A stretch of DNA of 64,000 nt, taken from Mesorhizobium tamadayense (lineage in GTDB: Bacteria > Pseudomonadota > Alphaproteobacteria > Rhizobiales > Rhizobiaceae). The notes beneath the pieces were generated by a model. It was given only the letters and a program-made list of their open reading frames with translations. It was not told the DNA's origin and did no database searches. Shown here in pieces: positions 1-64,000 of this stretch; the first letter of the stretch is position 1; every line of letters begins with the position of its first letter. The DNA is taken from the NCBI RefSeq assembly GCF_003863365.1, contig NZ_RQXT01000003.1, positions 186,001-250,000 on the forward strand, given 5' to 3'. The translations under genes were made by a program, and so were the position numbers.

Positions 1-1910
1 AGGTGCTTTGGGTCAAGGGCTCGGGCGGCGACAGCGCCTCGATCAAGCTCGACGGCTTCGCCACCCTCTACATGGAAAAGTTGCGCGCGCTGAAGGGCCT
101 CTATCGCGGCGTCGAGCATGAAGATCAGATGGTGGGCTACCTGCCCCACTGTACATTCAGTCTTAACCCACGCGCGGCCTCGATCGACACGCCGCTGCAT
201 GCCTTCGTGCCGAAGCCTCATGTCGACCACATGCATCCCGATGCGATCATAGCCATTGCCGCCGCCAAGGATTCCAGGGCGATCACGAAGGAAGTCTTCG
301 GCGACGCCATCGGCTGGCTGCCCTGGAAGCGGCCGGGCTTCGAGCTCGGCCTGTGGCTGGAGAAATTCTGCCTCGAAAATCCCGATGCCAAGGGCGTGGT
401 GCTCGAAAGCCACGGCCTGTTCACCTGGGGCGACACGCCGAAGGCGTGCTACGAGACGACGATCTCGGTGATCAACCAGGCGATCGACTGGTTCGAGCGC
501 AAGTCGCAAGGCAAGGCGATCTTCGGCGGCGAGGTGGTGAAGTCGCTCGACGCGCCGGCGCGCCGCGCCATTGCCGCGAAACTGATGCCGAGGATCCGCG
601 GCCTGATCTCCGAAAAGAGCCACAAGCTCGGCCATTTCGACGATCAGCCGGCGGTGCTGGAGTTCGTCAATTCGAAAGACCTGCGACCGCTGGCGGCGCT
701 GGGCACCTCGTGCCCGGATCATTTCCTGCGCACCAAGATCCGGCCGCTGGTGATCGAGTTCGATCCGGCAAAGCCGGACGTCGACGCCGTCATCGCGCGT
801 CTGGCAGACGACATTGCCGCCTATCGTGTCGGCTACCAGGCTTACTACGACAGCTGCAAGCACGCGGACTCGCCCGCCATTCGCGATCCCAATGCCGTTG
901 TCTATCTGATGCCCGGCGTCGGCATGTTCACTTTCGCCGGCGACAAGGCGACGGCCCGCATCTCCGGCGAGTTCTACGTCAACGCCATCAACGTCATGCG
1001 CGGCGCCTCGACCGTCTCGTCCTATGTCGGCCTGCCCGCGCAAGAAGCCTTCGACATCGAATACTGGCTGCTCGAGGAGGCGAAGCTTCTGCGGCTGCCG
1101 AAGCCGAAGGCGCTGGCCGGCCAGATCGCGCTGGTCACCGGCGGCGCCGGCGGCATCGGCCGCGCCGCCGCCAACCGCCTGCTGCGTGAAGGCGCCTGCG
1201 TGGTGCTCGCGGACATCGACGAAGCGGCGCTCGCCGGCGCCCACGAAGAGCTGTCGAAGGCCTACGGAAAAGACTTCATCCGGCCGATGCGGATCGACGT
1301 TACTTCGGAAGATCAGGTCGCCTCGGGCTTTGCCGAAACTTCGGTCGAATTCGGCGGCATCGACATTCTGGTCTCCAACGCCGGTCTCGCCTCCTCCGCT
1401 CCCATCGAGGAGACCACGCTGGCGCTGTGGAACAAGAACATGGACATCCTGTCCACTGGCTATTTCCTCGTCTCGCGCGAGGCGTTCCGGCTGTTCCGCG
1501 CGCAGAAGATCGGTGGCAACGTCGTCTTCGTCGCCTCCAAGAACGGGCTTGCCGCTTCGCCCAACGCCGCCGCTTACTGCACCGCAAAGGCGGCCGAGAT
1601 CCATCTGGCGCGCTGCCTGGCGCTGGAAGGGGCGGAGGCGCAGATCAGGGTCAACGTCGTCAATCCGGACGCGGTGCTGCGCGGCTCCAAGATCTGGTCC
1701 GGCGAGTGGAAGGAACAGCGCGCCGCCGCCTACAAGATGTCGACCGACGATCTGGAAGAGCACTACCGTTCGCGCTCGATGCTGAAGCGATCGGTCTTCC
1801 CGGAGGACATTGCGGAAGCGATCTACTTCTTCGCCTCCGACATGTCAGCCAAGTCGACCGGCAACATCATCAATGTCGATGCCGGCAACGCGCAGAGCTT
1901 TACGCGGTAG
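1..1910 (+). CDS. rhaD: Bifunctional rhamnulose-1-phosphate aldolase / short-chain dehydrogenase (5' end missing)
   Basis: This is the 3' part of the fused rhamnose enzyme of rhizobia. The frame is open from the left edge and the true start lies outside the window; about 635 residues are visible, against roughly 700 for the family. The N-terminal part is a class II aldolase/adducin domain, with histidine-rich metal-site stretches (HVDHMHPDA, LESHGLFTWGD). It cleaves L-rhamnulose 1-phosphate to dihydroxyacetone phosphate and L-lactaldehyde. From about visible residue 374 an SDR domain follows, with a GGAGGIG nucleotide-binding turn near 380 and a YCTAK active-site motif near 525. It probably acts on the lactaldehyde. 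rhaI follows 89 bp downstream on the same strand, consistent with a rhaDI operon. Confidence 0.92.
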   Translation, partial: VLWVKGSGGDSASIKLDGFATLYMEKLRALKGLYRGVEHEDQMVGYLPHCTFSLNPRAASIDTPLHAFVPKPHVDHMHPDAIIAIAAAKDSRAITKEVFGDAIGWLPWKRPGFELGLWLEKFCLENPDAKGVVLESHGLFTWGDTPKACYETTISVINQAIDWFERKSQGKAIFGGEVVKSLDAPARRAIAAKLMPRIRGLISEKSHKLGHFDDQPAVLEFVNSKDLRPLAALGTSCPDHFLRTKIRPLVIEFDPAKPDVDAVIARLADDIAAYRVGYQAYYDSCKHADSPAIRDPNAVVYLMPGVGMFTFAGDKATARISGEFYVNAINVMRGASTVSSYVGLPAQEAFDIEYWLLEEAKLLRLPKPKALAGQIALVTGGAGGIGRAAANRLLREGACVVLADIDEAALAGAHEELSKAYGKDFIRPMRIDVTSEDQVASGFAETSVEFGGIDILVSNAGLASSAPIEETTLALWNKNMDILSTGYFLVSREAFRLFRAQKIGGNVVFVASKNGLAASPNAAAYCTAKAAEIHLARCLALEGAEAQIRVNVVNPDAVLRGSKIWSGEWKEQRAAAYKMSTDDLEEHYRSRSMLKRSVFPEDIAEAIYFFASDMSAKSTGNIINVDAGNAQSFTR

Positions 1911-1917
1911 CCCTTCC

Positions 1918-1963
1918 TTCTCCCCGTTCTACGGGGAGAAGGTGCCGGCAGGCGGATGAGGGG
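1918..1963. repeat. Intergenic palindromic repeat between rhaD and rhaI
   Basis: A perfect 10-bp stem (TTCTCCCCGT / ACGGGGAGAA) with a 3-nt loop lies at 1918-1940. It is followed by a conserved tail reading GGTGCCGGCAGGCGGATGAG. The same element, in opposite orientation, lies behind rhaI at about 3302-3347. This type of palindromic unit is common between genes of Rhizobiales. It may also act as an mRNA-stabilising hairpin between rhaD and rhaI. Confidence 0.7.
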
Positions 1964-1999
1964 CAGCGCCGGCCGAACGAGTACTGGGAGGAAATTGCA

Positions 2000-3292
2000 G
2001 TGTCCGAAACCATCATCTCCGCCGACCTCGTCGCCAAGCACAACGCGGCGCGCAAGGCCGAACTCGAGCGCGACTATCAATCGCTCGGCGAGCGCCTCGA
2101 CCGGCGGGGCATCGCCATCGACGCCATCCGCGACAAGGTGGAAAAATTCGGCGTGGCGATCCCGTCCTGGGGCGTCGGCACCGGCGGCACGCGCTTTGCA
2201 CGCTTCCCGGGCCCCGGCGAGCCGCGCGATATCTTCGACAAGATAGAGGACTGCGCCGTCATCGCTCAACTCACCCAGGCGACGCCGACCGTCTCGCTGC
2301 ATATCCCGTGGGACAAAGCCGAGCCGAACCGGCTGAAGCAGGCCGCGTCCCGCTTCGGCCTCGGCTTCGACGCCATGAACTCCAATACCTTCTCCGACGC
2401 CAAGGACCAAAAACTCTCCTACAAGTTCGGCTCGCTGTCGCACGCCGACGCCGGCACGCGCCGGCAGGCGATCGAGCACAATCTCGAATGCATCGAGATC
2501 GGCAAGACGCTCGGCTCCAAGGCGCTGACGGTGTGGATCGGCGACGGCTCGAACTTCCCCGGCCAGGTCAATTTCGCACGGGCCTTCGAGCGCTATCTCG
2601 ACGCCATGCGCGAGATCTACGCCGGTCTGCCCGACGACTGGCGGCTGTTCACCGAGCACAAGATGTACGAGCCGGCTTTCTATTCGACGGTCGTGCAGGA
2701 TTGGGGCACTAATTACATCATCGCCAAGGAGCTCGGCGACAAGGCCTTCTGTCTGGTCGACCTCGGTCACCATGCGCCCAACGTCAACATCGAGATGATC
2801 GTGTCGCGACTGATCCAGTTCGGCAAATTGGGCGGCTTCCATTTCAACGATTCCAAATACGGCGATGACGACCTCGATGCCGGCTCGATCGATCCGTACC
2901 GGCTGTTCCTGGTCTTCAACGAGCTGGTCGATGCCGAGCTTTCGGGCGCGAAAGGATTCAATCCCGCGCATATGCTCGACCAGAGCCACAACGTCACCGA
3001 TCCGATCGAGAGCCTGATGCTGTCGGCGGTCGAGGTGCAGCGCGCCTATGCGCAGGCGCTGCTGGTCGACCGCACGGCGCTCGAAGGTTTTCAGGAAGAG
3101 AACGATGCGCTGATCGCGACGCAGACGCTGAAAAGCGCCTACCGCACCGATGTCGAGCCGATCCTCGCCATGGCGCGCCTCAGGACCAGTGGCGCGATCG
3201 ATCCGGTCGCTGTCTATCGCGAGGCCGGGTATCGGGCGAAGGTGGCGGCGGAGCGGCCGGCCGTCGCCAGCGGCGGCGGCGGCATCGTCTGA
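2000..3292 (+). CDS. rhaI: L-rhamnose isomerase (rhizobial type)
   Basis: Converts L-rhamnose to L-rhamnulose in the cytoplasm, the first step of phosphorylative rhamnose breakdown. The protein is 430 residues, the usual size for the sugar-isomerase (TIM-barrel, metal-dependent) type of RhaI found in rhizobia. Visible segments fit the family: WGVGTGGTRFARFPGPGEP near the N-terminus, a TVWIGDGSNFPGQ stretch, FTEHKMYEPAFYSTVVQDWG, LVDLGHHAPN, and the metal-site region FHFNDSKYGDDDLDAGSIDP. The start is the GTG at 2000, because GGGAGGAAA lies 6-8 nt upstream. The open frame continues far upstream, but only as an antisense-like shadow of rhaD. It lies downstream of rhaD, and no rhamnose regulator or transporter is in the window. 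Confidence 0.93.
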   Translation: MSETIISADLVAKHNAARKAELERDYQSLGERLDRRGIAIDAIRDKVEKFGVAIPSWGVGTGGTRFARFPGPGEPRDIFDKIEDCAVIAQLTQATPTVSLHIPWDKAEPNRLKQAASRFGLGFDAMNSNTFSDAKDQKLSYKFGSLSHADAGTRRQAIEHNLECIEIGKTLGSKALTVWIGDGSNFPGQVNFARAFERYLDAMREIYAGLPDDWRLFTEHKMYEPAFYSTVVQDWGTNYIIAKELGDKAFCLVDLGHHAPNVNIEMIVSRLIQFGKLGGFHFNDSKYGDDDLDAGSIDPYRLFLVFNELVDAELSGAKGFNPAHMLDQSHNVTDPIESLMLSAVEVQRAYAQALLVDRTALEGFQEENDALIATQTLKSAYRTDVEPILAMARLRTSGAIDPVAVYREAGYRAKVAAERPAVASGGGGIV

Positions 3293-3301
3293 CACGCTCC
3301 C

Positions 3302-3435
3302 CCTCATCCGGCCGCTTCGCGGCCACCTTCTCCCCCGAGGGGAGAAGAGGTTGGCATCGGCGCCCACAAGCTCCTCTCCCCTTGGGGAGAGGTCGGATTG
3401 CCCTGAATTCCCCTTCGCAATTCGGTTGGCAATCC
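3302..3435. repeat. Cluster of three intergenic palindromes downstream of rhaI
   Basis: The gap holds three hairpins. A 9-bp stem with a 3-nt loop lies at 3327-3347 (CTTCTCCCC/GGGGAGAAG). It is preceded by CCCTCATCCGGCCGCTTCG, which makes it an inverted copy of the 1918-1963 element. A second perfect stem at 3373-3392 is CCTCTCCCC-TT-GGGGAGAGG. A third, wider dyad pairs GGATTGCC (3395-3402) with GGCAATCC (3428-3435). They are typical Rhizobiales repeat units. One of them may end the rhaDI transcript, but none has a clear U-tract. Confidence 0.65.
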
Positions 3436-3531
3436 GGGTGAGGGGGCTCTGCCAGGCGCTACTTCAATTGTTATTGGACTAACGCGCTCCGAGGGTTTTT
3501 CCTAGGCAACCCCACACCCCGGAGCCCCGCC

Positions 3532-5271
3532 ATGCATATCACCCGCCGGACGCTGATCGCCGTCAGCCTTTCTCTCACCGTTGCCTTTACACTTCCGGCC
3601 GCAGTCTTCGCCGCCTCGCCCGCCCCGGCCAAGGGCGAGCACGGCATGGTGGTGACGGCCCAGCATCTCGCCACCGAAGTCGGCGTCGAGGTGCTGAAGA
3701 AGGGAGGCAACGCGGTCGATGCGGCGATTGCCGTCGGCTATGCGCTGGCCGTGGTCTATCCCAACGCCGGCAATATCGGCGGCGGCGGGTTCATGACCAT
3801 CCGGCTGAAGGATGGCCGTTCGACCTTCATCGACTTCCGCGAGCGCGCGCCGCTTGCCGCGACCAAGACCATGTATCTCGACAAGGAGGGCAAGCCGGTG
3901 AAGGGCGCCAGCCTCGACGGCTATCTTGCCGTCGGTGTGCCAGGTTCGGTCGCGGGCTTCGAGATGGCGCGCGAAAAATACGGCACGCTGTCCAGGCAGG
4001 ATCTGATGGCGCCGGCCATTGCCTATGCCAGGGACGGCTTCGTCCTTAACCAGGGCGACGCCGCTTCTTTCGCGGGCAGCGCCGCGCGGCTGGCGAAGGA
4101 CCCGGCGGCGGCGGCCATCTTCCTGAAACCGGATGGCAAGACCTACGGCATTGGCGAGCGACTGGTGCAGCCGGATCTCGCCGCTTCGCTTTCGGCGATC
4201 TCCGAGAAGGGAGCCGACGCCTTCTACAAGGGCGGCATCGCCGATGCCATCGTCAAGGCCAGCGGCGCCAAGGGCGGCATCCTCGCCAAGGCCGATTTCG
4301 AGCAATATACGGTGCGCGAGCTGAAGCCCGTGACCTGCTCCTATCGCGGCTACGAGATCATCTCCTCGCCGCCGCCGAGCTCTGGCGGCGTGATCATCTG
4401 CGAGATCCTCAACGTGCTGGAGGATTATCCGCTGTCTTATCTCGGCGCCGGCTCTGCCGAGACGGTCCACGTCATGGTCGAGGCGATGCGCTACGCCTAT
4501 GTCGACCGCAATTCGGCGCTGGGCGACCCGGATTTCGTCGACAATCCGGTCTCAAAACTGCTCGACAAAGCTTACGCCAAACAAATCCGCGACAAGATCG
4601 ACCCATTCCGTGCCGGCGTCTCGAAGGATCTGATGCCTAAAGACTTCGGCGAGTCGAAGGAGACCACCCACTACTCGATCATCGACAATGACGGCAATGC
4701 GGTGGCGGTGACCTATACGCTCAACGGCTCGTTTGGCGCCGGCGTCGTCGCCGACGGCACCGGTATCCTGCTCAACAACGAGATGGACGATTTCACCCAG
4801 AAGCCGGGCGTGCCCAACCTTTACGGCTTGGTCCAGGGCGAGGCCAATGCCATCAAGCCGAAGAAGACGCCGCTGTCCTCGATGAGCCCGACGATCGTCA
4901 CCAAGGACGGCAAGCCGTTCATGGTCATCGGCAGCCCGGGCGGCTCACGCATCATCACCATCACGCTGGAGGCGATCGTCAACGTCGTCGACCACGGCAT
5001 GAACATCCAGGAGGCGATCGACGCGCCGCGCATCCACCATCAATGGCTGCCTGACACCATCTATGTCGAACCGTTCGGGCTTTCGCCCGACACCGAAAGG
5101 CTGCTGGCCGGCATGGGCTATCACCTCGACCTCGGCGACCAGACCTGGGGCCAGGCGGCCGGCATCCTGGTCGGCGGCAAAAGCCTGGCGGAAATCGGGA
5201 AGGGCGGCGGCGCGCGCTACAACGGCGCCATCGACAGCCGCGCCGCTTCCGGCGAGGCGCTTGGATATTAG
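3532..5271 (+). CDS. ggt: Gamma-glutamyltransferase (periplasmic)
   Basis: Hydrolyses or transfers the gamma-glutamyl group of glutathione and related peptides. The 579-residue precursor has a signal peptide (residues 1 to about 27, ending PAAVFA), so it acts in the periplasm. Family hallmarks are GGGGFMTIRLKDG near the N-terminus and the autocleavage site KETTHYS, whose first threonine (about residue 378) becomes the N-terminal nucleophile of the small subunit. Further hallmarks are NNEMDDF, SSMSPTIV and the GSPGGSRI oxyanion stretch. Length and motif order are normal. Its stop codon overlaps by 4 bp the end of the convergent small membrane-protein gene. It stands alone, and neighbouring genes give no pathway hint. 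Confidence 0.95.
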   Translation: MHITRRTLIAVSLSLTVAFTLPAAVFAASPAPAKGEHGMVVTAQHLATEVGVEVLKKGGNAVDAAIAVGYALAVVYPNAGNIGGGGFMTIRLKDGRSTFIDFRERAPLAATKTMYLDKEGKPVKGASLDGYLAVGVPGSVAGFEMAREKYGTLSRQDLMAPAIAYARDGFVLNQGDAASFAGSAARLAKDPAAAAIFLKPDGKTYGIGERLVQPDLAASLSAISEKGADAFYKGGIADAIVKASGAKGGILAKADFEQYTVRELKPVTCSYRGYEIISSPPPSSGGVIICEILNVLEDYPLSYLGAGSAETVHVMVEAMRYAYVDRNSALGDPDFVDNPVSKLLDKAYAKQIRDKIDPFRAGVSKDLMPKDFGESKETTHYSIIDNDGNAVAVTYTLNGSFGAGVVADGTGILLNNEMDDFTQKPGVPNLYGLVQGEANAIKPKKTPLSSMSPTIVTKDGKPFMVIGSPGGSRIITITLEAIVNVVDHGMNIQEAIDAPRIHHQWLPDTIYVEPFGLSPDTERLLAGMGYHLDLGDQTWGQAAGILVGGKSLAEIGKGGGARYNGAIDSRAASGEALGY

Positions 5272-5612
5272 ATGACCAGCGTGACGGTTGAGGCGATGAG
5301 CAACACCGCGGCGATGCCGACGAACAGCGCATAGATGCGCGGCCGGTCGAGCAGCAGCGCGTTGCCGGAGATCCAGGCCGACGTGGCGCCGCCGAGCGCG
5401 AACAGGAAGCCGTTGCGGTGGCCGAAAGTCATCGAGGCGGCCATCAGGCCGCCGATGATCAGTGCTCCGAACACGATGATGACGGCGACGGCGTATTTCT
5501 CGAAATCGTTGCCGCTGCCCATCGCCGGCCCCATGGCGTTGAGATTCGGCAGATCGTCCGGATCGAAGGGGCTGGCCGAGCCATATTCGTCTTGACCGAG
5601 GGATTCGCGCAT
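5268..5612 (-). CDS. Small membrane protein, unknown function
   Basis: A 114-residue protein with an acidic N-terminus (DEYGSASPFDPDDLPNLN) and about three hydrophobic segments, including YAVAVIIVFGALIIGGLMAA and YALFVGIAAVLLIASTVTLV. I do not recognise a family. The start is the second of two adjacent ATG codons (5612), which gives the better distance to GGAG; the first is at 5615. The 3' end overlaps ggt by 4 bp in convergent orientation. It is not clearly linked to dctD, which starts transcription far upstream on the same strand and ends at 5774. Confidence 0.65.
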   Translation of the reverse strand: MRESLGQDEYGSASPFDPDDLPNLNAMGPAMGSGNDFEKYAVAVIIVFGALIIGGLMAASMTFGHRNGFLFALGGATSAWISGNALLLDRPRIYALFVGIAAVLLIASTVTLVI

Positions 5613-5773
5613 CATTCGTTCTCCGCTGAGCGGCAACAAACCATCAACGCTTGCCGATGGCAACCGGCAACGCCATCGCTGTCATGCGTTCGCCGTACGG
5701 CTGGTGCCAACGTGCCACGGTTTCCTGGACAGGCTCAACGACCGAGGATGCGCTCCGGTTCCACAGGCTTGAT

Positions 5774-7123
5774 CTATCTGGAAAAATCGCTGCGCACGAT
5801 GCCGTGCCGCTGCAGCTTATCGTAGAAGGTCTTGCGCGGGATGCCGAGCGCCTCGATCGTGCGCCGTACATCGCCGTCGTTGCGACCAAGTGTCTCGCGG
5901 ATGATCTCGGCCTCGTAGCGCTCCAGCCGTTCCGGCAAGGGCATGGAGGCATCCGAGTCGGTCGGCTGAGGGGAAGGGTAGCCGCCGATCTCCTCCAGTC
6001 CGAGCACGAAGCGCTCGGCGAAATGGGCGAGCTCGCGGACATTGCCGGGCCAGTCGTGTTCCCTCAGATGACGCTGGACGGCCGCCGGCGCCGCAGGCAC
6101 GGGGCGGTGGAAGCGGGCGGCGGCGCGCTCCGCGAAATAGCCGAACAGCAGCGGCACGTCGTCCCGGCGCTCGCGCAGGGGTGGGATCGAAAGCGTCACC
6201 ACATTGAGCCGATAGTAGAGGTCCTCGCGGAAAGCGCCGCGCTGGCTCGCGTCGCCGAGATCGACCTTGGCGGCGGCGACGACGCGCAGATCGACCGGCC
6301 GAACCTCGTTGGTGCCAAGCGGCGTCACCTCGCGCATTTCCAGCACGCGCAGCATCTGCACCTGCGTCGAAGGCGGCATGCTTTCGATCTCGTCGAGGAA
6401 CAGTGTGCCGCCGCTCGAATGCTCGATGCGCCCGATCCGCTTCTTCTGCGCGCCGGTGAAGGCGCCGGCCTCATGGCCGAACAACTCGCTCTCGATCACC
6501 GTCTCCGGCAGCGTGCCGCAATTGAGCGCTACGAAATTGCCCTTGGCGCGGCGGCTCCAGCGGTGCAGCAGGCTCGCCACCACTTCTTTGCCGGAGCCGG
6601 TCTCGCCGGTCACCAGCACGTCGACATCGGTGTCGGCAATTTGTCTGAGCGTGCGGCGCAGCCGCTCCATGGCCGGCGTCTGGCCGATCAGCGGCAGGCC
6701 TTCCTGCGCCTGCTCGGCCGCCTCGCGTAAGGAGCGGTTCTCCATCACAAGGCGGCGTTTCTCCGCCGCGCGCCATACACTTTGCGCCAGCCGGTCGGCC
6801 GCGAACGGCTTGGTGATGAAATCATAGGCGCCATCCTTGATCGCCTTGACCGCCATGGCGATGTCGCCATGCCCGGTGACCAGAATGACGGGGATATCCG
6901 GGTCGAGGTCAACCACGCGGTCGAAGAGCTGCAGGCCATCCATTTCGGGCATGCGGATGTCTGACACCAAGACGCCGGCAAAGCCGGCATCGAGGCCGGC
7001 AAGGGCCTCGCTTGCCGAGGAAAAGGCAGACACGTCAAAACCGGCAAGCTCCAGCGTCTGTTTTGTCGCCTTGAGCAGTTCGCTGTCGTCGTCGATCAGG
7101 ATGACCGGATTGCCGTTCGTCAT
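5774..7123 (-). CDS. dctD: C4-dicarboxylate two-component response regulator DctD
   Basis: A 449-residue NtrC-type activator of sigma-54 promoters. It has a receiver domain (residues 1-120; phosphorylatable Asp55 in [13 protein letters not shown]), then an AAA+ domain with Walker A GETGSGKE and the sigma-54 contact motif GAFTGA. A C-terminal FIS-type helix-turn-helix follows ([16 protein letters not shown]). It is activated by the kinase DctB encoded directly upstream, whose gene overlaps it by 4 bp. It drives dctA, which carries a sigma-54 promoter and a DctD-like dyad about 2 kb away. Identity rests on domain order plus the dctB-dctA neighbourhood. Confidence 0.95.
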
Positions 7124-8979
7124 GTCGCGCCAGCCTTCGAGAGATGGATGGTGAAGCGGGTGCCGCTGCCGCTGCTTGCCACATCGATGCGGCCGCCATA
7201 ATCGGCGACGATATCTTTCGAGATGACCAGGCCGAGCCCGAGCCCCCTTTCCTTCGACGTGTTGAACGGTGTGAACAGCGATTTCAGGATCGCGGGCGGG
7301 ATGCCTGGGCCGTTATCGGACACGATCAGAGCAACGCCGTCGGCGGTTTCCGCGGCGGACACTTCGACCCGCGCACCGTCGCGGCCTTCCAGGGCTTCCA
7401 GCGCGTTCTGGAACAGGTTGATCAGCACCTGTTCGAGCCGCAGCCGGTTGCCCATCACCTTGAGCGCCGGTGGCGGCAGCGTGATCGCCAGCGCCTCCAG
7501 TCGCCCGGCAAAACGGCTCCTGAGCAATACGACCGCACCCTCGATGACGCTGCGCAGCTCGACCGGCTCGGCGGCGGTACGACCCTTGCGCGCGAAGGCT
7601 TTCAGCTCTTCGGTGATGGAGCCGATGCGCTCGGTAAGCGCTGCAATCGCGTCGAGGTTTTCCTCGGCCGGCGCGCTCTGCTTGCGCTCCAGGAAGACGC
7701 GGGCGTTGTCCGCATAGGCGCGAATGGTGGCGACCGGCTGGTTGATCTCATGCGCGACGCCCGCGGCAACCTGGCCGAGGGTCGCAAGACGGTTGGCCTG
7801 CACCAGATCCTGCTGCATGACCTGCAGTCTCGCTTCGGTGCTGCGGTGATCGGCGATCTCGGCCTGCAGCCGGTCTCGCGCGAGGCTCAGATCCTGGGTG
7901 CGCTCGACGACGCGGCGTTCGAGCTCCGCGCGCGCCGCCTGCTCGGCGGCAATCCGCATCTGGGCGGACTGCCGGCGCCACAACAGATAGGCGGCTAACG
8001 CAAGGAGCGGGACGAGGACGCCGAGCGCCAAGAGCCGCATTTCGCGCTGGGCCGAGGCGATGGGCGCCTCCGCCGGAACGAGATAGTCGAGCCGCCACGG
8101 CGTCGAGGGCACGGCCGTGGCTAGCCGCAGATATTCCGCGTCGCTGCCGCCAGGCGTGATGGCATGGACGAGCGCGACATCGGGGCTGAGCGGTCGCGGC
8201 CTCGTGATCGGCAAAGGCACCAGCGGCGCGTCGCCAAATTGCTGGCTTGCCCGGATCCCGGCAAGCACCGGCTGGCCAAGCGGCGCCGTCGTCATGAAGC
8301 GCCAGGAGGGCACGCTTGTGATCAGCACCACGCCATGCTCGTCGCTGACATAGGCCGGGCGGTTCGCCTCGTGCCAGTCGGCCTCGAGCTGGTCGAACTC
8401 CATCTTGACCACGACGACGCCGAGTGGGGCGGCCGCGCTGCCGACGCGGCGCGAAATGTAGAGGCCCGGCCGCTTGCTGACATTGCCGAGCGCGAAATAC
8501 TCGGCTGTGCCGGACTGCATGGCCCCCGAGAAATAGGCGCGAAAGCCGTAGTCGTTGCCGACGAAGCTCACCGGCTCGCGCCAGTTGCTCGAAGCGATGG
8601 CCAGCCCGTCCGTGCCGGTAACATAAAGCACCGAGGCCTTGGTGCCGGAAACCAGCCCTTCGAGCTTGCGATTGAGCACGTCGATCGCGGCGGGGCTGCG
8701 CTCGGTCAGTGCATCATGCACCTGCTGGTCCTCGGACAGAAGCAGCGGCAGCGCGCGCGGATTCTCCAGCACCGCGCGCAGCAGCGCGACCTTGAGATTG
8801 GCGTCGGTGCGTCCCTGAGCGGCCAGCGCCTCGATCTCGGTCGAGCGGCCATAGAGGCCGGCGCCGTAGAGTGCTGCGGCAACGATCAGCAACGCTATCG
8901 CTGCAAACAGCAGCCAGGCGCGCCGCGCCCGCCCGGCAAGCAGTTCGGGTGTCAGGGGAGCGGCGGAGCGTTGCAGCAT
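7120..8979 (-). CDS. dctB: C4-dicarboxylate sensor histidine kinase DctB
   Basis: A 619-residue membrane kinase. TM1 spans about residues 20-43 and TM2 about 313-336; between them is a periplasmic double-PAS-like sensor region of some 270 residues that would bind succinate, malate or fumarate. A coiled linker leads to the dimerisation and phosphoacceptor helix (GVAHEINQP, His near 410). The catalytic domain follows, with N-box [17 protein letters not shown] and GLGLGLVIS. The ATG at 8979 is chosen; an ATG at 8994 and a TTG at 9006 are possible, but both would lie in the DctD-type dyad. Transcribed divergently from dctA and translationally coupled to dctD. Confidence 0.94.
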
Positions 8980-8985
8980 GCCGCA

Positions 8986-9036
8986 TTTGTGCATGATTTC
9001 GCACAAAGCACAATTCGACCTATGCGGATCGCCGCA
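8986..9036. promoter_or_regulatory. Candidate tandem DctD-binding sites upstream of dctA
   Basis: A perfect dyad TTTGTGC-N8-GCACAAA occupies 8986-9007. A shorter dyad TGCGG-N4-CCGCA follows at 9023-9036. Tandem inverted repeats of this kind upstream of the sigma-54 promoter are the known DctD sites of rhizobial dctA genes. The distal site is about 110 bp upstream of the -24/-12 element. It also lies at the presumed 5' end of dctB, so it could affect that gene too. Confidence 0.7.
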
Positions 9037-9112
9037 CGCGGTATCTTGGACAGAAAATCTTTCAAGCCAAAAAGTTGAATGAAATCAGTCTGAAATGCCG
9101 TCGGCTCGAATC

Positions 9113-9128
9113 TGGCACGCGCGTTGCA
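9113..9128 (+). promoter_or_regulatory. Sigma-54 (-24/-12) promoter of dctA
   Basis: TGGCACGCGCGTTGCA matches the sigma-54 consensus TGGCACG-N4-TTGCA exactly, with GG at 9114-9115 and GC at 9126-9127. Transcription would start around 9138-9140, leaving a 5' leader of about 75 nt before the dctA ATG. A GGAGG ribosome site lies just before that ATG. Confidence 0.92.
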
Positions 9129-9213
9129 AATGCTTACGCAGCAGCCGCGAGGCTGTGGAGGTCAAATGCCCCGGGAGGTCGAGCTTCTCGATCGGGGCTG
9201 AACGGAGGATATC

Positions 9214-10548
9214 ATGCAGACGGCTATCGCTGCCGCGGAACCGCGCGGCAAAATTCCCTTTTACCGGCATCTCTACGTGCAGGTCCTGGTGGCGATCGCC
9301 GCCGGCATCCTGCTCGGCCATTTCTATCCCGACATCGGCGCCTCGCTGAAGCCGCTTGGCGACGCCTTCATCAAGCTGGTCAAGATGGTCATCGCGCCGG
9401 TGATCTTCCTGACGGTCGCGACCGGCATCGCCGGTGTCTCCGACCTGCACAAGGTCGGTCGCGTCGCCGGCAAGGCGATGATCTATTTCCTCATCTTCTC
9501 GACGCTGGCGCTCGTCGTCGGCCTGGTCGTCTCCAATGTCGTCCAGCCTGGCGCCGGCATGCACATCAACCCGGCGACCCTCGACGCCTCGAAGATCTCG
9601 ACCTTCACCGAGAAGGCGCATGACACGACGATCGTCGGCTTCCTGATGAACATCATCCCCGACACCATCACCGGCGCCTTCGCCCAGGGCGACATCCTGC
9701 AGGTGCTGTTCTTCTCGGTGCTGTTCGGCGTGGCGCTGGCGCTCGTCGGCGACCGCGGCCGCCCGGTGGTCGATTTCCTGCAGGCGCTCACCGCGCCGAT
9801 CTTCCGCCTCGTCGCCATCCTGATGAAGGCTGCCCCCATCGGCGCCTTCGGCGCCATGGCCTTCACCGTCGGCAAATACGGCATCGGCACGATCGCCAAC
9901 CTCGCCTTGCTGATCGGCACTTTCTACCTGACGTCGCTGCTCTTCGTGCTGGTCGTGCTCGGCGCCGTCGCATGGTACAACGGCTTCTCCATCCTGGCGC
10001 TGATCCGCTACATCAAGGAAGAGCTGCTGCTGGTGCTCGGCACCTCATCCTCGGAAGCAGCGCTTCCCGGCTTGATGGCCAAGATGGAACGCGCCGGCTG
10101 CAACCGCTCGGTGGTCGGCCTGGTCATTCCGACCGGCTATTCCTTCAACCTCGACGGCACCAACATCTACATGACGCTGGCAGCGCTGTTCATCGCCCAG
10201 GCGACCGACACGCCGCTCACCTTCGGCGACCAGATCCTGCTGCTGCTCGTCGCCATGCTGAGCTCAAAGGGTGCCGCCGGCATCACCGGCGCCGGCTTCA
10301 TCACTTTGGCCGCCACGCTCTCGGTCGTGCCTTCGGTGCCGGTCGCCGGCATGGCGCTGATCCTCGGCGTCGACCGCTTCATGTCGGAGTGCCGCGCGCT
10401 GACCAACTTCGTCGGCAACGCGGTGGCGACCGTCGTCGTGGCGCGCTGGGAAGGCGAGCTCGACCAGAAGCAGTTCGCAGCCGCCATGGCCGGCCAGCTG
10501 CCGGAAGAAGCAGACCTCGCGCTGTCAGGCGGCCTGCAGCCCGCCTGA
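9214..10548 (+). CDS. dctA: C4-dicarboxylate/cation symporter DctA
   Basis: A 444-residue DAACS-family inner-membrane carrier for succinate, fumarate and malate, essential for feeding nitrogen-fixing bacteroids in legume symbionts. The sequence carries the family's serine-rich re-entrant motif [12 protein letters not shown] (about 276-287), the cation and substrate segment [10 protein letters not shown] (about 311-320), SSKGAAG, and the C-terminal [18 protein letters not shown]. The start ATG at 9214 follows CGGAGGATATC. It is controlled by DctB/DctD through the sigma-54 promoter at 9113 and ends in the terminator at 10631. Confidence 0.97.
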
Positions 10549-10557
10549 GCGACCGAA

Positions 10558-10614
10558 GCAGTTCCAGGAAAAGTGTCCACCGGTTTTCCGTCCGGAATTG
10601 CGCCAACAAAAGAG
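10558..10614. repeat. Short Rhizobiales intergenic repeat (compact copy)
   Basis: The stretch starts with CAGTTCCAGGAAAAGTGT and continues through CGGTTTTCCGTCCGGAATTG. It is a copy of the same repeat found inverted at about 55241-55337, where an extra 24 bp sits in the middle. The ends pair as AGTTCC/GGAATT, so the element can fold on itself. It sits between the dctA stop and the dctA terminator. Confidence 0.7.
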
Positions 10615-10630
10615 GCATCCTCCCGATGCC

Positions 10631-10668
10631 GAACAGGCCGCGGCTCTGCCGCGGCCTGTTCTTTTTAT
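10631..10668 (+). terminator. Rho-independent terminator of dctA
   Basis: A perfect 14-bp GC-rich stem (GAACAGGCCGCGGC / GCCGCGGCCTGTTC) with a TCT loop is followed directly by TTTTTAT. The position, 83 bp behind the dctA stop, fits termination of the dctA transcript. Confidence 0.92.
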
Positions 10669-10736
10669 CGGACGCCGCATAGGGTGCGCGGGCCGGTTTT
10701 CCCGCCGGTGTAACCATTCAGCCGTGAGGGCGGTCG

Positions 10737-11318
10737 ATGAGCAGCGCGTTTCCCGAGATCTACCTTCTCCGTCATGGCGAAACGGAATGGAGCGCATCGG
10801 GCAAGCACACCGGCCGCACCGACATTCCGCTGACCGCGAGAGGCGAGGAGGCAGCGCGCGCCATTGCCGGTCGCCTCGCGGGCCTGACCTTCCAGGCGGT
10901 CTGGTCCAGCCCGTCGCAGCGCGCCTTCGACACCTGCCGGCTCGCCGGCTTCGGCGAACGCGCCGTGAAGAAGCCGGACCTGCAGGAATGGGACTATGGC
11001 GCCTATGAAGGCGTAACGACGAAGGAGATCCTTGCCGGGCGCCCCGGCTGGCAGCTGTTTCGCGACGGCTGTCCGGGCGGCGAGGCGGCAGCCGATGTCG
11101 GCTCCAGGGCCGACGCGATCATCGCCGGACTGCGCGCCGTCGCCGGCAATGTGCTCATTTTTTCCAGTGGGCATTTCCTGCGCGTGCTTGCGGCGCGCTG
11201 GGTCGGCCTCCCACCTCAGGGCGGCGCGCACTTCGTGTTCGATACCGCCAGCCTCAGCATCCTCGGCTATGAGCACGATCTGACCGAGCCTGTCATCCGG
11301 CGATGGAACCAGAATTAG
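10737..11318 (+). CDS. Histidine phosphatase family protein (phosphoglycerate-mutase-like)
   Basis: A 193-residue cytoplasmic phosphatase of the RHG branch. The phosphoacceptor motif LLRHGETEWSASGKHTGR is at residues 9-26. The other hallmarks, SSPSQRAFDTC, a glutamate-containing EWDYGAYEG and the second catalytic histidine in SSGHFLRVLAARW, are all present and in order. The substrate cannot be read from the sequence; relatives include GpmB-like and sugar-phosphate phosphatases. It stands alone between the dctA terminator and a repeat region. Confidence 0.88.
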   Translation: MSSAFPEIYLLRHGETEWSASGKHTGRTDIPLTARGEEAARAIAGRLAGLTFQAVWSSPSQRAFDTCRLAGFGERAVKKPDLQEWDYGAYEGVTTKEILAGRPGWQLFRDGCPGGEAAADVGSRADAIIAGLRAVAGNVLIFSSGHFLRVLAARWVGLPPQGGAHFVFDTASLSILGYEHDLTEPVIRRWNQN

Positions 11319-11372
11319 TCCGGCCGGATAGCACATCGGATGCCTTGGAGATTGGGCGAAACGCCTTACGCC

Positions 11373-11551
11373 TCGTCATCCTATGGCGGAGCAAGGAGCG
11401 AAGCGACGCGGCGCAGACCATAGGATCCATGCCGTGGCTTCGACGAGTTGCGACGGTCCAGAATTCTGCTCCGCCGCGCTCTTGGCTAAGGTCACGGCAT
11501 GGATCCTTGGGTCTTCGCACCGCTTCGCGGCGCTACGCCCAAGGATGACGA
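11373..11551. repeat. Large nested palindromic repeat
   Basis: The outer ends TCGTCATCC (11373-11381) and GGATGACGA (11543-11551) are inverted repeats. Inside lies a perfect 15-bp inverted repeat, AGGATCCATGCCGTG (11422-11436) with CACGGCATGGATCCT (11493-11507). Further complementary stretches (GCGAAGCGACGCGGCGC against the strand near 11517-11534) would let the whole 179 bp fold into one long hairpin. This type of element is familiar from Mesorhizobium-like genomes. It fills the gap between the phosphatase and pseudouridine synthase genes, and no gene is visible in it. Confidence 0.75.
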
Positions 11552-11586
11552 CGTTAGGGGAGCTTCGAAACCATTGTGTCAAAAAG

Positions 11587-12351
11587 CTAAGCTGAAAGCA
11601 TCGCCAGCTCCTCGGCCGTCAGATGCCGCGCCTTGCCTTTCGCCAGCTCGCCAAGCTGCAGCCGCCCGATCGCCACCCGCACCAGCCTCAGCACCTCGAC
11701 GTCGAAAGCGCCGAGCAGGCGGCGGATCTGGCGGTTGCGGCCTTCGTCGAGCACGATCTCCAGCCACGCCGTGCGTCCGCCGCTGCGCAAGAGCTCGATC
11801 GAGCTTGCTGTCAGCAATTCTCCGTCGACGACTGCACCAGTGCGGAACCGCTCGAGCATCGCTTCGTCAGGGGCGGAAGCGATCTGCACGTGATAGGTCT
11901 TGGCGACATGCGAGGCGGGGTCGAGCAGGCCGTTCGCCCAGCGCGTGTCGTTGGTCATCAAGAGCAGACCTTCGCTTGCCTTGTCGAGGCGTCCGACCGC
12001 CGAAACGAAGGGCAGCTCTAAATCGGTAAGACAGTCATAGACGGTGCCTCGCCCTTCGGGATCGTCGCGCGTGGTGACCAGCCCGCGCGGCTTGTTGAGC
12101 ATCAGATAGACTTTTCGCTCCGCGGCGACCTGCGCGCCATCGACTGTGATGCGATCGCGATCTGGATAGACGCGCAGCGACGGGTCGCGCGCCACCTTGC
12201 CGGCAACGCGCACGCGTCCCTCGCCGATCATGAGCTCGGCCTGCTTGCGCGAGCAGAATCCAAGCTTCGACAGCGCCCGGTTGAGGCTGACTTTCCCGGC
12301 GATGGGTCGTCGCGCGAGTTCGGCAGACGGTCGTACAGGCTTGCGTGTCAT
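11587..12351 (-). CDS. Pseudouridine synthase, RsuA/RluB/RluE/RluF family
   Basis: Converts uridine to pseudouridine in rRNA. The 254-residue protein has an N-terminal S4 RNA-binding domain (SLNRALSKLGFCSRKQAELMI). The catalytic domain carries LNKPRGLVTT and the RsuA-type motif VGRLDKASEGLLLMTND, whose aspartate is the catalytic residue. The C-terminal EGRNRQIRRLLGAFDVEVLRLVR is also typical. The ATG at 12351 is chosen over an in-frame TTG 21 bp upstream. Which rRNA position it modifies is not decidable here. It points away from fhuD. Confidence 0.9.
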   Translation of the reverse strand: MTRKPVRPSAELARRPIAGKVSLNRALSKLGFCSRKQAELMIGEGRVRVAGKVARDPSLRVYPDRDRITVDGAQVAAERKVYLMLNKPRGLVTTRDDPEGRGTVYDCLTDLELPFVSAVGRLDKASEGLLLMTNDTRWANGLLDPASHVAKTYHVQIASAPDEAMLERFRTGAVVDGELLTASSIELLRSGGRTAWLEIVLDEGRNRQIRRLLGAFDVEVLRLVRVAIGRLQLGELAKGKARHLTAEELAMLSA

Positions 12352-12581
12352 CGGCCGACAGATGCCATGCAACGCGACGCATGCGCAACCTGACAGGCTT
12401 AATGTTGACTGTTGAATTCATGTTTCGTAGTCAACCGGCTCGATGATGGATTTCGAAAACCTGGCATGTGGGAGAAGGAGCGGGGATCGTGACGGACAAT
12501 CATGGCCTCGCCGGCGCCTTGGCAGACTGTTCGCCAGCACTCGGGACAAGAACCGGCGTGCGTAGGCGTCAGCCTTCCCGC

Positions 12582-13439
12582 ATGACCCGGCGCGCCGCGC
12601 TTGGGCTTTTCGCACTACCTTTCGGGGCCATCCGGCCGGTTAATGCGACGGCGCGGCCGTTGCGCATCGTCTGCCTCGACGACGGCTTGGCCGAGACCTT
12701 GCTGATGCTCGGTGTCAGGCCGGTCGCCATCGCCGACCGCAAGGTCTGGGAGGAGTGGGTGGTCGAGCCGGCGCTGCCGCCGGAGGTCGCCGATATCGGC
12801 ACGCTGCTCGAGCCCAATCTCGAATTTCTTCAGCAGCTCAAGCCCGACGTCATCCTCACCACCCCCTATCTCGATGGCATCAAGCCGCTGCTCGAGCGCG
12901 TCGCGCCGGTGACGACGATCGGCATCTACACGGACAACGGGCAGCCTTATCGCAATGCCGTCGAAGCCACTCGAAAGCTTGCCGGCCTAGTCGGTCGGGA
13001 AGCCGAAGGCGAGGCGCTGATCGAAGCGACCGAGGCAAAAGTCGGACGGGAACTGGCGCCGCTCGCCGCAAGGCCGGTCTATGTCGTGTCCTTCATGGAT
13101 CCGCGCAACGTGCGCGTCTACGGCCGGATGAGCCTGTTCCAGGATGTGCTCGACCGCATCGGCATCCGCAACGCCTGGACCGCCGGGACCAACTACTGGG
13201 GGTTTTCGACCGTCGCCATCGACGGCCTGGCGACAGTCGATGACGCGCGTCTTGCCTATCTCGAACCCTTGCCCGCCGGAGCCGGCGGCACGCTCACCGA
13301 GAGCCCGGTCTGGAACGCGATGCCCTTCGTGCGCAATCGCTCGATCATGCGCCTGCCTCCCGTGCTGATGTTTGGCGCGCTTCCCGCTGCTGCCCGCTTC
13401 GCACGCGTGCTTGCCGAAGCGATGACAGCCCATGGCTGA
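12582..13439 (+). CDS. fhuD: Siderophore ABC transporter substrate-binding protein (FhuD-like)
   Basis: A 285-residue periplasmic binding protein of the FhuD/BtuF class for hydroxamate-type ferric siderophores. The chosen start gives an MTRR N-terminus followed by a short hydrophobic stretch ending NATA. In-frame codons upstream to 12468 would add 38 non-signal-like residues. Family features are LRIVCLDDGLAETLLMLGVRPVAIAD, LEPNLEFLQQLKPDVILTT, and the C-terminal RNRSIMRLPPVLMFGALPAA. The gene overlaps fhuB by 8 bp. No FhuC ATPase and no TonB-dependent receptor is encoded nearby, so partners must be elsewhere or lost. Confidence 0.85.
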   Translation: MTRRAALGLFALPFGAIRPVNATARPLRIVCLDDGLAETLLMLGVRPVAIADRKVWEEWVVEPALPPEVADIGTLLEPNLEFLQQLKPDVILTTPYLDGIKPLLERVAPVTTIGIYTDNGQPYRNAVEATRKLAGLVGREAEGEALIEATEAKVGRELAPLAARPVYVVSFMDPRNVRVYGRMSLFQDVLDRIGIRNAWTAGTNYWGFSTVAIDGLATVDDARLAYLEPLPAGAGGTLTESPVWNAMPFVRNRSIMRLPPVLMFGALPAAARFARVLAEAMTAHG

Positions 13440-15354
13440 AGGCTTCGGCAGCGTGGCGCAGAGCCGCGACATTGCGGCCGGCGCCAAACGCCGGGTTGCA
13501 GCCAGGCACGATTGGCGAATTGTCGCCATCCTGCTCTGCGCCGCCCTCGCCGCACTGGCTGCAGCGGCAACGCTTCGCAATCTATCCGTCCAACTGCCGT
13601 CGGCGTTCTGGCTAGACGCAGCGTTTACGCCCGACATCGACGACATGCGGCAGGTGCTGGTGCACTATGCCTTCCTGCCGAGGTTTTTCGTCAGCCTGCT
13701 CTGCGGCGCCGCGCTCGGCTTGGCCGGCACGGTGCTGCAGCAGGTGCTGCGCAACCCGCTTGCCTCGCCCGAAACCGTCGGCGTCTCCGCCGGCGCCTAT
13801 CTGGCGCTGGCTCTGGCGACGCTCGCCGCGCCCTCGCTGCTTGCCTTCGGGCGCGAATGGGTGGCGCTTGCCGGCGCCTTCGCCGCCCTGGCGGCCGTGC
13901 TCGCGCTCTCCTGGCACAAGAGCTTGTCGCCGCTTTCCGTCGTGCTCGCAGGTCTCCTCGTCAGCCTCTATACCGGAGCGATCGGCGCAGCGCTGGTCGT
14001 GCTCAACCACGAATGGCTGGCGGGCCTGTTCATCTGGGGCGCCGGCTCGCTCGGCCAGCAGGATTGGGTAACGACGCTGTGGCTGCTGCCGCGTCTCAGC
14101 GCCTCCGCGCTGGCGATCGGCCTGATGACGCGGCCGCTGACTTTGCTCGGCCTCGCGGCCGCCGCGCTCGCCCGCATCGGCGGAGCGCGCCGGTTCGGTC
14201 AGCGGCTGGTAATGGCGCCGCTTCTGGGAGCCGCGTTGCTGTGGGCCGCCGATCAGGCGGTGCAGCTGGCGACCGGCCCGCAGGGCAACCTGCTGCCGAC
14301 GGGCGCCGTCACCGCGCTGCTCGGCGCGCCGCTGCTGCTGTGGCTGCTGCCGCGCCTCAGTCTGGGCGCCGAACTTCCAGTGCTGGCGGCGGAGCGCCTG
14401 CCCAGGATACGGCGCTCGGGCATCCTGCTGGCGGCGATCGGTCTTGCCTTGCTTGTGGTTCTGGGTCTCGCCCTGTTTTGCGGACCCGGGCCGGACGGCT
14501 GGAGCTTCGCCTTCGGCGATCAACTGCAGCCCTTGTTGTCCTGGCGATGGCCGCGCGTGCTCGCAGCGCTTTCCGCCGGCGCCATGCTGGCGCTCGCCGG
14601 GCTGATGATGCAGCGGCTGACCGGCAATCCGATGGCAAGCCCGGAGGTTCTGGGCATCAGCGCCGGCGCCGCCCTCGGCATGGTGGTTGCGATGTTTGCC
14701 GTGTCCGATCCGGGCCGTCCCGTGCAGACCACGGCCGCCGCCGCCGGCGCCTTCGCAACTTTGCTCATCATGCTTGCCATCGGCCGCCGCGCTGCCTACG
14801 CGCCGGAGCGGCTCCTGCTTGCCGGCGTCGCGCTGACGGCCCTCTTCGACGCATTGATCTTGGTGCTCACCGCCGCCGGCGATCCGCGCGCCATGCTTCT
14901 CATCAACTGGCTGACCGGCTCGACCTATGGCGTCGATCAAGGCGCGGCGGTTCTGACGGCGTCGGTCGCGCTTTGCCTGTTGCTGACGGCGCCGCTGTTC
15001 ATCCGCTAGCTCGACATGCTGCCGCTGGGCACGCCGGCGTTGCGCGCGCTCGGCGTCGATGTGGCAGGTATCCGGCTGCTGGTGCTGCTGATGGTTGCCG
15101 TGCTGACCGCCGCCGCCACGCTGATCGTCGGTCCGTTGACCTTCATCGGCCTGATGGCGTCGCATTTGGCCCGGCGCCTCGGCTTTGCCCGCGCCTTGCC
15201 GCAGGCCATCGGAGCCTTGCTTGCCGGGGCGCTGATCATGGTCCTGGCCGACTGGATCGGCCGCACTGCCATCTTCCCGCGCCAGATCCCGGCCGGTCTC
15301 GTCGCAACGCTCATCGGCGGTCCGGTGCTGATGTGGCTGTTGCGCCGCCACTGA
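13432..15354 (+). pseudogene. fhuB: Siderophore ABC permease FhuB interrupted by an in-frame TAG
   Basis: FhuB proteins of this kind are two FecCD permease halves fused in one chain of about 640-660 residues. Here codons 1-525 (13432-15006) and the region 15010-15354 are in the same frame, separated only by TAG at 15007-15009. The protein up to the stop contains the whole first half and most of the second. The remainder, starting LDMLPLGTPALRALGV, contains the missing last helices, GPLTFIGLMASH and FPRQIPAG. In relatives a tryptophan stands between the preceding arginine and the LxxLPLG motif, so a TGG to TAG change is the simplest explanation. Either it is a broken gene, a sequencing error, or a product completed by re-initiation at the ATG at 15016. 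Confidence 0.85.
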
Positions 15355-15435
15355 AGATCAACCGGGCGGGGCAGGCAGCGTTTTGGGTGGGGTAAAGCAC
15401 CGGCCTTTGGAGAAGCGGCGGCCGGCGCTGCTGGG

Positions 15436-15921
15436 TCATGGTTCCGGCGGTGCGCTCAACCGCCGGTAAGGAACGCCGTCGAAGGTTGCCGTCACGAAGC
15501 TCTTGACCGACATCCTGCGCTTGCGGCCGTCGCTGCAGGCATAGACCGGCCAGCCGGCCTCGCTGCATTCATATGCCGCGCAGATGCGGGCAAGGCAGTT
15601 GCCGACAGTCAGCCGGAAGCCACCCTTGCCGGCGAAGCCCTGCAGCAGGCTGCCATCGGCCGAACGCCACGTCCGCTGGCGAAACTCCGGCCGCAAAGCC
15701 GAGGGTTCGAGAGGGGCGGCGAGGTTGGCCGTTCCGGTACGCGCCATGAGCTGAAGACGGTAGCGGGCCATTCCGGTCGTATAGGCGGTCACAAGATCGG
15801 ACTCGCGCGAATAGGCGGACGCCAGATCGGAGTGGTCGAAGAGACGAGGCAGCCTCTCGCCTGCTTCTGTTGGCCTCACTAAGGCAACAAGGGCGACAAG
15901 GGCCAGGCAAGCGCGCAACAT
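15436..15921 (-). CDS. Small secreted protein, unknown function
   Basis: A 161-residue protein. The ATG at 15921 gives a clear signal peptide (LRACLALVALVALVRPTEA, cleavage before GERLP); the open frame runs further upstream, but without signal-like sequence. The C-terminal half has four cysteines (NCLARICAAYECSEAGWPVYACSDG) that could form disulfides in the periplasm. It is followed by a basic stretch GRKRRMSVKSF. No family is recognised. It lies directly behind the BTAD regulator gene on the same strand (88 bp), so co-transcription is possible. Confidence 0.65.
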   Translation of the reverse strand: MLRACLALVALVALVRPTEAGERLPRLFDHSDLASAYSRESDLVTAYTTGMARYRLQLMARTGTANLAAPLEPSALRPEFRQRTWRSADGSLLQGFAGKGGFRLTVGNCLARICAAYECSEAGWPVYACSDGRKRRMSVKSFVTATFDGVPYRRLSAPPEP

Positions 15922-16009
15922 TTCGATTTCCAGCAGCCATGCATATCTGGCCTGCCAGCGCCCCCGGCTGCCTTCCATACCATCCCGCCAAATGGCCTCT
16001 GGCGCAAGA

Positions 16010-17713
16010 TCAGGCGTGGTTTCGCATCCGCGCCAGGCATCGGGCCTGGTCGCGCGGCCGGCCGAGTTCCTCGTAGCGGCCGGCTGCCTCTTCGAAGGCG
16101 GCGAGCGCGCGCACTTCCTTGTTCTGTTCCCGCCGCTGCACGCCGCGCGCTTCCCAAAGCGCTGCCGCCCAAGGGCCACCTTGCCACATGCCGGCGATAC
16201 GTTCGGCGTCGTTCAGGCGGCGCTCGACCTGTTGGAGCTCTCCCGCCTTGGCAAGAGCGATTGCCGACGCGGTGCGCAATGCCATCGAGCAGGGCTGGCA
16301 GGCGCCCGGTGTCAGCAGCCGGTCGCCGGCGAGGATCTCTTCCGCCACCATTTTCGGCGTCGATGCCGCTCGCACGGCGAGCGCCTGCATGCGCATGATA
16401 AGATGCGGCGAAAGCCATGAGCGCTCGGCATCGGCGAGGCCGCGCCGGATCAGACGGCCGGCCCGCCATTTCTGGCCGCGCTCCAGGGCGATCTCGGCCA
16501 GCCGCTCGATGGCCAACACGCGGCCGGCGACCGCATCCGCCTCCAGGAGCAGCCGCTCGGCTTCGCTGAGGAACTGCTCGGCCTCGTCGAGGTCGCCCGA
16601 AAACAGCGCCGCCTCCCCGAGAAGCAGGCAGGCGAGACCACGTCCTGCGCTCGATTGCGCCTGCTCGGCGACGGCGAGCAGCTCTTGAGCCAGTCCTGCG
16701 ACTTCGGCATGGCCTTTGGCGCTGCACAGACAGAACTCGGACAGGCAGAGGTGGCCATCGAAGACATGTTGCACGAAGGCCGGCTTGGCGCGGACCCATT
16801 CGATGAATTCGGACCGGAACAGTTGCGGCCATTGCGCCCGCATCATCGAGGCAAGCCCCAGCAGCGCGCTCGCTTCGCCAACTTCGCGCGGCAGGTCGGC
16901 AGCCAGCGCAAGATCGCGGGTCTGCCTGGCAATCTCGCTCGCCTTGTCGAACTCGCCGCTCTGCAGGTGCACCAGACCCCAGGCGAGCGAGGTGCGGATG
17001 CGCTCCGAGGGATTGACGGTCTCCGCGCCGGAGAGCGCCAGCGCCTTCTCGTAAAGCGCGATGGTCGCGGCACTCGGCCCGACGCCGAGCTCAGCATGCA
17101 GATTGTCGCGAAGCTGGTTGAACTGGCGGATCGCCTCGACCCGGTTGCCCGCATCGAGTGCGGCCTGCATCAGCGCGCATTGCGCCTGCTCGTCGGCCGG
17201 ATCGAGCGCGATCAGCCGCTGCCACAGCCCGCCGATGCGCAGCAGGTGGCTGTAGCGCTGCTGTATTTGCGCGCGGGGAGCGTCGAGCCATTCGACAAAA
17301 AGATCGTCCGGCAAAAGCCTACCACCATAGTGGTCGGCCGCACGTTCGAAAGCGCTCTTGTCGCTGCCTCGGAGCGCCGTCCTGGCGGCTGCCTCAAAGC
17401 TTTCGATATCGATATCGAGCTCCGCATTGGGCGCAAGCGCGATGATGTCGTTGTTGATCTCGATGAGTTCATGGGCGCCGAGCGCACGGCGCGCGAAATG
17501 GACGGCTTTGCGCAGGTTGGCTCCGGCGGCCTCGGGGTCGGCGTCCGGCCAGAAAGTTTCCATCGCCTGCTCGCGGTGCATGCGATGGGCGGGTTGTAAG
17601 GCGAGGAGCTTGACCAGCGCCGCGGCGCGGTCACGCCGCCAGTCGGCCGCCGGGATCGGCCGGCCATCGACACTGACGGCGAAGCGGCCGAGCAGATGGA
17701 TCGAAACGCGCAT
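16010..17713 (-). CDS. BTAD-domain transcriptional activator (SARP-like)
   Basis: A 567-residue regulator. The N-terminus is an OmpR-like winged helix (RVSIHLLGRFAVSVDGRPIP, then RRDRAAALVKLLALQPAHRMHRE). Next comes a bacterial transcriptional activator domain (about 95-240; LLPDDLFVEWLDAPRAQIQQ, ALMQAALDAGNRVEAIRQFN). Beyond that is a long helical, TPR-like C-terminal half rich in Ala/Leu/Glu repeats. This plan is the SARP/AfsR type without the NB-ARC ATPase. The ATG at 17713 starts the conserved domain; a GTG at 17758 is an alternative. It is divergent from the peroxiredoxin gene across about 130 bp, which makes that gene a plausible target. The signal it senses is unknown. Confidence 0.82.
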   Translation of the reverse strand: MRVSIHLLGRFAVSVDGRPIPAADWRRDRAAALVKLLALQPAHRMHREQAMETFWPDADPEAAGANLRKAVHFARRALGAHELIEINNDIIALAPNAELDIDIESFEAAARTALRGSDKSAFERAADHYGGRLLPDDLFVEWLDAPRAQIQQRYSHLLRIGGLWQRLIALDPADEQAQCALMQAALDAGNRVEAIRQFNQLRDNLHAELGVGPSAATIALYEKALALSGAETVNPSERIRTSLAWGLVHLQSGEFDKASEIARQTRDLALAADLPREVGEASALLGLASMMRAQWPQLFRSEFIEWVRAKPAFVQHVFDGHLCLSEFCLCSAKGHAEVAGLAQELLAVAEQAQSSAGRGLACLLLGEAALFSGDLDEAEQFLSEAERLLLEADAVAGRVLAIERLAEIALERGQKWRAGRLIRRGLADAERSWLSPHLIMRMQALAVRAASTPKMVAEEILAGDRLLTPGACQPCSMALRTASAIALAKAGELQQVERRLNDAERIAGMWQGGPWAAALWEARGVQRREQNKEVRALAAFEEAAGRYEELGRPRDQARCLARMRNHA

Positions 17714-17845
17714 TGAGGCACCATCCGGAAGAAGGGGAGCCGGCGCCGAAGCCGTCACCGGCCATCGGCCGTCGAGGAACGCTGGCGGAACATAGATTTC
17801 CTAATATGCCCTCGCAATCGAATTCGAACCGGAAAGGAAATAACC

Positions 17846-18511
17846 ATGTCACTCCGTATCGCAGACATCGCCCCCGACTTCACCGCCGACACCACGCAAG
17901 GTCCGATCTCCTTCCACGAATGGCTGGGCAAGGACTGGGGAATCCTGTTCTCGCATCCCAAGGACTACACGCCGGTCTGCACCACCGAGCTCGGCTACAT
18001 GGCGCACCTCAAGCCCGAGTTCGACAAGCGCGGCGTCAAGGTCGTCGGCCTGTCCGTCGACCCGGTAGAGAAGCATGCCGGCTGGGCGAAGGATATCGCC
18101 GAGACGCAAGGCATGGCGCCGAACTTCCCGATGATCGGCGACCCGACGCTCGCTATCTCGCAGCTCTACGACATGCTGCCGGCTTCGGCCGGCAACAGTG
18201 CCGACGGCCGCACCGCCGCCGAAAACCAAACGGTGCGCAATGTCTACGTCATAGGCCCGGACAAGAAGATCAAGCTCGTCATATCCTATCCGATGACGAC
18301 CGGCCGCAACTTCGACGAGGTGCTGCGCGTGGTGGACTCACTGCAACTGACGGCCAAGCACCGCCTGGCGACGCCTGTCAACTGGAAGCCCGGCGACGAG
18401 GTCATCATCGCGGGTTCGGTGTCGAACGATGAAGCAAAGCAGCTTTATCCGCAGGGCTGGAAGGAACCGAAGCCGTACATCCGCATCGTGCCGCAGCCTG
18501 TGCTGACCTGA
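17846..18511 (+). CDS. 1-Cys peroxiredoxin (Prx6/AhpC-TSA family)
   Basis: Reduces hydrogen peroxide and organic peroxides in the cytoplasm. The protein has 221 residues, normal for the Prx6 class. The peroxidatic cysteine is Cys45 in HPKDYTPVCTTELGYM. The conserved C-terminal arm carries KHRLATPVNWKPGDEVIIAGSVSNDEA and ends with KPYIRIVPQP. No resolving cysteine is visible. A GGAAAGGAAAT ribosome site precedes the ATG. It is divergent from the BTAD regulator and followed, after about 137 bp, by an FAD oxidoreductase on the same strand. Confidence 0.95.
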   Translation: MSLRIADIAPDFTADTTQGPISFHEWLGKDWGILFSHPKDYTPVCTTELGYMAHLKPEFDKRGVKVVGLSVDPVEKHAGWAKDIAETQGMAPNFPMIGDPTLAISQLYDMLPASAGNSADGRTAAENQTVRNVYVIGPDKKIKLVISYPMTTGRNFDEVLRVVDSLQLTAKHRLATPVNWKPGDEVIIAGSVSNDEAKQLYPQGWKEPKPYIRIVPQPVLT

Positions 18512-18648
18512 CAGCTCTGGCGTCAAGGTTTGGGCGGCGGGCATCGGCGGCGAGAGCATCGGAGACGCGCGTCCTCGCCGCCCTGGCAAAGACAATAAGC
18601 AAATTCAATCCGGCGCCTCGGCATGGCGCCAAGACGTGGGGAACCAAG

Positions 18649-19791
18649 ATGAGCACTGCAAATAAACCGTGCATCGTCGTCCTGGGGGCAGGCTTTGGCG
18701 GCCTGGAACTGACGACGCTGCTTTCCGAGGCGATGGGCGACGGCATCGACGTCACGCTCATCGACAAGAGCGACACCTTCGTATTCGGCTTTTCGAAGCT
18801 TGACGTAATGTTCGGCCTGAAGGCGCCGGAGGCGGTGCGCCTGCCTTACAACCGCTACGCCAAGCCCGGCGTGCGCTTGCTGAAGCGCACCATCATCGCG
18901 ATCGATCCGGAAAAGCGGCGGGTCACCACCGATGACGGCGTCTACGATGCCGACTACCTGATCGTGGCGCTTGGCGCCGAATATGATTTCGAGGCCACGC
19001 CCGGGCTGTCGGAAATCAATGAATTCTATACCGTTGCCGGGGCGGAGCGGCTGCGTGATGTGCTGCCGACCTTCAAGAAGGGCAGGGCGATGGTCGGCGT
19101 CTGCGGCGCGCCCTACAAATGCCCGCCGGCTCCAAGCGAATGCGTGCTGATGCTGCATGACTATCTGGTGCGACAGGGTGTGCGCGAGGCCTGCGAGATA
19201 TCGCTGGTGCTGCCGCTCGGCAGTCCGGTGCCGCCTTCGCCCGACACCTCGAGGGCACTGCTTGCCGCCTTCGCCGAGCGCGACATCAAGTTTATCCCGA
19301 GCCGTCGCGTCGCCTCGGTCGACAACGCACGCAACGCGGCAGTGCTCGACGACGGCACCGAAATGCCGTTCGACCTTTTCCTCGGCGTTCCCAAGCATCG
19401 CGTCCCGCTGGTGGTTCTGGAAAGCGGCATGTCGGAGAACGGCTGGATCCCGGTCAACCCGCGCACGCTCGAAACGAAGTATGAGAACGTCTACGCCGTC
19501 GGCGACGGCGCCAACACCGGCACGCCCAAGGCCGGCGTATTCGCCGAGGGCGCCGCGCGCGCCGTCGCCAGCGCGCTCATCGCCAAGCTCCGCAGGAGCG
19601 GCAGCGGCACGCTCTATGACGGCTTCGGCACCTGCTACATTGAGTTCGGCGGCGGCCGCATCGGCAAGGTCGAGGTCGATTTCTTCTCGGGTCCCGCGCC
19701 AACCGGCAACTACTATGAGCCTTCGGTGGCGCTGCGCGCCGACAAAGAGACTTTCGGCTCTAGCCGGCGGTCAAGGTGGTTCGGTTTGTGA
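18649..19791 (+). CDS. FAD/NAD(P)-dependent oxidoreductase, sulfide:quinone-reductase-like
   Basis: A 380-residue pyridine-nucleotide-disulphide-type flavoprotein. The FAD dinucleotide fold is at the N-terminus (CIVVLGAGFGGLELTTLL). A second nucleotide-binding region lies around 140-165, in the segment MVGVCGAPYKCPPAPSE. The C-terminal FAD motif is VYAVGDGANTGTPKAGVFAEG. The KCPPAP segment and overall plan resemble SQR/FCSD-like and NDH-2-like enzymes. The cysteine pattern is not enough to claim sulfide oxidation. It starts 137 bp behind the peroxiredoxin gene and may share its stress response; that link is inference. Confidence 0.8.
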   Translation: MSTANKPCIVVLGAGFGGLELTTLLSEAMGDGIDVTLIDKSDTFVFGFSKLDVMFGLKAPEAVRLPYNRYAKPGVRLLKRTIIAIDPEKRRVTTDDGVYDADYLIVALGAEYDFEATPGLSEINEFYTVAGAERLRDVLPTFKKGRAMVGVCGAPYKCPPAPSECVLMLHDYLVRQGVREACEISLVLPLGSPVPPSPDTSRALLAAFAERDIKFIPSRRVASVDNARNAAVLDDGTEMPFDLFLGVPKHRVPLVVLESGMSENGWIPVNPRTLETKYENVYAVGDGANTGTPKAGVFAEGAARAVASALIAKLRRSGSGTLYDGFGTCYIEFGGGRIGKVEVDFFSGPAPTGNYYEPSVALRADKETFGSSRRSRWFGL

Positions 19792-19885
19792 ACCGACGAT
19801 AGCCGAAGCGAAGGCGGCTCAAGGCACAGCTGTCAGGGGGAGAAGCGGCGCGCCGACGAATCCGGGGACGTCCCGTCGGCGCTGC

Positions 19886-20326
19886 TCAGCCGCCAGGGGC
19901 CGGCGGCAGCTCGAACAGCGTCGCCCCGTCCTCCCGTCCTCGCTCGACATAGCCGATCACCCGAAACCATCTTGCGACGTCCGGTCCCCGCAGCCAGCTG
20001 CGGGAATGGACGGGAAGGTTGCCGGCGAGCGCCTGGATGTGGCGGATGTGACGCCTGCAGAAGCGGACCGTCGCCGCCCTGAAGAAGTCCTCCTGCGCGG
20101 CAAACAGCGTGTCGGCCGCGTCGCCATGCTCATGCCAGGCGATGATGGCGACGGCCTTGTCGCCCTCGACCAGCGCATGCGCCCGGCCTTCCTTGAGGTT
20201 CATCATCAGGTTGTCGTACGCGGCCTTGCTGTCCTTGCCGGCCGCCAGGTACTCGTCCGACATTCGCTTGGACAGGCCACGGAAAACATCCTCGAGGTCT
20301 CCGACCGTCGCTGCGCGTGCTCTCAT
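19886..20326 (-). CDS. GNAT-like protein, 146 residues
   Basis: Begins RARAATVGDLEDVFRGLS, the usual first strand and helix of a GNAT acetyltransferase fold. It continues with HALVEGDKAVAIIAWHEHGDAADTLFAAQEDFFRA, comparable to strands 2-4. The acetyl-CoA loop (Q/RxxGxG/A) is not obvious, so activity is uncertain. Remote similarity to phage-associated GNAT-like proteins is possible. It is a single gene, convergent with the FAD oxidoreductase and divergent from the sox operon. Confidence 0.55.
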   Translation of the reverse strand: MRARAATVGDLEDVFRGLSKRMSDEYLAAGKDSKAAYDNLMMNLKEGRAHALVEGDKAVAIIAWHEHGDAADTLFAAQEDFFRAATVRFCRRHIRHIQALAGNLPVHSRSWLRGPDVARWFRVIGYVERGREDGATLFELPPAPGG

Positions 20327-20684
20327 TGCTCCTCCTGACAGCCCGGCAGGCAGTTTGCACTATCGATGGGGGATCACCAAGCAAATGAAATCCGCCATCC
20401 GCCCGGTGCACGCAAATGCATTTCACTTTGGCCAGATCCCTAGTGCCGCGCCCATGCGACGCGTTGGCTCGATCGCCAATGGACACAGGTGTACATTCAA
20501 GCTAAGTTCGCGCTTCGCGAGGTCGGACGGCCTTCGTCGATCCGCAGTGGAACGGAATGGAATGGACCTTCGAGGCGGGACGAGCTGATTGCGCGGGTTT
20601 GGCATTGCACCGCCGACGCTGCGTTCTCAAAGCCCCTTCGCGCCGTTGCAATGCCAGTCGCGGGATGATGCGGGGCTTGAGCGC
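20327..20684. other. Intergenic region upstream of soxB
   Basis: 358 bp separate the GNAT-like gene from soxB and should hold both promoters. A perfect 9-bp inverted repeat, GGCATTGCA (20601-20609) with TGCAATGCC (20647-20655), lies 30-85 bp before the soxB start. It could be an operator or a leader hairpin. No coding sequence with gene-like composition is visible. Confidence 0.4.
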
Positions 20685-21938
20685 ATGACAAGACACTATT
20701 CAGCGCTTTCACTCTTCAAGGAAGGCGTCGCTGGCCAGACCGGTTGGGAAAAGGCCTGGCGTTCCCCCGATCCGAAACCGCGCTATGACGCCATCATCAT
20801 CGGCGGCGGAGGCCACGGCCTCGCCACGGCCTACTATCTCGCAAAGAACCACGGCGTCACCAACGTGGCATTGCTCGAGAAGGGCTGGATCGGCGGCGGC
20901 AACACCGGCCGCAACACCACCGTGGTGCGCTCCAATTACTTCTATCCCGAAAGCGCGGCGATCTACGGGCTGGCCCATAGCCTCTACAAGACGCTCTCGA
21001 AGGACTTGAACTACAATGTGATGTTTTCCGCGCGCGGCATCCTCACCCTTGCGCACAGCGAAGCGGGAATGGAGACCGCTGCAGGCAACGTCAACGCCAT
21101 CCAGGTCAACGGCATCGACTGCGAAATATTCTCGATCGAGGACGTGCGTCGCGTCGTGCCGATCTACAATTTCAGCCCGCATGCCCGCTATCCGGTCTAT
21201 GGCGGCACATGGCAGCCTAGCGGCGGCACCGCCCGACACGACGCCGTCGCCTGGGGCTACGCGCGCGCCGCCAGCCGTCTTGGCGTCGACATCATCCAGA
21301 ACTGCGAGATTACCGACTTCATCATCGAGAACGGACGCTGCCGCGGCGTCGTCACGTCGCGCGGCGAAATCCGCGCCGAGCGTACGGGCATGGCGGTGGC
21401 CGGCCATTCGTCGGTGCTGGCGGCGAAGGCGGGGTTTCGGCTGCCGGTCAATTCCTACGCGCTGCAGGCCTGCGTGTCCGAGCCGGTCAAGCCGATCCTC
21501 GACACGGTGGTGATCTCGCCGGACACCGGCGTCTATGTCAGCCAGTCCGACAAGGGCGAGCTGGTCATCGGCGGCGCGCTCGACCGCATCCCGTCTTATG
21601 GCCAGCGCGGCAACCTGCCGGTGCTGGAAGCCGTGATCGCCGGCATGCTCAACATGTTCCCGATCTTCGGCCAGTTGAAGATGATGCGGCAATGGGCGGG
21701 CATCGTCGATGTCGTCCCGGATTCCTCGCCGATCATCGGTGAATCGCCGCTGCCCGGCCTTTTCCTGAATTGCGGCTGGGGCACGGGCGGCTTCAAGGCG
21801 ATTCCCGCCGGCGGCACGCTGCTTGCCCATCTGCTTGCCACCGGCAGTCACCACGACATCAGCCGGCCGTTCGATCTCGACCGCTTCGCCCGCGGCCGGC
21901 TGATCGACGAGGCGGCCGGCTCCGGCATTGCCCACTGA
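20685..21938 (+). CDS. soxB: Sarcosine oxidase subunit beta
   Basis: The flavin subunit of heterotetrameric sarcosine oxidase, which demethylates sarcosine to glycine with transfer of the one-carbon unit to tetrahydrofolate. It has 417 residues from the ATG at 20685; an upstream GTG-type extension to 20589 lacks conserved sequence. The N-terminus YSALSLFKEGVAGQTGWEKAW is typical of the family. The FAD motif DAIIIGGGGHGLATAYYLAKNHG, the covalent-flavin region GRNTTVVRSNYFYPESAAIY, and the C-terminal NCGWGTGGFKAIPAGG all match. First gene of soxBDAG. Confidence 0.96.
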   Translation: MTRHYSALSLFKEGVAGQTGWEKAWRSPDPKPRYDAIIIGGGGHGLATAYYLAKNHGVTNVALLEKGWIGGGNTGRNTTVVRSNYFYPESAAIYGLAHSLYKTLSKDLNYNVMFSARGILTLAHSEAGMETAAGNVNAIQVNGIDCEIFSIEDVRRVVPIYNFSPHARYPVYGGTWQPSGGTARHDAVAWGYARAASRLGVDIIQNCEITDFIIENGRCRGVVTSRGEIRAERTGMAVAGHSSVLAAKAGFRLPVNSYALQACVSEPVKPILDTVVISPDTGVYVSQSDKGELVIGGALDRIPSYGQRGNLPVLEAVIAGMLNMFPIFGQLKMMRQWAGIVDVVPDSSPIIGESPLPGLFLNCGWGTGGFKAIPAGGTLLAHLLATGSHHDISRPFDLDRFARGRLIDEAAGSGIAH

Positions 21939-21952
21939 AGGTGTAGAAAAAG

Positions 21953-22222
21953 ATGCAGCTCTTTCCCTGTCCGTTCTGCGGGCCGCGCGAAGAAAGCGAA
22001 TTTCACTATGGCGGCGAGGCCGGCAACCTGAGGCCCGACGGCGGCGACGTGACGGCCGAGCGCTGGGCCGGCTATCTCCATATGCGCGACAATCCGAAGG
22101 GCCCGGGCCGCGAGATCTGGGTGCATCTGACTTGCGGCGAGTTCTTCGCGATGAGCCGCGACAGCGTCAATCACAAGGTCTCGGGTTCTTCCACGCTCGG
22201 CAAATCGGAGCACGGCGCATGA
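21953..22222 (+). CDS. soxD: Sarcosine oxidase subunit delta
   Basis: An 89-residue zinc-binding subunit of the heterotetramer. The metal site is visible as CPFCGPREESEFHYGG at the N-terminus and HLTCGEFF near residue 65. FAMSRDSVNHKVSGSSTLG is the conserved end. It starts 14 bp behind soxB, and its stop codon overlaps the soxA start (ATGA). Confidence 0.95.
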   Translation: MQLFPCPFCGPREESEFHYGGEAGNLRPDGGDVTAERWAGYLHMRDNPKGPGREIWVHLTCGEFFAMSRDSVNHKVSGSSTLGKSEHGA

Positions 22223-25101
22223 GCGCTTCCCGTCTCGCCGATGGCGGCAGCGACATCGATCGCGCCCGTCCGCTGAGCTTCACTTTCGACGGCAGGCGCG
22301 TCGAGGGCTTCGCAGGCGACACGATCGCCTCTGCCTTGCTGGCGAGTGGCCAGGCCGTTGTCGGCCGCAGCTTCAAATATCATCGGCCGCGCGGCATCTG
22401 GGGCTCCGGCGTCGAGGAACCCAACGCGCTGGTCGACGTCGAGAGCGCCGACGGCCGCGTGCCGAATGCGCGGGCGACGACCGTGCCGGCCAAGGACGGC
22501 CTCGTCGTCAAGAGCGTCAACGCGTCGCCGACGGCGCTGGCCGACCGCAACGCGGTGCTCGACCGCTTTGCCCGCTTCCTGCCCGCCGCCTTCTACTACA
22601 AGACCTTCATGTGGCCGGACTGGCACCTGTTCGAGCCGCGCATCCGCGCCATGGCCGGACTTGGTGTCGTCGACCGCGACTGGAAGCCGCGTCAGGTCTC
22701 GGCCCAGATCAATCATCACTGCGACGTCCTGGTGGTTGGCGCCGGACCGGCAGGTCTCGCCGCGGCTGCCGGCGCGGCCGCGGCCGGGCACTCGGTCATC
22801 CTGGTCGACGACCGGACGCATCCCGGCGGATCGCTTCGCCACCGCGCCGGCGAAGTCGACGGTGTCGAAGGGACGGCGTGGGCCGAGGCAATCGTAGCCA
22901 GGCTGAACAGCGGCGGCCACCTCATGCTGAGCGATACGACCGCCTTCGGCCTCTACGATCACAATCTGGTCGCGCTCAATCAGCGGCACCACGACGGCCG
23001 GCCCGACACGCTGTGGCGCGTGCGGCCGCGACGCATCGTGCTGGCGACGGGAGCGATCGAGCGGCCCGTTCCGTTCGCCAACAACGATCTTCCGGGCATT
23101 CTCTCCGCCGATGCAGCACTTGCCTATCTGCGCCGGCACGGTGTGCTAGTCGGCCGCGAGATCGTGGTCGCGACCAACAACGACAACGCCTATGAGCCGG
23201 CCTCGGCGCTGGCGGCGGCCGGCGCCTTGGTGACGGTGGTCGATTGCCGGCGCGAGGGCGGCGCGCAGATGGGAACGGGTATTCGCGTCTTGGCCGGGCG
23301 TACGGTCGCGGCGGCGCGCGGACACAACACCGTCCAGGGTGTGCTGCTCGATGACGGCACGACCCTCGTGGCCGATTGCGTGCTTGTCTCCGGTGGGTGG
23401 ACGCCCACCGTGCATTTGTTCTCGCAGGCGAAGGGTAAGCTCGCCTGGAGCGATCAACTCACGGCTTTCGTTCCGGGAGAGGCTGTCGACGGGATCGGCG
23501 TGGCCGGCGCCTTGGCCGGCACGGTCTCGCTTTCCGAAACCTTGGCCAGCGGCACGGCGGCTCTCGATGGGTTCGGCTCATCGTCGTCGCCGGTGCCTCA
23601 CAGCACAGGAGTTGAGGCGACGCTAGGCGTTGTCGGCCTGTGGCCGAAGCCCAAGGCCAAAGGCCGTGTCTGGATCGACTATCAGAGCGACGTCACAGCC
23701 AAGGACGTTGAGCTTGCGGCGCGGGAGAATTTCGTCTCCGTCGAGCATCTGAAGCGCTACACGACGCTCGGCATGGCGACGGACCAGGGCAAGACATCGA
23801 ACCTGAACGGCCTGGCGCTGCTGGCCGAGGTTACCGGCCGCGCCATCGCGGAAGTGGGCACCACGACCTACCGGCCGCCATTCACGCCTGTGCCCTTTGC
23901 CAGCCTGGCGGGATCGCGCCGGGGCAGCATGCACGCTCCGGTCCGCCGCCTGCCGCTGGAGGCAAAGCATCGCGCGGCACGCGGGGTGTTCCAGGAATAT
24001 GGCGGCTGGCTGAGGCCTGCCTGTTACGGAAACGGAGAAGCCAGGGCCGCGATCCAGGAGGAAGCGCGGCGCGCCCGCCAGTCGGTCGCACTCTTCGACG
24101 GCTCGACGCTCGGCAAGATCGAGGTGATCGGCCCGCGTGCGGCTGAATTCGTCGACTTCATCTATTACAACACCATGTCGACCCTGAATCCGGGCCATTG
24201 CCGCTACGGCTTCATGCTGTCGGAAAATGGCGTCGTGTTCGACGACGGCGTGCTGGTTCGTCTCGACGAGCATCGCTTCATCGTCTCTTGCTCGTCGTCG
24301 CATGTCGCCGCCGTCCATGCTCGGCTGGAAGAGTGGCGGCAGGATCGTTTTGGTCGCGATGCGGTCTATATCCACAACGCCACCGCGCAATACGCGACGT
24401 TGACCGTGTCAGGCCCTAACGCGCGCGGGCTGATGGAAGCGCTCGATCTGGGTGCCGCGCTGGACGATACCAGCCTGCCGCACATGGCGGTCAGCGCCGG
24501 CCGCTTTGCCGGCGACGAGGTGCGCATCGCCCGGGTCTCCTTCACCGGCGACCGGAGCTACGAAATCTCCATCCGCGCCGACCGGGCCGAGGCGCTGTGG
24601 GAACGCATGCGGCAGGAGGCCCGCGCCTTCGACGCCGTTCTGCTCGGGCTCGAATCCCTGATGATCCTGCGCGCCGAGAAGGGGTACATCGTCATCGGCA
24701 AGGACACCGACGGCAACACCATGCCGCACGACCTGGGCGTCGCGGGGCCACGGACCAAGCGGACTAATGAGTTCGTCGGCCGGCGTTCGCTTTTCACCGA
24801 AGCGGCGAACAGATCCGATCGCAATCAGCTTGTCGGCCTGGCTGTCCGCGAAGGCGAGGCGCCGCTGGCGACCGGCGCGCATGGCGTGGAGAAGAGAGAG
24901 GGCCGTCCTCGAAGCATCGGCTTCGTCACCTCCAGCTATCAGAGCCCGACCCTGGGGCGCCCGGTCACGCTGGCGCTCATCGAACGCGGCGCCGCGCGGC
25001 ATGGGGAGACGATCGACGTTCAACATCTCGGCGTCGTGCGGCAGGCAACCATAGTCGCGCCCTGCGCCTTCGATCCGGAGGGGAGGCGCCTGCATGCGTA
25101 A
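22219..25101 (+). CDS. soxA: Sarcosine oxidase subunit alpha
   Basis: A 960-residue subunit with an N-terminal 2Fe-2S ferredoxin-like fold (LSFTFDGRRVEGFAGDTIASALLASGQ). The central NAD-binding oxidoreductase domain carries VLVVGAGPAGLAAAAGAAAAG near 170. The C-terminal aminomethyltransferase-like folate domain begins about residue 590 and includes GKIEVIGPRAAEFVDFIYYN and the conserved RAEKGYIVIGKDTDG. The frame is open further upstream to 21928, but the ATG at 22219 overlaps the soxD stop and begins the conserved sequence. It overlaps soxG by 8 bp. Confidence 0.96.
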   Translation: MSASRLADGGSDIDRARPLSFTFDGRRVEGFAGDTIASALLASGQAVVGRSFKYHRPRGIWGSGVEEPNALVDVESADGRVPNARATTVPAKDGLVVKSVNASPTALADRNAVLDRFARFLPAAFYYKTFMWPDWHLFEPRIRAMAGLGVVDRDWKPRQVSAQINHHCDVLVVGAGPAGLAAAAGAAAAGHSVILVDDRTHPGGSLRHRAGEVDGVEGTAWAEAIVARLNSGGHLMLSDTTAFGLYDHNLVALNQRHHDGRPDTLWRVRPRRIVLATGAIERPVPFANNDLPGILSADAALAYLRRHGVLVGREIVVATNNDNAYEPASALAAAGALVTVVDCRREGGAQMGTGIRVLAGRTVAAARGHNTVQGVLLDDGTTLVADCVLVSGGWTPTVHLFSQAKGKLAWSDQLTAFVPGEAVDGIGVAGALAGTVSLSETLASGTAALDGFGSSSSPVPHSTGVEATLGVVGLWPKPKAKGRVWIDYQSDVTAKDVELAARENFVSVEHLKRYTTLGMATDQGKTSNLNGLALLAEVTGRAIAEVGTTTYRPPFTPVPFASLAGSRRGSMHAPVRRLPLEAKHRAARGVFQEYGGWLRPACYGNGEARAAIQEEARRARQSVALFDGSTLGKIEVIGPRAAEFVDFIYYNTMSTLNPGHCRYGFMLSENGVVFDDGVLVRLDEHRFIVSCSSSHVAAVHARLEEWRQDRFGRDAVYIHNATAQYATLTVSGPNARGLMEALDLGAALDDTSLPHMAVSAGRFAGDEVRIARVSFTGDRSYEISIRADRAEALWERMRQEARAFDAVLLGLESLMILRAEKGYIVIGKDTDGNTMPHDLGVAGPRTKRTNEFVGRRSLFTEAANRSDRNQLVGLAVREGEAPLATGAHGVEKREGRPRSIGFVTSSYQSPTLGRPVTLALIERGAARHGETIDVQHLGVVRQATIVAPCAFDPEGRRLHA

Positions 25102-25618
25102 CCTTGCCGAAAAATGGCCGTCGGCGCCGGACTGGGCGACGGCGGTGCTAGACAAGGACGAGGTCAGCGTGCGCACGCTGGGCGGATTGAACCAGCTTTT
25201 GGTCAGCGGCGATCTGGCGGCCTGGGCGCTGGCATCCGGCCTCGCCGGCGAGGGCGTCGGAGCCGGCGCGGTTGCCAGCGGCGACAGCTACATGGTGCGG
25301 ATCGCACGCGATCGCGTTCTCGCCGTCGGCGAACAGGCGTTTCCCATCGCGGCCGGTTGGTATGAGGCCGGGTTCGCGGTCTCGGTCATGGATGCCGGGC
25401 TCCATGTGTTCGAGATCGAGGGGCCGGGCCTGGCCGGCCTGGTCGCCAGGGCCACGGCGCTCGATCCGGGGCAAGCCAGCCGTTCGGCTTCCGTGCTCTT
25501 TGCCGGCGTCAATGTCTTGTTCTACCGGTTCGGCAATGCCAATCGGGGGCGCCTCCACGTCGACCGCGGTTTCGCGCCTTACCTGTGGGAATGGCTCGAA
25601 CAATCATCAGGATTGTAG
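25094..25618 (+). CDS. soxG: Sarcosine oxidase subunit gamma
   Basis: 174 residues, last gene of soxBDAG, overlapping soxA by 8 bp. The gamma subunit resembles the folate-binding fold of aminomethyltransferases and completes the tetramer. Recognisable segments are the start RNLAEKWPSAPDW, ARDRVLAVGEQAF, and the C-terminal NRGRLHVDRGFAPYLWEWLEQ. Conservation in this subunit is low, so identification relies partly on position. Confidence 0.92.
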   Translation: MRNLAEKWPSAPDWATAVLDKDEVSVRTLGGLNQLLVSGDLAAWALASGLAGEGVGAGAVASGDSYMVRIARDRVLAVGEQAFPIAAGWYEAGFAVSVMDAGLHVFEIEGPGLAGLVARATALDPGQASRSASVLFAGVNVLFYRFGNANRGRLHVDRGFAPYLWEWLEQSSGL

Positions 25619-25670
25619 TGGCGCGGTTTCGCGTCTATCTAGCCGGCGTCTAAATCTTGGCCGGCTCGCT

Positions 25671-26333
25671 ATGCCTTCCGATTCCAGTTTTGATGAAGTC
25701 GCGCGACGGTCCGGTCTGATCGGCAACACCAAGGTGACGCGCGAGGACTGGATGAAGCTCGCGCTCGAGACGCTGATCTCCGAGGGCGTTGAAGCGGTGC
25801 GCGTGCTCGCGCTTGGGCAGAAGCTGAACGTCTCGCGCTCCAGCTTCTACTGGTATTTCAAGAGCCGCCAGGACCTGCTGGATCAGCTTCTGGACTATTG
25901 GCGCAACAACAACACCCGTTTCATCGTCGAGCAGGCCGGCCGGCCCGCCGCGACGATAACGCAGGCCGTGCTCAATGTCTTCGAGTGCTGGCTGGATGAA
26001 TCGCTGTTCAATCCGCGGCTGGATTTCGCAGTGCGCGCCTGGTCGCGACAGTCCGCCGAAGTGCACCGGATCGTGAACGAGGAGGACGACGCGCGGGTCG
26101 ATGCCATCCGGGCGATGTTTTCACGGCACGGCTATGAAGCCACGGAAGCGTTCGTGCGGGCGCGCGTGCTGTACTTCACGCAAATCGGCTATTACTCGCT
26201 CGAGATCGTCGAGCCGGTAAGCAACCGTCTCTTCCTGACGCCGGCCTACCTGCTCACGCACACCGGCAAGGAACCTCGCCAAGGAGAGGTGGAGGCCTTC
26301 GCCGAAAAGGTACGGTGGCGAACGCGCAGTTGA
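25671..26333 (+). CDS. TetR-family transcriptional regulator
   Basis: A 220-residue regulator. The N-terminal helix-turn-helix reads EDWMKLALETLISEGVEAVRVLALGQKLNVSRSSFYWYFKSRQDLLDQLLDYW, positions about 24-76. The C-terminal ligand domain shows no recognisable specificity. The ATG at 25671 starts the conserved region; no strong ribosome site is visible. It lies 52 bp behind soxG on the same strand, so it may be co-transcribed with and control sarcosine oxidase genes. That is inference. Confidence 0.85.
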   Translation: MPSDSSFDEVARRSGLIGNTKVTREDWMKLALETLISEGVEAVRVLALGQKLNVSRSSFYWYFKSRQDLLDQLLDYWRNNNTRFIVEQAGRPAATITQAVLNVFECWLDESLFNPRLDFAVRAWSRQSAEVHRIVNEEDDARVDAIRAMFSRHGYEATEAFVRARVLYFTQIGYYSLEIVEPVSNRLFLTPAYLLTHTGKEPRQGEVEAFAEKVRWRTRS

Positions 26334-26413
26334 GCGGGGCCGGTTGAACGACCTGCGGAACGCCACGCACCGCCGCTTTCCTTGGTTGGAGATCCGGCCG
26401 GCAGAAGCGGCGC

Positions 26414-27022
26414 CTAAGCGGTCTTCATCGCATTGCAGATTTCTTCGACCAGCATTGCGGCCGAAACCGAGCCGGGGTCCGGATGGCCCAGCGAGCGCTC
26501 GCCGAGGCGCGCGGCGCGGCCGACGGTTGCGATCATGTCGCGTGTCGCTTCCGCACCCTGGCGGGCAGCGGCGGCTATGGCGTCGGCATCCTGGCCATCG
26601 ACTGCCGCGTCCGCGGCCGGAGCCCAGGCGTCGAGCATCGTCTTCTGGCCGGGTTCCGCCTTGCCGCGCTGCACGATGCCGTCGCGCATCGCCGCAATGA
26701 CGGTCCGCAACTCGCCGCTCGGCATCGATCCGCGCGGACCCGCGGCCTTACCGGCGCGCAGAAGGGCGGTCGCGTAGAGTGGCCCGGAGGAGGCGCCGAC
26801 CGCGTTGAGAAAGCCTTTGGCGGCGGCATTGAACACATCCTGCAGCGTGCCCTCGGCTGCCCGGGCTGCGTCGGCCGCTGCCTTCATGCCTTGTTCCATG
26901 GCGATGCCGTGGTCGGCGTCCCCGATCACCCCGTCAAGCGCGCAGAGCCTGTCGCGCTCGGTCGCCATTCGTACGGAGAAGGCGCCGAAAAGGGCTTTCA
27001 AATCCCCGGTCGTGAACTCCAT
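26414..27022 (-). CDS. dhaL: Dihydroxyacetone/tetrulose kinase subunit DhaL
   Basis: The nucleotide-binding subunit of a Dha-type kinase (202 residues). The conserved ADP and Mg site motif is GVIGDADHGIAMEQGM near the N-terminus, with SSGPLY and HPDPGSVSAAML further on. The ATG at 27022 is preceded by GGAG at a distance of 10 nt; a TTG at 27031 would overlap the dhaK stop. Together with DhaK it phosphorylates a ketose held covalently on DhaK. In this context the substrate is more likely L- or D-erythrulose than dihydroxyacetone. No PTS partner DhaM is present, so ATP is the expected donor. Confidence 0.88.
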   Translation of the reverse strand: MEFTTGDLKALFGAFSVRMATERDRLCALDGVIGDADHGIAMEQGMKAAADAARAAEGTLQDVFNAAAKGFLNAVGASSGPLYATALLRAGKAAGPRGSMPSGELRTVIAAMRDGIVQRGKAEPGQKTMLDAWAPAADAAVDGQDADAIAAAARQGAEATRDMIATVGRAARLGERSLGHPDPGSVSAAMLVEEICNAMKTA

Positions 27023-27027
27023 CGCGC

Positions 27028-28035
27028 TCAACTCCGGAACATGGCGCAGTCGCAGGGATGGTCGATCATGCGCTGCAATTCGTCATCGAGATGCATGATG
27101 GTGATCGACGCTCCGGCCATGTCGAGCGACGTGCAGTAGGGGCCGACAAGCGTCTTGTGAACGACGAGCCCAGCAGCCTTCAGGCGTTCCGCGATCCGGG
27201 CGTTCAGGATGTAGAGTTCCATCAGCGGCGTCGCGCCGAGCGAGTTGACCAGCATCGCGACACGATCGCCGGCCGGCGCCTTCATTTCCGCCAGGATCGC
27301 ATCCATGATCTCGTCGGCGACATCGTTGGCCGAACGCAATGGCCCGCGCCGCACGCCGGGCTCGCCATGGATGCCCATGCCGATCTCCATCTCGCCATCG
27401 GGAAGATCGAAGCTTGGTCGCCGCGTCTGCGGCAGGGAACAGGACGAGAGCGCCACACCCATGGTGAAGGTGCGGTCGTTGGCATGACGGGCGATCCGCT
27501 CCACTTCGTCCAGCGGCATCATCATGTCGGCGGCCGCACCCGCCGCCTTGAAGATGAACACGTTGCCGGCCACGCCGCGGCGCTTTTGCCGTTGGTCGCG
27601 CGGCGCCGACGCGATGTCGTCGGTGGTCAGCACCGTGCGGGCCTCGATGCCTTCCATCTCCAGCAGCTCGGCGGCCATGTCGAAGTTCATCACGTCGCCG
27701 GCATAGTTGCCATACATGAACAGGACGCCGGCGCCGCCGCTCGCGGCCATCGCCGCGTCGACCGCCGGCTGCGGAGGGGGCGAAGCGAAGACGTTGCCGA
27801 TCGCGGCGGCATCCGCCAGGCCCCTGCCGACATAGCCGAGGAAGGTCGGCTCATGGCCTGAGCCGCCGCCGATCACCAGCGCAACCTTGCCGGTCCGTGG
27901 ACCGTGCCTGGCGACGACCGCACGCGGCGCGTTGTCCGGACGCCAGAGATGCTCGGGATGCGCGGCCAGGATGCCGGCCAGCATTTCGTCGACCGCCGCA
28001 TTGCCGTCATTGATCAGCTTCTGCGTCAGGTTCAT
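27028..28035 (-). CDS. dhaK: Dihydroxyacetone/tetrulose kinase subunit DhaK
   Basis: The substrate-binding subunit (335 residues). The motifs IGGGSGHEPTF and GRGLADAAAIGNVFASPPP, then FMYGNYAGDVMNFDMA, belong to the DhaK family, as does TDDIASAPRDQRQKRRGVAGNVF. LGATPLMELYILN near the C-terminus is the usual substrate-pocket end. The ATG at 28035 is chosen because GGGAG is correctly spaced from it and not from the ATG at 28041. Characterised relatives in sugar-acid and tetritol pathways are L-erythrulose kinase (LerK) and D-erythrulose kinase (DerK); either fits the apionate context better than glycerol metabolism. Confidence 0.88.
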   Translation of the reverse strand: MNLTQKLINDGNAAVDEMLAGILAAHPEHLWRPDNAPRAVVARHGPRTGKVALVIGGGSGHEPTFLGYVGRGLADAAAIGNVFASPPPQPAVDAAMAASGGAGVLFMYGNYAGDVMNFDMAAELLEMEGIEARTVLTTDDIASAPRDQRQKRRGVAGNVFIFKAAGAAADMMMPLDEVERIARHANDRTFTMGVALSSCSLPQTRRPSFDLPDGEMEIGMGIHGEPGVRRGPLRSANDVADEIMDAILAEMKAPAGDRVAMLVNSLGATPLMELYILNARIAERLKAAGLVVHKTLVGPYCTSLDMAGASITIMHLDDELQRMIDHPCDCAMFRS

Positions 28036-28145
28036 TGGCATCTCCCTGCATGGTCCTCGACCATGAGACTAGAGCGTTTCGCGGCTGCGTGGAATCGTTC
28101 TTCTTCTGGTCCAGCCAAGGTCGCGAAGCGGGAAGTATCGAGGGG

Positions 28146-28601
28146 TCAGCGAGCGTTGTACTTGGCGTCGACTTGATCGATGGCGGCGACATTGCCGGCC
28201 GAGCGCCCCTTCGGATCGAATGTCTCCTTGAGGAAGGCATTGGCGATCGCCTTGGCCAGCTCAGGCCCGATCACCCGCGCGCCCATGGTGATGATCTGGG
28301 CATTGTTCGATAGCGCGGCGCGCTCGGCGGAGTAGGTGTCGTGGGTGAGCGCCGCGCGGATGCCAGGCACCTTGTTGGCCGAGATGCAGACGCCGATCCC
28401 CGTGCCGCAGATCAGGATGGCGCGGTCGTATTTGCCGGCCAGCACGTCGTTCGCGACGCGGTCGGACAGATTGGCGTAGAACGGGTCAGGGCCGGCTTCG
28501 GTGCGCGACACTTCCGACACCTCGTGCCTGTCCTTCAAATGGTCGGCCAGGACCCTGGCCAGGCCCTCGCCGGCGCTGTCTCCCGCAATTGCAAGCTTCA
28601 T
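28146..28601 (-). CDS. derI: RpiB-family isomerase, probable D-erythrulose-4-phosphate isomerase
   Basis: A 151-residue RpiB/LacAB-fold isomerase. [21 protein letters not shown] at the N-terminus holds the phosphate-binding aspartate, and [24 protein letters not shown] holds the catalytic cysteine region. Family members either interconvert ribose and ribulose 5-phosphates or, in tetrose and apionate clusters, convert D-erythrulose 4-phosphate to D-erythrose 4-phosphate. Location next to DhaK/L and the apionate genes favours the latter. The ATG at 28601 is preceded by GGAGAG; upstream in-frame codons are not conserved. Confidence 0.8.
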
Positions 28602-28762
28602 GACCTCTCCTTCATATTTTGGCGAAGCATAGGATGTCGAGATAGCCCTCAACCTGCCAGGCGGCACGTCCGATGAACAACCCGTCGATATGCGGGCATG
28701 CGATGAGTTCGGCGCAATTGTCCGACGCAGAGCCGAATGCGGGTGAGTACGGCACGGCGCTT

Positions 28763-30091
28763 TCACCCGCCGAGACCGTCACGGATGGCCGAGAAATAGC
28801 GATCGGTTCCGACCTGCCCGCCCTTCAGCGCCACCTCCAGCCCGTCGATCGCCTCGAAGCTCGAATGAGCCACACAAAGCGGCGAGCCGGGAGATGCCGG
28901 CAGCGGCATCCTGACCGTCAGCGCATCGACACCCATCTGGCCGAGCGCATGGCTCGACGTGTCGCCGCCGGCGATGATCACACGCTTTAACGTCTGGTCC
29001 ACCGTCAGCGCGCGAAGCAGTTCGCCGAGACCGCGGCCGAGCTTGTGGCGGGCGCCTTCCTGGCGGTCGATCTCGGCGCCGCGATCGGCCGTCGGGCCAA
29101 GCGCCGTATAAAGGATCACGCTGCGCCCGGCTTTCAGGCTGGCCTTGCCGGCCGCTGCGGCGCGCGCGATCGCGTTCTCGGAACGCTCCGAGACCAGCTC
29201 GAGCGGGTCGACCTCGATGCCGTCGAAACCGTCGCCCATCGCATGCCGGATCTGCCGTTCCGTCGTCGGCGAGCAGCTGCCCGACACCACCGCGATGCGG
29301 TCGGCGGCTCCCGGCGGCGGGAACACCCCGCTGCCCGGAGCGGTATCCCCCGCCCATTCGGAAAGCAGCGCATATTCGATGCCGGAGGAACCGACGACGA
29401 AGTGCCCGCCCGGCTTACGGCTGCGCCATATTTCCTTGCCGGCGAGCGCCTGCGTTTCGCGGCTGTCGACATCGATAAGCACGATGCTGCAGTCTCCGAG
29501 AAGGCGGTCCAGGGCGTCCGATCGCGACGGTGATTGCAGCGTCGCCAGGTCGAGCAGTCCCGAGGCCAGTTCCGTCTGACGTGACAGATGCACCAGGAGG
29601 TCGGCTTCATCCATCGGCGTCGCCGGGTGGCGGCTCATCACCGGGTGGCGATCGATGCGGTAGTATCTGTCGCGATAGGCCGCGAACAAATGGCCGAATG
29701 CGGTGTAGCGCTTGAGCTGCGGCGCGCCGACCACCAGCGGCACGCAGGCTTGCCCGAACACCGCGCGGCCGATCTCGATCGCCCGGCCGATGCTGCCGAT
29801 CGTCGGGCTGGAATCGAAGGTCGAGCAGACCTTGTAGTGGCAGATCTCGGCCTGCAGCGTCTTCAGCCAGGCGAAAGCCTCTTCAAGATGCGTGTCCATC
29901 CATTGCGGCGTTTCGCTGCGGCTGGTTCCGGCAAGCCCAACGGCACGGCAATGCGCGAAGCGTGCCATCAGTCCGGCATCCGGCTTGCGCATGAAAAGCA
30001 CGGTCGGCACGCCGCCGAGTTCCAGCGCTTCCATGACGTCGGTCGAGCCGGTGAGGTCGTCGCCATAATAGCTGAGGAGCAGGTCCTGCAT
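28763..30091 (-). CDS. oiaK: Four-carbon acid sugar kinase family (DUF1537), probable 3-oxo-isoapionate kinase
   Basis: 442 residues. The N-terminal domain opens with [20 protein letters not shown], the substrate-binding signature of the family. The C-terminal nucleotide-binding domain carries [17 protein letters not shown] and [13 protein letters not shown]. Members phosphorylate the terminal hydroxyl of C4-C5 keto-acid sugars. Here it lies 2 bp behind a RuBisCO-like protein gene, the pair known from D-apionate catabolism, where OiaK makes 3-oxo-isoapionate 4-phosphate. The ATG at 30091 overlaps nothing and begins the conserved region. Function is inferred from family and context. Confidence 0.85.
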
Positions 30092-30093
30092 GC

Positions 30094-31344
30094 TCAAGCC
30101 GCCTTGCCGTCGGCGAACTTCGCGATCGAGCGCGCCAGCTCGACATGGCTCCTGGCGAAGTCCTCGAGCGGAATGCCTTCGACCGCTGCCTGCCACGCCT
30201 GCTTAACGGCGCGCACGCCGGCGCCCGGCCCGTCCGGATGGCTGACGATGCCGCCGCCGCAGAGATAGAGGAGATCGACTGTGCGTCCCGTGCGCTCATA
30301 GGTCTCGGGCGCCTGTCCGCCCCACTGGCCGGAGCCCGCCACCGGCAGGGCGCAATCACCAGGCGAGAACAGCGGCGTCGTCACCGCCTCGAAGGAGCGG
30401 ATGAATGAGTCGTCCGGCTCCCAGTATTTCGAGGCGATGCCGTTGATCTGGAACTGGTCGACGCCGAGCAGCCGCCAGAACTGCTGCCAGACCTTGAAAT
30501 CCATGCCGAGGCCCGGATGGCGCGTGAGGATGTCCCAGCCGTTGCGATGCGCGTGCAGCACTAGGCCGGAGCGCTTCCTCAGGAACGCCATGCCGCCGAA
30601 GCCGATGGAGTTGATGTTGATGACCGCGCAATTGCCGCCGGCTTCAAGCACCAGATCGTGGTTGCGCATCATCTCGTCGGGATCGGCGTGCGAGATGCCG
30701 AAGGCGTACATCACCTTCTTGCCGGTCTTCTGCTCATGGTCGAGGATCAGCGGCATGATCGCCTTGACCCGCTCCGACAGCGGCGAATAGACCGGGCTCA
30801 TCAGCTTCTCGTCGTCCTTGATGAAATCGACACCGGCCTCGATCAGCTCGCCGACCATCCCGGCCGTCTCATGCGGCCTCAAACCCAGCGCCGGCTTGAC
30901 GATGGTGCCGATGATCGGGCGGCCCTCGACGCCAGTCAGCCTGCGGCTGCCGGCGACACCGAACTGCGGGCCGGGATGAGCGCCCCTGAATTCCTCCGGC
31001 AGCTTCATGTCGACGACGCGGATGCCGGACATGCCCCTGATCGAATAGGTGCCGCCGATCGCAATCGTCATCAGCGCCGCGAGATCGGTGCCGATCGCGT
31101 CGAACGGAAAGGCGATGTCGACGTCGGCGCGCCTGAAGGGACCGATGCCGCCCTCGGGTATCGAAGGTTGCGCCGCGTCCGGCAAATGCCGGATCGCCAG
31201 AACGCGCGCCGCCACCCGTGCCTTCAGCTCCTCGGTTTCCCCAGGCAACGCGACGAAGGTGCCGGTCGACTGGTCGCTGGCGATCTTGGCCGCCAGCGCC
31301 TCGATGCTCCCTGCGGTCTCGATGCGAAAGGTGAGGGTGATCAT
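30094..31344 (-). CDS. RuBisCO-like protein acting on 3-oxo-isoapionate 4-phosphate
   Basis: A 416-residue large-subunit-like protein of form IV. The active-site core is visible: GTIVKPALGLRP and GVDFIKDDEKLMSP, whose lysine is the carbamylated metal-binding residue in RuBisCO. HAHRNGWDI and the phosphate-binding GSGQWGGQAPETYER and CGGGIVSHPDG segments are also present. Family members in D-apionate pathways are either OiaX, which decarboxylates 3-oxo-isoapionate 4-phosphate to L-erythrulose 1-phosphate, or OiaT, which splits it to 3-phosphoglycerate and glycolate. The downstream isomerase and tetrulose kinase favour OiaX, but the sequence alone does not decide. It is the first gene of its transcription unit, 54 bp behind an operator-like site. 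Confidence 0.85.
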   Translation of the reverse strand: MITLTFRIETAGSIEALAAKIASDQSTGTFVALPGETEELKARVAARVLAIRHLPDAAQPSIPEGGIGPFRRADVDIAFPFDAIGTDLAALMTIAIGGTYSIRGMSGIRVVDMKLPEEFRGAHPGPQFGVAGSRRLTGVEGRPIIGTIVKPALGLRPHETAGMVGELIEAGVDFIKDDEKLMSPVYSPLSERVKAIMPLILDHEQKTGKKVMYAFGISHADPDEMMRNHDLVLEAGGNCAVININSIGFGGMAFLRKRSGLVLHAHRNGWDILTRHPGLGMDFKVWQQFWRLLGVDQFQINGIASKYWEPDDSFIRSFEAVTTPLFSPGDCALPVAGSGQWGGQAPETYERTGRTVDLLYLCGGGIVSHPDGPGAGVRAVKQAWQAAVEGIPLEDFARSHVELARSIAKFADGKAA

Positions 31345-31397
31345 GGCCGGCCGTACCCAGTCGAAAGGCAGGAAAAGAATTCCCTGCGCTCGAAATC

Positions 31398-31416
31398 TGG
31401 TATAATGAGTACATAA
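31398..31416. promoter_or_regulatory. Candidate GntR operator O1 (RuBisCO-like operon / gntR)
   Basis: TGGTATAATGAGTACATAA lies between the divergent RuBisCO-like gene and gntR. It aligns over most of its length with the site at 45383-45401 read on the opposite strand (TGGTATAATGTGTACCTGA). It also begins like the sites at 39672 and 40649. NanR-type members of this regulator family bind GGTATA repeats. Confidence 0.65.
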
Positions 31417-31530
31417 GCATTGCAAGCAATATCCTGCCCGGCTGAGCGCCATGCGATAGGGCGACGGGCATTCCGGAAATTGCGGCTGCGGTGCTAGATT
31501 AGGACTGGGTCAAGGGAGTGATTCGCGGCG

Positions 31531-32244
31531 ATGAACCGTTCGGAACCGATCGTCCGGCGCAAGCTTTCCGACGAAGTCTTTGTCAGGCTGAAGCGGCTGA
31601 TCACCAGCGGCGAATTGCAGCCGGGCGACGACATGCCGTCCGAACGCGAACTGATGGAGCGCTTCGAGGTCGGCCGGCCGGCGATCCGTGAAGCGATGCA
31701 GGCGCTGAGCAACATGGGTCTCGTCGCCATCTCGCATGGCGAGCGCGCCAAGGTGCTGCAGCTCACCGCCAAGTCGATCATCAAGCAGGTCGACGGCGCC
31801 GCCAAGATCATCCTATCGTCGTCGAAGGACACACTCGAGCACCTGAAGAGCGCGCGCATCTTCTTCGAGCGCGGCATGGTCAGGGAAGCCGCCGAGAAGG
31901 CGACGCCCGAGGACGTGCAGCGGCTCAGGGCAACCGTCGCCGAGCAACGCGCCGCGCGCGGCGACGCCGAGGCGTTCATCTCCGCCGACATGCGATTCCA
32001 CACTCAGATCGCGGCGATTTCGGGCAATCCGATCTATGTCGCGGTCAGCGAAGCGATGCTCGGCTGGCTGAAGGAATATCATACCGAGATGCTGATCTGG
32101 ACCGGCAAGGAAAAGTTCACCCTGACCGAGCACGAGGAGATCATCGGCTGCATCGAGAAGAAGGATGCCGAAGGCGCCGAGAAGGCGATGATCAAGCACC
32201 TCGAACGCTCGCGCGCCCTCTACGTGATGAACTCCGGGAAGTAG
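31531..32244 (+). CDS. GntR/FadR-family regulator, probable controller of the apiose regulon
   Basis: 237 residues: an N-terminal winged helix (KLSDEVFVRLKRLITSGELQPGDDMPSERELMERFEVGRPAIREAMQALSNMGLV) and a C-terminal FCD ligand domain. FCD metal-ligand-type histidines and acids appear in DMRFHTQIAAISGNP and LTEHEEIIGCIEKKD. It resembles NanR more than other FadR-type proteins. It is transcribed divergently from the RuBisCO-like operon and convergent with apnL, in the middle of the apionate genes. Four sites with TGGTAT stand before the four neighbouring minus-strand units, so it is the natural candidate to bind them. Confidence 0.87.
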   Translation: MNRSEPIVRRKLSDEVFVRLKRLITSGELQPGDDMPSERELMERFEVGRPAIREAMQALSNMGLVAISHGERAKVLQLTAKSIIKQVDGAAKIILSSSKDTLEHLKSARIFFERGMVREAAEKATPEDVQRLRATVAEQRAARGDAEAFISADMRFHTQIAAISGNPIYVAVSEAMLGWLKEYHTEMLIWTGKEKFTLTEHEEIIGCIEKKDAEGAEKAMIKHLERSRALYVMNSGK

Positions 32245-32250
32245 CTTCCT

Positions 32251-34155
32251 TCAGCCGATCCTGGCTATGGCATAGGCCGGCATCGTCAGGCGTCCTGAAG
32301 CTGCGCCTGGGTCGAGCCTGCGCGCACCCGCTCCGTCCCAGATCGTGACCGGAGCTGCCGCTCCGCGAACTAGCGCCGAGGCGTCGACGGGCACGTCGTC
32401 CGCGGTGATGTTTGCCAGCCAGGCTGTGACGGCGCCGGTTGGCGAGCGGCCCGCCAGCGCGGCCACGCGATCGTCGCTGACGCCCGCAGCGATATGCGCA
32501 TGGCCGGCCAGCGCGGCGAGGCCTTGCACCGCGTGGAAGATCGGCCGAGGCGTTCCTTCCTCGGCGGATTCGCTAGCTGCCGCCAGCACGCCGAACGGCC
32601 CCGTGAAGCTGGAGAGCGTCAGCATCTCCAGCCCGGCCGGCGCCACGCGCGCGGCATAGCCGATCGTCCAGGCGGCAGCGAACAAACCGGCATGGCGCGG
32701 ATCGAGATTGGCCATGGCAATGCGCTGGCCGCGAAAATTCTCCTTGGTCGCGCCGCCATAGGGGTTCTGCCGCATGGCGATGGTCGAGGGTCCGATGCGA
32801 TAGGGCTTCGCTCCGTAGATCGCCCGTGTCGACTGGGTGATGAAAGGCAGCGCCTCCAGCGATTGCATGACGCTAAGATCGTCGGCGGCGTGCACGATCG
32901 GACAGGTGCAGTGGGTGACGAAATCAAGCAAACCGGCGGGAACGCGCTTACGGTTGAGCTCGGTGAAATAGCTGAACATGCCGCCGCCGAGCCGGATGCC
33001 GGGGAAGGCGCGGCGGGCTGCGGCGTAGACATCTTCTAACGGCGGACAAGCCGGCCAGACGCTGCCGGGCGGCGTCGACTGGCGGTCGACCGAAGGTGAG
33101 ACCGCGATGGCATCGAATCTCAAGCCTGCCCGGCGCGCCATCTCGGCAATGTCCGAGAGTTCAATGTCGAGATCGCCGGCGCAAGCGACGACGCATTCGA
33201 GGGTCGTCTTGGCGGGGAACCCGGCGGCTAGTTCGGCATGAGCCCGCAAGGCATCAAGGCCGTGGCCACGCGTCGGGTCGTAATGGAGGAGAAGCTGCTG
33301 CGGGCCAAGCTCAGACAGCAGCGGTAGTTCGTGCAAAGCCGCCTCGACATCCTCCGGATAAATGACCGCACCGACATCGGGCAGCTTCGCTCCGGTCTCG
33401 CCGGGCTCGATGCGGACCGGCTCGGCGCCGGTTGTCGCGGCAGTCACCTGGGAGTCGCCGGTGATGCGCAAGGTGATGGTCTGGCGCATCGGCTGGCCGA
33501 CCGGCAGCACATAGGGCCAGGGCAGAGCGAGAGGCCGCACATAGGTCTTGTAGGAAGCATCGGACCAGTTGCGCTGGTCTTCCATCTCGAACGTGTCGCC
33601 TTCCATCCGGCATTCGGCTCTGACGCCTGGACGGACCTGATGGGTGATGGCGCGCATATCCTTGAAGGGCTGCCAGGGGTCGATCAGCAGCGGCAGTTTC
33701 GTGTCCATCACGCTGCCATCGGTATGCTCGACCTTGACCGCGCTGCCGGCGAGGCCGGCGATCGGATGCAGGATGCAGAAGCCGCAGCGATTGGTCTCGA
33801 AATCGCTTTCGGGCAGCGCGCTCACATCGAAACTGAGACGGCCGTCGGCATCGCCCTCGATCTTGGCGCCAAAGCCGAGCCGGCTTCCGCCCGGTCCTTC
33901 GCAGCGTGCCGAGTAGCGCACCGAGAAACTGTCATCGCTCTGTTCGATGACCAGATCCTCCAGCGCCAGCTCGTAGGTGCCCCAGTCACGATCGCGCACG
34001 ATATAGGCGATGGCGCGCAGCACCTCGATGCCGCCATGCCGGATGGTGCGCAGATTGCCGTTGACGAAATCGGCGCTGAGCAGGCCGGCGCTGAGCCGAA
34101 CCGGTTCGGCGTCGACCGCGTGCGTGCCGCAGAGGAGGAAGGGATCTTTGGTCAT
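32251..34155 (-). CDS. apnL: D-apionolactonase
   Basis: A 634-residue protein that would hydrolyse D-apionolactone, the ApsD product, to D-apionate. The start is the ATG at 34155, sharing one base with the apsD stop (TAATG). The frame is open upstream only as a shadow of apsD. Visible stretches are the N-terminal beta-rich part (LSADFVNGNLRTIRHGGIEVLRAIAYIVRDRDWGTY is conserved in look) and a middle TIM-barrel-like part. The latter includes LLLHYDPTRGHGLDALR, RLGGGMFSYFTELNRKRVP and FVTHCTCPIVHAADD. Assignment rests on the apsD-apnL pairing and on length. The family is small, so context carries much of the weight. Confidence 0.83.
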   Translation of the reverse strand: MTKDPFLLCGTHAVDAEPVRLSAGLLSADFVNGNLRTIRHGGIEVLRAIAYIVRDRDWGTYELALEDLVIEQSDDSFSVRYSARCEGPGGSRLGFGAKIEGDADGRLSFDVSALPESDFETNRCGFCILHPIAGLAGSAVKVEHTDGSVMDTKLPLLIDPWQPFKDMRAITHQVRPGVRAECRMEGDTFEMEDQRNWSDASYKTYVRPLALPWPYVLPVGQPMRQTITLRITGDSQVTAATTGAEPVRIEPGETGAKLPDVGAVIYPEDVEAALHELPLLSELGPQQLLLHYDPTRGHGLDALRAHAELAAGFPAKTTLECVVACAGDLDIELSDIAEMARRAGLRFDAIAVSPSVDRQSTPPGSVWPACPPLEDVYAAARRAFPGIRLGGGMFSYFTELNRKRVPAGLLDFVTHCTCPIVHAADDLSVMQSLEALPFITQSTRAIYGAKPYRIGPSTIAMRQNPYGGATKENFRGQRIAMANLDPRHAGLFAAAWTIGYAARVAPAGLEMLTLSSFTGPFGVLAAASESAEEGTPRPIFHAVQGLAALAGHAHIAAGVSDDRVAALAGRSPTGAVTAWLANITADDVPVDASALVRGAAAPVTIWDGAGARRLDPGAASGRLTMPAYAIARIG

Positions 34156-35186
34156 TAGAGCAGGTCGTCGATCCGCACCGGTTGCCGGCTGGCGGCACCG
34201 GCATAGGCGGCCTCGACCAGCGCGAAAGTCTTGAGATTGTCGGCGCCGGACGTCGCCGGCTCCTTGGCCGTCGTCAGGCAGTCGACCCAGTGCTTCTGGA
34301 TCGCAACGACGCTTTCCTGGATGTTGTGCCAGGGCCGCGACGCCCAGGAAAGCAGCGGCGGCGAGACGTCGCTGACCGTGGTGCCGCTCTTGCCGGTAAC
34401 CGTGAGTTGGTAGCCCTGCGCCAGCCGGATCGTGCCGTCGCTGCCGTCGAGCTCGATCAGCGTCTCGGGGAACGGCTCGGCGGCAAGCTTCGTCGCATAG
34501 CTGCAATCGACCATAGAGGTGGCGCCGCCCTCATGGTCCATGAGCATCGTTGCCACGTCCTCGCCGGAGATGCCGGGGTTGACGCGTGCGGTGCGCGCGG
34601 TGAGGTTCGAAACATCGCCGAGCAGGAAGCGGGCGATGTCGAGGATATGGATGCCGAGATCCTCGATGATGAAGCGCTTGCCCGTCGCCAGGTAAGGCTG
34701 CCCGGAAAACACGTCATAGGCCGACCGGAACGAGATGCGTCCGAAGAACGGCCTGCCGATCTCGCCGCAGTCGAGCACGGCGCGCACCGCCTGGATCGGC
34801 GACTGCCAGCGAAAGTTCTCGTGCACCATCAGCGGCACGCCGGCGTCGGCGCAGGCCTTCACCATGGCCTTGGCGTCGGCAAGCGTCGGCGCGAATGGTT
34901 TTTGGCAGATTGCCGGAACGCGGTGCGCGGCCGCCATCTCGACCAGCGGCCGATGGCTGCCGACGGTGGTCGCGATGTCGACGAAGTCGAGCGTCTCGCC
35001 TTCAAACAGCGCAGCCGCATCGGTGTAGCGCCGCTCGATGCCGAACTGGTCGCCGACGATCCTGAGTCGCGCGGGGTCGCGGTCGCAGATCGCCATGATC
35101 GAAGCGCCGTCGATGTCGTGCCAGGCATGCATCTGGTTGACGGCGAAGAAGCCGCAGCCGATCAGCGCTCCGCGCAATTCCGCCAT
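34155..35186 (-). CDS. apsD: D-apiose dehydrogenase (Gfo/Idh/MocA family)
   Basis: A 343-residue NAD(P)-dependent dehydrogenase that would oxidise D-apiose to D-apionolactone. The Rossmann motif is ALIGCGFFAVNQMHAW. The usual EKP catalytic stretch reads CQKPFAP, so the lysine is kept but the glutamate is glutamine. The second active-site segment is EDLGIHILDIARFLLGD. The ATG at 35186 follows the permease stop by 2 bp, so apsD is the penultimate gene of the transporter-apsD-apnL operon. Specificity is inferred from the neighbourhood. Confidence 0.87.
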   Translation of the reverse strand: MAELRGALIGCGFFAVNQMHAWHDIDGASIMAICDRDPARLRIVGDQFGIERRYTDAAALFEGETLDFVDIATTVGSHRPLVEMAAAHRVPAICQKPFAPTLADAKAMVKACADAGVPLMVHENFRWQSPIQAVRAVLDCGEIGRPFFGRISFRSAYDVFSGQPYLATGKRFIIEDLGIHILDIARFLLGDVSNLTARTARVNPGISGEDVATMLMDHEGGATSMVDCSYATKLAAEPFPETLIELDGSDGTIRLAQGYQLTVTGKSGTTVSDVSPPLLSWASRPWHNIQESVVAIQKHWVDCLTTAKEPATSGADNLKTFALVEAAYAGAASRQPVRIDDLL

Positions 35187-35188
35187 GC

Positions 35189-36253
35189 TCAGCCCGCCTT
35201 CGCCATCTGCATCAGCGTCACGCGGCTCTGCAGCCGGCGCTGCGCCTGGTCGACGACGACCGCGACGATGATGACGAGACCCTTGATCACCATCTGCCAG
35301 AACGAGCTCACCCCCATCATCACCAGCCCGTCGGAAAGGATGCCGATGACGAAGGCGCCAACGATCGTGCCGCCAATCGTGCCACGGCCGCCCGACATCG
35401 ATGTGCCGCCGAGCACGGCGGCTGCGATGGCGTTGAGCTCGAAGCTCTCGCCTGTCGCCGGGTGCGAGGCCATCAGCTCGGACGAGATGATGAGGCCGAC
35501 GATCGCCGCGCAGAAGCCGGAGAACATGTAGACGAACATCTTCACCATGTTGACCCGCACACCCGAGATCCGCGCCGCGCGCTCGTTGCCGCCGACCGCG
35601 AAGATGTGCCGTCCGAGCGGCGTGTACCTGGCGAGATAGGCAGCGCCCAGCGCCACCATCATGAGGATCCATATCGAGACCGGCAGGCCGAGCAGCCGGC
35701 CGGCGCCGAGATAACCGAAGCCGGTGGTGCCGAGGTCCGGCTTGCCGACGAGGTTGGGGAAGGTGCGGCCGTCCGACGACAAAAGCGCAAGGCCGCGCGC
35801 GACATAAAGTGTCCCGAGCGTGGCGATGAAGGGCGCGACGTTGAGCCTGGTGATCAGCAACCCGTTGACGGCACCGATCAGTATGCCGACGCCAAGCGTG
35901 ATGAGGGCGATCTCGACGACGTTGAAATAGACGGTGTAGCCGAATTGCAGGTCGATGCCATTGAGCACGAGATAGCCGGCGACCATGCCGCACAGGCCGA
36001 CGATCGAGCCGACCGACAGGTCGATGCCGCCGGTGATGATGACGAAGGTCATGCCCATGGCGAGGAAGGCATTCAGCGCGACGTGCTTGGCCATCAGGAT
36101 CAGATTGGCGGCCGACAGGAAGTTGGGCGCCGCGATCGAGAAGAAGACCAGCACGGCGATCAACGCGATGAAGGTCCTAAGCTTCATCAGCGTCAGCAGC
36201 ACGGAGCCGCTGGATGTGGGTGGCGCGGCAGCCTTGGCTGGAATGTCGGTCAT
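35189..36253 (-). CDS. Sugar ABC transporter permease (CUT2), apiose system
   Basis: 354 residues with about nine to ten hydrophobic segments and the RbsC-type signature GMTFVIITGGIDLSVGSIVGLCGM. The cytoplasmic EAA-like segment GGNERAARISGVRV is also visible, as is AVLGGTSMSGGRGTIGGT. It would form the inner-membrane channel of a D-apiose importer. It overlaps the ATPase gene by 4 bp (ATGA), which fixes the start at 36253. Confidence 0.92.
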   Translation of the reverse strand: MTDIPAKAAAPPTSSGSVLLTLMKLRTFIALIAVLVFFSIAAPNFLSAANLILMAKHVALNAFLAMGMTFVIITGGIDLSVGSIVGLCGMVAGYLVLNGIDLQFGYTVYFNVVEIALITLGVGILIGAVNGLLITRLNVAPFIATLGTLYVARGLALLSSDGRTFPNLVGKPDLGTTGFGYLGAGRLLGLPVSIWILMMVALGAAYLARYTPLGRHIFAVGGNERAARISGVRVNMVKMFVYMFSGFCAAIVGLIISSELMASHPATGESFELNAIAAAVLGGTSMSGGRGTIGGTIVGAFVIGILSDGLVMMGVSSFWQMVIKGLVIIVAVVVDQAQRRLQSRVTLMQMAKAG

Positions 36254-37797
36254 CGGCGTTGCTCTCCGTGCACGGGTCCATGGCCAAGCGCCGATGCCGC
36301 GACGATCGCCGCTTCCGTCGCCTCGGCGCGTTCGAACATGCCCGTCAGCTTTCCGTTGCTCATCACCGCGATCCGGTCGGACAGCGCCATCACCTCGTCG
36401 AGATCCGAGGTGGCGAAGAGGATGCCCAGCCCATCGCGCGAAAGCTTGCGCATGGTGCGGAAGACATCGGCCTTGGCGCCGACATCGATGCCGCGGCTGG
36501 GCTCGTCCATCAAAAGCACCTTCGGCCCGGTGAGCAGCGCCTTGCCGATCACAACCTTCTGCTGGTTGCCGCCCGACAGCGACGAGACTTCCTGCGCCGG
36601 GTCGGCAACCTTGATTGCCAGCTCGCGCACCATTTGCGTGACGGCCTGCCACTCGGCGCCGCCACGGATATGAAACAGGCTGACGAAGCGCGACAGGCTG
36701 GCCAACGTCAGGTTGCTGGCGACGGACAGGATCGACACCAGTCCCTCGCGCTGCCTGTCTTCCGGGATCAGCGCCAGGCCGCGCCGGATGCGTCGCGCCG
36801 TGTCGCGCTCCTTGACCTGCTTTCCGTCGATGAAGATCCTGCCGCTTGCCTGGCCGTGGCGGCCCATGATGCAGTCGAACAGCTCGCTGCGTCCGGCGCC
36901 CATCAATCCGTAGATGCCGAGGATCTCGCCAGCGCGCAAGGAGAGCGAGACATGGTCGACCGCAAGTCCGCCGGTGACGCGGGGCAGGCAGATTTCCTCG
37001 GCGCGGAACACCTCGTCACCTGGGACATGGCCGTCGGCCTTGGCGAAATCCTTGGCGTCGGAGCCGATCATCTGCCGCACGATCCACTGCGTGTCGACGT
37101 TGCGCATCTGCTCCTGGCCGGTGATGCGACCGTCGCGAAGCACGGTGATGTAGTCGCCGATGCGGATCAGCTCTTCCAGCCGGTGCGAGATGTAGACGAT
37201 CGCCACGCCGCGCGCCTTGAGGTCGGCGATCACCTTGAACAGGATCTCGACTTCCGCCGCGCTCAGCGCCGAGGTCGGCTCGTCCATGATCAGGATGCGC
37301 GCGTCAAGCGAGACCGCCTTGGCGATCTCGACCAACTGCTGCTGGCCGATGCGCAGGTCCTCGACCAGCATGTCGGGTCTTATGCCGGCTTCGAGCTGTT
37401 CCAGGAATTCGGCGGCGCGCCGTTCCTGCTCCCTGTGGTCGATCTTGCGGAAGGCGTTGGTCAACTCGCGCGTGGCAAAAATGTTCTCGGCGACCGAGAG
37501 ATTGCCGAACAGGTTCAGCTCCTGGAACACCATGCCGATGCCGCGGCCGACGGCGTCTCCCGACGATGAGAACGAAACCTCGTTGCCGTCGAGCAGGATG
37601 CGGCCCGCGGTCGGCTGCTCGACGCCGGCGATGATCTTCATCAGCGTCGACTTTCCCGCGCCGTTCTCGCCGACGAGCACGTTGACCGCGCCCTTGCGCA
37701 CCTCGAATTTCGCATGCTTGACCGCAACGGTGCCGGCATAGACCTTGGAGATATCCTCCAGCTTCAGGATGACGTCGTGACCGGGCGAGGAACTCAT
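36250..37797 (-). CDS. Sugar ABC transporter ATP-binding protein (CUT2), apiose system
   Basis: 515 residues with two ABC domains as in RbsA. Domain 1 has Walker A GENGAGKST, signature LRIGQQQLVEIAKA and Walker B ILIMDEPTSAL. Domain 2 has the degenerate P-loop GLMGAGRSE normal for this class, signature LSGGNQQKVVIGKAL and VLLMDEPSRGIDVGAK. It overlaps both neighbours by 4 bp. It energises the importer encoded by the flanking permease and binding-protein genes. Confidence 0.94.
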   Translation of the reverse strand: MSSSPGHDVILKLEDISKVYAGTVAVKHAKFEVRKGAVNVLVGENGAGKSTLMKIIAGVEQPTAGRILLDGNEVSFSSSGDAVGRGIGMVFQELNLFGNLSVAENIFATRELTNAFRKIDHREQERRAAEFLEQLEAGIRPDMLVEDLRIGQQQLVEIAKAVSLDARILIMDEPTSALSAAEVEILFKVIADLKARGVAIVYISHRLEELIRIGDYITVLRDGRITGQEQMRNVDTQWIVRQMIGSDAKDFAKADGHVPGDEVFRAEEICLPRVTGGLAVDHVSLSLRAGEILGIYGLMGAGRSELFDCIMGRHGQASGRIFIDGKQVKERDTARRIRRGLALIPEDRQREGLVSILSVASNLTLASLSRFVSLFHIRGGAEWQAVTQMVRELAIKVADPAQEVSSLSGGNQQKVVIGKALLTGPKVLLMDEPSRGIDVGAKADVFRTMRKLSRDGLGILFATSDLDEVMALSDRIAVMSNGKLTGMFERAEATEAAIVAASALGHGPVHGEQRR

Positions 37798-38456
37798 GGC
37801 TTCGGCCCGATCTCGGCCTCCGCCGGCGTCACCAGCGGCAGGTTCTGGGCGCTTTCGATCGTGTAGGCGCCGAGCACCTTGGCGGTCCGGCCCTCCAGCC
37901 CGTCGCGCGACAGCTTGGACAGCACCATCTTGTCGGCATAGGCGTTGAAGGCCTTGCCGAACTGGGCGAAGTCGATCTGGTTGGTGAAGTCGTTGAACTG
38001 CACGAAATCCAGGCTGTCGCGAATGGCGGTTCCGCGCATCGCCGGCCCGATCTGCACCCGCGCATCCGCCTTGCCGTCGCCATCGACGTCGACATCGATG
38101 GTTGCCGCGCGCGACTGCGTGTTGGCGGCGATTATCTTGCCTTCGACGCGCACCGCGAAGGTCCACGGCGAATTCGCCTGCTTCTTCGGATTGCCGTATT
38201 TTGCGCCGGCGGCGGCTGGATCGGTCTTCGCCAGCGCATGGACTTCGGCAAACGGCCCAGCCTTCTGCTGCAGATAGGGGATGACCTTCGAGGCCCAGAT
38301 ATCCTTGACCCTCTTGTCGGGATTGAAGGCCGAACTGTTGTCGCTACCGCCGCCTTGCGCCGATGGCGTCGGCAGTATTTTGCAGGCGCTCAGGCTGAGG
38401 CCTGCGAGCGCGGCAAGGGGCAGCCCAAGAGTCAGCCAGGTCAACTTGTTCGGCAT
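37794..38456 (-). CDS. DUF2291 lipoprotein of the apiose transporter operon
   Basis: A 220-residue predicted lipoprotein. The N-terminus has a signal peptide with lipobox LSAC at the end of LALAGLSLSAC. The body contains FAVRVEGKIIAANTQSRAATIDVDVDGDGKADARVQIGPAMRGTAIRDSL in overlapping pieces, with a calcium-loop-like acidic stretch. Proteins of this family accompany CUT2 sugar transporters in alphaproteobacteria; their role is not established. It lies between the binding-protein and ATPase genes and overlaps the latter by 4 bp. Confidence 0.85.
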   Translation of the reverse strand: MPNKLTWLTLGLPLAALAGLSLSACKILPTPSAQGGGSDNSSAFNPDKRVKDIWASKVIPYLQQKAGPFAEVHALAKTDPAAAGAKYGNPKKQANSPWTFAVRVEGKIIAANTQSRAATIDVDVDGDGKADARVQIGPAMRGTAIRDSLDFVQFNDFTNQIDFAQFGKAFNAYADKMVLSKLSRDGLEGRTAKVLGAYTIESAQNLPLVTPAEAEIGPKP

Positions 38457-38490
38457 GGCGGTCAAAAAGCACTCGGATAATGAAATGGAG

Positions 38491-38520
38491 GCGAGGGACG
38501 AACGAGCGTTCGCCCCTCGC
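38491..38520 (-). promoter_or_regulatory. Stem-loop behind the apiose binding-protein gene
   Basis: GCGAGGGACGAACG pairs with CGTTCGCCCCTCGC across a 2-nt turn, with one mismatch, 19 bp behind the stop codon. There is no U-tract, so it is more likely an mRNA-stabilising or attenuating hairpin. It would let the binding protein outnumber the membrane parts. Confidence 0.6.
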
Positions 38521-38538
38521 AGCTTCGATCGCGCCGAC

Positions 38539-39588
<1,050 letters not shown>

Positions 39589-39671
39589 TTATCCGAACCT
39601 GGCCTCGCTGCCGGTCCCGCCATCCTCCTCCGCTCGTCCCAGCAATCCGAGCCTGGACAGCTAAAGCTAAC

Positions 39672-39690
39672 TGGTATGATGAGTCAATCA
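39672..39690. promoter_or_regulatory. Candidate GntR operator O2 (apiose transporter operon)
   Basis: TGGTATGATGAGTCAATCA lies 192 bp upstream of the binding-protein start and 76 bp behind the apnO stop. It shares TGGTATxATGAGT with O1 and TGGTATGAT with O3. The rest of the 285-bp gap holds no gene. Confidence 0.6.
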
Positions 39691-39765
39691 CTAATTCAGG
39701 TGATATGTATCTGATGCACGACTTCCATCCGGCTGCCCTTTTCAAAAGGCAAACGGATCGACGCG

Positions 39766-40593
39766 TCAGGTGATGCGCTGGATGCTGGCTGCGATCTCCT
39801 CCGGCTCGAAAACGCGCTTCCAGTCGTCGCGCATCAGCACCGGCTTGCCGAATTCGATCGCCTTGTTGCAGGCGTCCGAGAACACGCCCTTGGTTTCGCC
39901 GAAGATGACGGCTCCGAGCACGTTCATGTGGCCGAGCAGGAAGTCGAGCGCCGCCTGCCGGTCGACGCCGCGCGCCACGACCTCGTCGAGGGCTTCCTTC
40001 ATGACGACGAGCAGCGAGGCGCAAACCGTTTCCGAAAGGCCGGGCTCGAGCAGCGCCATCTGCTCGACGGTGACCCGATGCGAGCGCATCACCGGCGCCC
40101 AGATGATCCGGGCGATCTCCTCGCCCTTGGCGTAGTCTTCCTCCGGACCCTGCATCAGGGCGCTGACGAAATGCTGCTTGGCCTTGACGCCGCCGAAGAA
40201 GTCCTTCTTGGCCGCCATGTCGGTCTCGTCGTTGAAGATCGGCGGATGGCAAGGATGGGTGACGAAGTAGGTCAGGTCCGAACGCTTGGGCAGATGACCG
40301 GCAAAGGGCGCCGCGGCATCGAGCACAATGACCATCGTACCCGGCGCCAGCTTGCTTTCGATGCTGGCCGCCACCTTGCCGATATGTGTATCGGGAACGG
40401 CCAGGATGACCACGTCGGCGCCCGCGAGCGCCTCGTCGACGCTAAAGGTGTCGATGCCGAGCCCGGTCTTCAGCCGCTCCTTGCCCGCTTCGCTGATCTC
40501 GACATGGCGGATTGTGTAAGGCGACCCGCGAAAGTTGGTCGACAGGCGGTAACCCATTTTTCCGCCGGCACCGAACAGCGCAATCGTTGTCAT
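39766..40593 (-). CDS. apnO: D-apionate oxidoisomerase
   Basis: A 275-residue enzyme with an N-terminal Rossmann fold (IALFGAGGKMGYRLSTNFRGS) and a 6-phosphogluconate-dehydrogenase-like helical C-terminus. Conserved features are VILAVPDTHIGKVA, FVTHPCHPPIFNDE and LEPGLSETVCASLL. It would oxidise and isomerise D-apionate to 3-oxo-isoapionate, feeding OiaK. It stands alone between two ABC operons, with an operator-like site 56 bp upstream of its ATG. Assignment combines fold, size and presence of apsD, apnL and oiaK. Confidence 0.85.
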   Translation of the reverse strand: MTTIALFGAGGKMGYRLSTNFRGSPYTIRHVEISEAGKERLKTGLGIDTFSVDEALAGADVVILAVPDTHIGKVAASIESKLAPGTMVIVLDAAAPFAGHLPKRSDLTYFVTHPCHPPIFNDETDMAAKKDFFGGVKAKQHFVSALMQGPEEDYAKGEEIARIIWAPVMRSHRVTVEQMALLEPGLSETVCASLLVVMKEALDEVVARGVDRQAALDFLLGHMNVLGAVIFGETKGVFSDACNKAIEFGKPVLMRDDWKRVFEPEEIAASIQRIT

Positions 40594-40648
40594 CTAACCC
40601 TGCTCCTGATGTTCAGACGACGGTCAACGCAATCGTCATCTTATATAC

Positions 40649-40667
40649 TGGTATGATCACTCTACCA
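40649..40667. promoter_or_regulatory. Candidate GntR operator O3 (apnO)
   Basis: TGGTATGATCACTCTACCA is a dyad (TGGTA-N9-TACCA) 56 bp upstream of the apnO ATG. It lies in the 109-bp gap behind the second permease gene. It begins with the same TGGTATGAT as O2. Confidence 0.65.
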
Positions 40668-40702
40668 CGATTTGGCAAGAAGAATCGTCTGTTGTCCGTC
40701 CG

Positions 40703-41743
40703 TCATTCCGGCCGAGCTGCCGCGGTGTTCGCGTCCGTTCTCGCCGTCGGGTCCTTGTCGCCGTCCGCGAGGTCGACGGACGCACGCCCCGCCAATGCCT
40801 GCCGCCCGGCCAGCGCCAGCACGAAGATGACGACGATGCCCTGCACGATGTCCTGGGCGCCCGGAGGCAGGCCGATGATCTGCATGGTGGTGACGATGAG
40901 GATGAGCAGGATGCTGGCGAAGAGCGTGCCGAGCGCGGTTGCCGAGCCGCCGAAGATCAGCGTTCCGCCAAGCACCACGGCGGCGATCGACTGCAAGAGA
41001 TAGGGCTGGCCCATTTCGAGGAAAGCCCCGCCGATATAGGCGCCGAGCAGCAGCCCGTCGAGCGAAGCCAGAACAGACGAGATGATAAAGGCCGCCGCGA
41101 TGATGGGGCCGTTGCGGATGCCGGCGAGCCGCGCCGCGGCGCGGTTCTGGCCGACCGCAGACAGCAATTGCCCGAACACGGTGTAGCGCAGCACGAAGGA
41201 CGTCGCCGCCACGCCGATGATGGCCATGATGGCCATGATCGGCACGCCGGAAATGCGCCCCGTCGCCAGGTCCTTCAGCGCCGGGCTGACGGCGAAGCCG
41301 GCTATCGCCTTGTTCGACAGAAGGGTAGCGGTCGCCAGCACATAGCCGGTCGCCAGTGTCGCGATGATCGCAGGGATGCCGAGCCCGACGACGAGCAGCG
41401 AGTTGAGCGTTCCGACGGCAAGGCCGAGCAGGATGGCGGCGACCACGCCGACGGCGAGGTTCGCGTCCTGGCCCTTGACGGTGAGCAGAGCGACAAAGGC
41501 GCTGAGCGTGATCACCGAGGCGACCGACAGGTCGATGTTGCCGCGCCCGGTCGTCACCACGAACATCTGGCCGACGCCGACGACCGTCAGGAAGGACGCC
41601 GACAGAATGACGCCGGACAGGCTGGACAGGCTGAAGCGGTTGGTGACGACGGAGAGCACCAGCCACAGAAGCAGCACGCCGAGCGCCGACCAGATCCAGC
41701 GGTTGCGCTGCGCCCAGATGCCGAAGCCGGCGAGTGCGTTCAT
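40703..41743 (-). CDS. Sugar ABC transporter permease (CUT2), second system
   Basis: A 346-residue RbsC-like permease with about nine hydrophobic segments. The signature is MFVVTTGRGNIDLSVASVITLSA; FVLRYTVFGQLLSAVGQNRAAARLAGI and AVVLGGTLIFGGSATALGTL match the family. The ATG at 41743 overlaps the stop of the fused ATPase-permease gene by 4 bp. It supplies the second permease, so the transporter would use two different membrane chains. Confidence 0.92.
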   Translation of the reverse strand: MNALAGFGIWAQRNRWIWSALGVLLLWLVLSVVTNRFSLSSLSGVILSASFLTVVGVGQMFVVTTGRGNIDLSVASVITLSAFVALLTVKGQDANLAVGVVAAILLGLAVGTLNSLLVVGLGIPAIIATLATGYVLATATLLSNKAIAGFAVSPALKDLATGRISGVPIMAIMAIIGVAATSFVLRYTVFGQLLSAVGQNRAAARLAGIRNGPIIAAAFIISSVLASLDGLLLGAYIGGAFLEMGQPYLLQSIAAVVLGGTLIFGGSATALGTLFASILLILIVTTMQIIGLPPGAQDIVQGIVVIFVLALAGRQALAGRASVDLADGDKDPTARTDANTAAARPE

Positions 41744-44214
41744 GGCTCGCTCCTGCGGTCGGCGGTCAGGCTGCGCAGCGTCAGCAGCGCGACCAGGATC
41801 AACCCTTGCGTGGCGGCGTTGTAGTCGCTGCTGACGCTGAGCGTGCCGAGCAGCGCGCCGATCAATGACAGCGTCACCGCGCCGGCGACGGCGCCGATCG
41901 GCGAGATGATGCCGCCAAGCAGCGAGCAACCGCCCATCACCACGGCGGCAACGCTGAGCAAGGTATAGGAATTGCCGGAATTGATGTCGCTCGCCGTGTT
42001 GATGGCCGTCAGCGACAGGCCGGCGGCAGCGGCGAACACTCCGGCGATGAGATAGCGCACCAGCGCGTAGCGCGTCGGCGACCATCCCGAGCGGATCATC
42101 GCAGCCGGGTTGTTGCCGAAGCCGCGCAGCACCACGCCGAGCGGCAGCCGGTCGATGACGAGCACGATCAGCGCCACAGCGGCGATCAGGACGATCGACG
42201 TCGGCACGAAGCTGAGCGACCAGTTGAAAAGCATCGACAGCCAGTCCGGGCTGGCGCCGCCCGGCGTCGGCTGCAGCGCATAGCCGATGCCCACCCAGAT
42301 GAAAGATGCGCCGAGCGTGACGACGATTGCGGGAATCTTGCGCGCCTGGATCAGGCCGCCAAGCCCCGCATAGGCGGCTACCGCCACGACTAGTGCCAGC
42401 GCGCCTAGCCACGGCTGGTCGTAGAGCAGCGTTGCGCTGAGCACGCTAACCAGGCCTGCGAAGGCGCCGACGCCGAGATCGATCTCGCTGCCGCCGACGA
42501 TGAACACCTGCGCCGCCGTCACCAGCACCAGCGACAGCGCCGGCAACAGGAGCAGATCGAGCCCGAAAGTCGAGGCGACCGCCGGGTTGATTGCGATCAT
42601 GATGGCGAGCACGGCGGCGAGCCCGATGAACGGCGCCGCATCGACCAGCCGGCGGCCGAGCTTCGCCATGGCGGCCTGGTTTCGCGTCGTGCTCGCTTGC
42701 CTGTCCGTCGATTGCGCGAAGGAGGCGCCCACGATCGCCTGCTCGGTGATCGCCTCGCCTGCCAGTTCCTTGACGATCCGGCCGCCGGAAAAGACCAGCA
42801 CGCGGTCGCAGGCGAGCAGTTCCGTATCCTCGGTCGTGTGCCAGACCAACGCGCGGCCGCCGCGCGCGACCTCGTTGCAGAGCCGGTAGAAATCCTGCTT
42901 GGTGGCGATGTCGACGCCGCGCGTCGGGTCGTCGAGCAGGATGATCGGCGTGTCGGCGACCAGCGCCCGCGCCACCAGCGCCTTCTGCTGGTTGCCGCCG
43001 CTGAGCTCGGTGATGTTGGACTGGAAGCGCCGGTCGTCGAGCCGCAGGCGGCCGGCGGCACGCGAAGCGGCATCGCGGCTGGCGCGGTCGGAAACGACAC
43101 CCAGCGCCGGGCGACGCGCAAGCGCGCCGATGCTGATGTTGCCGAGCACGCTCCACAGCGGGAACAGGCCTTCCTTCTGCCGGTCGCCGGCGATGAAGCC
43201 GGCATCCGCATGCCTGGTGACAGCAGCGTGTTGCTTTCTGCCGGGGTTGAAGATCGCGTGCAGCAATTCCTTCTGCCCGCTGCCTTCGAGACCTGCCAGC
43301 CCGACGATCTCACCGCGCACGATGTCGATGTCGCGTCCAAGTTCTGCCGTCAGCGGTCCGGAGAGCCGCACCAGAACATCCTCCGAGGATGCGGCCGCGA
43401 CGGCGTGCTGATGGACCGGATTGGCGTCGCCGCCCATCAGTTGCACTAGCTTGCCGATCGAAGCATCCGCGGCGTGGCCCTGCCAGGCGGTGCGGCCGTT
43501 GCGCAGCACCACGACTTCGGTGGCGATGTCGATAATTTCCTGCAGCTTGTGGCTGATGAAGATGAAGGCGAGCCCGGCTTTCGCCCGCTCGCGAATGAAG
43601 GCCCTGAGCTGCTTCGAGCGGTCGAGGTCGAGCGAGGATGTCGGCTCGTCGAGCACGATGAGCTTGACGCCGGGTGTCGCCGCGGCGCGCGCGATCTCCA
43701 CCATCTGCCGCTCGGCGATGGTGAGGTGTCCGACCTCAGCGTCGGTGTCGATGCCGTTGCCGGGAAAGACGGCGTCCAGGGCGGCGCGGGAGCGGGCGCG
43801 GTAAAGCGCGCGCCAGCCGGGCCGACTGGCGGAATCGTTCGGGGTTTCCAGGAAGAAGTTCTCGGCGACGGACAAGTTGGCGCAGAGCGAAAGCTCCTGG
43901 TGCACCATGCGGATGCCGCGGCGCTGCGCTGCGCCGGTGTCGTAGCCGGCGAAAGCCACGTTTTCGCCGGCAAAGGAAATCGCGCCGAGCGTCGGCCACA
44001 TCGCGCCGCACAGGATGCGCATCAGCGTCGATTTTCCGGCGCCGTTGCCGCCGACCAGCCCGATCACGTCGCCGGCGCGGACGGAAAGATCGATCCCCGC
44101 ATTGGCGAGCGTCGGCCCGAAACTCTTGGTGATCCCGCTCAGGGAGACGACGCTCGGCCCGGCAGGAGCTGCGACGGCAGCGGTGCCCTGTACGGCGACG
44201 GCGATGTGGGACAT
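41740..44214 (-). CDS. Fused ABC ATPase-permease of the second sugar transporter
   Basis: 824 residues in one frame. Residues 1-510 form an RbsA-like double ATPase: Walker A1 GGNGAGKST at 55-63, Walker B VLDEPTSSLD, second P-loop GLEGSGQKE, signature LSGGNQQKALVARAL near 405, and DDPTRGVDIATK. Residues from about 516 form an RbsC-like permease: eight or more hydrophobic segments, QVFIVGGSEIDLGVGAFAGL and GFGNNPAAMIRSGWS. Normally these are separate genes. The internal Met516 could be the start of the ancestral permease gene, but no stop or frameshift separates the parts. The gene lies between the binding-protein gene and a second permease gene. Confidence 0.92.
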   Translation of the reverse strand: MSHIAVAVQGTAAVAAPAGPSVVSLSGITKSFGPTLANAGIDLSVRAGDVIGLVGGNGAGKSTLMRILCGAMWPTLGAISFAGENVAFAGYDTGAAQRRGIRMVHQELSLCANLSVAENFFLETPNDSASRPGWRALYRARSRAALDAVFPGNGIDTDAEVGHLTIAERQMVEIARAAATPGVKLIVLDEPTSSLDLDRSKQLRAFIRERAKAGLAFIFISHKLQEIIDIATEVVVLRNGRTAWQGHAADASIGKLVQLMGGDANPVHQHAVAAASSEDVLVRLSGPLTAELGRDIDIVRGEIVGLAGLEGSGQKELLHAIFNPGRKQHAAVTRHADAGFIAGDRQKEGLFPLWSVLGNISIGALARRPALGVVSDRASRDAASRAAGRLRLDDRRFQSNITELSGGNQQKALVARALVADTPIILLDDPTRGVDIATKQDFYRLCNEVARGGRALVWHTTEDTELLACDRVLVFSGGRIVKELAGEAITEQAIVGASFAQSTDRQASTTRNQAAMAKLGRRLVDAAPFIGLAAVLAIMIAINPAVASTFGLDLLLLPALSLVLVTAAQVFIVGGSEIDLGVGAFAGLVSVLSATLLYDQPWLGALALVVAVAAYAGLGGLIQARKIPAIVVTLGASFIWVGIGYALQPTPGGASPDWLSMLFNWSLSFVPTSIVLIAAVALIVLVIDRLPLGVVLRGFGNNPAAMIRSGWSPTRYALVRYLIAGVFAAAAGLSLTAINTASDINSGNSYTLLSVAAVVMGGCSLLGGIISPIGAVAGAVTLSLIGALLGTLSVSSDYNAATQGLILVALLTLRSLTADRRSEP

Positions 44215-44239
44215 TCGTCCTCCGATTCTGCGCGGGCGA

Positions 44240-44273
44240 GGATCGGGCGCGGCCGTGCGGCGGCGCCCGATCC
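44240..44273 (-). promoter_or_regulatory. Stem-loop behind the second sugar binding-protein gene
   Basis: Perfect 11-bp arms GGATCGGGCGC and GCGCCCGATCC enclose a 12-nt loop between the binding-protein stop and the ATPase-permease start. No U-tract follows, so it probably protects the upstream message or partially attenuates transcription. Confidence 0.65.
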
Positions 44274-44287
44274 CTAGGCTGGTTGCC

Positions 44288-45310
44288 TTATTTGCTGAGC
44301 AGGTTCTGCTTGACCCAGTCCAGCGAATAGCTCGGGCTGATGATCTGGCCGCCCGGCAGCTTCGCGTAGTCCTTGAGGTTGGCGGCGTCGACCGTCGCCA
44401 CCGGCATGATCATCAGCTTGGGCGCCTTGGCGCCCTTCAGCAGCGACAGGCCGAGCCAGAAGGCGGCGCCGCCGATGCCGGGCGTGGTGTTCATCGAGAC
44501 GGTCTGGTAGCCGTTCCTGGCGTTTTCGTGGGCCCACCATTTGACGAAGTCGGTGCCGCCGCCGCCTTCGATGACCGGCATCTTGTCCTTGTAGTCGGCG
44601 CCATACTGGACGAAGGCCTGCGCGATGCCGACATCGTCGCTGCCGCCCTGGCCGAGCACGGCGTCGACATGGGGCAACGAGGGCAACACGTTGGCGATCG
44701 CCGCCTGCGCCACCGATGCCGTCGCCTGGCCGTAGACGGTTGCGACCACTTTGATGTCGGGATATTTGGCCAGCACCGACTGCTGCGCGTTGAACATGTC
44801 GTTGTCGGGCGCCGAACCCTTCACGCCGCGCACCTGGATGACGTTGCCCTTGCCGCCCAGCATCTTGAACACGGCTTCCGCCTGGGCGGCCTTGTAGCCC
44901 TTGAAGTCGAAATTGAGCTGGTAGTTGCAGGGCGCCGAAGCGACCGAATCGAAGGAGATGACGATGATGCCGGCCTTGCAGGCCTTTTCGATGATGCCGT
45001 TGACTGCGGTCTCCGAGGCGGCGTCGACGGCGAGCACGTCGACCTTCTTCAGGATCAGCTCGGCGATCTGGCTGTTCTGCTGCGCGACCGAGCCGTCGCC
45101 GTTCATGACGATATAGTCGGCGATCTGCCCGGCGGCCTTCGCTTCCTTGGCCGAAGCCTCGAAAGCCTCCACCATCTGGTGCCGCCAGGTGTTGCCGTAA
45201 TAGGCATTGGCCAGCGCGATGACGGGGGCGTCCGGTGACGCCATTGCCGGCAGCGCAGCAACACCTGCCAGTGCGACGCCGGCGAGCGCCGCAATGATTG
45301 AAACTCTCAT
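44288..45310 (-). CDS. Sugar ABC transporter substrate-binding protein, second system
   Basis: 340 residues of the periplasmic-binding-protein-like type I class. The signal peptide ends near LPAMA-SPDAP. Mature motifs include IALANAYYGNTWRHQMVEAFEASA, ELILKKVDVLAVDAASETAVNGI, GVKGSAPDNDMF and MNTTPGIGGAAFWLGL. It is clearly distinct from the first binding protein. The ligand is unknown; a shared operator suggests D-apiose, D-apionate, the lactone or an apiose glycoside. The ATG at 45310 starts the signal peptide; an upstream extension to 45355 is not signal-like. Confidence 0.88.
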   Translation of the reverse strand: MRVSIIAALAGVALAGVAALPAMASPDAPVIALANAYYGNTWRHQMVEAFEASAKEAKAAGQIADYIVMNGDGSVAQQNSQIAELILKKVDVLAVDAASETAVNGIIEKACKAGIIVISFDSVASAPCNYQLNFDFKGYKAAQAEAVFKMLGGKGNVIQVRGVKGSAPDNDMFNAQQSVLAKYPDIKVVATVYGQATASVAQAAIANVLPSLPHVDAVLGQGGSDDVGIAQAFVQYGADYKDKMPVIEGGGGTDFVKWWAHENARNGYQTVSMNTTPGIGGAAFWLGLSLLKGAKAPKLMIMPVATVDAANLKDYAKLPGGQIISPSYSLDWVKQNLLSK

Positions 45311-45627
45311 AGCTATTTTCCTCCCAACGAACGACTGGCTTGAAGCCCTCGGCACAGCGCATCTGCTGACGATGACGCTATGTCAGGTACACATTATACC
45401 AGCATACCAAATAGGCAAGCGCTTTGCTGGTCTGGTCGCGTAGCCGCTCGATGGAAGGAAATCCGCTGCGCATGGCATTCTGTGAAGCGCGGCCGCAGGC
45501 ACCGGTGTGTGCCCTGGATCGGCCGAATTGACGCATTCCGGTCTTCCGCATTGGCGCGAAGCAATCACGGTTGCGATGACGCGGCACTGGATAGCGGCGA
45601 GGTCGCGGGGACGACCCAGTCCGGATT
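45311..45627. other. Intergenic region upstream of the second sugar transporter operon
   Basis: 317 bp between the binding-protein start and the end of the PotA-like gene. It contains operator candidate O4 at 45383-45409. The rest shows no gene-like frame or clear terminator. Confidence 0.5.
45383..45409. promoter_or_regulatory. Candidate GntR operator O4 (second sugar transporter operon)
   Basis: On the minus strand, TGGTATGC is followed by TGGTATAATGTGTACCTGA, so TGGTAT occurs twice as a direct repeat 8 bp apart. The second part also reads as the dyad TGGTA-N7-TACC. The position is about 75-100 bp upstream of the binding-protein ATG. Best match to O1. Confidence 0.7.
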
Positions 45628-46707
45628 TCAGGCCGGAAACAGGAATGCCGCGGCGGGATCGAAGAAGATTTGCTGGCCTGAAGCGGAATCGGCGTCGCCC
45701 GGTTCGGCTGTATCCGAAGTCGGCCTGACATCAATCTCTTCGCCCGACCCGGTGCGGGCCACGACGCGCCGGCGGTCGCCGAAGAAGGCCGTATCGACGA
45801 TCTCGACAGCGAGTGACGCGTTCCCCGGCGCGGGCATCAGGCGGAATGCTTCCGGCCGGACCATCAGCCTGGCTTTCTGGCCGTGGCCGAGCGCATGTGT
45901 CGCTTTCACGCCCTTGATGATGGAGCCATCGGCCAGCCGCACAACAGCTGTGCCATTCTCGGTTTCGAGATGCTCCGCCGTCAGGAAGTTGGAATTGCCG
46001 ATGAAGCCGGCGACGAACTCGCTCGCGGGCCTCAGATAAAGGTCTTCGCCGGTGCCGATCTGCTCGATGCGGCCTTCCTTGAACAGAGCGATGCGGTCGG
46101 AAAGGTGCAGCGCCTCCTCCTGGTCGTGGGTGACGTAGAGGATGGTGACGCCGGTCTCGCGGTGGATGCGGCGGATCTCGGCCTGGATCTCCTGGCGCAG
46201 CTTCTTGTCGAGCGCCGACAGCGGCTCGTCCATCAACAGGATCGGCGGATCGTAGGCGAGCGCGCGGGCGAGCGCGACACGCTGCTGCTGGCCGCCCGAC
46301 AGCGCGCCCGGATAGCGGCCGGCGAAGCTTTCCAGGCGCACCAGCGCCAGCATGTCGGCGACCTTGCGCCTGACCTCGCTGTCCGGCCGCCCGCGCACGC
46401 GCAGCGGAAAGGCGACGTTCTCGGCGACGCTGAGATGCGGGAACAGCGTGTATCGCTGGAACACCATGCCGATGTTGCGCCTGTGCGACGGCACGGCAAG
46501 CAGCGACTTGTCTTCCAGCAGCACGTCGCCGGAGGTCGGGTCCTGGAAACCGGCGATCGCGTAGAGCGTCGTCGACTTGCCGGAGCCGGACGGCCCGAGA
46601 AAGGTCAGGAATTCGCCCTTGGGCACATCGATGGTGACGTCATGGACCGCGACGAAGGCGCCGAACGCCTTTCTCACCGCGCGAATGGACAGGAACGGTC
46701 GGGTCAT
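45628..46707 (-). CDS. Pot-type ABC transporter ATP-binding protein
   Basis: 359 residues of the PotA/FbpC class: Walker A GPSGSGKST at 38-46, Q-loop FQRYTLFPHLSV, signature LSGGQQQRVALARAL and Walker B ILLMDEPLSALDKKLR, then the switch histidine in LYVTHDQEEAL. A C-terminal TOBE domain from about 270 includes LMVRPEAFRLMP. The start at 46707 overlaps the permease stop by 4 bp. It is the last gene of the operon with two permeases and a binding protein. Substrates of this class include polyamines, short peptides and betaine-like amines. Confidence 0.92.
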   Translation of the reverse strand: MTRPFLSIRAVRKAFGAFVAVHDVTIDVPKGEFLTFLGPSGSGKSTTLYAIAGFQDPTSGDVLLEDKSLLAVPSHRRNIGMVFQRYTLFPHLSVAENVAFPLRVRGRPDSEVRRKVADMLALVRLESFAGRYPGALSGGQQQRVALARALAYDPPILLMDEPLSALDKKLRQEIQAEIRRIHRETGVTILYVTHDQEEALHLSDRIALFKEGRIEQIGTGEDLYLRPASEFVAGFIGNSNFLTAEHLETENGTAVVRLADGSIIKGVKATHALGHGQKARLMVRPEAFRLMPAPGNASLAVEIVDTAFFGDRRRVVARTGSGEEIDVRPTSDTAEPGDADSASGQQIFFDPAAAFLFPA

Positions 46708-47504
46708 CTGGACAGTCTTCTGCGAAGGAGTGCGGTCACGACCATCAGGGCGAGCGTCAGGCCGACGAGCAGGCTGGAGGCGGCGGCGACAACCGGGCTG
46801 AGGTCGGCGCGCAGGCTGCCCCAGATCTTGACCGGCAAGGTCTGCAGGGTCGGGCTCGCCATGAAGATCGCCACCACCACCTCGTCCCAGGAGGCGAGGA
46901 AGGAAAAGATCGCCGCCGAGAAGATGCCGATGCGGATCGAGGGCAGCGTGATCCTGAGCCTCGCCTGCAGCGGACTTGCTCCGCAAACGATCGCCGCATC
47001 CTCGATGGATTTGTCAAAACCTTCGAGCGCGGTGGCGATCGGAATGATGGCGAAGGGCAGCGCCAGGATGGTGTGTGCAATGACGAAGCCGGTCGTGGTG
47101 CCGGCAAGCCCGATGCGCAGGAAGAAGGCATAGATGGCGATGGCGAAAACTACCACCGGCAACACCATCGGCGTCAACAGCAGTCCGCGCAACAATTGCC
47201 GACCGCGAAATTCGCCCCTGACCAGGCTGAAGGAAGCGAGCAGGCCGATGACGACAGCCAGGATTGCGACCATGGCGGCAATGCGCGCGCTGGTCAGCGC
47301 CGCATCGATCCAGGCCGGATCGGCGAGCAACTCCTGATACCATTTCAGCGTCCAGCCGGGCGGCGGAAAAGCCAGCCAGCGCGACGAGCCGAACGACAGC
47401 AGCACGATGAAGATCACCGGCAGCAGGAGGAAAGCGGCAACGAGCGCGGTGAAGCCGGCAAGCGCCGCGCGCAGCCATCCGAGCCGGTCGTAGTCGAGCA
47501 GCAT
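46704..47504 (-). CDS. Pot-type ABC permease, PotC-like
   Basis: 266 residues with six hydrophobic segments. The binding-protein-dependent permease signature is EDAAIVCGASPLQARLRITLPSIRIGIFSA in overlapping order, around residues 170-200. The ATG at 47504 lies 2 bp from the stop of the first permease gene. Pairs with the PotB-like protein to form the channel. Confidence 0.92.
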   Translation of the reverse strand: MLLDYDRLGWLRAALAGFTALVAAFLLLPVIFIVLLSFGSSRWLAFPPPGWTLKWYQELLADPAWIDAALTSARIAAMVAILAVVIGLLASFSLVRGEFRGRQLLRGLLLTPMVLPVVVFAIAIYAFFLRIGLAGTTTGFVIAHTILALPFAIIPIATALEGFDKSIEDAAIVCGASPLQARLRITLPSIRIGIFSAAIFSFLASWDEVVVAIFMASPTLQTLPVKIWGSLRADLSPVVAAASSLLVGLTLALMVVTALLRRRLSR

Positions 47505-47505
47505 C

Positions 47506-48366
47506 TCAGAGCCCTCCGCCGAGGCGCCTGGCGCCAACCATCCGCAGCTGGATCGCGTAGAGCGCCATTGTGACGACGAGCAGCACGAAGGCGGCAGCAC
47601 TTCCGAGCCCCCAGTTGAGCAGCGACTGCACCGTCTGGGCGATCATCTCGGCCAGCATCATGTTCGATGTGCCGCCGAGCAGCGCGGGCGTCACGAAGTA
47701 GCCGAGCGACATCACGAACACCATCAGCCCGCCGGCGGCGATGCCGGGTAGCGACAACGGCAAGAGGATGCGGCGGAACGCCTGCAACGGGCTTGCGCCG
47801 CAAAGGGCTGCGGCGCGCAGCGTCATCGCGTCGATCGCGCGCAGCGTGCCGACCAGCGGCAGGATCATGAAAGGCAGCATGATGTAGACCATGCCGATGG
47901 TGACGCCGGTCAGGTTGTTGATGAGCGGCAGCGGCTCATGGATGATACCGAGGCCCATCAGCGCCCGGTTGATCACCCCGGTGCGCTGCAAGAGCACCAT
48001 CCACGCATAGGTGCGGGTGAGGAGGTTGGTCCACATCGACAGGATGATGATGCCGAAGACGATCGAGCCGAGCGCCGGCGGCATGATCGCCAGCATCCAG
48101 GCAACCGGAAACGCCACGATGATGGTGACTACGGTGACGACTGCCGCCACCAGGAAAGTGTTGAGGAACACCCGCACATAGGTGCCGCTGCCGAACAGGG
48201 CGGCGTAGTTCTGCAGGCCGGGCTCGGGATCGGTGACGCTGCGCAGCAGCAAGGCGACCACTGGCACGATGAAGAACAGGCCGACCAGGGTGAGCGCCGG
48301 CAAGGCGCCGCCGCTGCCGGCGGGCAGGCCGGCAATCGAGCGGCGTCTGAGGGAGTTTCCTTGCAT
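47506..48366 (-). CDS. Pot-type ABC permease, PotB-like
   Basis: 286 residues, six main hydrophobic segments and the EAA loop AAALCGASPLQAFRRILLPLSLPGI. The region NLLTRTYAWMVLLQRTGVIN is typical of PotB. It follows the binding-protein gene after 61 bp that contain a strong hairpin. Confidence 0.92.
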   Translation of the reverse strand: MQGNSLRRRSIAGLPAGSGGALPALTLVGLFFIVPVVALLLRSVTDPEPGLQNYAALFGSGTYVRVFLNTFLVAAVVTVVTIIVAFPVAWMLAIMPPALGSIVFGIIILSMWTNLLTRTYAWMVLLQRTGVINRALMGLGIIHEPLPLINNLTGVTIGMVYIMLPFMILPLVGTLRAIDAMTLRAAALCGASPLQAFRRILLPLSLPGIAAGGLMVFVMSLGYFVTPALLGGTSNMMLAEMIAQTVQSLLNWGLGSAAAFVLLVVTMALYAIQLRMVGARRLGGGL

Positions 48367-48386
48367 CGGGCGGTTCCGTTGTCCCG

Positions 48387-48412
48387 AACGGGCGCGGCGT
48401 GCCGCGCCCGTT
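48387..48412 (-). promoter_or_regulatory. Stem-loop between Pot-type binding-protein and permease genes
   Basis: AACGGGCGCGGC pairs perfectly with GCCGCGCCCGTT, with only a 2-nt turn, 15 bp behind the binding-protein stop. No U-tract follows on the minus strand. Probably an RNA-stabilising hairpin that raises binding-protein levels. Confidence 0.65.
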
Positions 48413-48427
48413 TGGTTTCCTATGGCG

Positions 48428-49432
48428 CTACTTGGTCTGCCAGGCGTACCAGCGCGTGGCGATCTCGTCGCGATGCTCGGCCCAGTAGTTCATATCGAGG
48501 TTGATCTGGCCGTCGACATGAGCGTCGGGCAGGCCCTTGACCACGTCGGCGGCCATCTCGGCCTTGGCCTTGGTGTTGATCGGCGCGTAGCCGCTCGCCT
48601 CGGCGAATTTGGCCTGGCCGCTCGGGCTGGTGGCAGTGGCGAGGAACTTCATGGCGCTATCCTTGTTCTTGGCGCCCTTCGGCACGACGAGGACGTCGGC
48701 GGCGGTGAGGTTCTGGTTCCAGGAGACACCGACATCGGCGCCGTCCTTCTCGAGCGCGAAGACGCGGCCGTTCCAGAGCTGGCCGAAGGCGGCCTCGCCC
48801 GAAGCGATGAGCTGCTGCGACTCGGCGCCGCCGCCCCACCAGACGATGTCGGACTTGATGGTGTCGAGCTTCTTGAAGGCGCGGTCGAGGTCGAGCGGAT
48901 AGAGCTTGTCCGCTGGCACGCCGTCGGCCAGTAGCGCTATCTCGATCACGCCCGGCGCAGACCATTTGTAGAAGGTTCGCTTGCCGGGAAACTTCTTGGT
49001 GTCGAACATGTCGGCCCAGCTCGTCGGCTCGCCCGAAACGGCGCCCTTGTTCCAGGCGAGCACGAAGGAATAGTAGAAGCTGCCGACCGCATGTTCATTG
49101 CTGAAGCGCGGGTCGAGATCGGCCTTCGGCACGGCGGCGAAGTCGATCGGTTCGAGCAGCCCGTCCTTGGCCGCCTTGATGGCGAAGTCCATCTCGACGT
49201 CGACGACGTCCCAGGTGACGTTCTTGGCGTCGACCATGGCCTTGAGCTTGCCGTAGTCGGTCGGGCCGTCCTGCAGCACCTTGATGCCGGAGCTGGCCGC
49301 GAACGGCTCCGCCCAGGACTTGGTCTGCGCTTCCTGCGTGGTGCCGCCCCAGCTGGTGAACACCATTTCATCGGCCTTGGCGGCGGTTGCCGCCAGCAGT
49401 CCGGCGAGGACGCCGGCTAAGATCAGTTTCAT
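48428..49432 (-). CDS. Pot-type ABC substrate-binding protein
   Basis: 334 residues of the PotD/PotF class (bacterial extracellular protein type 2 fold). The signal peptide is residues 1-20, ending TAAKA-DEM. The mature start VFTSWGGTTQEAQTKSWAEPF is typical. DVVDVEMDFAIKAAKDGLLEPID and WNKGAVSGEPTSWADMFDTKKFPGKR follow the family pattern. The ligand is unknown and may be an amine-containing compound, given the downstream enzymes. Confidence 0.9.
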   Translation of the reverse strand: MKLILAGVLAGLLAATAAKADEMVFTSWGGTTQEAQTKSWAEPFAASSGIKVLQDGPTDYGKLKAMVDAKNVTWDVVDVEMDFAIKAAKDGLLEPIDFAAVPKADLDPRFSNEHAVGSFYYSFVLAWNKGAVSGEPTSWADMFDTKKFPGKRTFYKWSAPGVIEIALLADGVPADKLYPLDLDRAFKKLDTIKSDIVWWGGGAESQQLIASGEAAFGQLWNGRVFALEKDGADVGVSWNQNLTAADVLVVPKGAKNKDSAMKFLATATSPSGQAKFAEASGYAPINTKAKAEMAADVVKGLPDAHVDGQINLDMNYWAEHRDEIATRWYAWQTK

Positions 49433-49497
49433 GTCATTCTCCTCTGATTGGTTGTTCCGTTCCTTGTTCTTGTCGACGCACCTTCGTCATGCCGTTC

Positions 49498-50970
49498 TCA
49501 GCGCATGACGAAAGGATCTGGGATGGGCTCGTCCGAGGTCTTGATCCAGACCGATTTCGAGCGCGTGTAGTCGCGGATGGCGTCGAGCCCGCCTTCGCGG
49601 CCGAGGCCCGACAGGCCGTAGCCGCCGAAGGGGACGAGCGGCGAGACGGCGCGGTAGGTATTGACCCAGACGACTCCGGCATGGATGTCGCGCGCCATGC
49701 GGTGCGCCTTGCCGAGATTGCTGGTGAAGACGCCGGATGCCAGGCCGAAGGGCGTGTCGTTGGCGAGCGCCAATGCCTCGGCCTCGGTGTCGAAGGCGAG
49801 CACGCTGAGCACCGGCCCGAACAACTCCTCGCGCACGCAGGGCAGACTGGCGTTGCCGGCGTCGATGATGGTCGGCGCGTAGTAAAAGCCGGCGCCGATT
49901 TCCGGACGCGCCCCTCCGGTGACCAGCGTGCCGCCGGCGGCGAGGCTCTCGGCCACGACCTTCTCGATCCAGTCACGCTGGCGCTGCGTGGCTAAAGGCC
50001 CCATTTCGGTCGCCGGATCCTGCGGGTCGCCGATGCGGATCGCTTCGGCCTTGCGCTTCAGCCGGCCGAGGAATTCTTGCCTCACGGAGCGCTCGATGAG
50101 CAGGCGCGAGCCGGCAACGCAGCTCTGGCCTGTCGCGGCAAAGATGCCGGCGACGACCGCATTGGCGGCGCTGTCGAGATCGGCGTCGGCGAAGACGACG
50201 ACGGGGCTCTTGCCGCCAAGTTCCAGCGTCGTGTGGGCGAGGTTCTCCGCCGTGTTCCTGACAATGGCGCGCGCCGTCGACGGGCCGCCGGTGAAGGCGA
50301 CGCGCGAGACCAGCGGATGGCTGGTCAGGCGCCGGCCGCACTCCTGCCCGAAGCCGGTGAGGATGTTGACGGTGCCGGCGGGAAAGCCGGCCTCGTGGAC
50401 GAGTTCAGCAAAGGCGAGCAGCGGCGCCGGGCCGTCCTCGGATGCCTTGAGCACCACCGTGCAGCCGGCGGCCAGCGCCGGGCCGAGCTTGACCGCCGAG
50501 AGGAACAGCTGCGAGTTCCACGGCACCACCGCGGCAACGACGCCGATCGGCTCGCGGCGGATGGTGACGTCGAGGTCCGCCTTGTCGATCGGCACATGCG
50601 CGCCTTCATGCTTGTCGGCGAGCCCGCCATAATAGCGGTAATAGTCGCCGACATAGGCGATCTGGGCGCGCGTCTCGCGGATGATCTTGCCGGTGTCGCG
50701 CGTCTCCAACTCGGCCAGGCGTCCGGCATTGGCGGCGACGAGGTCGCCGAGCTTGACTAGCAGCTTGCCGCGCGCGGTTGCCGTCATCGTCCGCCACGGG
50801 CCTGAGCGCAACGCGCGGTGCGCCGCCTCGACGGCGCGGTCGACATCGGCTTCGGATGCCGCCGGCATCTTCGCCCACGGCGCGCCGGTCGAGGGATCGA
50901 CGCTGTCGAAGCTGGCGGACGGCTCGTCGAAGCGGCCGTCGATGAAGTTCCTGAAAAGAGCGTCGGTCAT
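49498..50970 (-). CDS. Aldehyde dehydrogenase (NAD(P)-dependent)
   Basis: 490 residues, normal length. It has the NAD-binding turn GFGQECGRRL, the catalytic glutamate in TLELGGKSP (about 250), and the catalytic Cys284 in GQSCVAGSRL. The C-terminal ELFGPVLSVLAFDTEAEA and SPLVPFGGYGLSGLGREGG are also present. Closest in look to broad semialdehyde and betaine-aldehyde-type enzymes. It would oxidise an aldehyde released by the flavin monooxygenase or hydrolase encoded upstream. It sits 12 bp behind the LLM gene. Confidence 0.9.
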   Translation of the reverse strand: MTDALFRNFIDGRFDEPSASFDSVDPSTGAPWAKMPAASEADVDRAVEAAHRALRSGPWRTMTATARGKLLVKLGDLVAANAGRLAELETRDTGKIIRETRAQIAYVGDYYRYYGGLADKHEGAHVPIDKADLDVTIRREPIGVVAAVVPWNSQLFLSAVKLGPALAAGCTVVLKASEDGPAPLLAFAELVHEAGFPAGTVNILTGFGQECGRRLTSHPLVSRVAFTGGPSTARAIVRNTAENLAHTTLELGGKSPVVVFADADLDSAANAVVAGIFAATGQSCVAGSRLLIERSVRQEFLGRLKRKAEAIRIGDPQDPATEMGPLATQRQRDWIEKVVAESLAAGGTLVTGGARPEIGAGFYYAPTIIDAGNASLPCVREELFGPVLSVLAFDTEAEALALANDTPFGLASGVFTSNLGKAHRMARDIHAGVVWVNTYRAVSPLVPFGGYGLSGLGREGGLDAIRDYTRSKSVWIKTSDEPIPDPFVMR

Positions 50971-50982
50971 GGAGGCTCGCGA

Positions 50983-52020
50983 TCAGAGGAAGGCCGGCAT
51001 CACCCGGTCGATGAACAGTTGCAGCGATTTCTTCTTGCGCTCGTGCGAGAGGCCGCTGTCGATCCAGATCGAGTACTGGTCGTAGCCGAGCGCCTCATAG
51101 GCCTTCAGCCGGGCGATGACTTCATCTGCCTCGCCGATCACGAGATTCCTGCGCATCTTGTCCGGCGCATATTGCGGCATGGCGGCAATCTCGTCGGCGG
51201 TGAGCGGCTCCAATATACCCTGGTGCACCGGCTTCTTGTTCTGGAACCAGGCGCCGAACTGGCAGTAGAAGCTCGACAGGTCCTGGGTGAGCCGATCGGC
51301 ATCGGCCGCGTCCTCGGCGACGAATGTGTGCATCAAAAGCATGATCTCCGGGCGCGGGATCTCGGGATGAGCGGCGCATGCGGCGTCGAAGCGCTGCATC
51401 AGGCTTGTCACCTCGTCGTCGCCGGAGGCCAGCGGCGTCACCTGGACATTGCATTGATTGGCGACGGCGAAGTCGTGTGAGTTCGGATCGCGCGCCGCCA
51501 CCCAGATCGGCGGGTAGGGTTTTTGCACCGGCTTCGGCGAGGAGGTGGTCGGCGGGAATTGCCAGAACTCGCCGGAGTGCTCGTAGTCGCCGTCCCAGAG
51601 GCCGCGGATCGCAGGCACCATCTCGCGCATACGCTGGCCGGCGCCCCAGGCGTCGAGTCCGGGGAAGACGCGCTGATATTCGTAGCTGTAGGCGCCGCGC
51701 GCGATGCCGATGTCGAGCCGGCCGCCGGTGATGACGTCGGTCATAGCCGCCTCGCCGGCGAGCTTTATCGGATGCCAGAAGGGCGCGATGATGGTTCCGG
51801 TGCCGAGACGGATGCGGCTGGTCCTGGCCGCCAGATAGGCGATGTTGATGAACGGATTGGGCGAGATGGTGAACTCCATCCCGTGATGCTCGCCGATCCA
51901 GGCGGTCTCGAAGCCCGCTTCTTCCGCCAGCACGACCAGCTCACCCAGCTCGCTCAGCAGCTCCGAATGCGGCTTGGCGAGGTCCGGGCGTTCCATATGC
52001 ACGAAGAGCGAGAACTTCAT
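50983..52020 (-). CDS. LLM-class flavin-dependent monooxygenase
   Basis: 345 residues, a luciferase-like TIM-barrel monooxygenase using reduced FMN. Hallmarks are FETAWIGEHHGMEFTISPNP, ARTSRIRLGTGTIIAPFWHPIKLAGEAA, DVITGGRLDIGIARGAYSYEYQRVF and KPYPPIWVAARDPNS in overlapping order. It needs a flavin reductase, which the next upstream gene carries as a domain, and overlaps it by 4 bp. The substrate is unknown. Light emission is not implied. Confidence 0.9.
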   Translation of the reverse strand: MKFSLFVHMERPDLAKPHSELLSELGELVVLAEEAGFETAWIGEHHGMEFTISPNPFINIAYLAARTSRIRLGTGTIIAPFWHPIKLAGEAAMTDVITGGRLDIGIARGAYSYEYQRVFPGLDAWGAGQRMREMVPAIRGLWDGDYEHSGEFWQFPPTTSSPKPVQKPYPPIWVAARDPNSHDFAVANQCNVQVTPLASGDDEVTSLMQRFDAACAAHPEIPRPEIMLLMHTFVAEDAADADRLTQDLSSFYCQFGAWFQNKKPVHQGILEPLTADEIAAMPQYAPDKMRRNLVIGEADEVIARLKAYEALGYDQYSIWIDSGLSHERKKKSLQLFIDRVMPAFL

Positions 52021-53816
52021 CCCTGGTCACCTGTGTTGAAGCCAGTGGTCCTGGCGAGCGGCCTCACCTCGCCTTCGACCTCGTTGCCGACATAGACGCC
52101 GAATGCGTCCTCAGTGCATTCGCGCACATAGCGGGTAAGCATCGAGCGGATCGCCGGATCGGCGATCTTCAAGCCGTCTATCGCGTCGATGTCGATCAGC
52201 CGGATGCCGCGATCGCTGGAGGCCGGCACGTCGAAGGTACCGCGATAATAGACATGCGTGCGCGAAGCGTTGCCCGCGTCGTCCCAGACGGCGAAGAGGA
52301 AGCCGAGCTGGGCCTCGATGGCCTTTGCGGCCAGAAGCCCGTTGAGGCTCTTGCCGTCGTTTGCCGAGCCCAGTCCCCGGCCGCGCGGCAGCTCGAGGAA
52401 GCCGTCCGTCGTTTCCAGGAACAGGACACGGCCGCCGTTTTCGAGAATGGCGCCGACATCGGTGCCGGGAAGGGCGGCGGCCAGCGCCTCCTGGCTGAGG
52501 CCGGGCGTGATGTAGGCGCCGCGGCAATAGCCGAGCGGCTGGGCGGAACTGTGCTGGAAGTCACGGACGCGGCCGATGAGGATCGAATGATCGCCTGCCT
52601 CCACAAGCCGCTCCATGTCGCAGTCGAAGGTTGCCACCGAGCCATCCAGAACCGGGCTGCCGGTCTGTCCCGGGCGCCAGTCGACCGAGGTGAACTTGTC
52701 CGCCGCTTTCGAGGCGAAGATGCCGGAGGCCGCTTTCTGGGCCTCGTTCAAGATATTGATGGCGAAGCTCTTCGATGTCGCGAAGACAGGATGTCCCAGC
52801 GCCTTGTGGGCGATGCAGACCAGCACCAGCGGCGGATCGAGCGACACCGAGGTGAAGGAGTTGGCGGTGAAGCCGCGCGGCTCGCCTTCCGGTCCGATCG
52901 TGGTGACGATGGTGACGCCGGTAAGGAAAGATCCCAGCGCGCGGCGGAACTCGCCGCTGTCGAAGCTGGCGACCGCTGCCGCTCCGTCGCTTTGCTCCAG
53001 CCTTTCACCTTCGTTGAGGAAATCGACGATGTGGCGTGTGGTGAGATCGGGTGCCGCCACCGCCATCATATGCCTCTGGCCGGGGAGCACGGTGCATCGG
53101 CCATGCGGCGCGAGTCTCGCCATGGCGGCCGACATTGCCGGCGAGGAGTTCTTGTCCTGTGAGCCGGTCATGAACAGCGCCGGCACGGCCAGCGTCCGCA
53201 GGCGCTCGGCGTGGTCGCTGTCGGCGCGGGCGAACAAGCGGTAGGTGCGGGCATAGCCTTCGGGGTCGACCTCGCTCAATGCTTCCGCCGTTTTCCCGGC
53301 GGCCGCCGTGAGCTCGGCCGGAACCGGATCGCCAAACCAGCGAGCGATGGTCTGGGCGGCACCCGCCGCATCGCCGCGGCCGGTGAGCGCCGCCGCGCGC
53401 TCGCGCACGGCTTGGGCCAGATCGGGCGGCCGGTGGAACACGGCGTTCAGCGAAACGACGCGGCGAATACGCTCCGGCGCCATGAGGGCAAGTTCCTGCG
53501 CGACGAGCGCGCCCATCGAGTGGCCGACGACCGATACGCTTGTGAGGCCGAGATGATCGAGCAGCCGGATTGCCTGCCTGGCATAGTCGGCGAGCTCCGG
53601 CACCTGCGGCGGCAGCGGCGAGCGGCCGTGGCCAAGCATGTCGATGGCAATGACGTCCCAACGGTCCGCCATCCGCTCGATCTGCGGCTGCCAGATCGCC
53701 GCGTTCATGCCGACGCCATGGATGAAGAGCACCGGCGCGCCCGATCCGGCGCGGATGAAGCTGGTGCCGTCGGGCGCGGCGGCCCGGCTCCATTGAGGTG
53801 CGACGGCGTCAGCCAT
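52017..53816 (-). CDS. Alpha/beta-hydrolase fused to flavin reductase and a third domain
   Basis: 599 residues. Residues 1-270 form an alpha/beta hydrolase with oxyanion HGVGMN, nucleophile Ser100 in GHSMGA, Asp221 and His249 (GQRHMM). Residues 285-440 form a flavin reductase domain like RutF/HpaC (FRRALGSFLTGVTIVTT, GFTANSFTSVSLDPPLVLV). Residues 441-599 look Nudix-like in strand pattern (GGRVLFLETTDGFLELPRG, AAKAIEAQLGFLFAVWDD) but lack the Nudix box. The reductase would feed the neighbouring LLM enzyme, and the hydrolase would act on its substrate or product. The ATG at 53816 overlaps the DUF1185 gene by 8 bp. Confidence 0.88.
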   Translation of the reverse strand: MADAVAPQWSRAAAPDGTSFIRAGSGAPVLFIHGVGMNAAIWQPQIERMADRWDVIAIDMLGHGRSPLPPQVPELADYARQAIRLLDHLGLTSVSVVGHSMGALVAQELALMAPERIRRVVSLNAVFHRPPDLAQAVRERAAALTGRGDAAGAAQTIARWFGDPVPAELTAAAGKTAEALSEVDPEGYARTYRLFARADSDHAERLRTLAVPALFMTGSQDKNSSPAMSAAMARLAPHGRCTVLPGQRHMMAVAAPDLTTRHIVDFLNEGERLEQSDGAAAVASFDSGEFRRALGSFLTGVTIVTTIGPEGEPRGFTANSFTSVSLDPPLVLVCIAHKALGHPVFATSKSFAINILNEAQKAASGIFASKAADKFTSVDWRPGQTGSPVLDGSVATFDCDMERLVEAGDHSILIGRVRDFQHSSAQPLGYCRGAYITPGLSQEALAAALPGTDVGAILENGGRVLFLETTDGFLELPRGRGLGSANDGKSLNGLLAAKAIEAQLGFLFAVWDDAGNASRTHVYYRGTFDVPASSDRGIRLIDIDAIDGLKIADPAIRSMLTRYVRECTEDAFGVYVGNEVEGEVRPLARTTGFNTGDQG

Positions 53817-54396
53817 GCAGGTCGCCCACTTCCTTGAGGTCCTGGTAGCGGTCGCCGATGCGATGATGCGGGCGGCCGCCGATCGAAGCGCCGAGCGCCA
53901 CCACCAGCTCATCCGGCGCCGGCGCGTCGCCGATCTGGAAATGCACGGTCAGATAGTGCGAGCGCCGGCCTTCGTCGTTCTTGTCCATCAGCGGGATCAT
54001 GATCGGCGTGTTCGGCCCGCCGCGCAGATTGGTGAAGGCAAGGTAGGTCTTGGCGCCGACGGCGCGGCGATAATGGTTGCCGAAATGCAGCGTGTGGATC
54101 AGCGCCGAAGCGTGCTCGATCTCGCCTGACGTGCCGCAGATGGCGGCCTTGCCGTAGCCCTCGATCGCCTCGCCGGAGCCGGCGGCAGCGATGATCTCGC
54201 GGGTCAGGATTTCTCCGAGCACCGGCGCGCAGGCGCGGATCTCGGGCGAGAGGTCCTCGGTGAAGCCGCGTCCCGCCCAGGGGTTGGTCACCACCGCGGC
54301 GACGCCGATCAGGCGCAGCGGCCGCGGCGCTGTCTTGCCGCCTTCGATCAGCGTGTTCTCGCTGTAGGTGACGATCTTGCGAATGGCCGGCTGCAT
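53809..54396 (-). CDS. DUF1185 / amino-acid-synthesis family protein
   Basis: 195 residues. IRKIVTYSENTLIEGGK and NPWAGRGFTEDLSPEIRA, then EGYGKAAICGTSGEIEHASALIHTLHFGN, are typical of the family called AA_synth; its reaction is not known to me. Members are often found beside LLM flavin enzymes. It is the first gene of the operon, directly opposite the GntR regulator, and overlaps the hydrolase-reductase gene by 8 bp. Confidence 0.82.
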   Translation of the reverse strand: MQPAIRKIVTYSENTLIEGGKTAPRPLRLIGVAAVVTNPWAGRGFTEDLSPEIRACAPVLGEILTREIIAAAGSGEAIEGYGKAAICGTSGEIEHASALIHTLHFGNHYRRAVGAKTYLAFTNLRGGPNTPIMIPLMDKNDEGRRSHYLTVHFQIGDAPAPDELVVALGASIGGRPHHRIGDRYQDLKEVGDLHG

Positions 54397-54445
54397 GAAA
54401 ACCTCTGTCGGGCGGCGCCAGAAAGCGTCGTTTCGTGTCTCGTCT

Positions 54446-54459
54446 TATGGTATACCATA
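54446..54459. promoter_or_regulatory. Perfect palindrome, candidate operator of the 54.5-kb GntR regulator
   Basis: TATGGTATACCATA is a perfect 14-bp palindrome of FadR-family operator type. It stands 50 bp upstream of the DUF1185 gene start and about 70 bp upstream of the gntR start, so it can control both directions. Confidence 0.75.
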
Positions 54460-54529
54460 CTATGGAGCACCAAATACCTTGTCAATCGGCTATGGAATCT
54501 GTTTTCGTGGCGGCGCAGGGAGCAAGCAC

Positions 54530-55210
54530 ATGCAGGACGACACGCTTCGCATCGATCGCAGCGCCAAGACCTTGAGAACATTGGCTCTCGAGCGCATGCG
54601 CGAGGCCATCATGGATTTTCATTTCCAGCCCGGAGAAAGGCTGGTCGAGCGGCCGCTTTGCGACCAGCTCGGCGTCAGCCGCTCGGTAGTGCGTGAGGTC
54701 TTGCGGCAACTGGAGGCTGAGGGTCTCGTGCAGATGATCCCCGGACATGGGCCGGCGGTGGCCAAGCCGGATCTCGGCCGCACCGACGAGATCTACGAGC
54801 TCAGGGCCTTGCTCGAAGGGATCGCGGCGCGCGCCTGCGCGCTGTCTGCGACCGAGGCGCAACTGGCCGCACTGGAGCATGCCCTCGGCGAACTCTTCGA
54901 AGCTTGGGCGTCCGGCAAGCCGCCGGCGGTGATGCGGGCGACGACGGGGTTCTACGAAGCGCTGTTCGAGGCCGCGGACAAACGCGTCGCCTGGGAGATC
55001 GTCAGCGGGCTGAACGTGCGCATCAACCAGTTGCGTTCGATGACGATCGCCTCGGCGAACCGGCGCGAGCCGGCGATCGCCGAGATGAACGCGATCATGG
55101 ATGCGATCCGGGCGCGCAAGCCGGAGGAAGCGGAAGCCGCGGCGCGGAGGCACGTCGAATCCGCCTGGAAGATCGCGCGGGACAAACTGCGCCTTGACCC
55201 TCACATCTAA
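54530..55210 (+). CDS. GntR/FadR-family regulator of the flavin monooxygenase operon
   Basis: 226 residues. The winged helix is at about 14-75 (LALERMREAIMDFHFQPGERLVERPLCDQLGVSRSVVREVLRQLEAEGLV), with an FCD domain after it (EIYELRALLEGIAARACAL). The ATG at 54530 follows GCAGGGAGC; an in-frame extension to 54368 would run through the palindrome. It is divergent from the eight-gene operon and presumably its repressor, with a pathway substrate as inducer. Confidence 0.88.
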   Translation: MQDDTLRIDRSAKTLRTLALERMREAIMDFHFQPGERLVERPLCDQLGVSRSVVREVLRQLEAEGLVQMIPGHGPAVAKPDLGRTDEIYELRALLEGIAARACALSATEAQLAALEHALGELFEAWASGKPPAVMRATTGFYEALFEAADKRVAWEIVSGLNVRINQLRSMTIASANRREPAIAEMNAIMDAIRARKPEEAEAAARRHVESAWKIARDKLRLDPHI

Positions 55211-55621
55211 TGCGCTTCACCGTTTCACGGAAGCGCCGAACCGCTCTATCTCTTTGTTTTCACGCAATTCCAGACGGAAGGCTACGGCGAAGTCGCCGAG
55301 CCTAACCGTTCCACACTTTTCCTGGAATTGCTCTAGCCATCCCACGCTGCCCGAAGGCGGACTCCCGCCGCCCCCAGGGAGGGTCCAACCGCCAGCCCCG
55401 CCATTGTCGGTTTCGTACCAAGCTGCCTTTGGTACGTTTCCGACACTAACTTTCCGTTTCGACCTTTTGTAGGCAGGTGGCGAAGGGGCCATCGTGCATC
55501 AATTCGATTTCCGCTGTCATTGTCGTGCCATACGGCGTAAGGTCGCTCGATCGTCGGCAAATTTGCACGGGCGCGGACGACTGGGAGATCGAATGGCTCT
55601 TGCCCTTCTTTGGGTAGAGCC
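55211..55621. other. Intergenic region with a Rhizobiales repeat
   Basis: 411 bp between gntR and the Crp-like gene. The left part (about 55241-55337) is an inverted copy of the repeat at 10558-10614 carrying 24 extra bases. The right part is less GC-rich; a 24-codon open frame from an ATG (about 55446-55520, minus strand) has no ribosome site. No real gene is claimed. Confidence 0.5.
55241..55337. repeat. Rhizobiales intergenic repeat with an inserted 24-bp mini-palindrome
   Basis: On the minus strand it reads CAATTCCAGGAAAAGTGTGG, then ACGGTT, then TTCCGTCTGGAATTGCGTG, matching the copy at 10558-10614. Between the two halves lie 24 extra bases (55280-55303) that are themselves a near-perfect hairpin (GGCT..CGGCGA-c-TTCGCCG..AGCC). 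One repeat thus appears nested in another. Confidence 0.7.
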
Positions 55622-56344
55622 ATGACCAGTCCAGAGAATTTTCCTTACAGGAACGAATTGCTGCGGCGCATGAGCCAGCCTGATTTGGCGCTCCTGCAAC
55701 CCCACCTCGAGCGGTGCGCACTCGATCTGAGAATGACGATGGAGACTGCCGGTTCAAAGATCGGGGCGGTCTACTTCCTGGAGGAAGGCCTCGGCTCCAT
55801 TGTTGCTATGAATCCCAATGGAAAGGATGCCGAGGTTGGACTGATCGGCTTCGAGGGAATGACAGGCTCCGCTCTGGTGATGGGCGTTGATTACGCTGCG
55901 CTCGAATGCTTCGTTCAGTTGCCGGGTAGCGCAATGCGAATTGAAGCTGATCCATTCAATTCCGCTCTCAGCAATAGCCCAAGCCTGCGGCTCTTTCTTT
56001 TGCGCTATGTCCATGCCCTCCACATCCAGACCAGCTATACCGCCCTGGCAAATGCACGAACGAAAGTGGAAGACCGCTTGGCGCGATGGCTGCTGATGTG
56101 TGCCGACCGGGTGCATGGCGGCCATCTTGCAATCACTCACGAGTTTCTATCGGTCATGCTCGGCGTGAGACGTCCCGGCGTTACTATCGGGCTCCAGGTA
56201 CTGGAAGGGCGCGGGCTAATACGCTCGCGACGTGGCGAAATCACCATTCGAGACCGGGACGGCCTTGTGGCACACGCAAATGGTGCCTATGGGCAGTCGG
56301 AGGCTGAGTATCATCGCTTATTCGGGAACATCGCCCGGCTTTGA
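55622..56344 (+). CDS. Crp/Fnr-family transcriptional regulator
   Basis: 240 residues: an N-terminal cyclic-nucleotide-like beta-roll (FLEEGLGSIVAMNPNGKDAEVGLIGFEGM), a dimerisation helix, and a C-terminal winged helix with LAITHEFLSVMLGVRRPGVTIGLQVLEGRGLI. The cAMP-binding RxS signature is not evident and no Fnr-type cysteine cluster is present, so the signal is unknown. The ATG at 55622 is used; a GTG-type start at 55610 is possible. Codon use is less GC-rich than in the catabolic operons. Confidence 0.85.
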   Translation: MTSPENFPYRNELLRRMSQPDLALLQPHLERCALDLRMTMETAGSKIGAVYFLEEGLGSIVAMNPNGKDAEVGLIGFEGMTGSALVMGVDYAALECFVQLPGSAMRIEADPFNSALSNSPSLRLFLLRYVHALHIQTSYTALANARTKVEDRLARWLLMCADRVHGGHLAITHEFLSVMLGVRRPGVTIGLQVLEGRGLIRSRRGEITIRDRDGLVAHANGAYGQSEAEYHRLFGNIARL

Positions 56345-56518
56345 TTTCCGGTTGTCGATCGCGTATAATTTCCTGGTGGCCTCGTCGGCTGCCACGCCAA
56401 TCAGCGCGTCGAACTCTGGTACCTGATCGATATGACCGCCCGATGCGACGGACCTTCGGATCTGAAGCAGCAGGAGCCTGGCATCGTGCAGGACGGAGGA
56501 AAGGTCGTTCTTGTGCAT
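56318..56518 (-). CDS. Small hypothetical protein
   Basis: 66 residues from the ATG at 56518, which follows GAGG at 6 nt; ATG at 56530 and TTG at 56575 are alternatives. The helical N-terminus HKNDLSSVLHDARLLLLQIRRSV and a polar C-terminus show no known domain. Its 3' end overlaps the Crp-like gene by 27 bp in convergent orientation. Confidence 0.5.
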   Translation of the reverse strand: MHKNDLSSVLHDARLLLLQIRRSVASGGHIDQVPEFDALIGVAADEATRKLYAIDNRKSKPGDVPE

Positions 56519-56757
56519 GGCTCGCCTCATCGTAAGATAGTCGAGAGACCGCGCCGGCAGGCCGTTCTTGCCCAATATACGCTATTCGCAAGAGAATTGT
56601 CGGAAACGTACAAAACTCGACGTACGTGTAACGAGCTTCGAGCGATTTGGTTGCGCCGCTCGGGCCGTGCGGGCCACATGCTTCCTTTTCGCCGCCAGGG
56701 GCGGCCATGCCCTGACGATCCGTGCCGACGCCGGAGAGCTACAGGAGAGCCATCACG

Positions 56758-56976
56758 TTATTCGTGCAGGTCAAAGGCGACAAACAGCCCGCGGCCGGTC
56801 GCCTCCATCACAACCATCGCCACCAATTCGCAGTTGCTCTCGCGCAGATGCGGCCCACGTTCGCGAATGCGTATAATAGCGGTCCTGACGGAAATGATGG
56901 CACCATCCAAATCCATGCTAACAGCTTCCTGCACAAGTTCTTGCGCAGTAGGTCCATGTAGCGTTTGGACGTCCAT
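56758..56976 (-). CDS. Small hypothetical protein
   Basis: 72 residues, starting MDVQTLHGPTAQELVQEAV and ending LVAMVVMEATGRGLFVAFDLHE. The ATG at 56976 has a strong GGGGAGG site 8 nt upstream, which decides the start within a longer open frame. No family is recognised; the pattern suggests a small alpha/beta fold. Confidence 0.6.
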   Translation of the reverse strand: MDVQTLHGPTAQELVQEAVSMDLDGAIISVRTAIIRIRERGPHLRESNCELVAMVVMEATGRGLFVAFDLHE

Positions 56977-57188
56977 CTCTAAGCCTCCCCGAGACAGAAC
57001 CCAAACATTTTGCGGCCCACTCCTGCAGAAATCAACGTCGCAAACGTACCAAGTCACGAGGCCTGAATGTTTGGTACCAATCCGCGAGCGGCGATCCGAT
57101 AGTCGCGCGGCTCGACGCTGATGAACTGACAGGTTTCGATGAGCGAGGCGCCGACGCCCCAGTCCGCACCGCCGTCCGATCCGCAACG

Positions 57189-57395
57189 CTATCTGTTCGT
57201 GCGCATCTTCTGCCTTGGATTGATGCCCCCGGCGGCTGTCGTATCGTTTTCAACGTCGCCCTCGATGGTGTTTTCGCCCTCGAGTTCTAATTCATCGCCT
57301 TCCTTGATTGTGCCCTTCGAGGACCCAATGCCGGGATTGTTCTTGAGATCGGCGTCGCTCGGCTTCTTCCACTTGGGATGTTTGGTTCCAGTCAT
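57189..57395 (-). CDS. Small acidic hydrophilic protein
   Basis: 68 residues, strongly polar (KHPKWKKPSDADLKNNPGIG, GDELELEGENTIEGD), with no hydrophobic core, so probably disordered. The ATG at 57395 is preceded by AAGGAGATG, an excellent ribosome site. Small polar proteins of this look occur in stress regions of rhizobia. Function unknown. Confidence 0.65.
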   Translation of the reverse strand: MTGTKHPKWKKPSDADLKNNPGIGSSKGTIKEGDELELEGENTIEGDVENDTTAAGGINPRQKMRTNR

Positions 57396-57483
57396 GACAC
57401 ATCTCCTTGAGAGAGAGACCTGTTCCAGAAACAGCAGGATGTGACGATTGTTCCGCTCCGCTGCGGCTTCCTGCGGCAACAGC

Positions 57484-59466
57484 CTAAAGGCCAAACGGAT
57501 ATGTGTCTGGGACGCCTGTCGCGGCGTGCTCCGGCCCAATCGGGGTTACCGCAGTGGTCTCGTCAAACCAGACGAAGGCATCGAATTGCTGGGCGAGAGA
57601 AACGTCCGCGTAGTGGCTGTGCAATTCCGTTTCCGGCCGATAGATGACCCCGATGAACCGCTCCAGCCGGCGCTCCAGAAGCCGCCTGCGCAGGCCTTCG
57701 TCGCGGCTGAAATCGAGCAGGAAGCGTGCGATGCCGCAATCGTGACAAAGCCGCTCGTAGCTGTCGCCACGGGAAGGCCGGATCGATTTCACCTCCATCT
57801 TGCCATCCCAGTCGGAGGCTGCGGCGACCGTTCCCGAATGTGTGCCGAAGCCGATCAGCGCTGCCTCGTCACCGAAGCGTTCCCGGCAAAGCTGGCCGAC
57901 ATTCACCTCGTCCCGGACGGTGCCCATCTCGGTGTAGCGGGCGTCGCCAATGTGAGAGTTATGCGCCCACACCACTGCCTTGGCGTTCTGGCCGCGCGCC
58001 TCAAGCAAATGTTCCAGGGTTTCGAACATATGAGTGTCGCGCAGATTCCACGACTGCGAGCCGCCATAGTACATGGTTCGATAGTAACGCTCGGCTGAAG
58101 CGACAAGCCTTGCGTTCTGCGTGGCATCGAGCAGGTCCGCGCCGTCTTGCCCGGCACGTTCGAGTTGCCTCGCCAGCATGTCTCGGCATTGCTGCAGCAC
58201 CGCTTTCTCGCAGTCCTTATAGCCATCGGTAAGTGCCGCGCGGCCGTAGGTGGAGGGTTCGTTCTGCCACGGCGTCAGGCAGCCGTAGCGTTCGCGGGCA
58301 ATGGCTGCCGCCTGCGGATCGACACGGTCAAGATACTGCAGGACCGCAGCGATGGACCCGCTCATGTTGTAGATGTCGAGACCATAGAAGCCTGTCTGGC
58401 GGAACGGCTCGAGCTTTTCATTATGCCTCCGCAGCCAGTCGACAAACGCTGCGACATCGGTGTTGCGCCACATCCAGGTGGGAAATCGCTGGAACGGTGG
58501 ATCAAAGCTGGCTGGAGACAGTCGGTGGCGGACGTAGCGATCGATCGCCGCGGCGTCGGGCCAGTCGGCCTCGACAGCCACGATCGTGAAGCCGTGCTCC
58601 ACGAGCCTTCGGGTTATCGCGGCGCGGGCTCGGTAGAACTCGGACGTGCCATGACTGGCCTCGCCCAGCAACACGACGCGCCGATCAGCAAACCGGTCGA
58701 ACAGTTCGCCGAATGCCGGATCGTCGAAATCCGGAAGCGGTTCGGCCGCCGCTGCGATCATGTCCGGCAGTCTGCGAGCGGTGCGGGTCAGACGATCGGT
58801 CACAGTGCGGTCGCCGTTTTCGGGCCAGCCTTGCTCGCCGATCAGGGGAACAAAGCGCACGCCGCCGAAATCTTCCTCGGTGTAGGTCGCCGCTCCGGTT
58901 CGCACGACCTTCAGAAGGCGCTGCTCATCCTGTTCGTCGCCGATCGGGATGACCAGCCTGCCGCCGACGTCCAGTTGCTCCTGAAGCGCCGCCGGCGCGC
59001 CTGGTCCACCTGCCGCGACAATGATGGCGTCGAACGGAGCGGCTTCGGGCCAACCTTTGGTGCCATCGCCAGTCCGCACCTCGATATTGCGATAGCCAAG
59101 TTTATCGAATCGTCGTCTTGCTGTTTCCGCCAAACCGGGGTGCCGCTCGATCGTATAGACATGCTCGACGATGCGGCTCATTACGGCGGCCGCGTAGCCG
59201 GAGCCTGTGCCTACCTCGAGCACATGATCGCCCGGTCTGACTTCCGCCATTTCGATCATGAGGGCGACGATGTAGGGCTGCGATATCGTCTGGCCGTCGG
59301 CGATCGGCAATGGCCCGTCTTCATAGGCGAATTCTTCGAAGCCCGGATCGACAAAGGCTTCGCGCGGAACCTCGCGCATTGCTTGCAGGATCTCCCGATC
59401 GTGGATGCCGCGGCGGCTGATGTGGACGTCGACCATCCGATTGCGTTCACGAGAAAGATCTAGCAA
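57484..59466 (-). CDS. Protein-L-isoaspartate methyltransferase fused to an erythromycin-esterase-like domain
   Basis: 660 residues. Residues 1-215 are a PCMT domain: RMVDVHISRRGIHDREIL, GQTISQPYIVALM, LEVGTGSGYAAAVMSRIV and PIGDEQDEQRLLKV. Residues about 250-650 are an EreA/EreB-like esterase: VVLLGEASHGTSEFYRAR, FTIVAVEADWPDAAAIDRYVR, WMWRNTDVAAFVDWLRRHNE, GLDIYNM and VVWAHNSHIGDARYTEMG, containing the expected glutamate and histidines. The TTG at 59466 has GGGAG at 8 nt and keeps the conserved N-terminus; ATG at 59436 is the alternative. Such fusions exist in rhizobia. The role is unknown, and macrolide resistance is not implied. Confidence 0.88.
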   Translation of the reverse strand: MLDLSRERNRMVDVHISRRGIHDREILQAMREVPREAFVDPGFEEFAYEDGPLPIADGQTISQPYIVALMIEMAEVRPGDHVLEVGTGSGYAAAVMSRIVEHVYTIERHPGLAETARRRFDKLGYRNIEVRTGDGTKGWPEAAPFDAIIVAAGGPGAPAALQEQLDVGGRLVIPIGDEQDEQRLLKVVRTGAATYTEEDFGGVRFVPLIGEQGWPENGDRTVTDRLTRTARRLPDMIAAAAEPLPDFDDPAFGELFDRFADRRVVLLGEASHGTSEFYRARAAITRRLVEHGFTIVAVEADWPDAAAIDRYVRHRLSPASFDPPFQRFPTWMWRNTDVAAFVDWLRRHNEKLEPFRQTGFYGLDIYNMSGSIAAVLQYLDRVDPQAAAIARERYGCLTPWQNEPSTYGRAALTDGYKDCEKAVLQQCRDMLARQLERAGQDGADLLDATQNARLVASAERYYRTMYYGGSQSWNLRDTHMFETLEHLLEARGQNAKAVVWAHNSHIGDARYTEMGTVRDEVNVGQLCRERFGDEAALIGFGTHSGTVAAASDWDGKMEVKSIRPSRGDSYERLCHDCGIARFLLDFSRDEGLRRRLLERRLERFIGVIYRPETELHSHYADVSLAQQFDAFVWFDETTAVTPIGPEHAATGVPDTYPFGL

Positions 59467-59893
59467 TTCTTCGTCTCCCGTATCCTTAGCTCACGAGCTC
59501 ACGGGCTTGTTCCCGGCGCGGGCCATCGGCGACATCTGGTGCCTTTCTCTCCTGGATCCCTAACCCGTGCGGGGCCTCAAGGTTCCTCGCGGTGCATGAG
59601 GGATTCTTGGACCTGGTTGTACTCGGGCACCAACACCGATGGCGCATACAGTCCGGCCACGTATCGCCGTCGTAAGCTCTAGCGACATGCTGTCGCTCAA
59701 TACGTTCTTATCTTCGGCCTGACACCGCGCTCGATTGGGCTCTGTTCTGCGACAACATATCCCCAGCGATAACTGCCAGGAGAGTGTCGGCGCCCTGCAT
59801 TCGTCGGCGGAACATGGGCCACGGGGGCGCTGCCCTGCACGAATGCTGCTGAATGAAGGTTTTGCGACAGCGTCATACGCGGTCGTGGCCAAA
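59467..59893. other. Intergenic region upstream of the PCMT-esterase gene
   Basis: 427 bp with no frame of gene-like composition on either strand. It should contain the PCMT-esterase promoter near 59470-59560; no clear -35/-10 was read. Nothing else is seen. Confidence 0.4.
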
Positions 59894-60037
59894 CTAGACA
59901 AACATCATGACGATAGTCGCGCCGAGGACTATCAGAACTAGCCCGCCAAGAAGCATTGGCAGAAGACTGTTGTCGGAGTCGATACCAGAATCGATCTCCC
60001 TCGGGAACGGCTTGTCCTTCTTCTTTGGGTCAGGCAT
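59894..60037 (-). CDS. Tiny single-pass membrane protein
   Basis: 47 residues: a charged N-terminus (PDPKKKDKPFPREIDSGIDSD) and one membrane segment (LLPMLLGGLVLIVLGATIVMM). The ATG at 60037 has GGAG upstream; the open frame extends to 60082 without conservation. No family recognised. Many rhizobia carry such tiny membrane proteins. Confidence 0.5.
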   Translation of the reverse strand: MPDPKKKDKPFPREIDSGIDSDNSLLPMLLGGLVLIVLGATIVMMFV

Positions 60038-60974
60038 CGGGCGTCTCCATCGGAGCAAAACGGCGTGTAACGAAACAATCATGCGACGTTGTGCGCGGCG
60101 CCGTTTCTAGCGGGTCTTTTCGGGCTGCCAAGGAAGTCCTTCGGCGTCAGCATGATGTCGGCCAGCGTGTAGCGGTCCAGGGTGCTCTGGAACGAGGCAA
60201 AGGCGACGGACTGCTCGTGAAGGCGGGTTACGGCGCTCTTGTGCTGGCCTTAGAAGGCCTTGCGTTTTGGGCCGATGCACTCAGCCTCCGGCAACGGATC
60301 GACGCACGTCTATGGTGATTATCGACGCCGACAGAGCCGCGCCCAGCCGCCCACCGTCCCGACAACACCGCGCGGAGGCGCAACGAAGCGGTCTGTCCGC
60401 ATTCACCCCAGAGCTTCCCGACGGCGGTCACGCCATCGCCGACATCTGCCGAAATCCGAAATCCCCATAGCCATCGCCTGTGGCCCGCGGGTTCCTTCCT
60501 CGGGGACTTTCGTACGCCTGCCGGCACCCGAAACTCTTCACGATCTCGGTCATCTAAGCCATCCCGGCCGCCCACCAAAAGCGGTCATAGCTGGTGTCAA
60601 CGCCACGGGCGAGGTTGCGCCATGAGCAGATCTCCACAATGATTCCAGGAAGATCGCGTTTCGATCCCAAAAACGGACTTCGCAGTGTCCTTGCGGATGC
60701 CGGCTGGACCCAGATTGCACCCTTAGGCGCGTGGCGGCACAGCTGCACAACAAGCAATGCACCGGTGAGGGACAGCTGATGGCGACAAAAAAGCGCGGGT
60801 TGCTTCTGATCGAACCACGTCGAACGTCGCCTGTCTCGTTTGCAAATTTTTGCCCATTCGGCGCTTGCTAACCGTGGCCGAACACTCTTGCAGTTTCAAA
60901 TAATATCCCGTAGGCTGTTTTCATATCTGAAAGAAAATTTGTTAAATTCTTTCCATTTATGAAAGCCTGAGCGT
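60038..60974. other. Eroded intergenic region with a possible gene remnant
   Basis: 937 bp without an intact gene. On the minus strand, about 60097-60234, a frame reads HKSAVTRLHEQSVAFASFQ and continues STLDRYTLADIMLTPKDFLG. This has coding-like composition but no start, with a stop just upstream, so it looks like the 3' remnant of a gene I cannot name. The last 150 bp are AT-rich and hold the lrp promoter. The rest shows nothing. Confidence 0.4.
60919..60965. promoter_or_regulatory. AT-rich leader with dyads upstream of the lrp-like gene
   Basis: TTTCA-TATC-TGAAA (60919-60932) and CTTTC-N7-GAAAG (60949-60965) are two inverted repeats about 30 bp apart in an AT-rich stretch. They are placed right before the TTG start of the Lrp-type gene and are plausible autoregulatory Lrp sites. 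Confidence 0.5.
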
Positions 60975-61484
60975 TTGCGGGAACATCTCGATCAGACCGA
61001 CCGGCGACTGGTCAAGCTGCTGTCGCAGGATGCGCAGCTTGGCGTCAATCGCCTCGCCGAGAAGATGGCGATCTCGGTGCCGACTGTGCGCATGCGGCTG
61101 CGCAACCTACTCGACCGCAACCTGCTCAAGATCGTCGGGCTGCTCAACCTGACCGAGCGCCCGGAACTGATTTCGGCGATCGTCGGCATCAACGCGCAGG
61201 GGCGCGGCCGCGCCCGGGAACTGGCGCAGCGTATCTCCGAACTGCCTTTCGTGAACTCGGCCTCCGTCGTCACCGGGCGCTTCGACATCATCGTCGACGT
61301 GACCGTGGCCGGCGATGTCGCCGATCTCTATCGCATCACCAGCGAGTTGATCCCTGGAGCGGGTATTCCAGGTGAAGTCGTGCGCAGCGAGACCTTCGTC
61401 GTCATGGCGTCCTGCAACAAGTGGGTCAGCCTGCCGGAAGGCTGCTGGTCGGAGGAAACGCCGGCGCGCAAGGAGCCGACATGA
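60975..61484 (+). CDS. Lrp/AsnC-family transcriptional regulator
   Basis: 169 residues. The N-terminal helix-turn-helix reads LDQTDRRLVKLLSQDAQLGVNRLAEKMAISVPTVRMRLRNLLDRNLLKIVG. The C-terminal RAM/AsnC ligand domain contains SASVVTGRFDIIVDVTVAGDVADLYRI. The start must be the TTG at 60975, because a TGA lies in frame at 60960 and no ATG or GTG follows before the conserved region. It overlaps the next gene by 4 bp, so it likely controls the amino-acid enzyme and transporter behind it. Confidence 0.88.
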   Translation: MREHLDQTDRRLVKLLSQDAQLGVNRLAEKMAISVPTVRMRLRNLLDRNLLKIVGLLNLTERPELISAIVGINAQGRGRARELAQRISELPFVNSASVVTGRFDIIVDVTVAGDVADLYRITSELIPGAGIPGEVVRSETFVVMASCNKWVSLPEGCWSEETPARKEPT

Positions 61485-62644
61485 AGATCGCGGTTCTCGG
61501 CGGTCTCGGCTTGCAAGGCCGGGCGGCGATCGCCGATCTCGTCGCCAGCGCAGGTGTCGAAGAAGTCGTCTGCGTCGATACCGCGCCGGACGGGGCGGCT
61601 CGGCTTGGCGGCTTGACCGACCTTGGGCGCGTTCGTTTCGTCGTCCCTGAGGGAGCGATCGGCACGGTGCTGGCCGATGTGCTGACGGGCGTCGACGCGG
61701 CCATCGACCTGTTGCCGCAACCGCTGATGCGCGAGGCAGTGCAAGCCGCCATCGCGACGCAAACGCCGCTGGTCACTACCAACTACAGCAAGGCCATCGC
61801 CGATCTCGCTCCGGCGGCGGAAAAGGCCGGCGTTTCAATCATGACCGAATGCGGGCTCGACCCCGGCATCGACCTTGTGCTTTACGTGCGTGCCGCCCGG
61901 CAGTTCGACACCATCACCTCAATCGATTCCTATTGCGGCGGCATCCCCGAGCCGAAGGCGATCGCCAAGCCGCTGTGCTACAAGGTGAGCTGGAACTTCG
62001 ACATGGTTCTGGCCAGCCAGAACCGCGACAGCGTGATGATTGAAGACGGTGGGCGGGTCGAAGTTCCGGCCGGCCGGCAGCACGACAATCACTTTATTCA
62101 CGAGATCGAAGTCGCGGGCTTGGGCCGCCTGGAAGCCTTCCCCAATGGCGACGCACTGCATTATGTCGAGATGCTGGCGGCCGCCAAGGAGCTGCGCCGC
62201 TCCGGCCGCTATACGCTGCGTTGGCCGGGGTGGTCGGAGTTCTGGGCACCGCTCAAAGAGCTTGGCTTCCTCTCCGAGGACAAGCTGCCTGGCCTCGGCA
62301 CCAGCCCACGCGAGTTTCTCGGCCGGCTACTCGGGCCGCAATTGCAATATGGCGCCGACGAGAAGGACCTTTGCGTGATGCGCAATGTCTTTTCGGGCGC
62401 GCAAGGCGGCCGCGGCAAGACGGTGACGTCGGATCTGATCATCGAACGCGACCTCCAATCCGGCCTGTTCGGCATGAGCCTCGGCGTCGGCTACCCCGCG
62501 AGCATCGTGGCGCAGATGCTGGCGCGGGGCGATATCGCCACTTCCGGCCTGCTCAACCCGCTGCTGCATGTGCCTGACGGCCGCTTTCTCGACCAACTGG
62601 CGATGCGCGGCATCCGGGTCACTGAGACGGTCCGTTGGGATTAG
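61481..62644 (+). CDS. Saccharopine-dehydrogenase-family enzyme, possibly lysine 6-dehydrogenase-like
   Basis: 387 residues. The Rossmann motif KIAVLGGLGLQGRAAIADL is followed by AAIDLLPQPLMREAVQAAI and VSIMTECGLDPGIDLVLYV, then GGIPEPKAIAKPLCYKVSW. This arrangement is that of saccharopine dehydrogenase, lysine 6-dehydrogenase and carboxynorspermidine dehydrogenase relatives. The Lrp-type regulator upstream and an amino-acid ABC importer downstream favour oxidation of an imported basic amino acid. The exact substrate is unknown. Confidence 0.8.
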   Translation: MKIAVLGGLGLQGRAAIADLVASAGVEEVVCVDTAPDGAARLGGLTDLGRVRFVVPEGAIGTVLADVLTGVDAAIDLLPQPLMREAVQAAIATQTPLVTTNYSKAIADLAPAAEKAGVSIMTECGLDPGIDLVLYVRAARQFDTITSIDSYCGGIPEPKAIAKPLCYKVSWNFDMVLASQNRDSVMIEDGGRVEVPAGRQHDNHFIHEIEVAGLGRLEAFPNGDALHYVEMLAAAKELRRSGRYTLRWPGWSEFWAPLKELGFLSEDKLPGLGTSPREFLGRLLGPQLQYGADEKDLCVMRNVFSGAQGGRGKTVTSDLIIERDLQSGLFGMSLGVGYPASIVAQMLARGDIATSGLLNPLLHVPDGRFLDQLAMRGIRVTETVRWD

Positions 62645-62754
62645 GAGTTTTCGAGCGGTAGTCGCCGCCGGCATCGGCACTGCTGCTCAAAAAGCACCCC
62701 GAAGGGTGGAACACCAACGACAGAATGGAACAACAAATCAAGGAGGAATGCCCA

Positions 62755-63543
62755 ATGAAGATTGCCAAGCTTTTCATCGCCGGACTTGCGCTCGCCGGGC
62801 TCACCACTGCTGCCAGTGCGGGAACCCTGGACGACATCACCAAGCGCGGCGAACTGCGCGTCGCCGTGCAGACGCAAGGACCGCCCTTCTCGCTTGTTGG
62901 TGCGGCCGGCGAACGCACCGGCAGTTCGGTCGAACTTGCCGAACTGATGGCCAAGGAAATGGGCGTCAAGATCACCTTCCTCGACTTCGACTGGGACGGG
63001 TTGATCCCGGCACTGCTTTCGGGCAAGGCCGATCTGCTGGTCGCCGACATGACGCCGACGCTGGCGCGCGGCATGAAAGTCGCCTTCACGACGCCTTACA
63101 TGTATACGGGTAGCACCGTCTTCACCAAGGCCGACAGCAAGTTCAAGACCACCGAGGACTGCAAGGCCAAGGGCACCAAGATTGCCGTGCTGTTGGGTGC
63201 CACCGGCGAGAAGGAAGCCAAGACCGCCTTCCCCGATGCCGACATCAAGAGCTACAAGGGCGGCGGTCCGCTGCTGCTCGACGCCGTCAATAACGGCCAG
63301 GCAGATTGCGGCGTCAACGACATCTCGGCGGTCAAGGGTCAGTCGACCGCCTATCCGGCCGGCAGCTTCACCATCATGCCCGACCTCCTGTCGAAGGAGC
63401 CGCTTGCGTTCGCCACACGCTATGACGAGCCGGACCTGCTGGTCTGGATGAACCTGTTCCTCAGCCAGGTCAGCATCGACGGCCGCCTGCAGAAGAACCT
63501 CGACTACTGGGTCAATTCCGACGCCTGGAAGAAAGACCATTAA
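62755..63543 (+). CDS. Amino-acid ABC transporter substrate-binding protein (family 3)
   Basis: 262 residues, with a signal peptide of about 22 residues ending TTAASA-GTL. Mature features are LDDITKRGELRVAVQTQGPPFS, GSSVELAELMAKEMGVKITFLDFDWDGLIPALLSGKADLLVADMTPT in overlapping order, and two cysteines (EDCKAKG, QADCGVND) that may form a disulfide. The ATG at 62755 has AGGAGG 8 nt upstream. The ligand is probably the amino acid metabolised by the preceding enzyme. Confidence 0.9.
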   Translation: MKIAKLFIAGLALAGLTTAASAGTLDDITKRGELRVAVQTQGPPFSLVGAAGERTGSSVELAELMAKEMGVKITFLDFDWDGLIPALLSGKADLLVADMTPTLARGMKVAFTTPYMYTGSTVFTKADSKFKTTEDCKAKGTKIAVLLGATGEKEAKTAFPDADIKSYKGGGPLLLDAVNNGQADCGVNDISAVKGQSTAYPAGSFTIMPDLLSKEPLAFATRYDEPDLLVWMNLFLSQVSIDGRLQKNLDYWVNSDAWKKDH

Positions 63544-63554
63544 GCAGCGATAGA

Positions 63555-63598
63555 TCCGGGCGGTTTCGCGCGCGCCTGGCGCCGCGAAACCGCCCGGA
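63555..63598 (+). promoter_or_regulatory. Long stem-loop behind the amino-acid binding-protein gene
   Basis: A perfect 16-bp stem (TCCGGGCGGTTTCGCG / CGCGAAACCGCCCGGA) encloses a 12-nt loop, 11 bp behind the stop. No U-tract follows; the permease gene starts 36 bp later. Likely an RNA-stabilising or attenuating hairpin. Confidence 0.75.
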
Positions 63599-63633
63599 AT
63601 TCGCTTCGTCCGCTTTGGGGAAACCACCTGGCG

Positions 63634-64000
63634 ATGCTCGAAAACTTCAGTTTCCGCACCATCGTCGAATATCTGCCCCTGTTCGGGCAGGGCCTCATCA
63701 CGACCGTGTGGCTGTCGGCGTTGTCCTTTGTCGGCGCACTCGCCGTCGGCATCGTGCTCAGCGCCATGCACCTGCAGCGTGGCTGGCTGTTTCGCGTGCC
63801 GGCCAAGGCCTATATCGACGCGGTGCGCGCCACGCCGTTGCTGGCGCAGCTCTATTTCCTCTATTTTGGCCTGCCGCGGCTCGGCTTCATCCTGCCCGAG
63901 CTCGTCGTCGGCATTCTCGCCTTGTCGCTGAACAGCGGTGCCTATGTCGCCGAGATCATTCGCGCCGGCATCCTGTCGATCCCACGCGGCCACGCGGAGG
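63634..64000 (+). CDS. Amino-acid ABC transporter permease (3' end beyond the window)
   Basis: The frame is open from the ATG at 63634 to the window edge, about 122 codons. It starts MLENFSFRTIVEYLPLFGQG, typical of HisM/GlnP-type permeases. It continues with a first membrane segment (LITTVWLSALSFVGALAVG) and the family signature YIDAVRATPLLAQLYFLYFGLP. NSGAYVAEIIRAGILSIPRG is the beginning of the EAA region. It belongs to the importer with the preceding binding protein. Confidence 0.9.
   Translation, partial: MLENFSFRTIVEYLPLFGQGLITTVWLSALSFVGALAVGIVLSAMHLQRGWLFRVPAKAYIDAVRATPLLAQLYFLYFGLPRLGFILPELVVGILALSLNSGAYVAEIIRAGILSIPRGHAE

Follow-up and report, generated by a model that had tools for sequence, protein, structure and literature searches.

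The window (the whole stretch of 64,000 nucleotides analyzed here) comes from a Mesorhizobium-like genome of a soil bacterium and contains a locus that, judging by its gene families, is an operon for the catabolism of the plant sugar D-apiose, of the known OiaX type. The sequence-only reading had called here, in this order, an OiaX-type RuBisCO-like protein, an OiaK-like kinase, a DerI-type RpiB protein, DhaK and DhaL, and our profile searches uphold these gene calls. The oiaX gene (30094..31344, minus strand, as are all features below unless stated otherwise) encodes a predicted RuBisCO-like 3-oxo-isoapionate-4-phosphate decarboxylase (NF042437, 780.9 bits, cut-off 700) with a KDDE motif at residues 176–179, to which we presumptively assign the metal-lysine role. 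The product of the next gene, oiaK (28763..30091), contains the SBD_N and NBD_C domains and has the 3-oxo-isoapionate 4-kinase model NF042436 as its best match; the match is nearly full-length, and since its score of 461.7 bits is below the equivalog cut-off of 700, we call this protein OiaK-like. Further downstream, derI (28146..28601) encodes a predicted D-erythrulose-4-phosphate isomerase of the RpiB family (NF051858, 258.5 bits, cut-off 240), dhaK (27028..28041) encodes the Dak1-domain subunit (PF02733, 406.5 bits) of a proposed erythrulose kinase, and dhaL (26414..27031) its Dak2-domain subunit (PF02734; TIGR02365, 171.4 bits, cut-off 138.3).

Upstream of these genes lie a divergent GntR/FadR-type regulator (31531..32244, plus strand; NF003011, 359.8 bits, cut-off 260; PF00392 and PF07729), the D-apionate lactonase gene apnL (32251..34155; NF049900, 927.8 bits, cut-off 750), a Gfo/Idh/MocA oxidoreductase (34155..35186; PF01408 and PF22725), a ribose-type ABC transporter (35189..39480; permease, ATPase, DUF2291 protein and a PF13407 binding protein) and a gene for an ApnO-like D-apionate oxidoisomerase (39766..40593; PGDH_C domain PF16896, 241.1 bits). 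From gene context, we take the oxidoreductase to be ApsD-like and the oxidoisomerase ApnO-like; the permease, ATPase and DUF2291 names were read from the open reading frames, and the annotation of a relative from Rhizobium etli agrees with them. A putative operator, TACTCATTATACCAG, is found without mismatches upstream of oiaX (31397..31411), with two mismatches upstream of the binding-protein gene (39671..39685), and with one mismatch ahead of another sugar ABC system (45388..45402, plus strand). It also precedes oiaX in all 80 named loci, the top-scoring ones among at least 541 that were confirmed: our script found 75 exact copies, and 79 copies with up to two mismatches, while an exact copy at 5135 in L192, where oiaX lies at another coordinate, was added by eye.

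In the proposed pathway, D-apiose would be oxidized and opened to D-apionate by ApsD and ApnL, D-apionate would be rearranged to 3-oxo-isoapionate by ApnO, and the latter would be phosphorylated by OiaK and decarboxylated by OiaX to L-erythrulose 1-phosphate. LerI would then convert L-erythrulose 1-phosphate to D-erythrulose 4-phosphate, and DerI would convert this to D-erythrose 4-phosphate. We infer all these steps for the strain of the window from its genes. Growth on D-apiose is reported for strain LCG007, whose genome encodes ApnL, ApsD, ApnO, OiaK and OiaX (PMC11747546), and LerI and DerI together were functional in E. coli (PMC10733421); a paper on apiose in E. coli (PMC13001218) had no bearing on OiaX.

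We found no intact lerI gene in the apiose operon of the window, only about 30 C-terminal codons. The 161-bp region between oiaK and derI (28602–28762) contains the 3' end of lerI, with 93% identity to residues 219–248 of LerI from a congener (tblastn, 28719–28630, E-value 4.9e-13), and this remnant matches another congener as well (blastn, E-value 8.5e-37). From these searches and the alignment we delimit the fossil as 28611..28720, where 28720 is its 5' edge and 28611, the end of the reading frame, was set by eye. The intact order oiaX-oiaK-lerI-derI-dhaK-dhaL is present in a congener, and the gap between oiaK and derI measures 833, 828 and 833 bp at three lerI-bearing loci, the two 833-bp loci (L056 and L163) being the same operon; compared with L163, the five operon genes show dN/dS of 0.06–0.13. 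Since the remnant sits exactly where the congener has its intact gene, lerI appears to have been deleted in place: a net deletion of about 670 bp would have taken it from between oiaK and derI, sparing the last 30 or so codons. In the literature searched, with most subscription journals outside its scope, the accessible portions gave no pointer to a lerI fossil or to loss of LerI in apiose operons.

Mesorhizobium hawassense has also lost lerI from its apiose operon, and by breakpoint and by position in a tree (built without L154, L192, L196, L198, L205 and L213) its deletion differs from that of the window, so that at least two separate deletions are to be read from these sequences. The derI gene of the M. 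hawassense apiose operon is frameshifted, and an operon of the erythritol type in the same species has both LerI and DerI. This different scar argues against an assembly error in the window, as do the facts that the genome has just one other LerI match, with 68% identity to the operon LerI of the congener, and that both contigs run on. The gene can be awkward to assemble, as contigs of three relatives end inside lerI copies, breaking at the same residue; even so, we regard an artifact as extremely improbable.

The whole genome contains only two matches to the TIM (triose-phosphate isomerase) family, on contigs C178 and C134, both outside the window. The earlier statement that the window holds no TIM-like isomerase thus stands for full genes and fails for the lerI remnant. 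The C134 gene scores above the cut-off of a TPI model and adjoins a secG-like gene. The C178 gene, the one full LerI that a search of the genome for homologs returned, lies in an operon of the eryA-eryB-eryC-lerI-derI type (the ery names are our presumption from sequence reading, and we take EryH to be LerI and EryI to be DerI). Its product is closest to the solved chain 11ef, named L-erythrulose-1-phosphate isomerase (375.6 bits; next chain 193), and the adjoining DerI scores 252.6 bits (cut-off 240). In NCBIfam the same protein matches triose-phosphate isomerase models only (NF000722, 404.2 bits, cut-off 293), with no LerI model among the matches, which should serve as a warning for annotation; the closest solved chain and the operon context led us to reject a housekeeping TPI despite this pass. 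Among its neighbors, the EryB-type protein scores above the cut-offs of glycerol-3-phosphate dehydrogenase models, whereas the EryA-type protein reaches the cut-off of no NCBIfam model and the EryC-type protein has no match at all; a homolog of EryD was not found in the C178 stretch. Of the ways out proposed from the window sequence, that the genes lie elsewhere is therefore borne out for LerI, with the addition that the apiose operon formerly had a copy of its own. The C178 copy most likely serves the LerI step for apiose now.

LerI follows OiaX closely across genomes. In an order-wide sample it is present in 25 of 26 genomes with OiaX above cut-off, the 26th having a divergent LerI homolog inside the cluster, in none of 41 genomes that have only a lower-scoring class of RuBisCO-like proteins, and in 32 of 330 other genomes; these others include genomes with RuBisCO-like matches below 363 bits as well as G103, which has LerI and a 167-residue RuBisCO-like fragment (189 bits) at a contig start. 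Among named OiaX genomes, drawn from the best 80 of at least 541 loci and with L166 left out, 76 of 79 have LerI (46/49 and 30/30), and the three without a full LerI each show two lerI starts truncated where contigs end. P-values overstate this co-occurrence, because related genomes and overlapping samples were counted, and up to four OiaX and up to six LerI candidates were scored per genome. Scores separate LerI-type proteins (at least 237 bits) from TPI-type proteins (at most 179), with the single exception of a divergent 182-bit protein whose TIM gene lies inside the oiaX cluster of G087. By these searches, no searchable OiaX genome is clearly without LerI.

This distribution bears on the reaction catalyzed by the RuBisCO-like protein. 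OiaX-type enzymes yield L-erythrulose 1-phosphate, while OiaT-type enzymes (transcarboxylase/hydrolase) yield 3-phosphoglycerate and glycolate. Were the protein of the window of the OiaT type, LerI would be unneeded and derI and dhaKL would serve other purposes. The two kinds of RuBisCO-like protein share a substrate (PMC6302742), which lends this idea some plausibility; against it, the OiaX-model score of 780.9 falls within the 757.8–791.0 range of the 26 genomes above cut-off, the next match scoring 487.7, LerI tracks the OiaX class and not the lower-scoring one, and the operon includes a gene for DerI, whose substrate is a tetrulose phosphate. We therefore hold an OiaT-type activity to be highly improbable.

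The near-perfect co-occurrence also favors the known route through OiaK, OiaX, LerI and DerI over the new shortcut that had been suggested from the window and that is not needed. Such a shortcut is chemically possible, since by our reasoning LerI works through the same 2,3-enediol that decarboxylation leaves behind: OiaX might protonate it at the other carbon, or re-enolize its product, to give D-erythrulose 4-phosphate, so that in scarred operons LerI would be dispensable. A RuBisCO-like protein of Rhodospirillum rubrum catalyzes an isomerization, judging by the title of a reference in PMC6302742. Moreover, lerI has disappeared from such operons at least twice, and the remaining LerI gene is outside the control of the apiose operator: this operator has no match with up to three mismatches in the C178 stretch, and it is absent from all 15 erythritol-type stretches searched, C178 among them. 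Supply of LerI from a gene outside this regulon during growth on apiose would pose a regulatory puzzle. If OiaX of scarred operons itself gave D-erythrulose 4-phosphate as some or the whole of its product, in-operon LerI would be a mere helper, and this would explain its repeated deletion with a spare copy outside the regulon. However, not only is no searchable OiaX genome clearly devoid of LerI, but some (e.g. G105, G015 and G286) keep their single LerI match in or beside the oiaX cluster, and we find both the shortcut and the helper role for LerI very unlikely, if slightly less so than an OiaT-type enzyme.

With the known route retained, a role for DhaK and DhaL has to be found. According to the sequence-only reading, they would be needed only if free erythrulose arose through the decarboxylase OiaC, unless they took a second substrate. 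The latter is plausible from their gene context, and DhaK/L is probably an erythrulose kinase that often travels with LerI. It would feed free erythrulose back into the route as L-erythrulose 1-phosphate; such erythrulose might enter by import or arise when the beta-keto acid loses CO2, so that DhaK/L would not require OiaC. We take OiaC to be a member of PF01261, which has 26 matches in the genome, counted by family; one of them is on the contig of the window, at window positions 2297–2869, in what we presume to be L-rhamnose isomerase. That DhaK/L is instead a standard dihydroxyacetone kinase that happens to lie in the operon, with no role in tetrulose metabolism, seems possible but rather doubtful. 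Its Dak1 and Dak2 domains, the score of DhaL above an equivalog cut-off, and the solved structures matched, which are dihydroxyacetone kinases, agree with such a role, and DhaK was not seen in 13 of 20 LerI loci of OiaX-negative genomes (taken from the 32 LerI genomes without OiaX above cut-off, three of the stretches being shorter than intended). On the other hand, a DhaK homolog is near LerI in the remaining 7 of these 20 loci, and DhaK is present in 44 of the 80 named oiaX stretches, again the top-scoring ones among at least 541. DhaK of the window is below the cut-offs of dihydroxyacetone kinase models (TIGR02363, 381.6 versus 406.25; NF011049, 456.8 versus 492), is only distantly related to the other dihydroxyacetone kinases of the genome, and in a tree that carries a long-branch warning groups with LerI- and OiaX-linked DhaKs, apart from the C78 kinases.

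Taken jointly, we consider it likely that the locus encodes the known OiaX-type apiose route, in which in-operon lerI has been deleted, the C178 LerI stands in for it, and DhaK/L acts as an erythrulose kinase. Rather than a new chemical shortcut, the missing piece thus probably reflects a deleted gene that has another copy elsewhere in the genome. With the remnant of lerI and its likely substitute both located, what looked like a missing step in sugar catabolism is accounted for. Given that in-operon lerI was lost repeatedly in Mesorhizobium and that LerI is clearly missing from no searchable OiaX genome, our data suggest that two pathways meeting at L-erythrulose 1-phosphate trade and share isomerases.

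The system of Carter et al. 2018 reportedly catabolizes D-apiose via OiaK and the RuBisCO-like decarboxylase OiaX. The window shares with it ApnL, ApsD-like, ApnO-like, OiaK-like, OiaX and DerI genes and a sugar ABC transporter at one locus, but its lerI is a fossil, with a full gene in the erythritol-type operon elsewhere, and its operon includes dhaK and dhaL. Plasmid pRetNXC12e of Rhizobium etli NXC12 (L269) has, like the window, oiaX, the kinase, RpiB, a phosphogluconate-dehydrogenase-like gene, ABC genes, a Gfo/Idh/MocA gene, a "hypothetical protein" in the place of ApnL, dhaK and dhaL; it differs in having an intact TIM gene, annotated as triose-phosphate isomerase, between the kinase and rpiB, and in the remaining gene order. 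Erythritol catabolism shares the LerI (EryH) and DerI (EryI) steps, but starts from erythritol and is separately regulated; its five genes eryA-eryB-eryC-eryH-eryI let E. coli grow on erythritol (PMC10190533). The apiose operon of Mesorhizobium sp. B2-4-3 (G105, L056/L163) is of the same genus and gene order, with OiaX 92% identical to that of the window, and unlike the window it retains an intact lerI.

The window comes from contig C222 in a genome of 7.5 Mb (99.97% complete) and holds a predicted D-apiose operon. One of its genes encodes OiaX, the RuBisCO-like putative 3-oxo-isoapionate-4-phosphate decarboxylase (30094-31344, minus strand, over the curated cut-off). Among the best 80 of 541 named OiaX loci, the closest relatives are from Mesorhizobium. 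On the same strand follow, in transcription order, an OiaK-like kinase (28763-30091, with the OiaK model as best match, below that model's cut-off), DerI, the D-erythrulose-4-phosphate isomerase (28146-28601, over the curated cut-off), DhaK (27028-28041, below the DHA-kinase cut-offs) and lastly DhaL (26414-27031, over its own cut-off). A GntR-type regulator gene is divergent from this run, and farther upstream lie ApnL (over the curated cut-off), an ApsD-like Gfo/Idh/MocA enzyme, a ribose-type ABC transporter and an ApnO-like enzyme; ApsD and ApnO are presumptive names, which we assigned by context. ORF reading of the neighbouring region 17713-25618 shows a peroxiredoxin-like gene and an apparent sarcosine-oxidase-type operon.

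In the congener Mesorhizobium sp. B2-4-3 (G105) the order is oiaX-oiaK-lerI-derI-dhaK-dhaL, lerI encoding the L-erythrulose-1-phosphate isomerase. The oiaK-derI spacing is 833 or 828 bp in the compared lerI-bearing loci and 161 bp in the window, where the gap retains the 3' end of lerI (LerI residues 219-248, 93% identity, E 4.9e-13; blastn E 8.5e-37), as alignment also shows. The sequence-only reading found no TIM-like isomerase in the window; this stands for intact genes, but the apparent absence is explained by the lerI fossil in the gap. The five remaining genes are all intact and under purifying selection relative to the lerI-bearing operon of G105 (dN/dS: OiaX 0.091, OiaK 0.133, DerI 0.061, DhaK 0.077, DhaL 0.118).

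The whole genome contains only two TIM-family matches. The C134 protein matches the TPI model TIGR00419 (156.7 > 130.6) and adjoins a secG-like gene. The other gene lies on C178, a contig separate from C222, in an operon with a second DerI and eryA-, eryB- and eryC-type genes (presumptive names, from our sequence reading). Its closest solved chain is 11ef, named L-erythrulose-1-phosphate isomerase (375.6 bits), the next being a TPI (193). For LerI, this supports the earlier suggestion that the missing genes lie elsewhere. A new shortcut making LerI dispensable is possible but disfavoured by the co-occurrence of LerI with OiaX described below. From ORFs, C178:4000-22000 also carries a form I-like RuBisCO (PF00016) accompanied by genes of Calvin-cycle type; an apparent PQQ-type alcohol dehydrogenase lies a few kb farther along.

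Analysis of 397 genomes across the order identified OiaX over the model cut-off in 26 and LerI (E <= 1e-62) in 57. LerI is present in 25 of the 26 OiaX genomes, in none of the 41 with RuBisCO-like proteins of a lower-scoring class only (363.5-487.7 bits), and in 32 of the 330 others. Fisher's p is 1.6e-17 for 25/26 against 0/41 and 8.5e-23 against all others, values not to be taken literally, given the kinship of the genomes and the overlap between the samples (the G105 operon, for instance, recurs among the named loci). G103, with LerI and a truncated RuBisCO-like fragment, would be an exception if the fragment belongs to the lower-scoring class. The 26th OiaX genome (G087) has a divergent TIM gene within its oiaX cluster, possibly a second kind of isomerase for the LerI step. 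This gene (L045:10239-11450) reads GTGWKMNH in place of GTSWKMNK, and its distance from LerI is almost that of the TPIs. In five lower-class loci an OiaK-like kinase is always nearby and an ApnO-like gene in three, a neighbourhood that fits what we take to be an OiaT-type enzyme without need of LerI. G105 itself has a second RuBisCO-like protein of this class (L055, G105:C1:76001-96000, at 0.6 kb; 427.8 bits). Its gene is separated from OiaX by about 16 kb and adjoins an ApnO-like gene.

Among the best 80 of 541 named loci, 79 genomes were searchable, and LerI was found in 46/49 and 30/30. Each of the three misses, Mesorhizobium assemblies L155, L157 and L167, has two lerI starts: the first follows oiaK, and the second belongs to, or faces, an erythritol-type operon. 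Contig ends cut both at one and the same residue, the pattern that near-identical copies would give. Together with L270-L272 they suggest that such copies are exchanged between the two operons. Thus LerI is clearly absent from no searchable OiaX genome, whether of the 26 order-wide or the 79 named. Within the 80 stretches, lerI lies inside the oiaX operon in 10 (three cut by a contig end) and elsewhere in 29, 16 of which also show EryA-, EryB- or EryC-type genes; one has a remnant only, and in 40, some of them short, lerI was not found. One of these 40 (L154) comes from a genome with lerI-derI-dhaK-dhaL after oiaK on another contig (L234).

Two further species carry scars. The M. hawassense operon (L153) lacks lerI, its remnant being shorter and cut differently from the window's; the adjoining derI (L153:12691 onward; dN/dS 0.232 in comparison with the window's gene) loses its reading frame close to the C-terminus, so both isomerase genes may be decaying. 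An erythritol-type operon on the same contig has both LerI and DerI. M. waimense (L169) retains a degraded 5' remnant (157 bp, 72%, blastn). A 49-row tree built on OiaX and OiaK together joins the window to L167 (96/89), in which lerI can be followed as far as a contig end. M. hawassense groups with lerI-bearing strains in a different subclade (99/97), without a firm position inside it, and M. waimense sits at a third position. The scars need three changes, two forced by well-supported branches; thus lerI was lost from the apiose operon more than once, the window and M. hawassense representing separate losses, unless lerI was regained.

The sequence TACTCATTATACCAG precedes oiaX in all 80 of the best 80 of 541 loci (76 exact, one of them added by eye; four with one mismatch), with three copies in the window (31397-31411, 39671-39685 and 45388-45402). 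From its position we infer a putative operator of the GntR-type regulator. It is absent from the C178 erythritol-type stretch and from 14 other such stretches scanned, which therefore leaves several supply routes for LerI on apiose as candidates: the erythritol-type operon could provide it by basal expression or be induced by a shared intermediate, or OiaX might partially bypass the step.

DhaK occurs in 44 of the same 80 stretches. Of 20 LerI loci inspected in OiaX-negative genomes, seven have a DhaK homolog within about 8 kb and 13 have none within that distance; with three Dak1 genes in 7.5 Mb, chance would yield far fewer than seven. A tree, with a long-branch warning, sets the LerI- and OiaX-linked DhaKs apart from the C78 proteins, which are distinct dihydroxyacetone kinases encoded in this genome. 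That locus (C78:95000-113000) encodes a second DhaK, an enzyme-I-like protein, DhaL and a fused DhaK-DhaL, adjoining a sugar ABC transporter. A second substrate for DhaK/L, as proposed earlier, is plausible, and genomic association points to a predicted erythrulose kinase. Free erythrulose could come from import or, on chemical grounds, from unaided CO2 loss from the beta-keto acid 3-oxo-isoapionate; therefore DhaK/L does not require OiaC.

Divergence may put the OiaK-like kinases of these operons out of reach of the NCBIfam OiaK cut-off of 700 bits: the one in the window scores 461.7, and the R. etli one bears no more specific annotation than four-carbon acid sugar kinase. On C178, NCBIfam calls the EryB-type protein glycerol-3-phosphate dehydrogenase and LerI triose-phosphate isomerase, and gives an ery name to none of the remaining operon proteins. 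Its triose-phosphate isomerase equivalog NF000722 (cut-off 293) gives 404 bits to the LerI of L040:9731-10495 (minus strand), 419 to that of the G105 operon (L056:2645-3409, plus strand), and only 186 to the C134 TPI, and LerI is therefore liable to TPI naming, as in R. etli NXC12. For the erythritol-type operon, the known counterpart is the eryA-B-C-H-I set described in PMC10190533.
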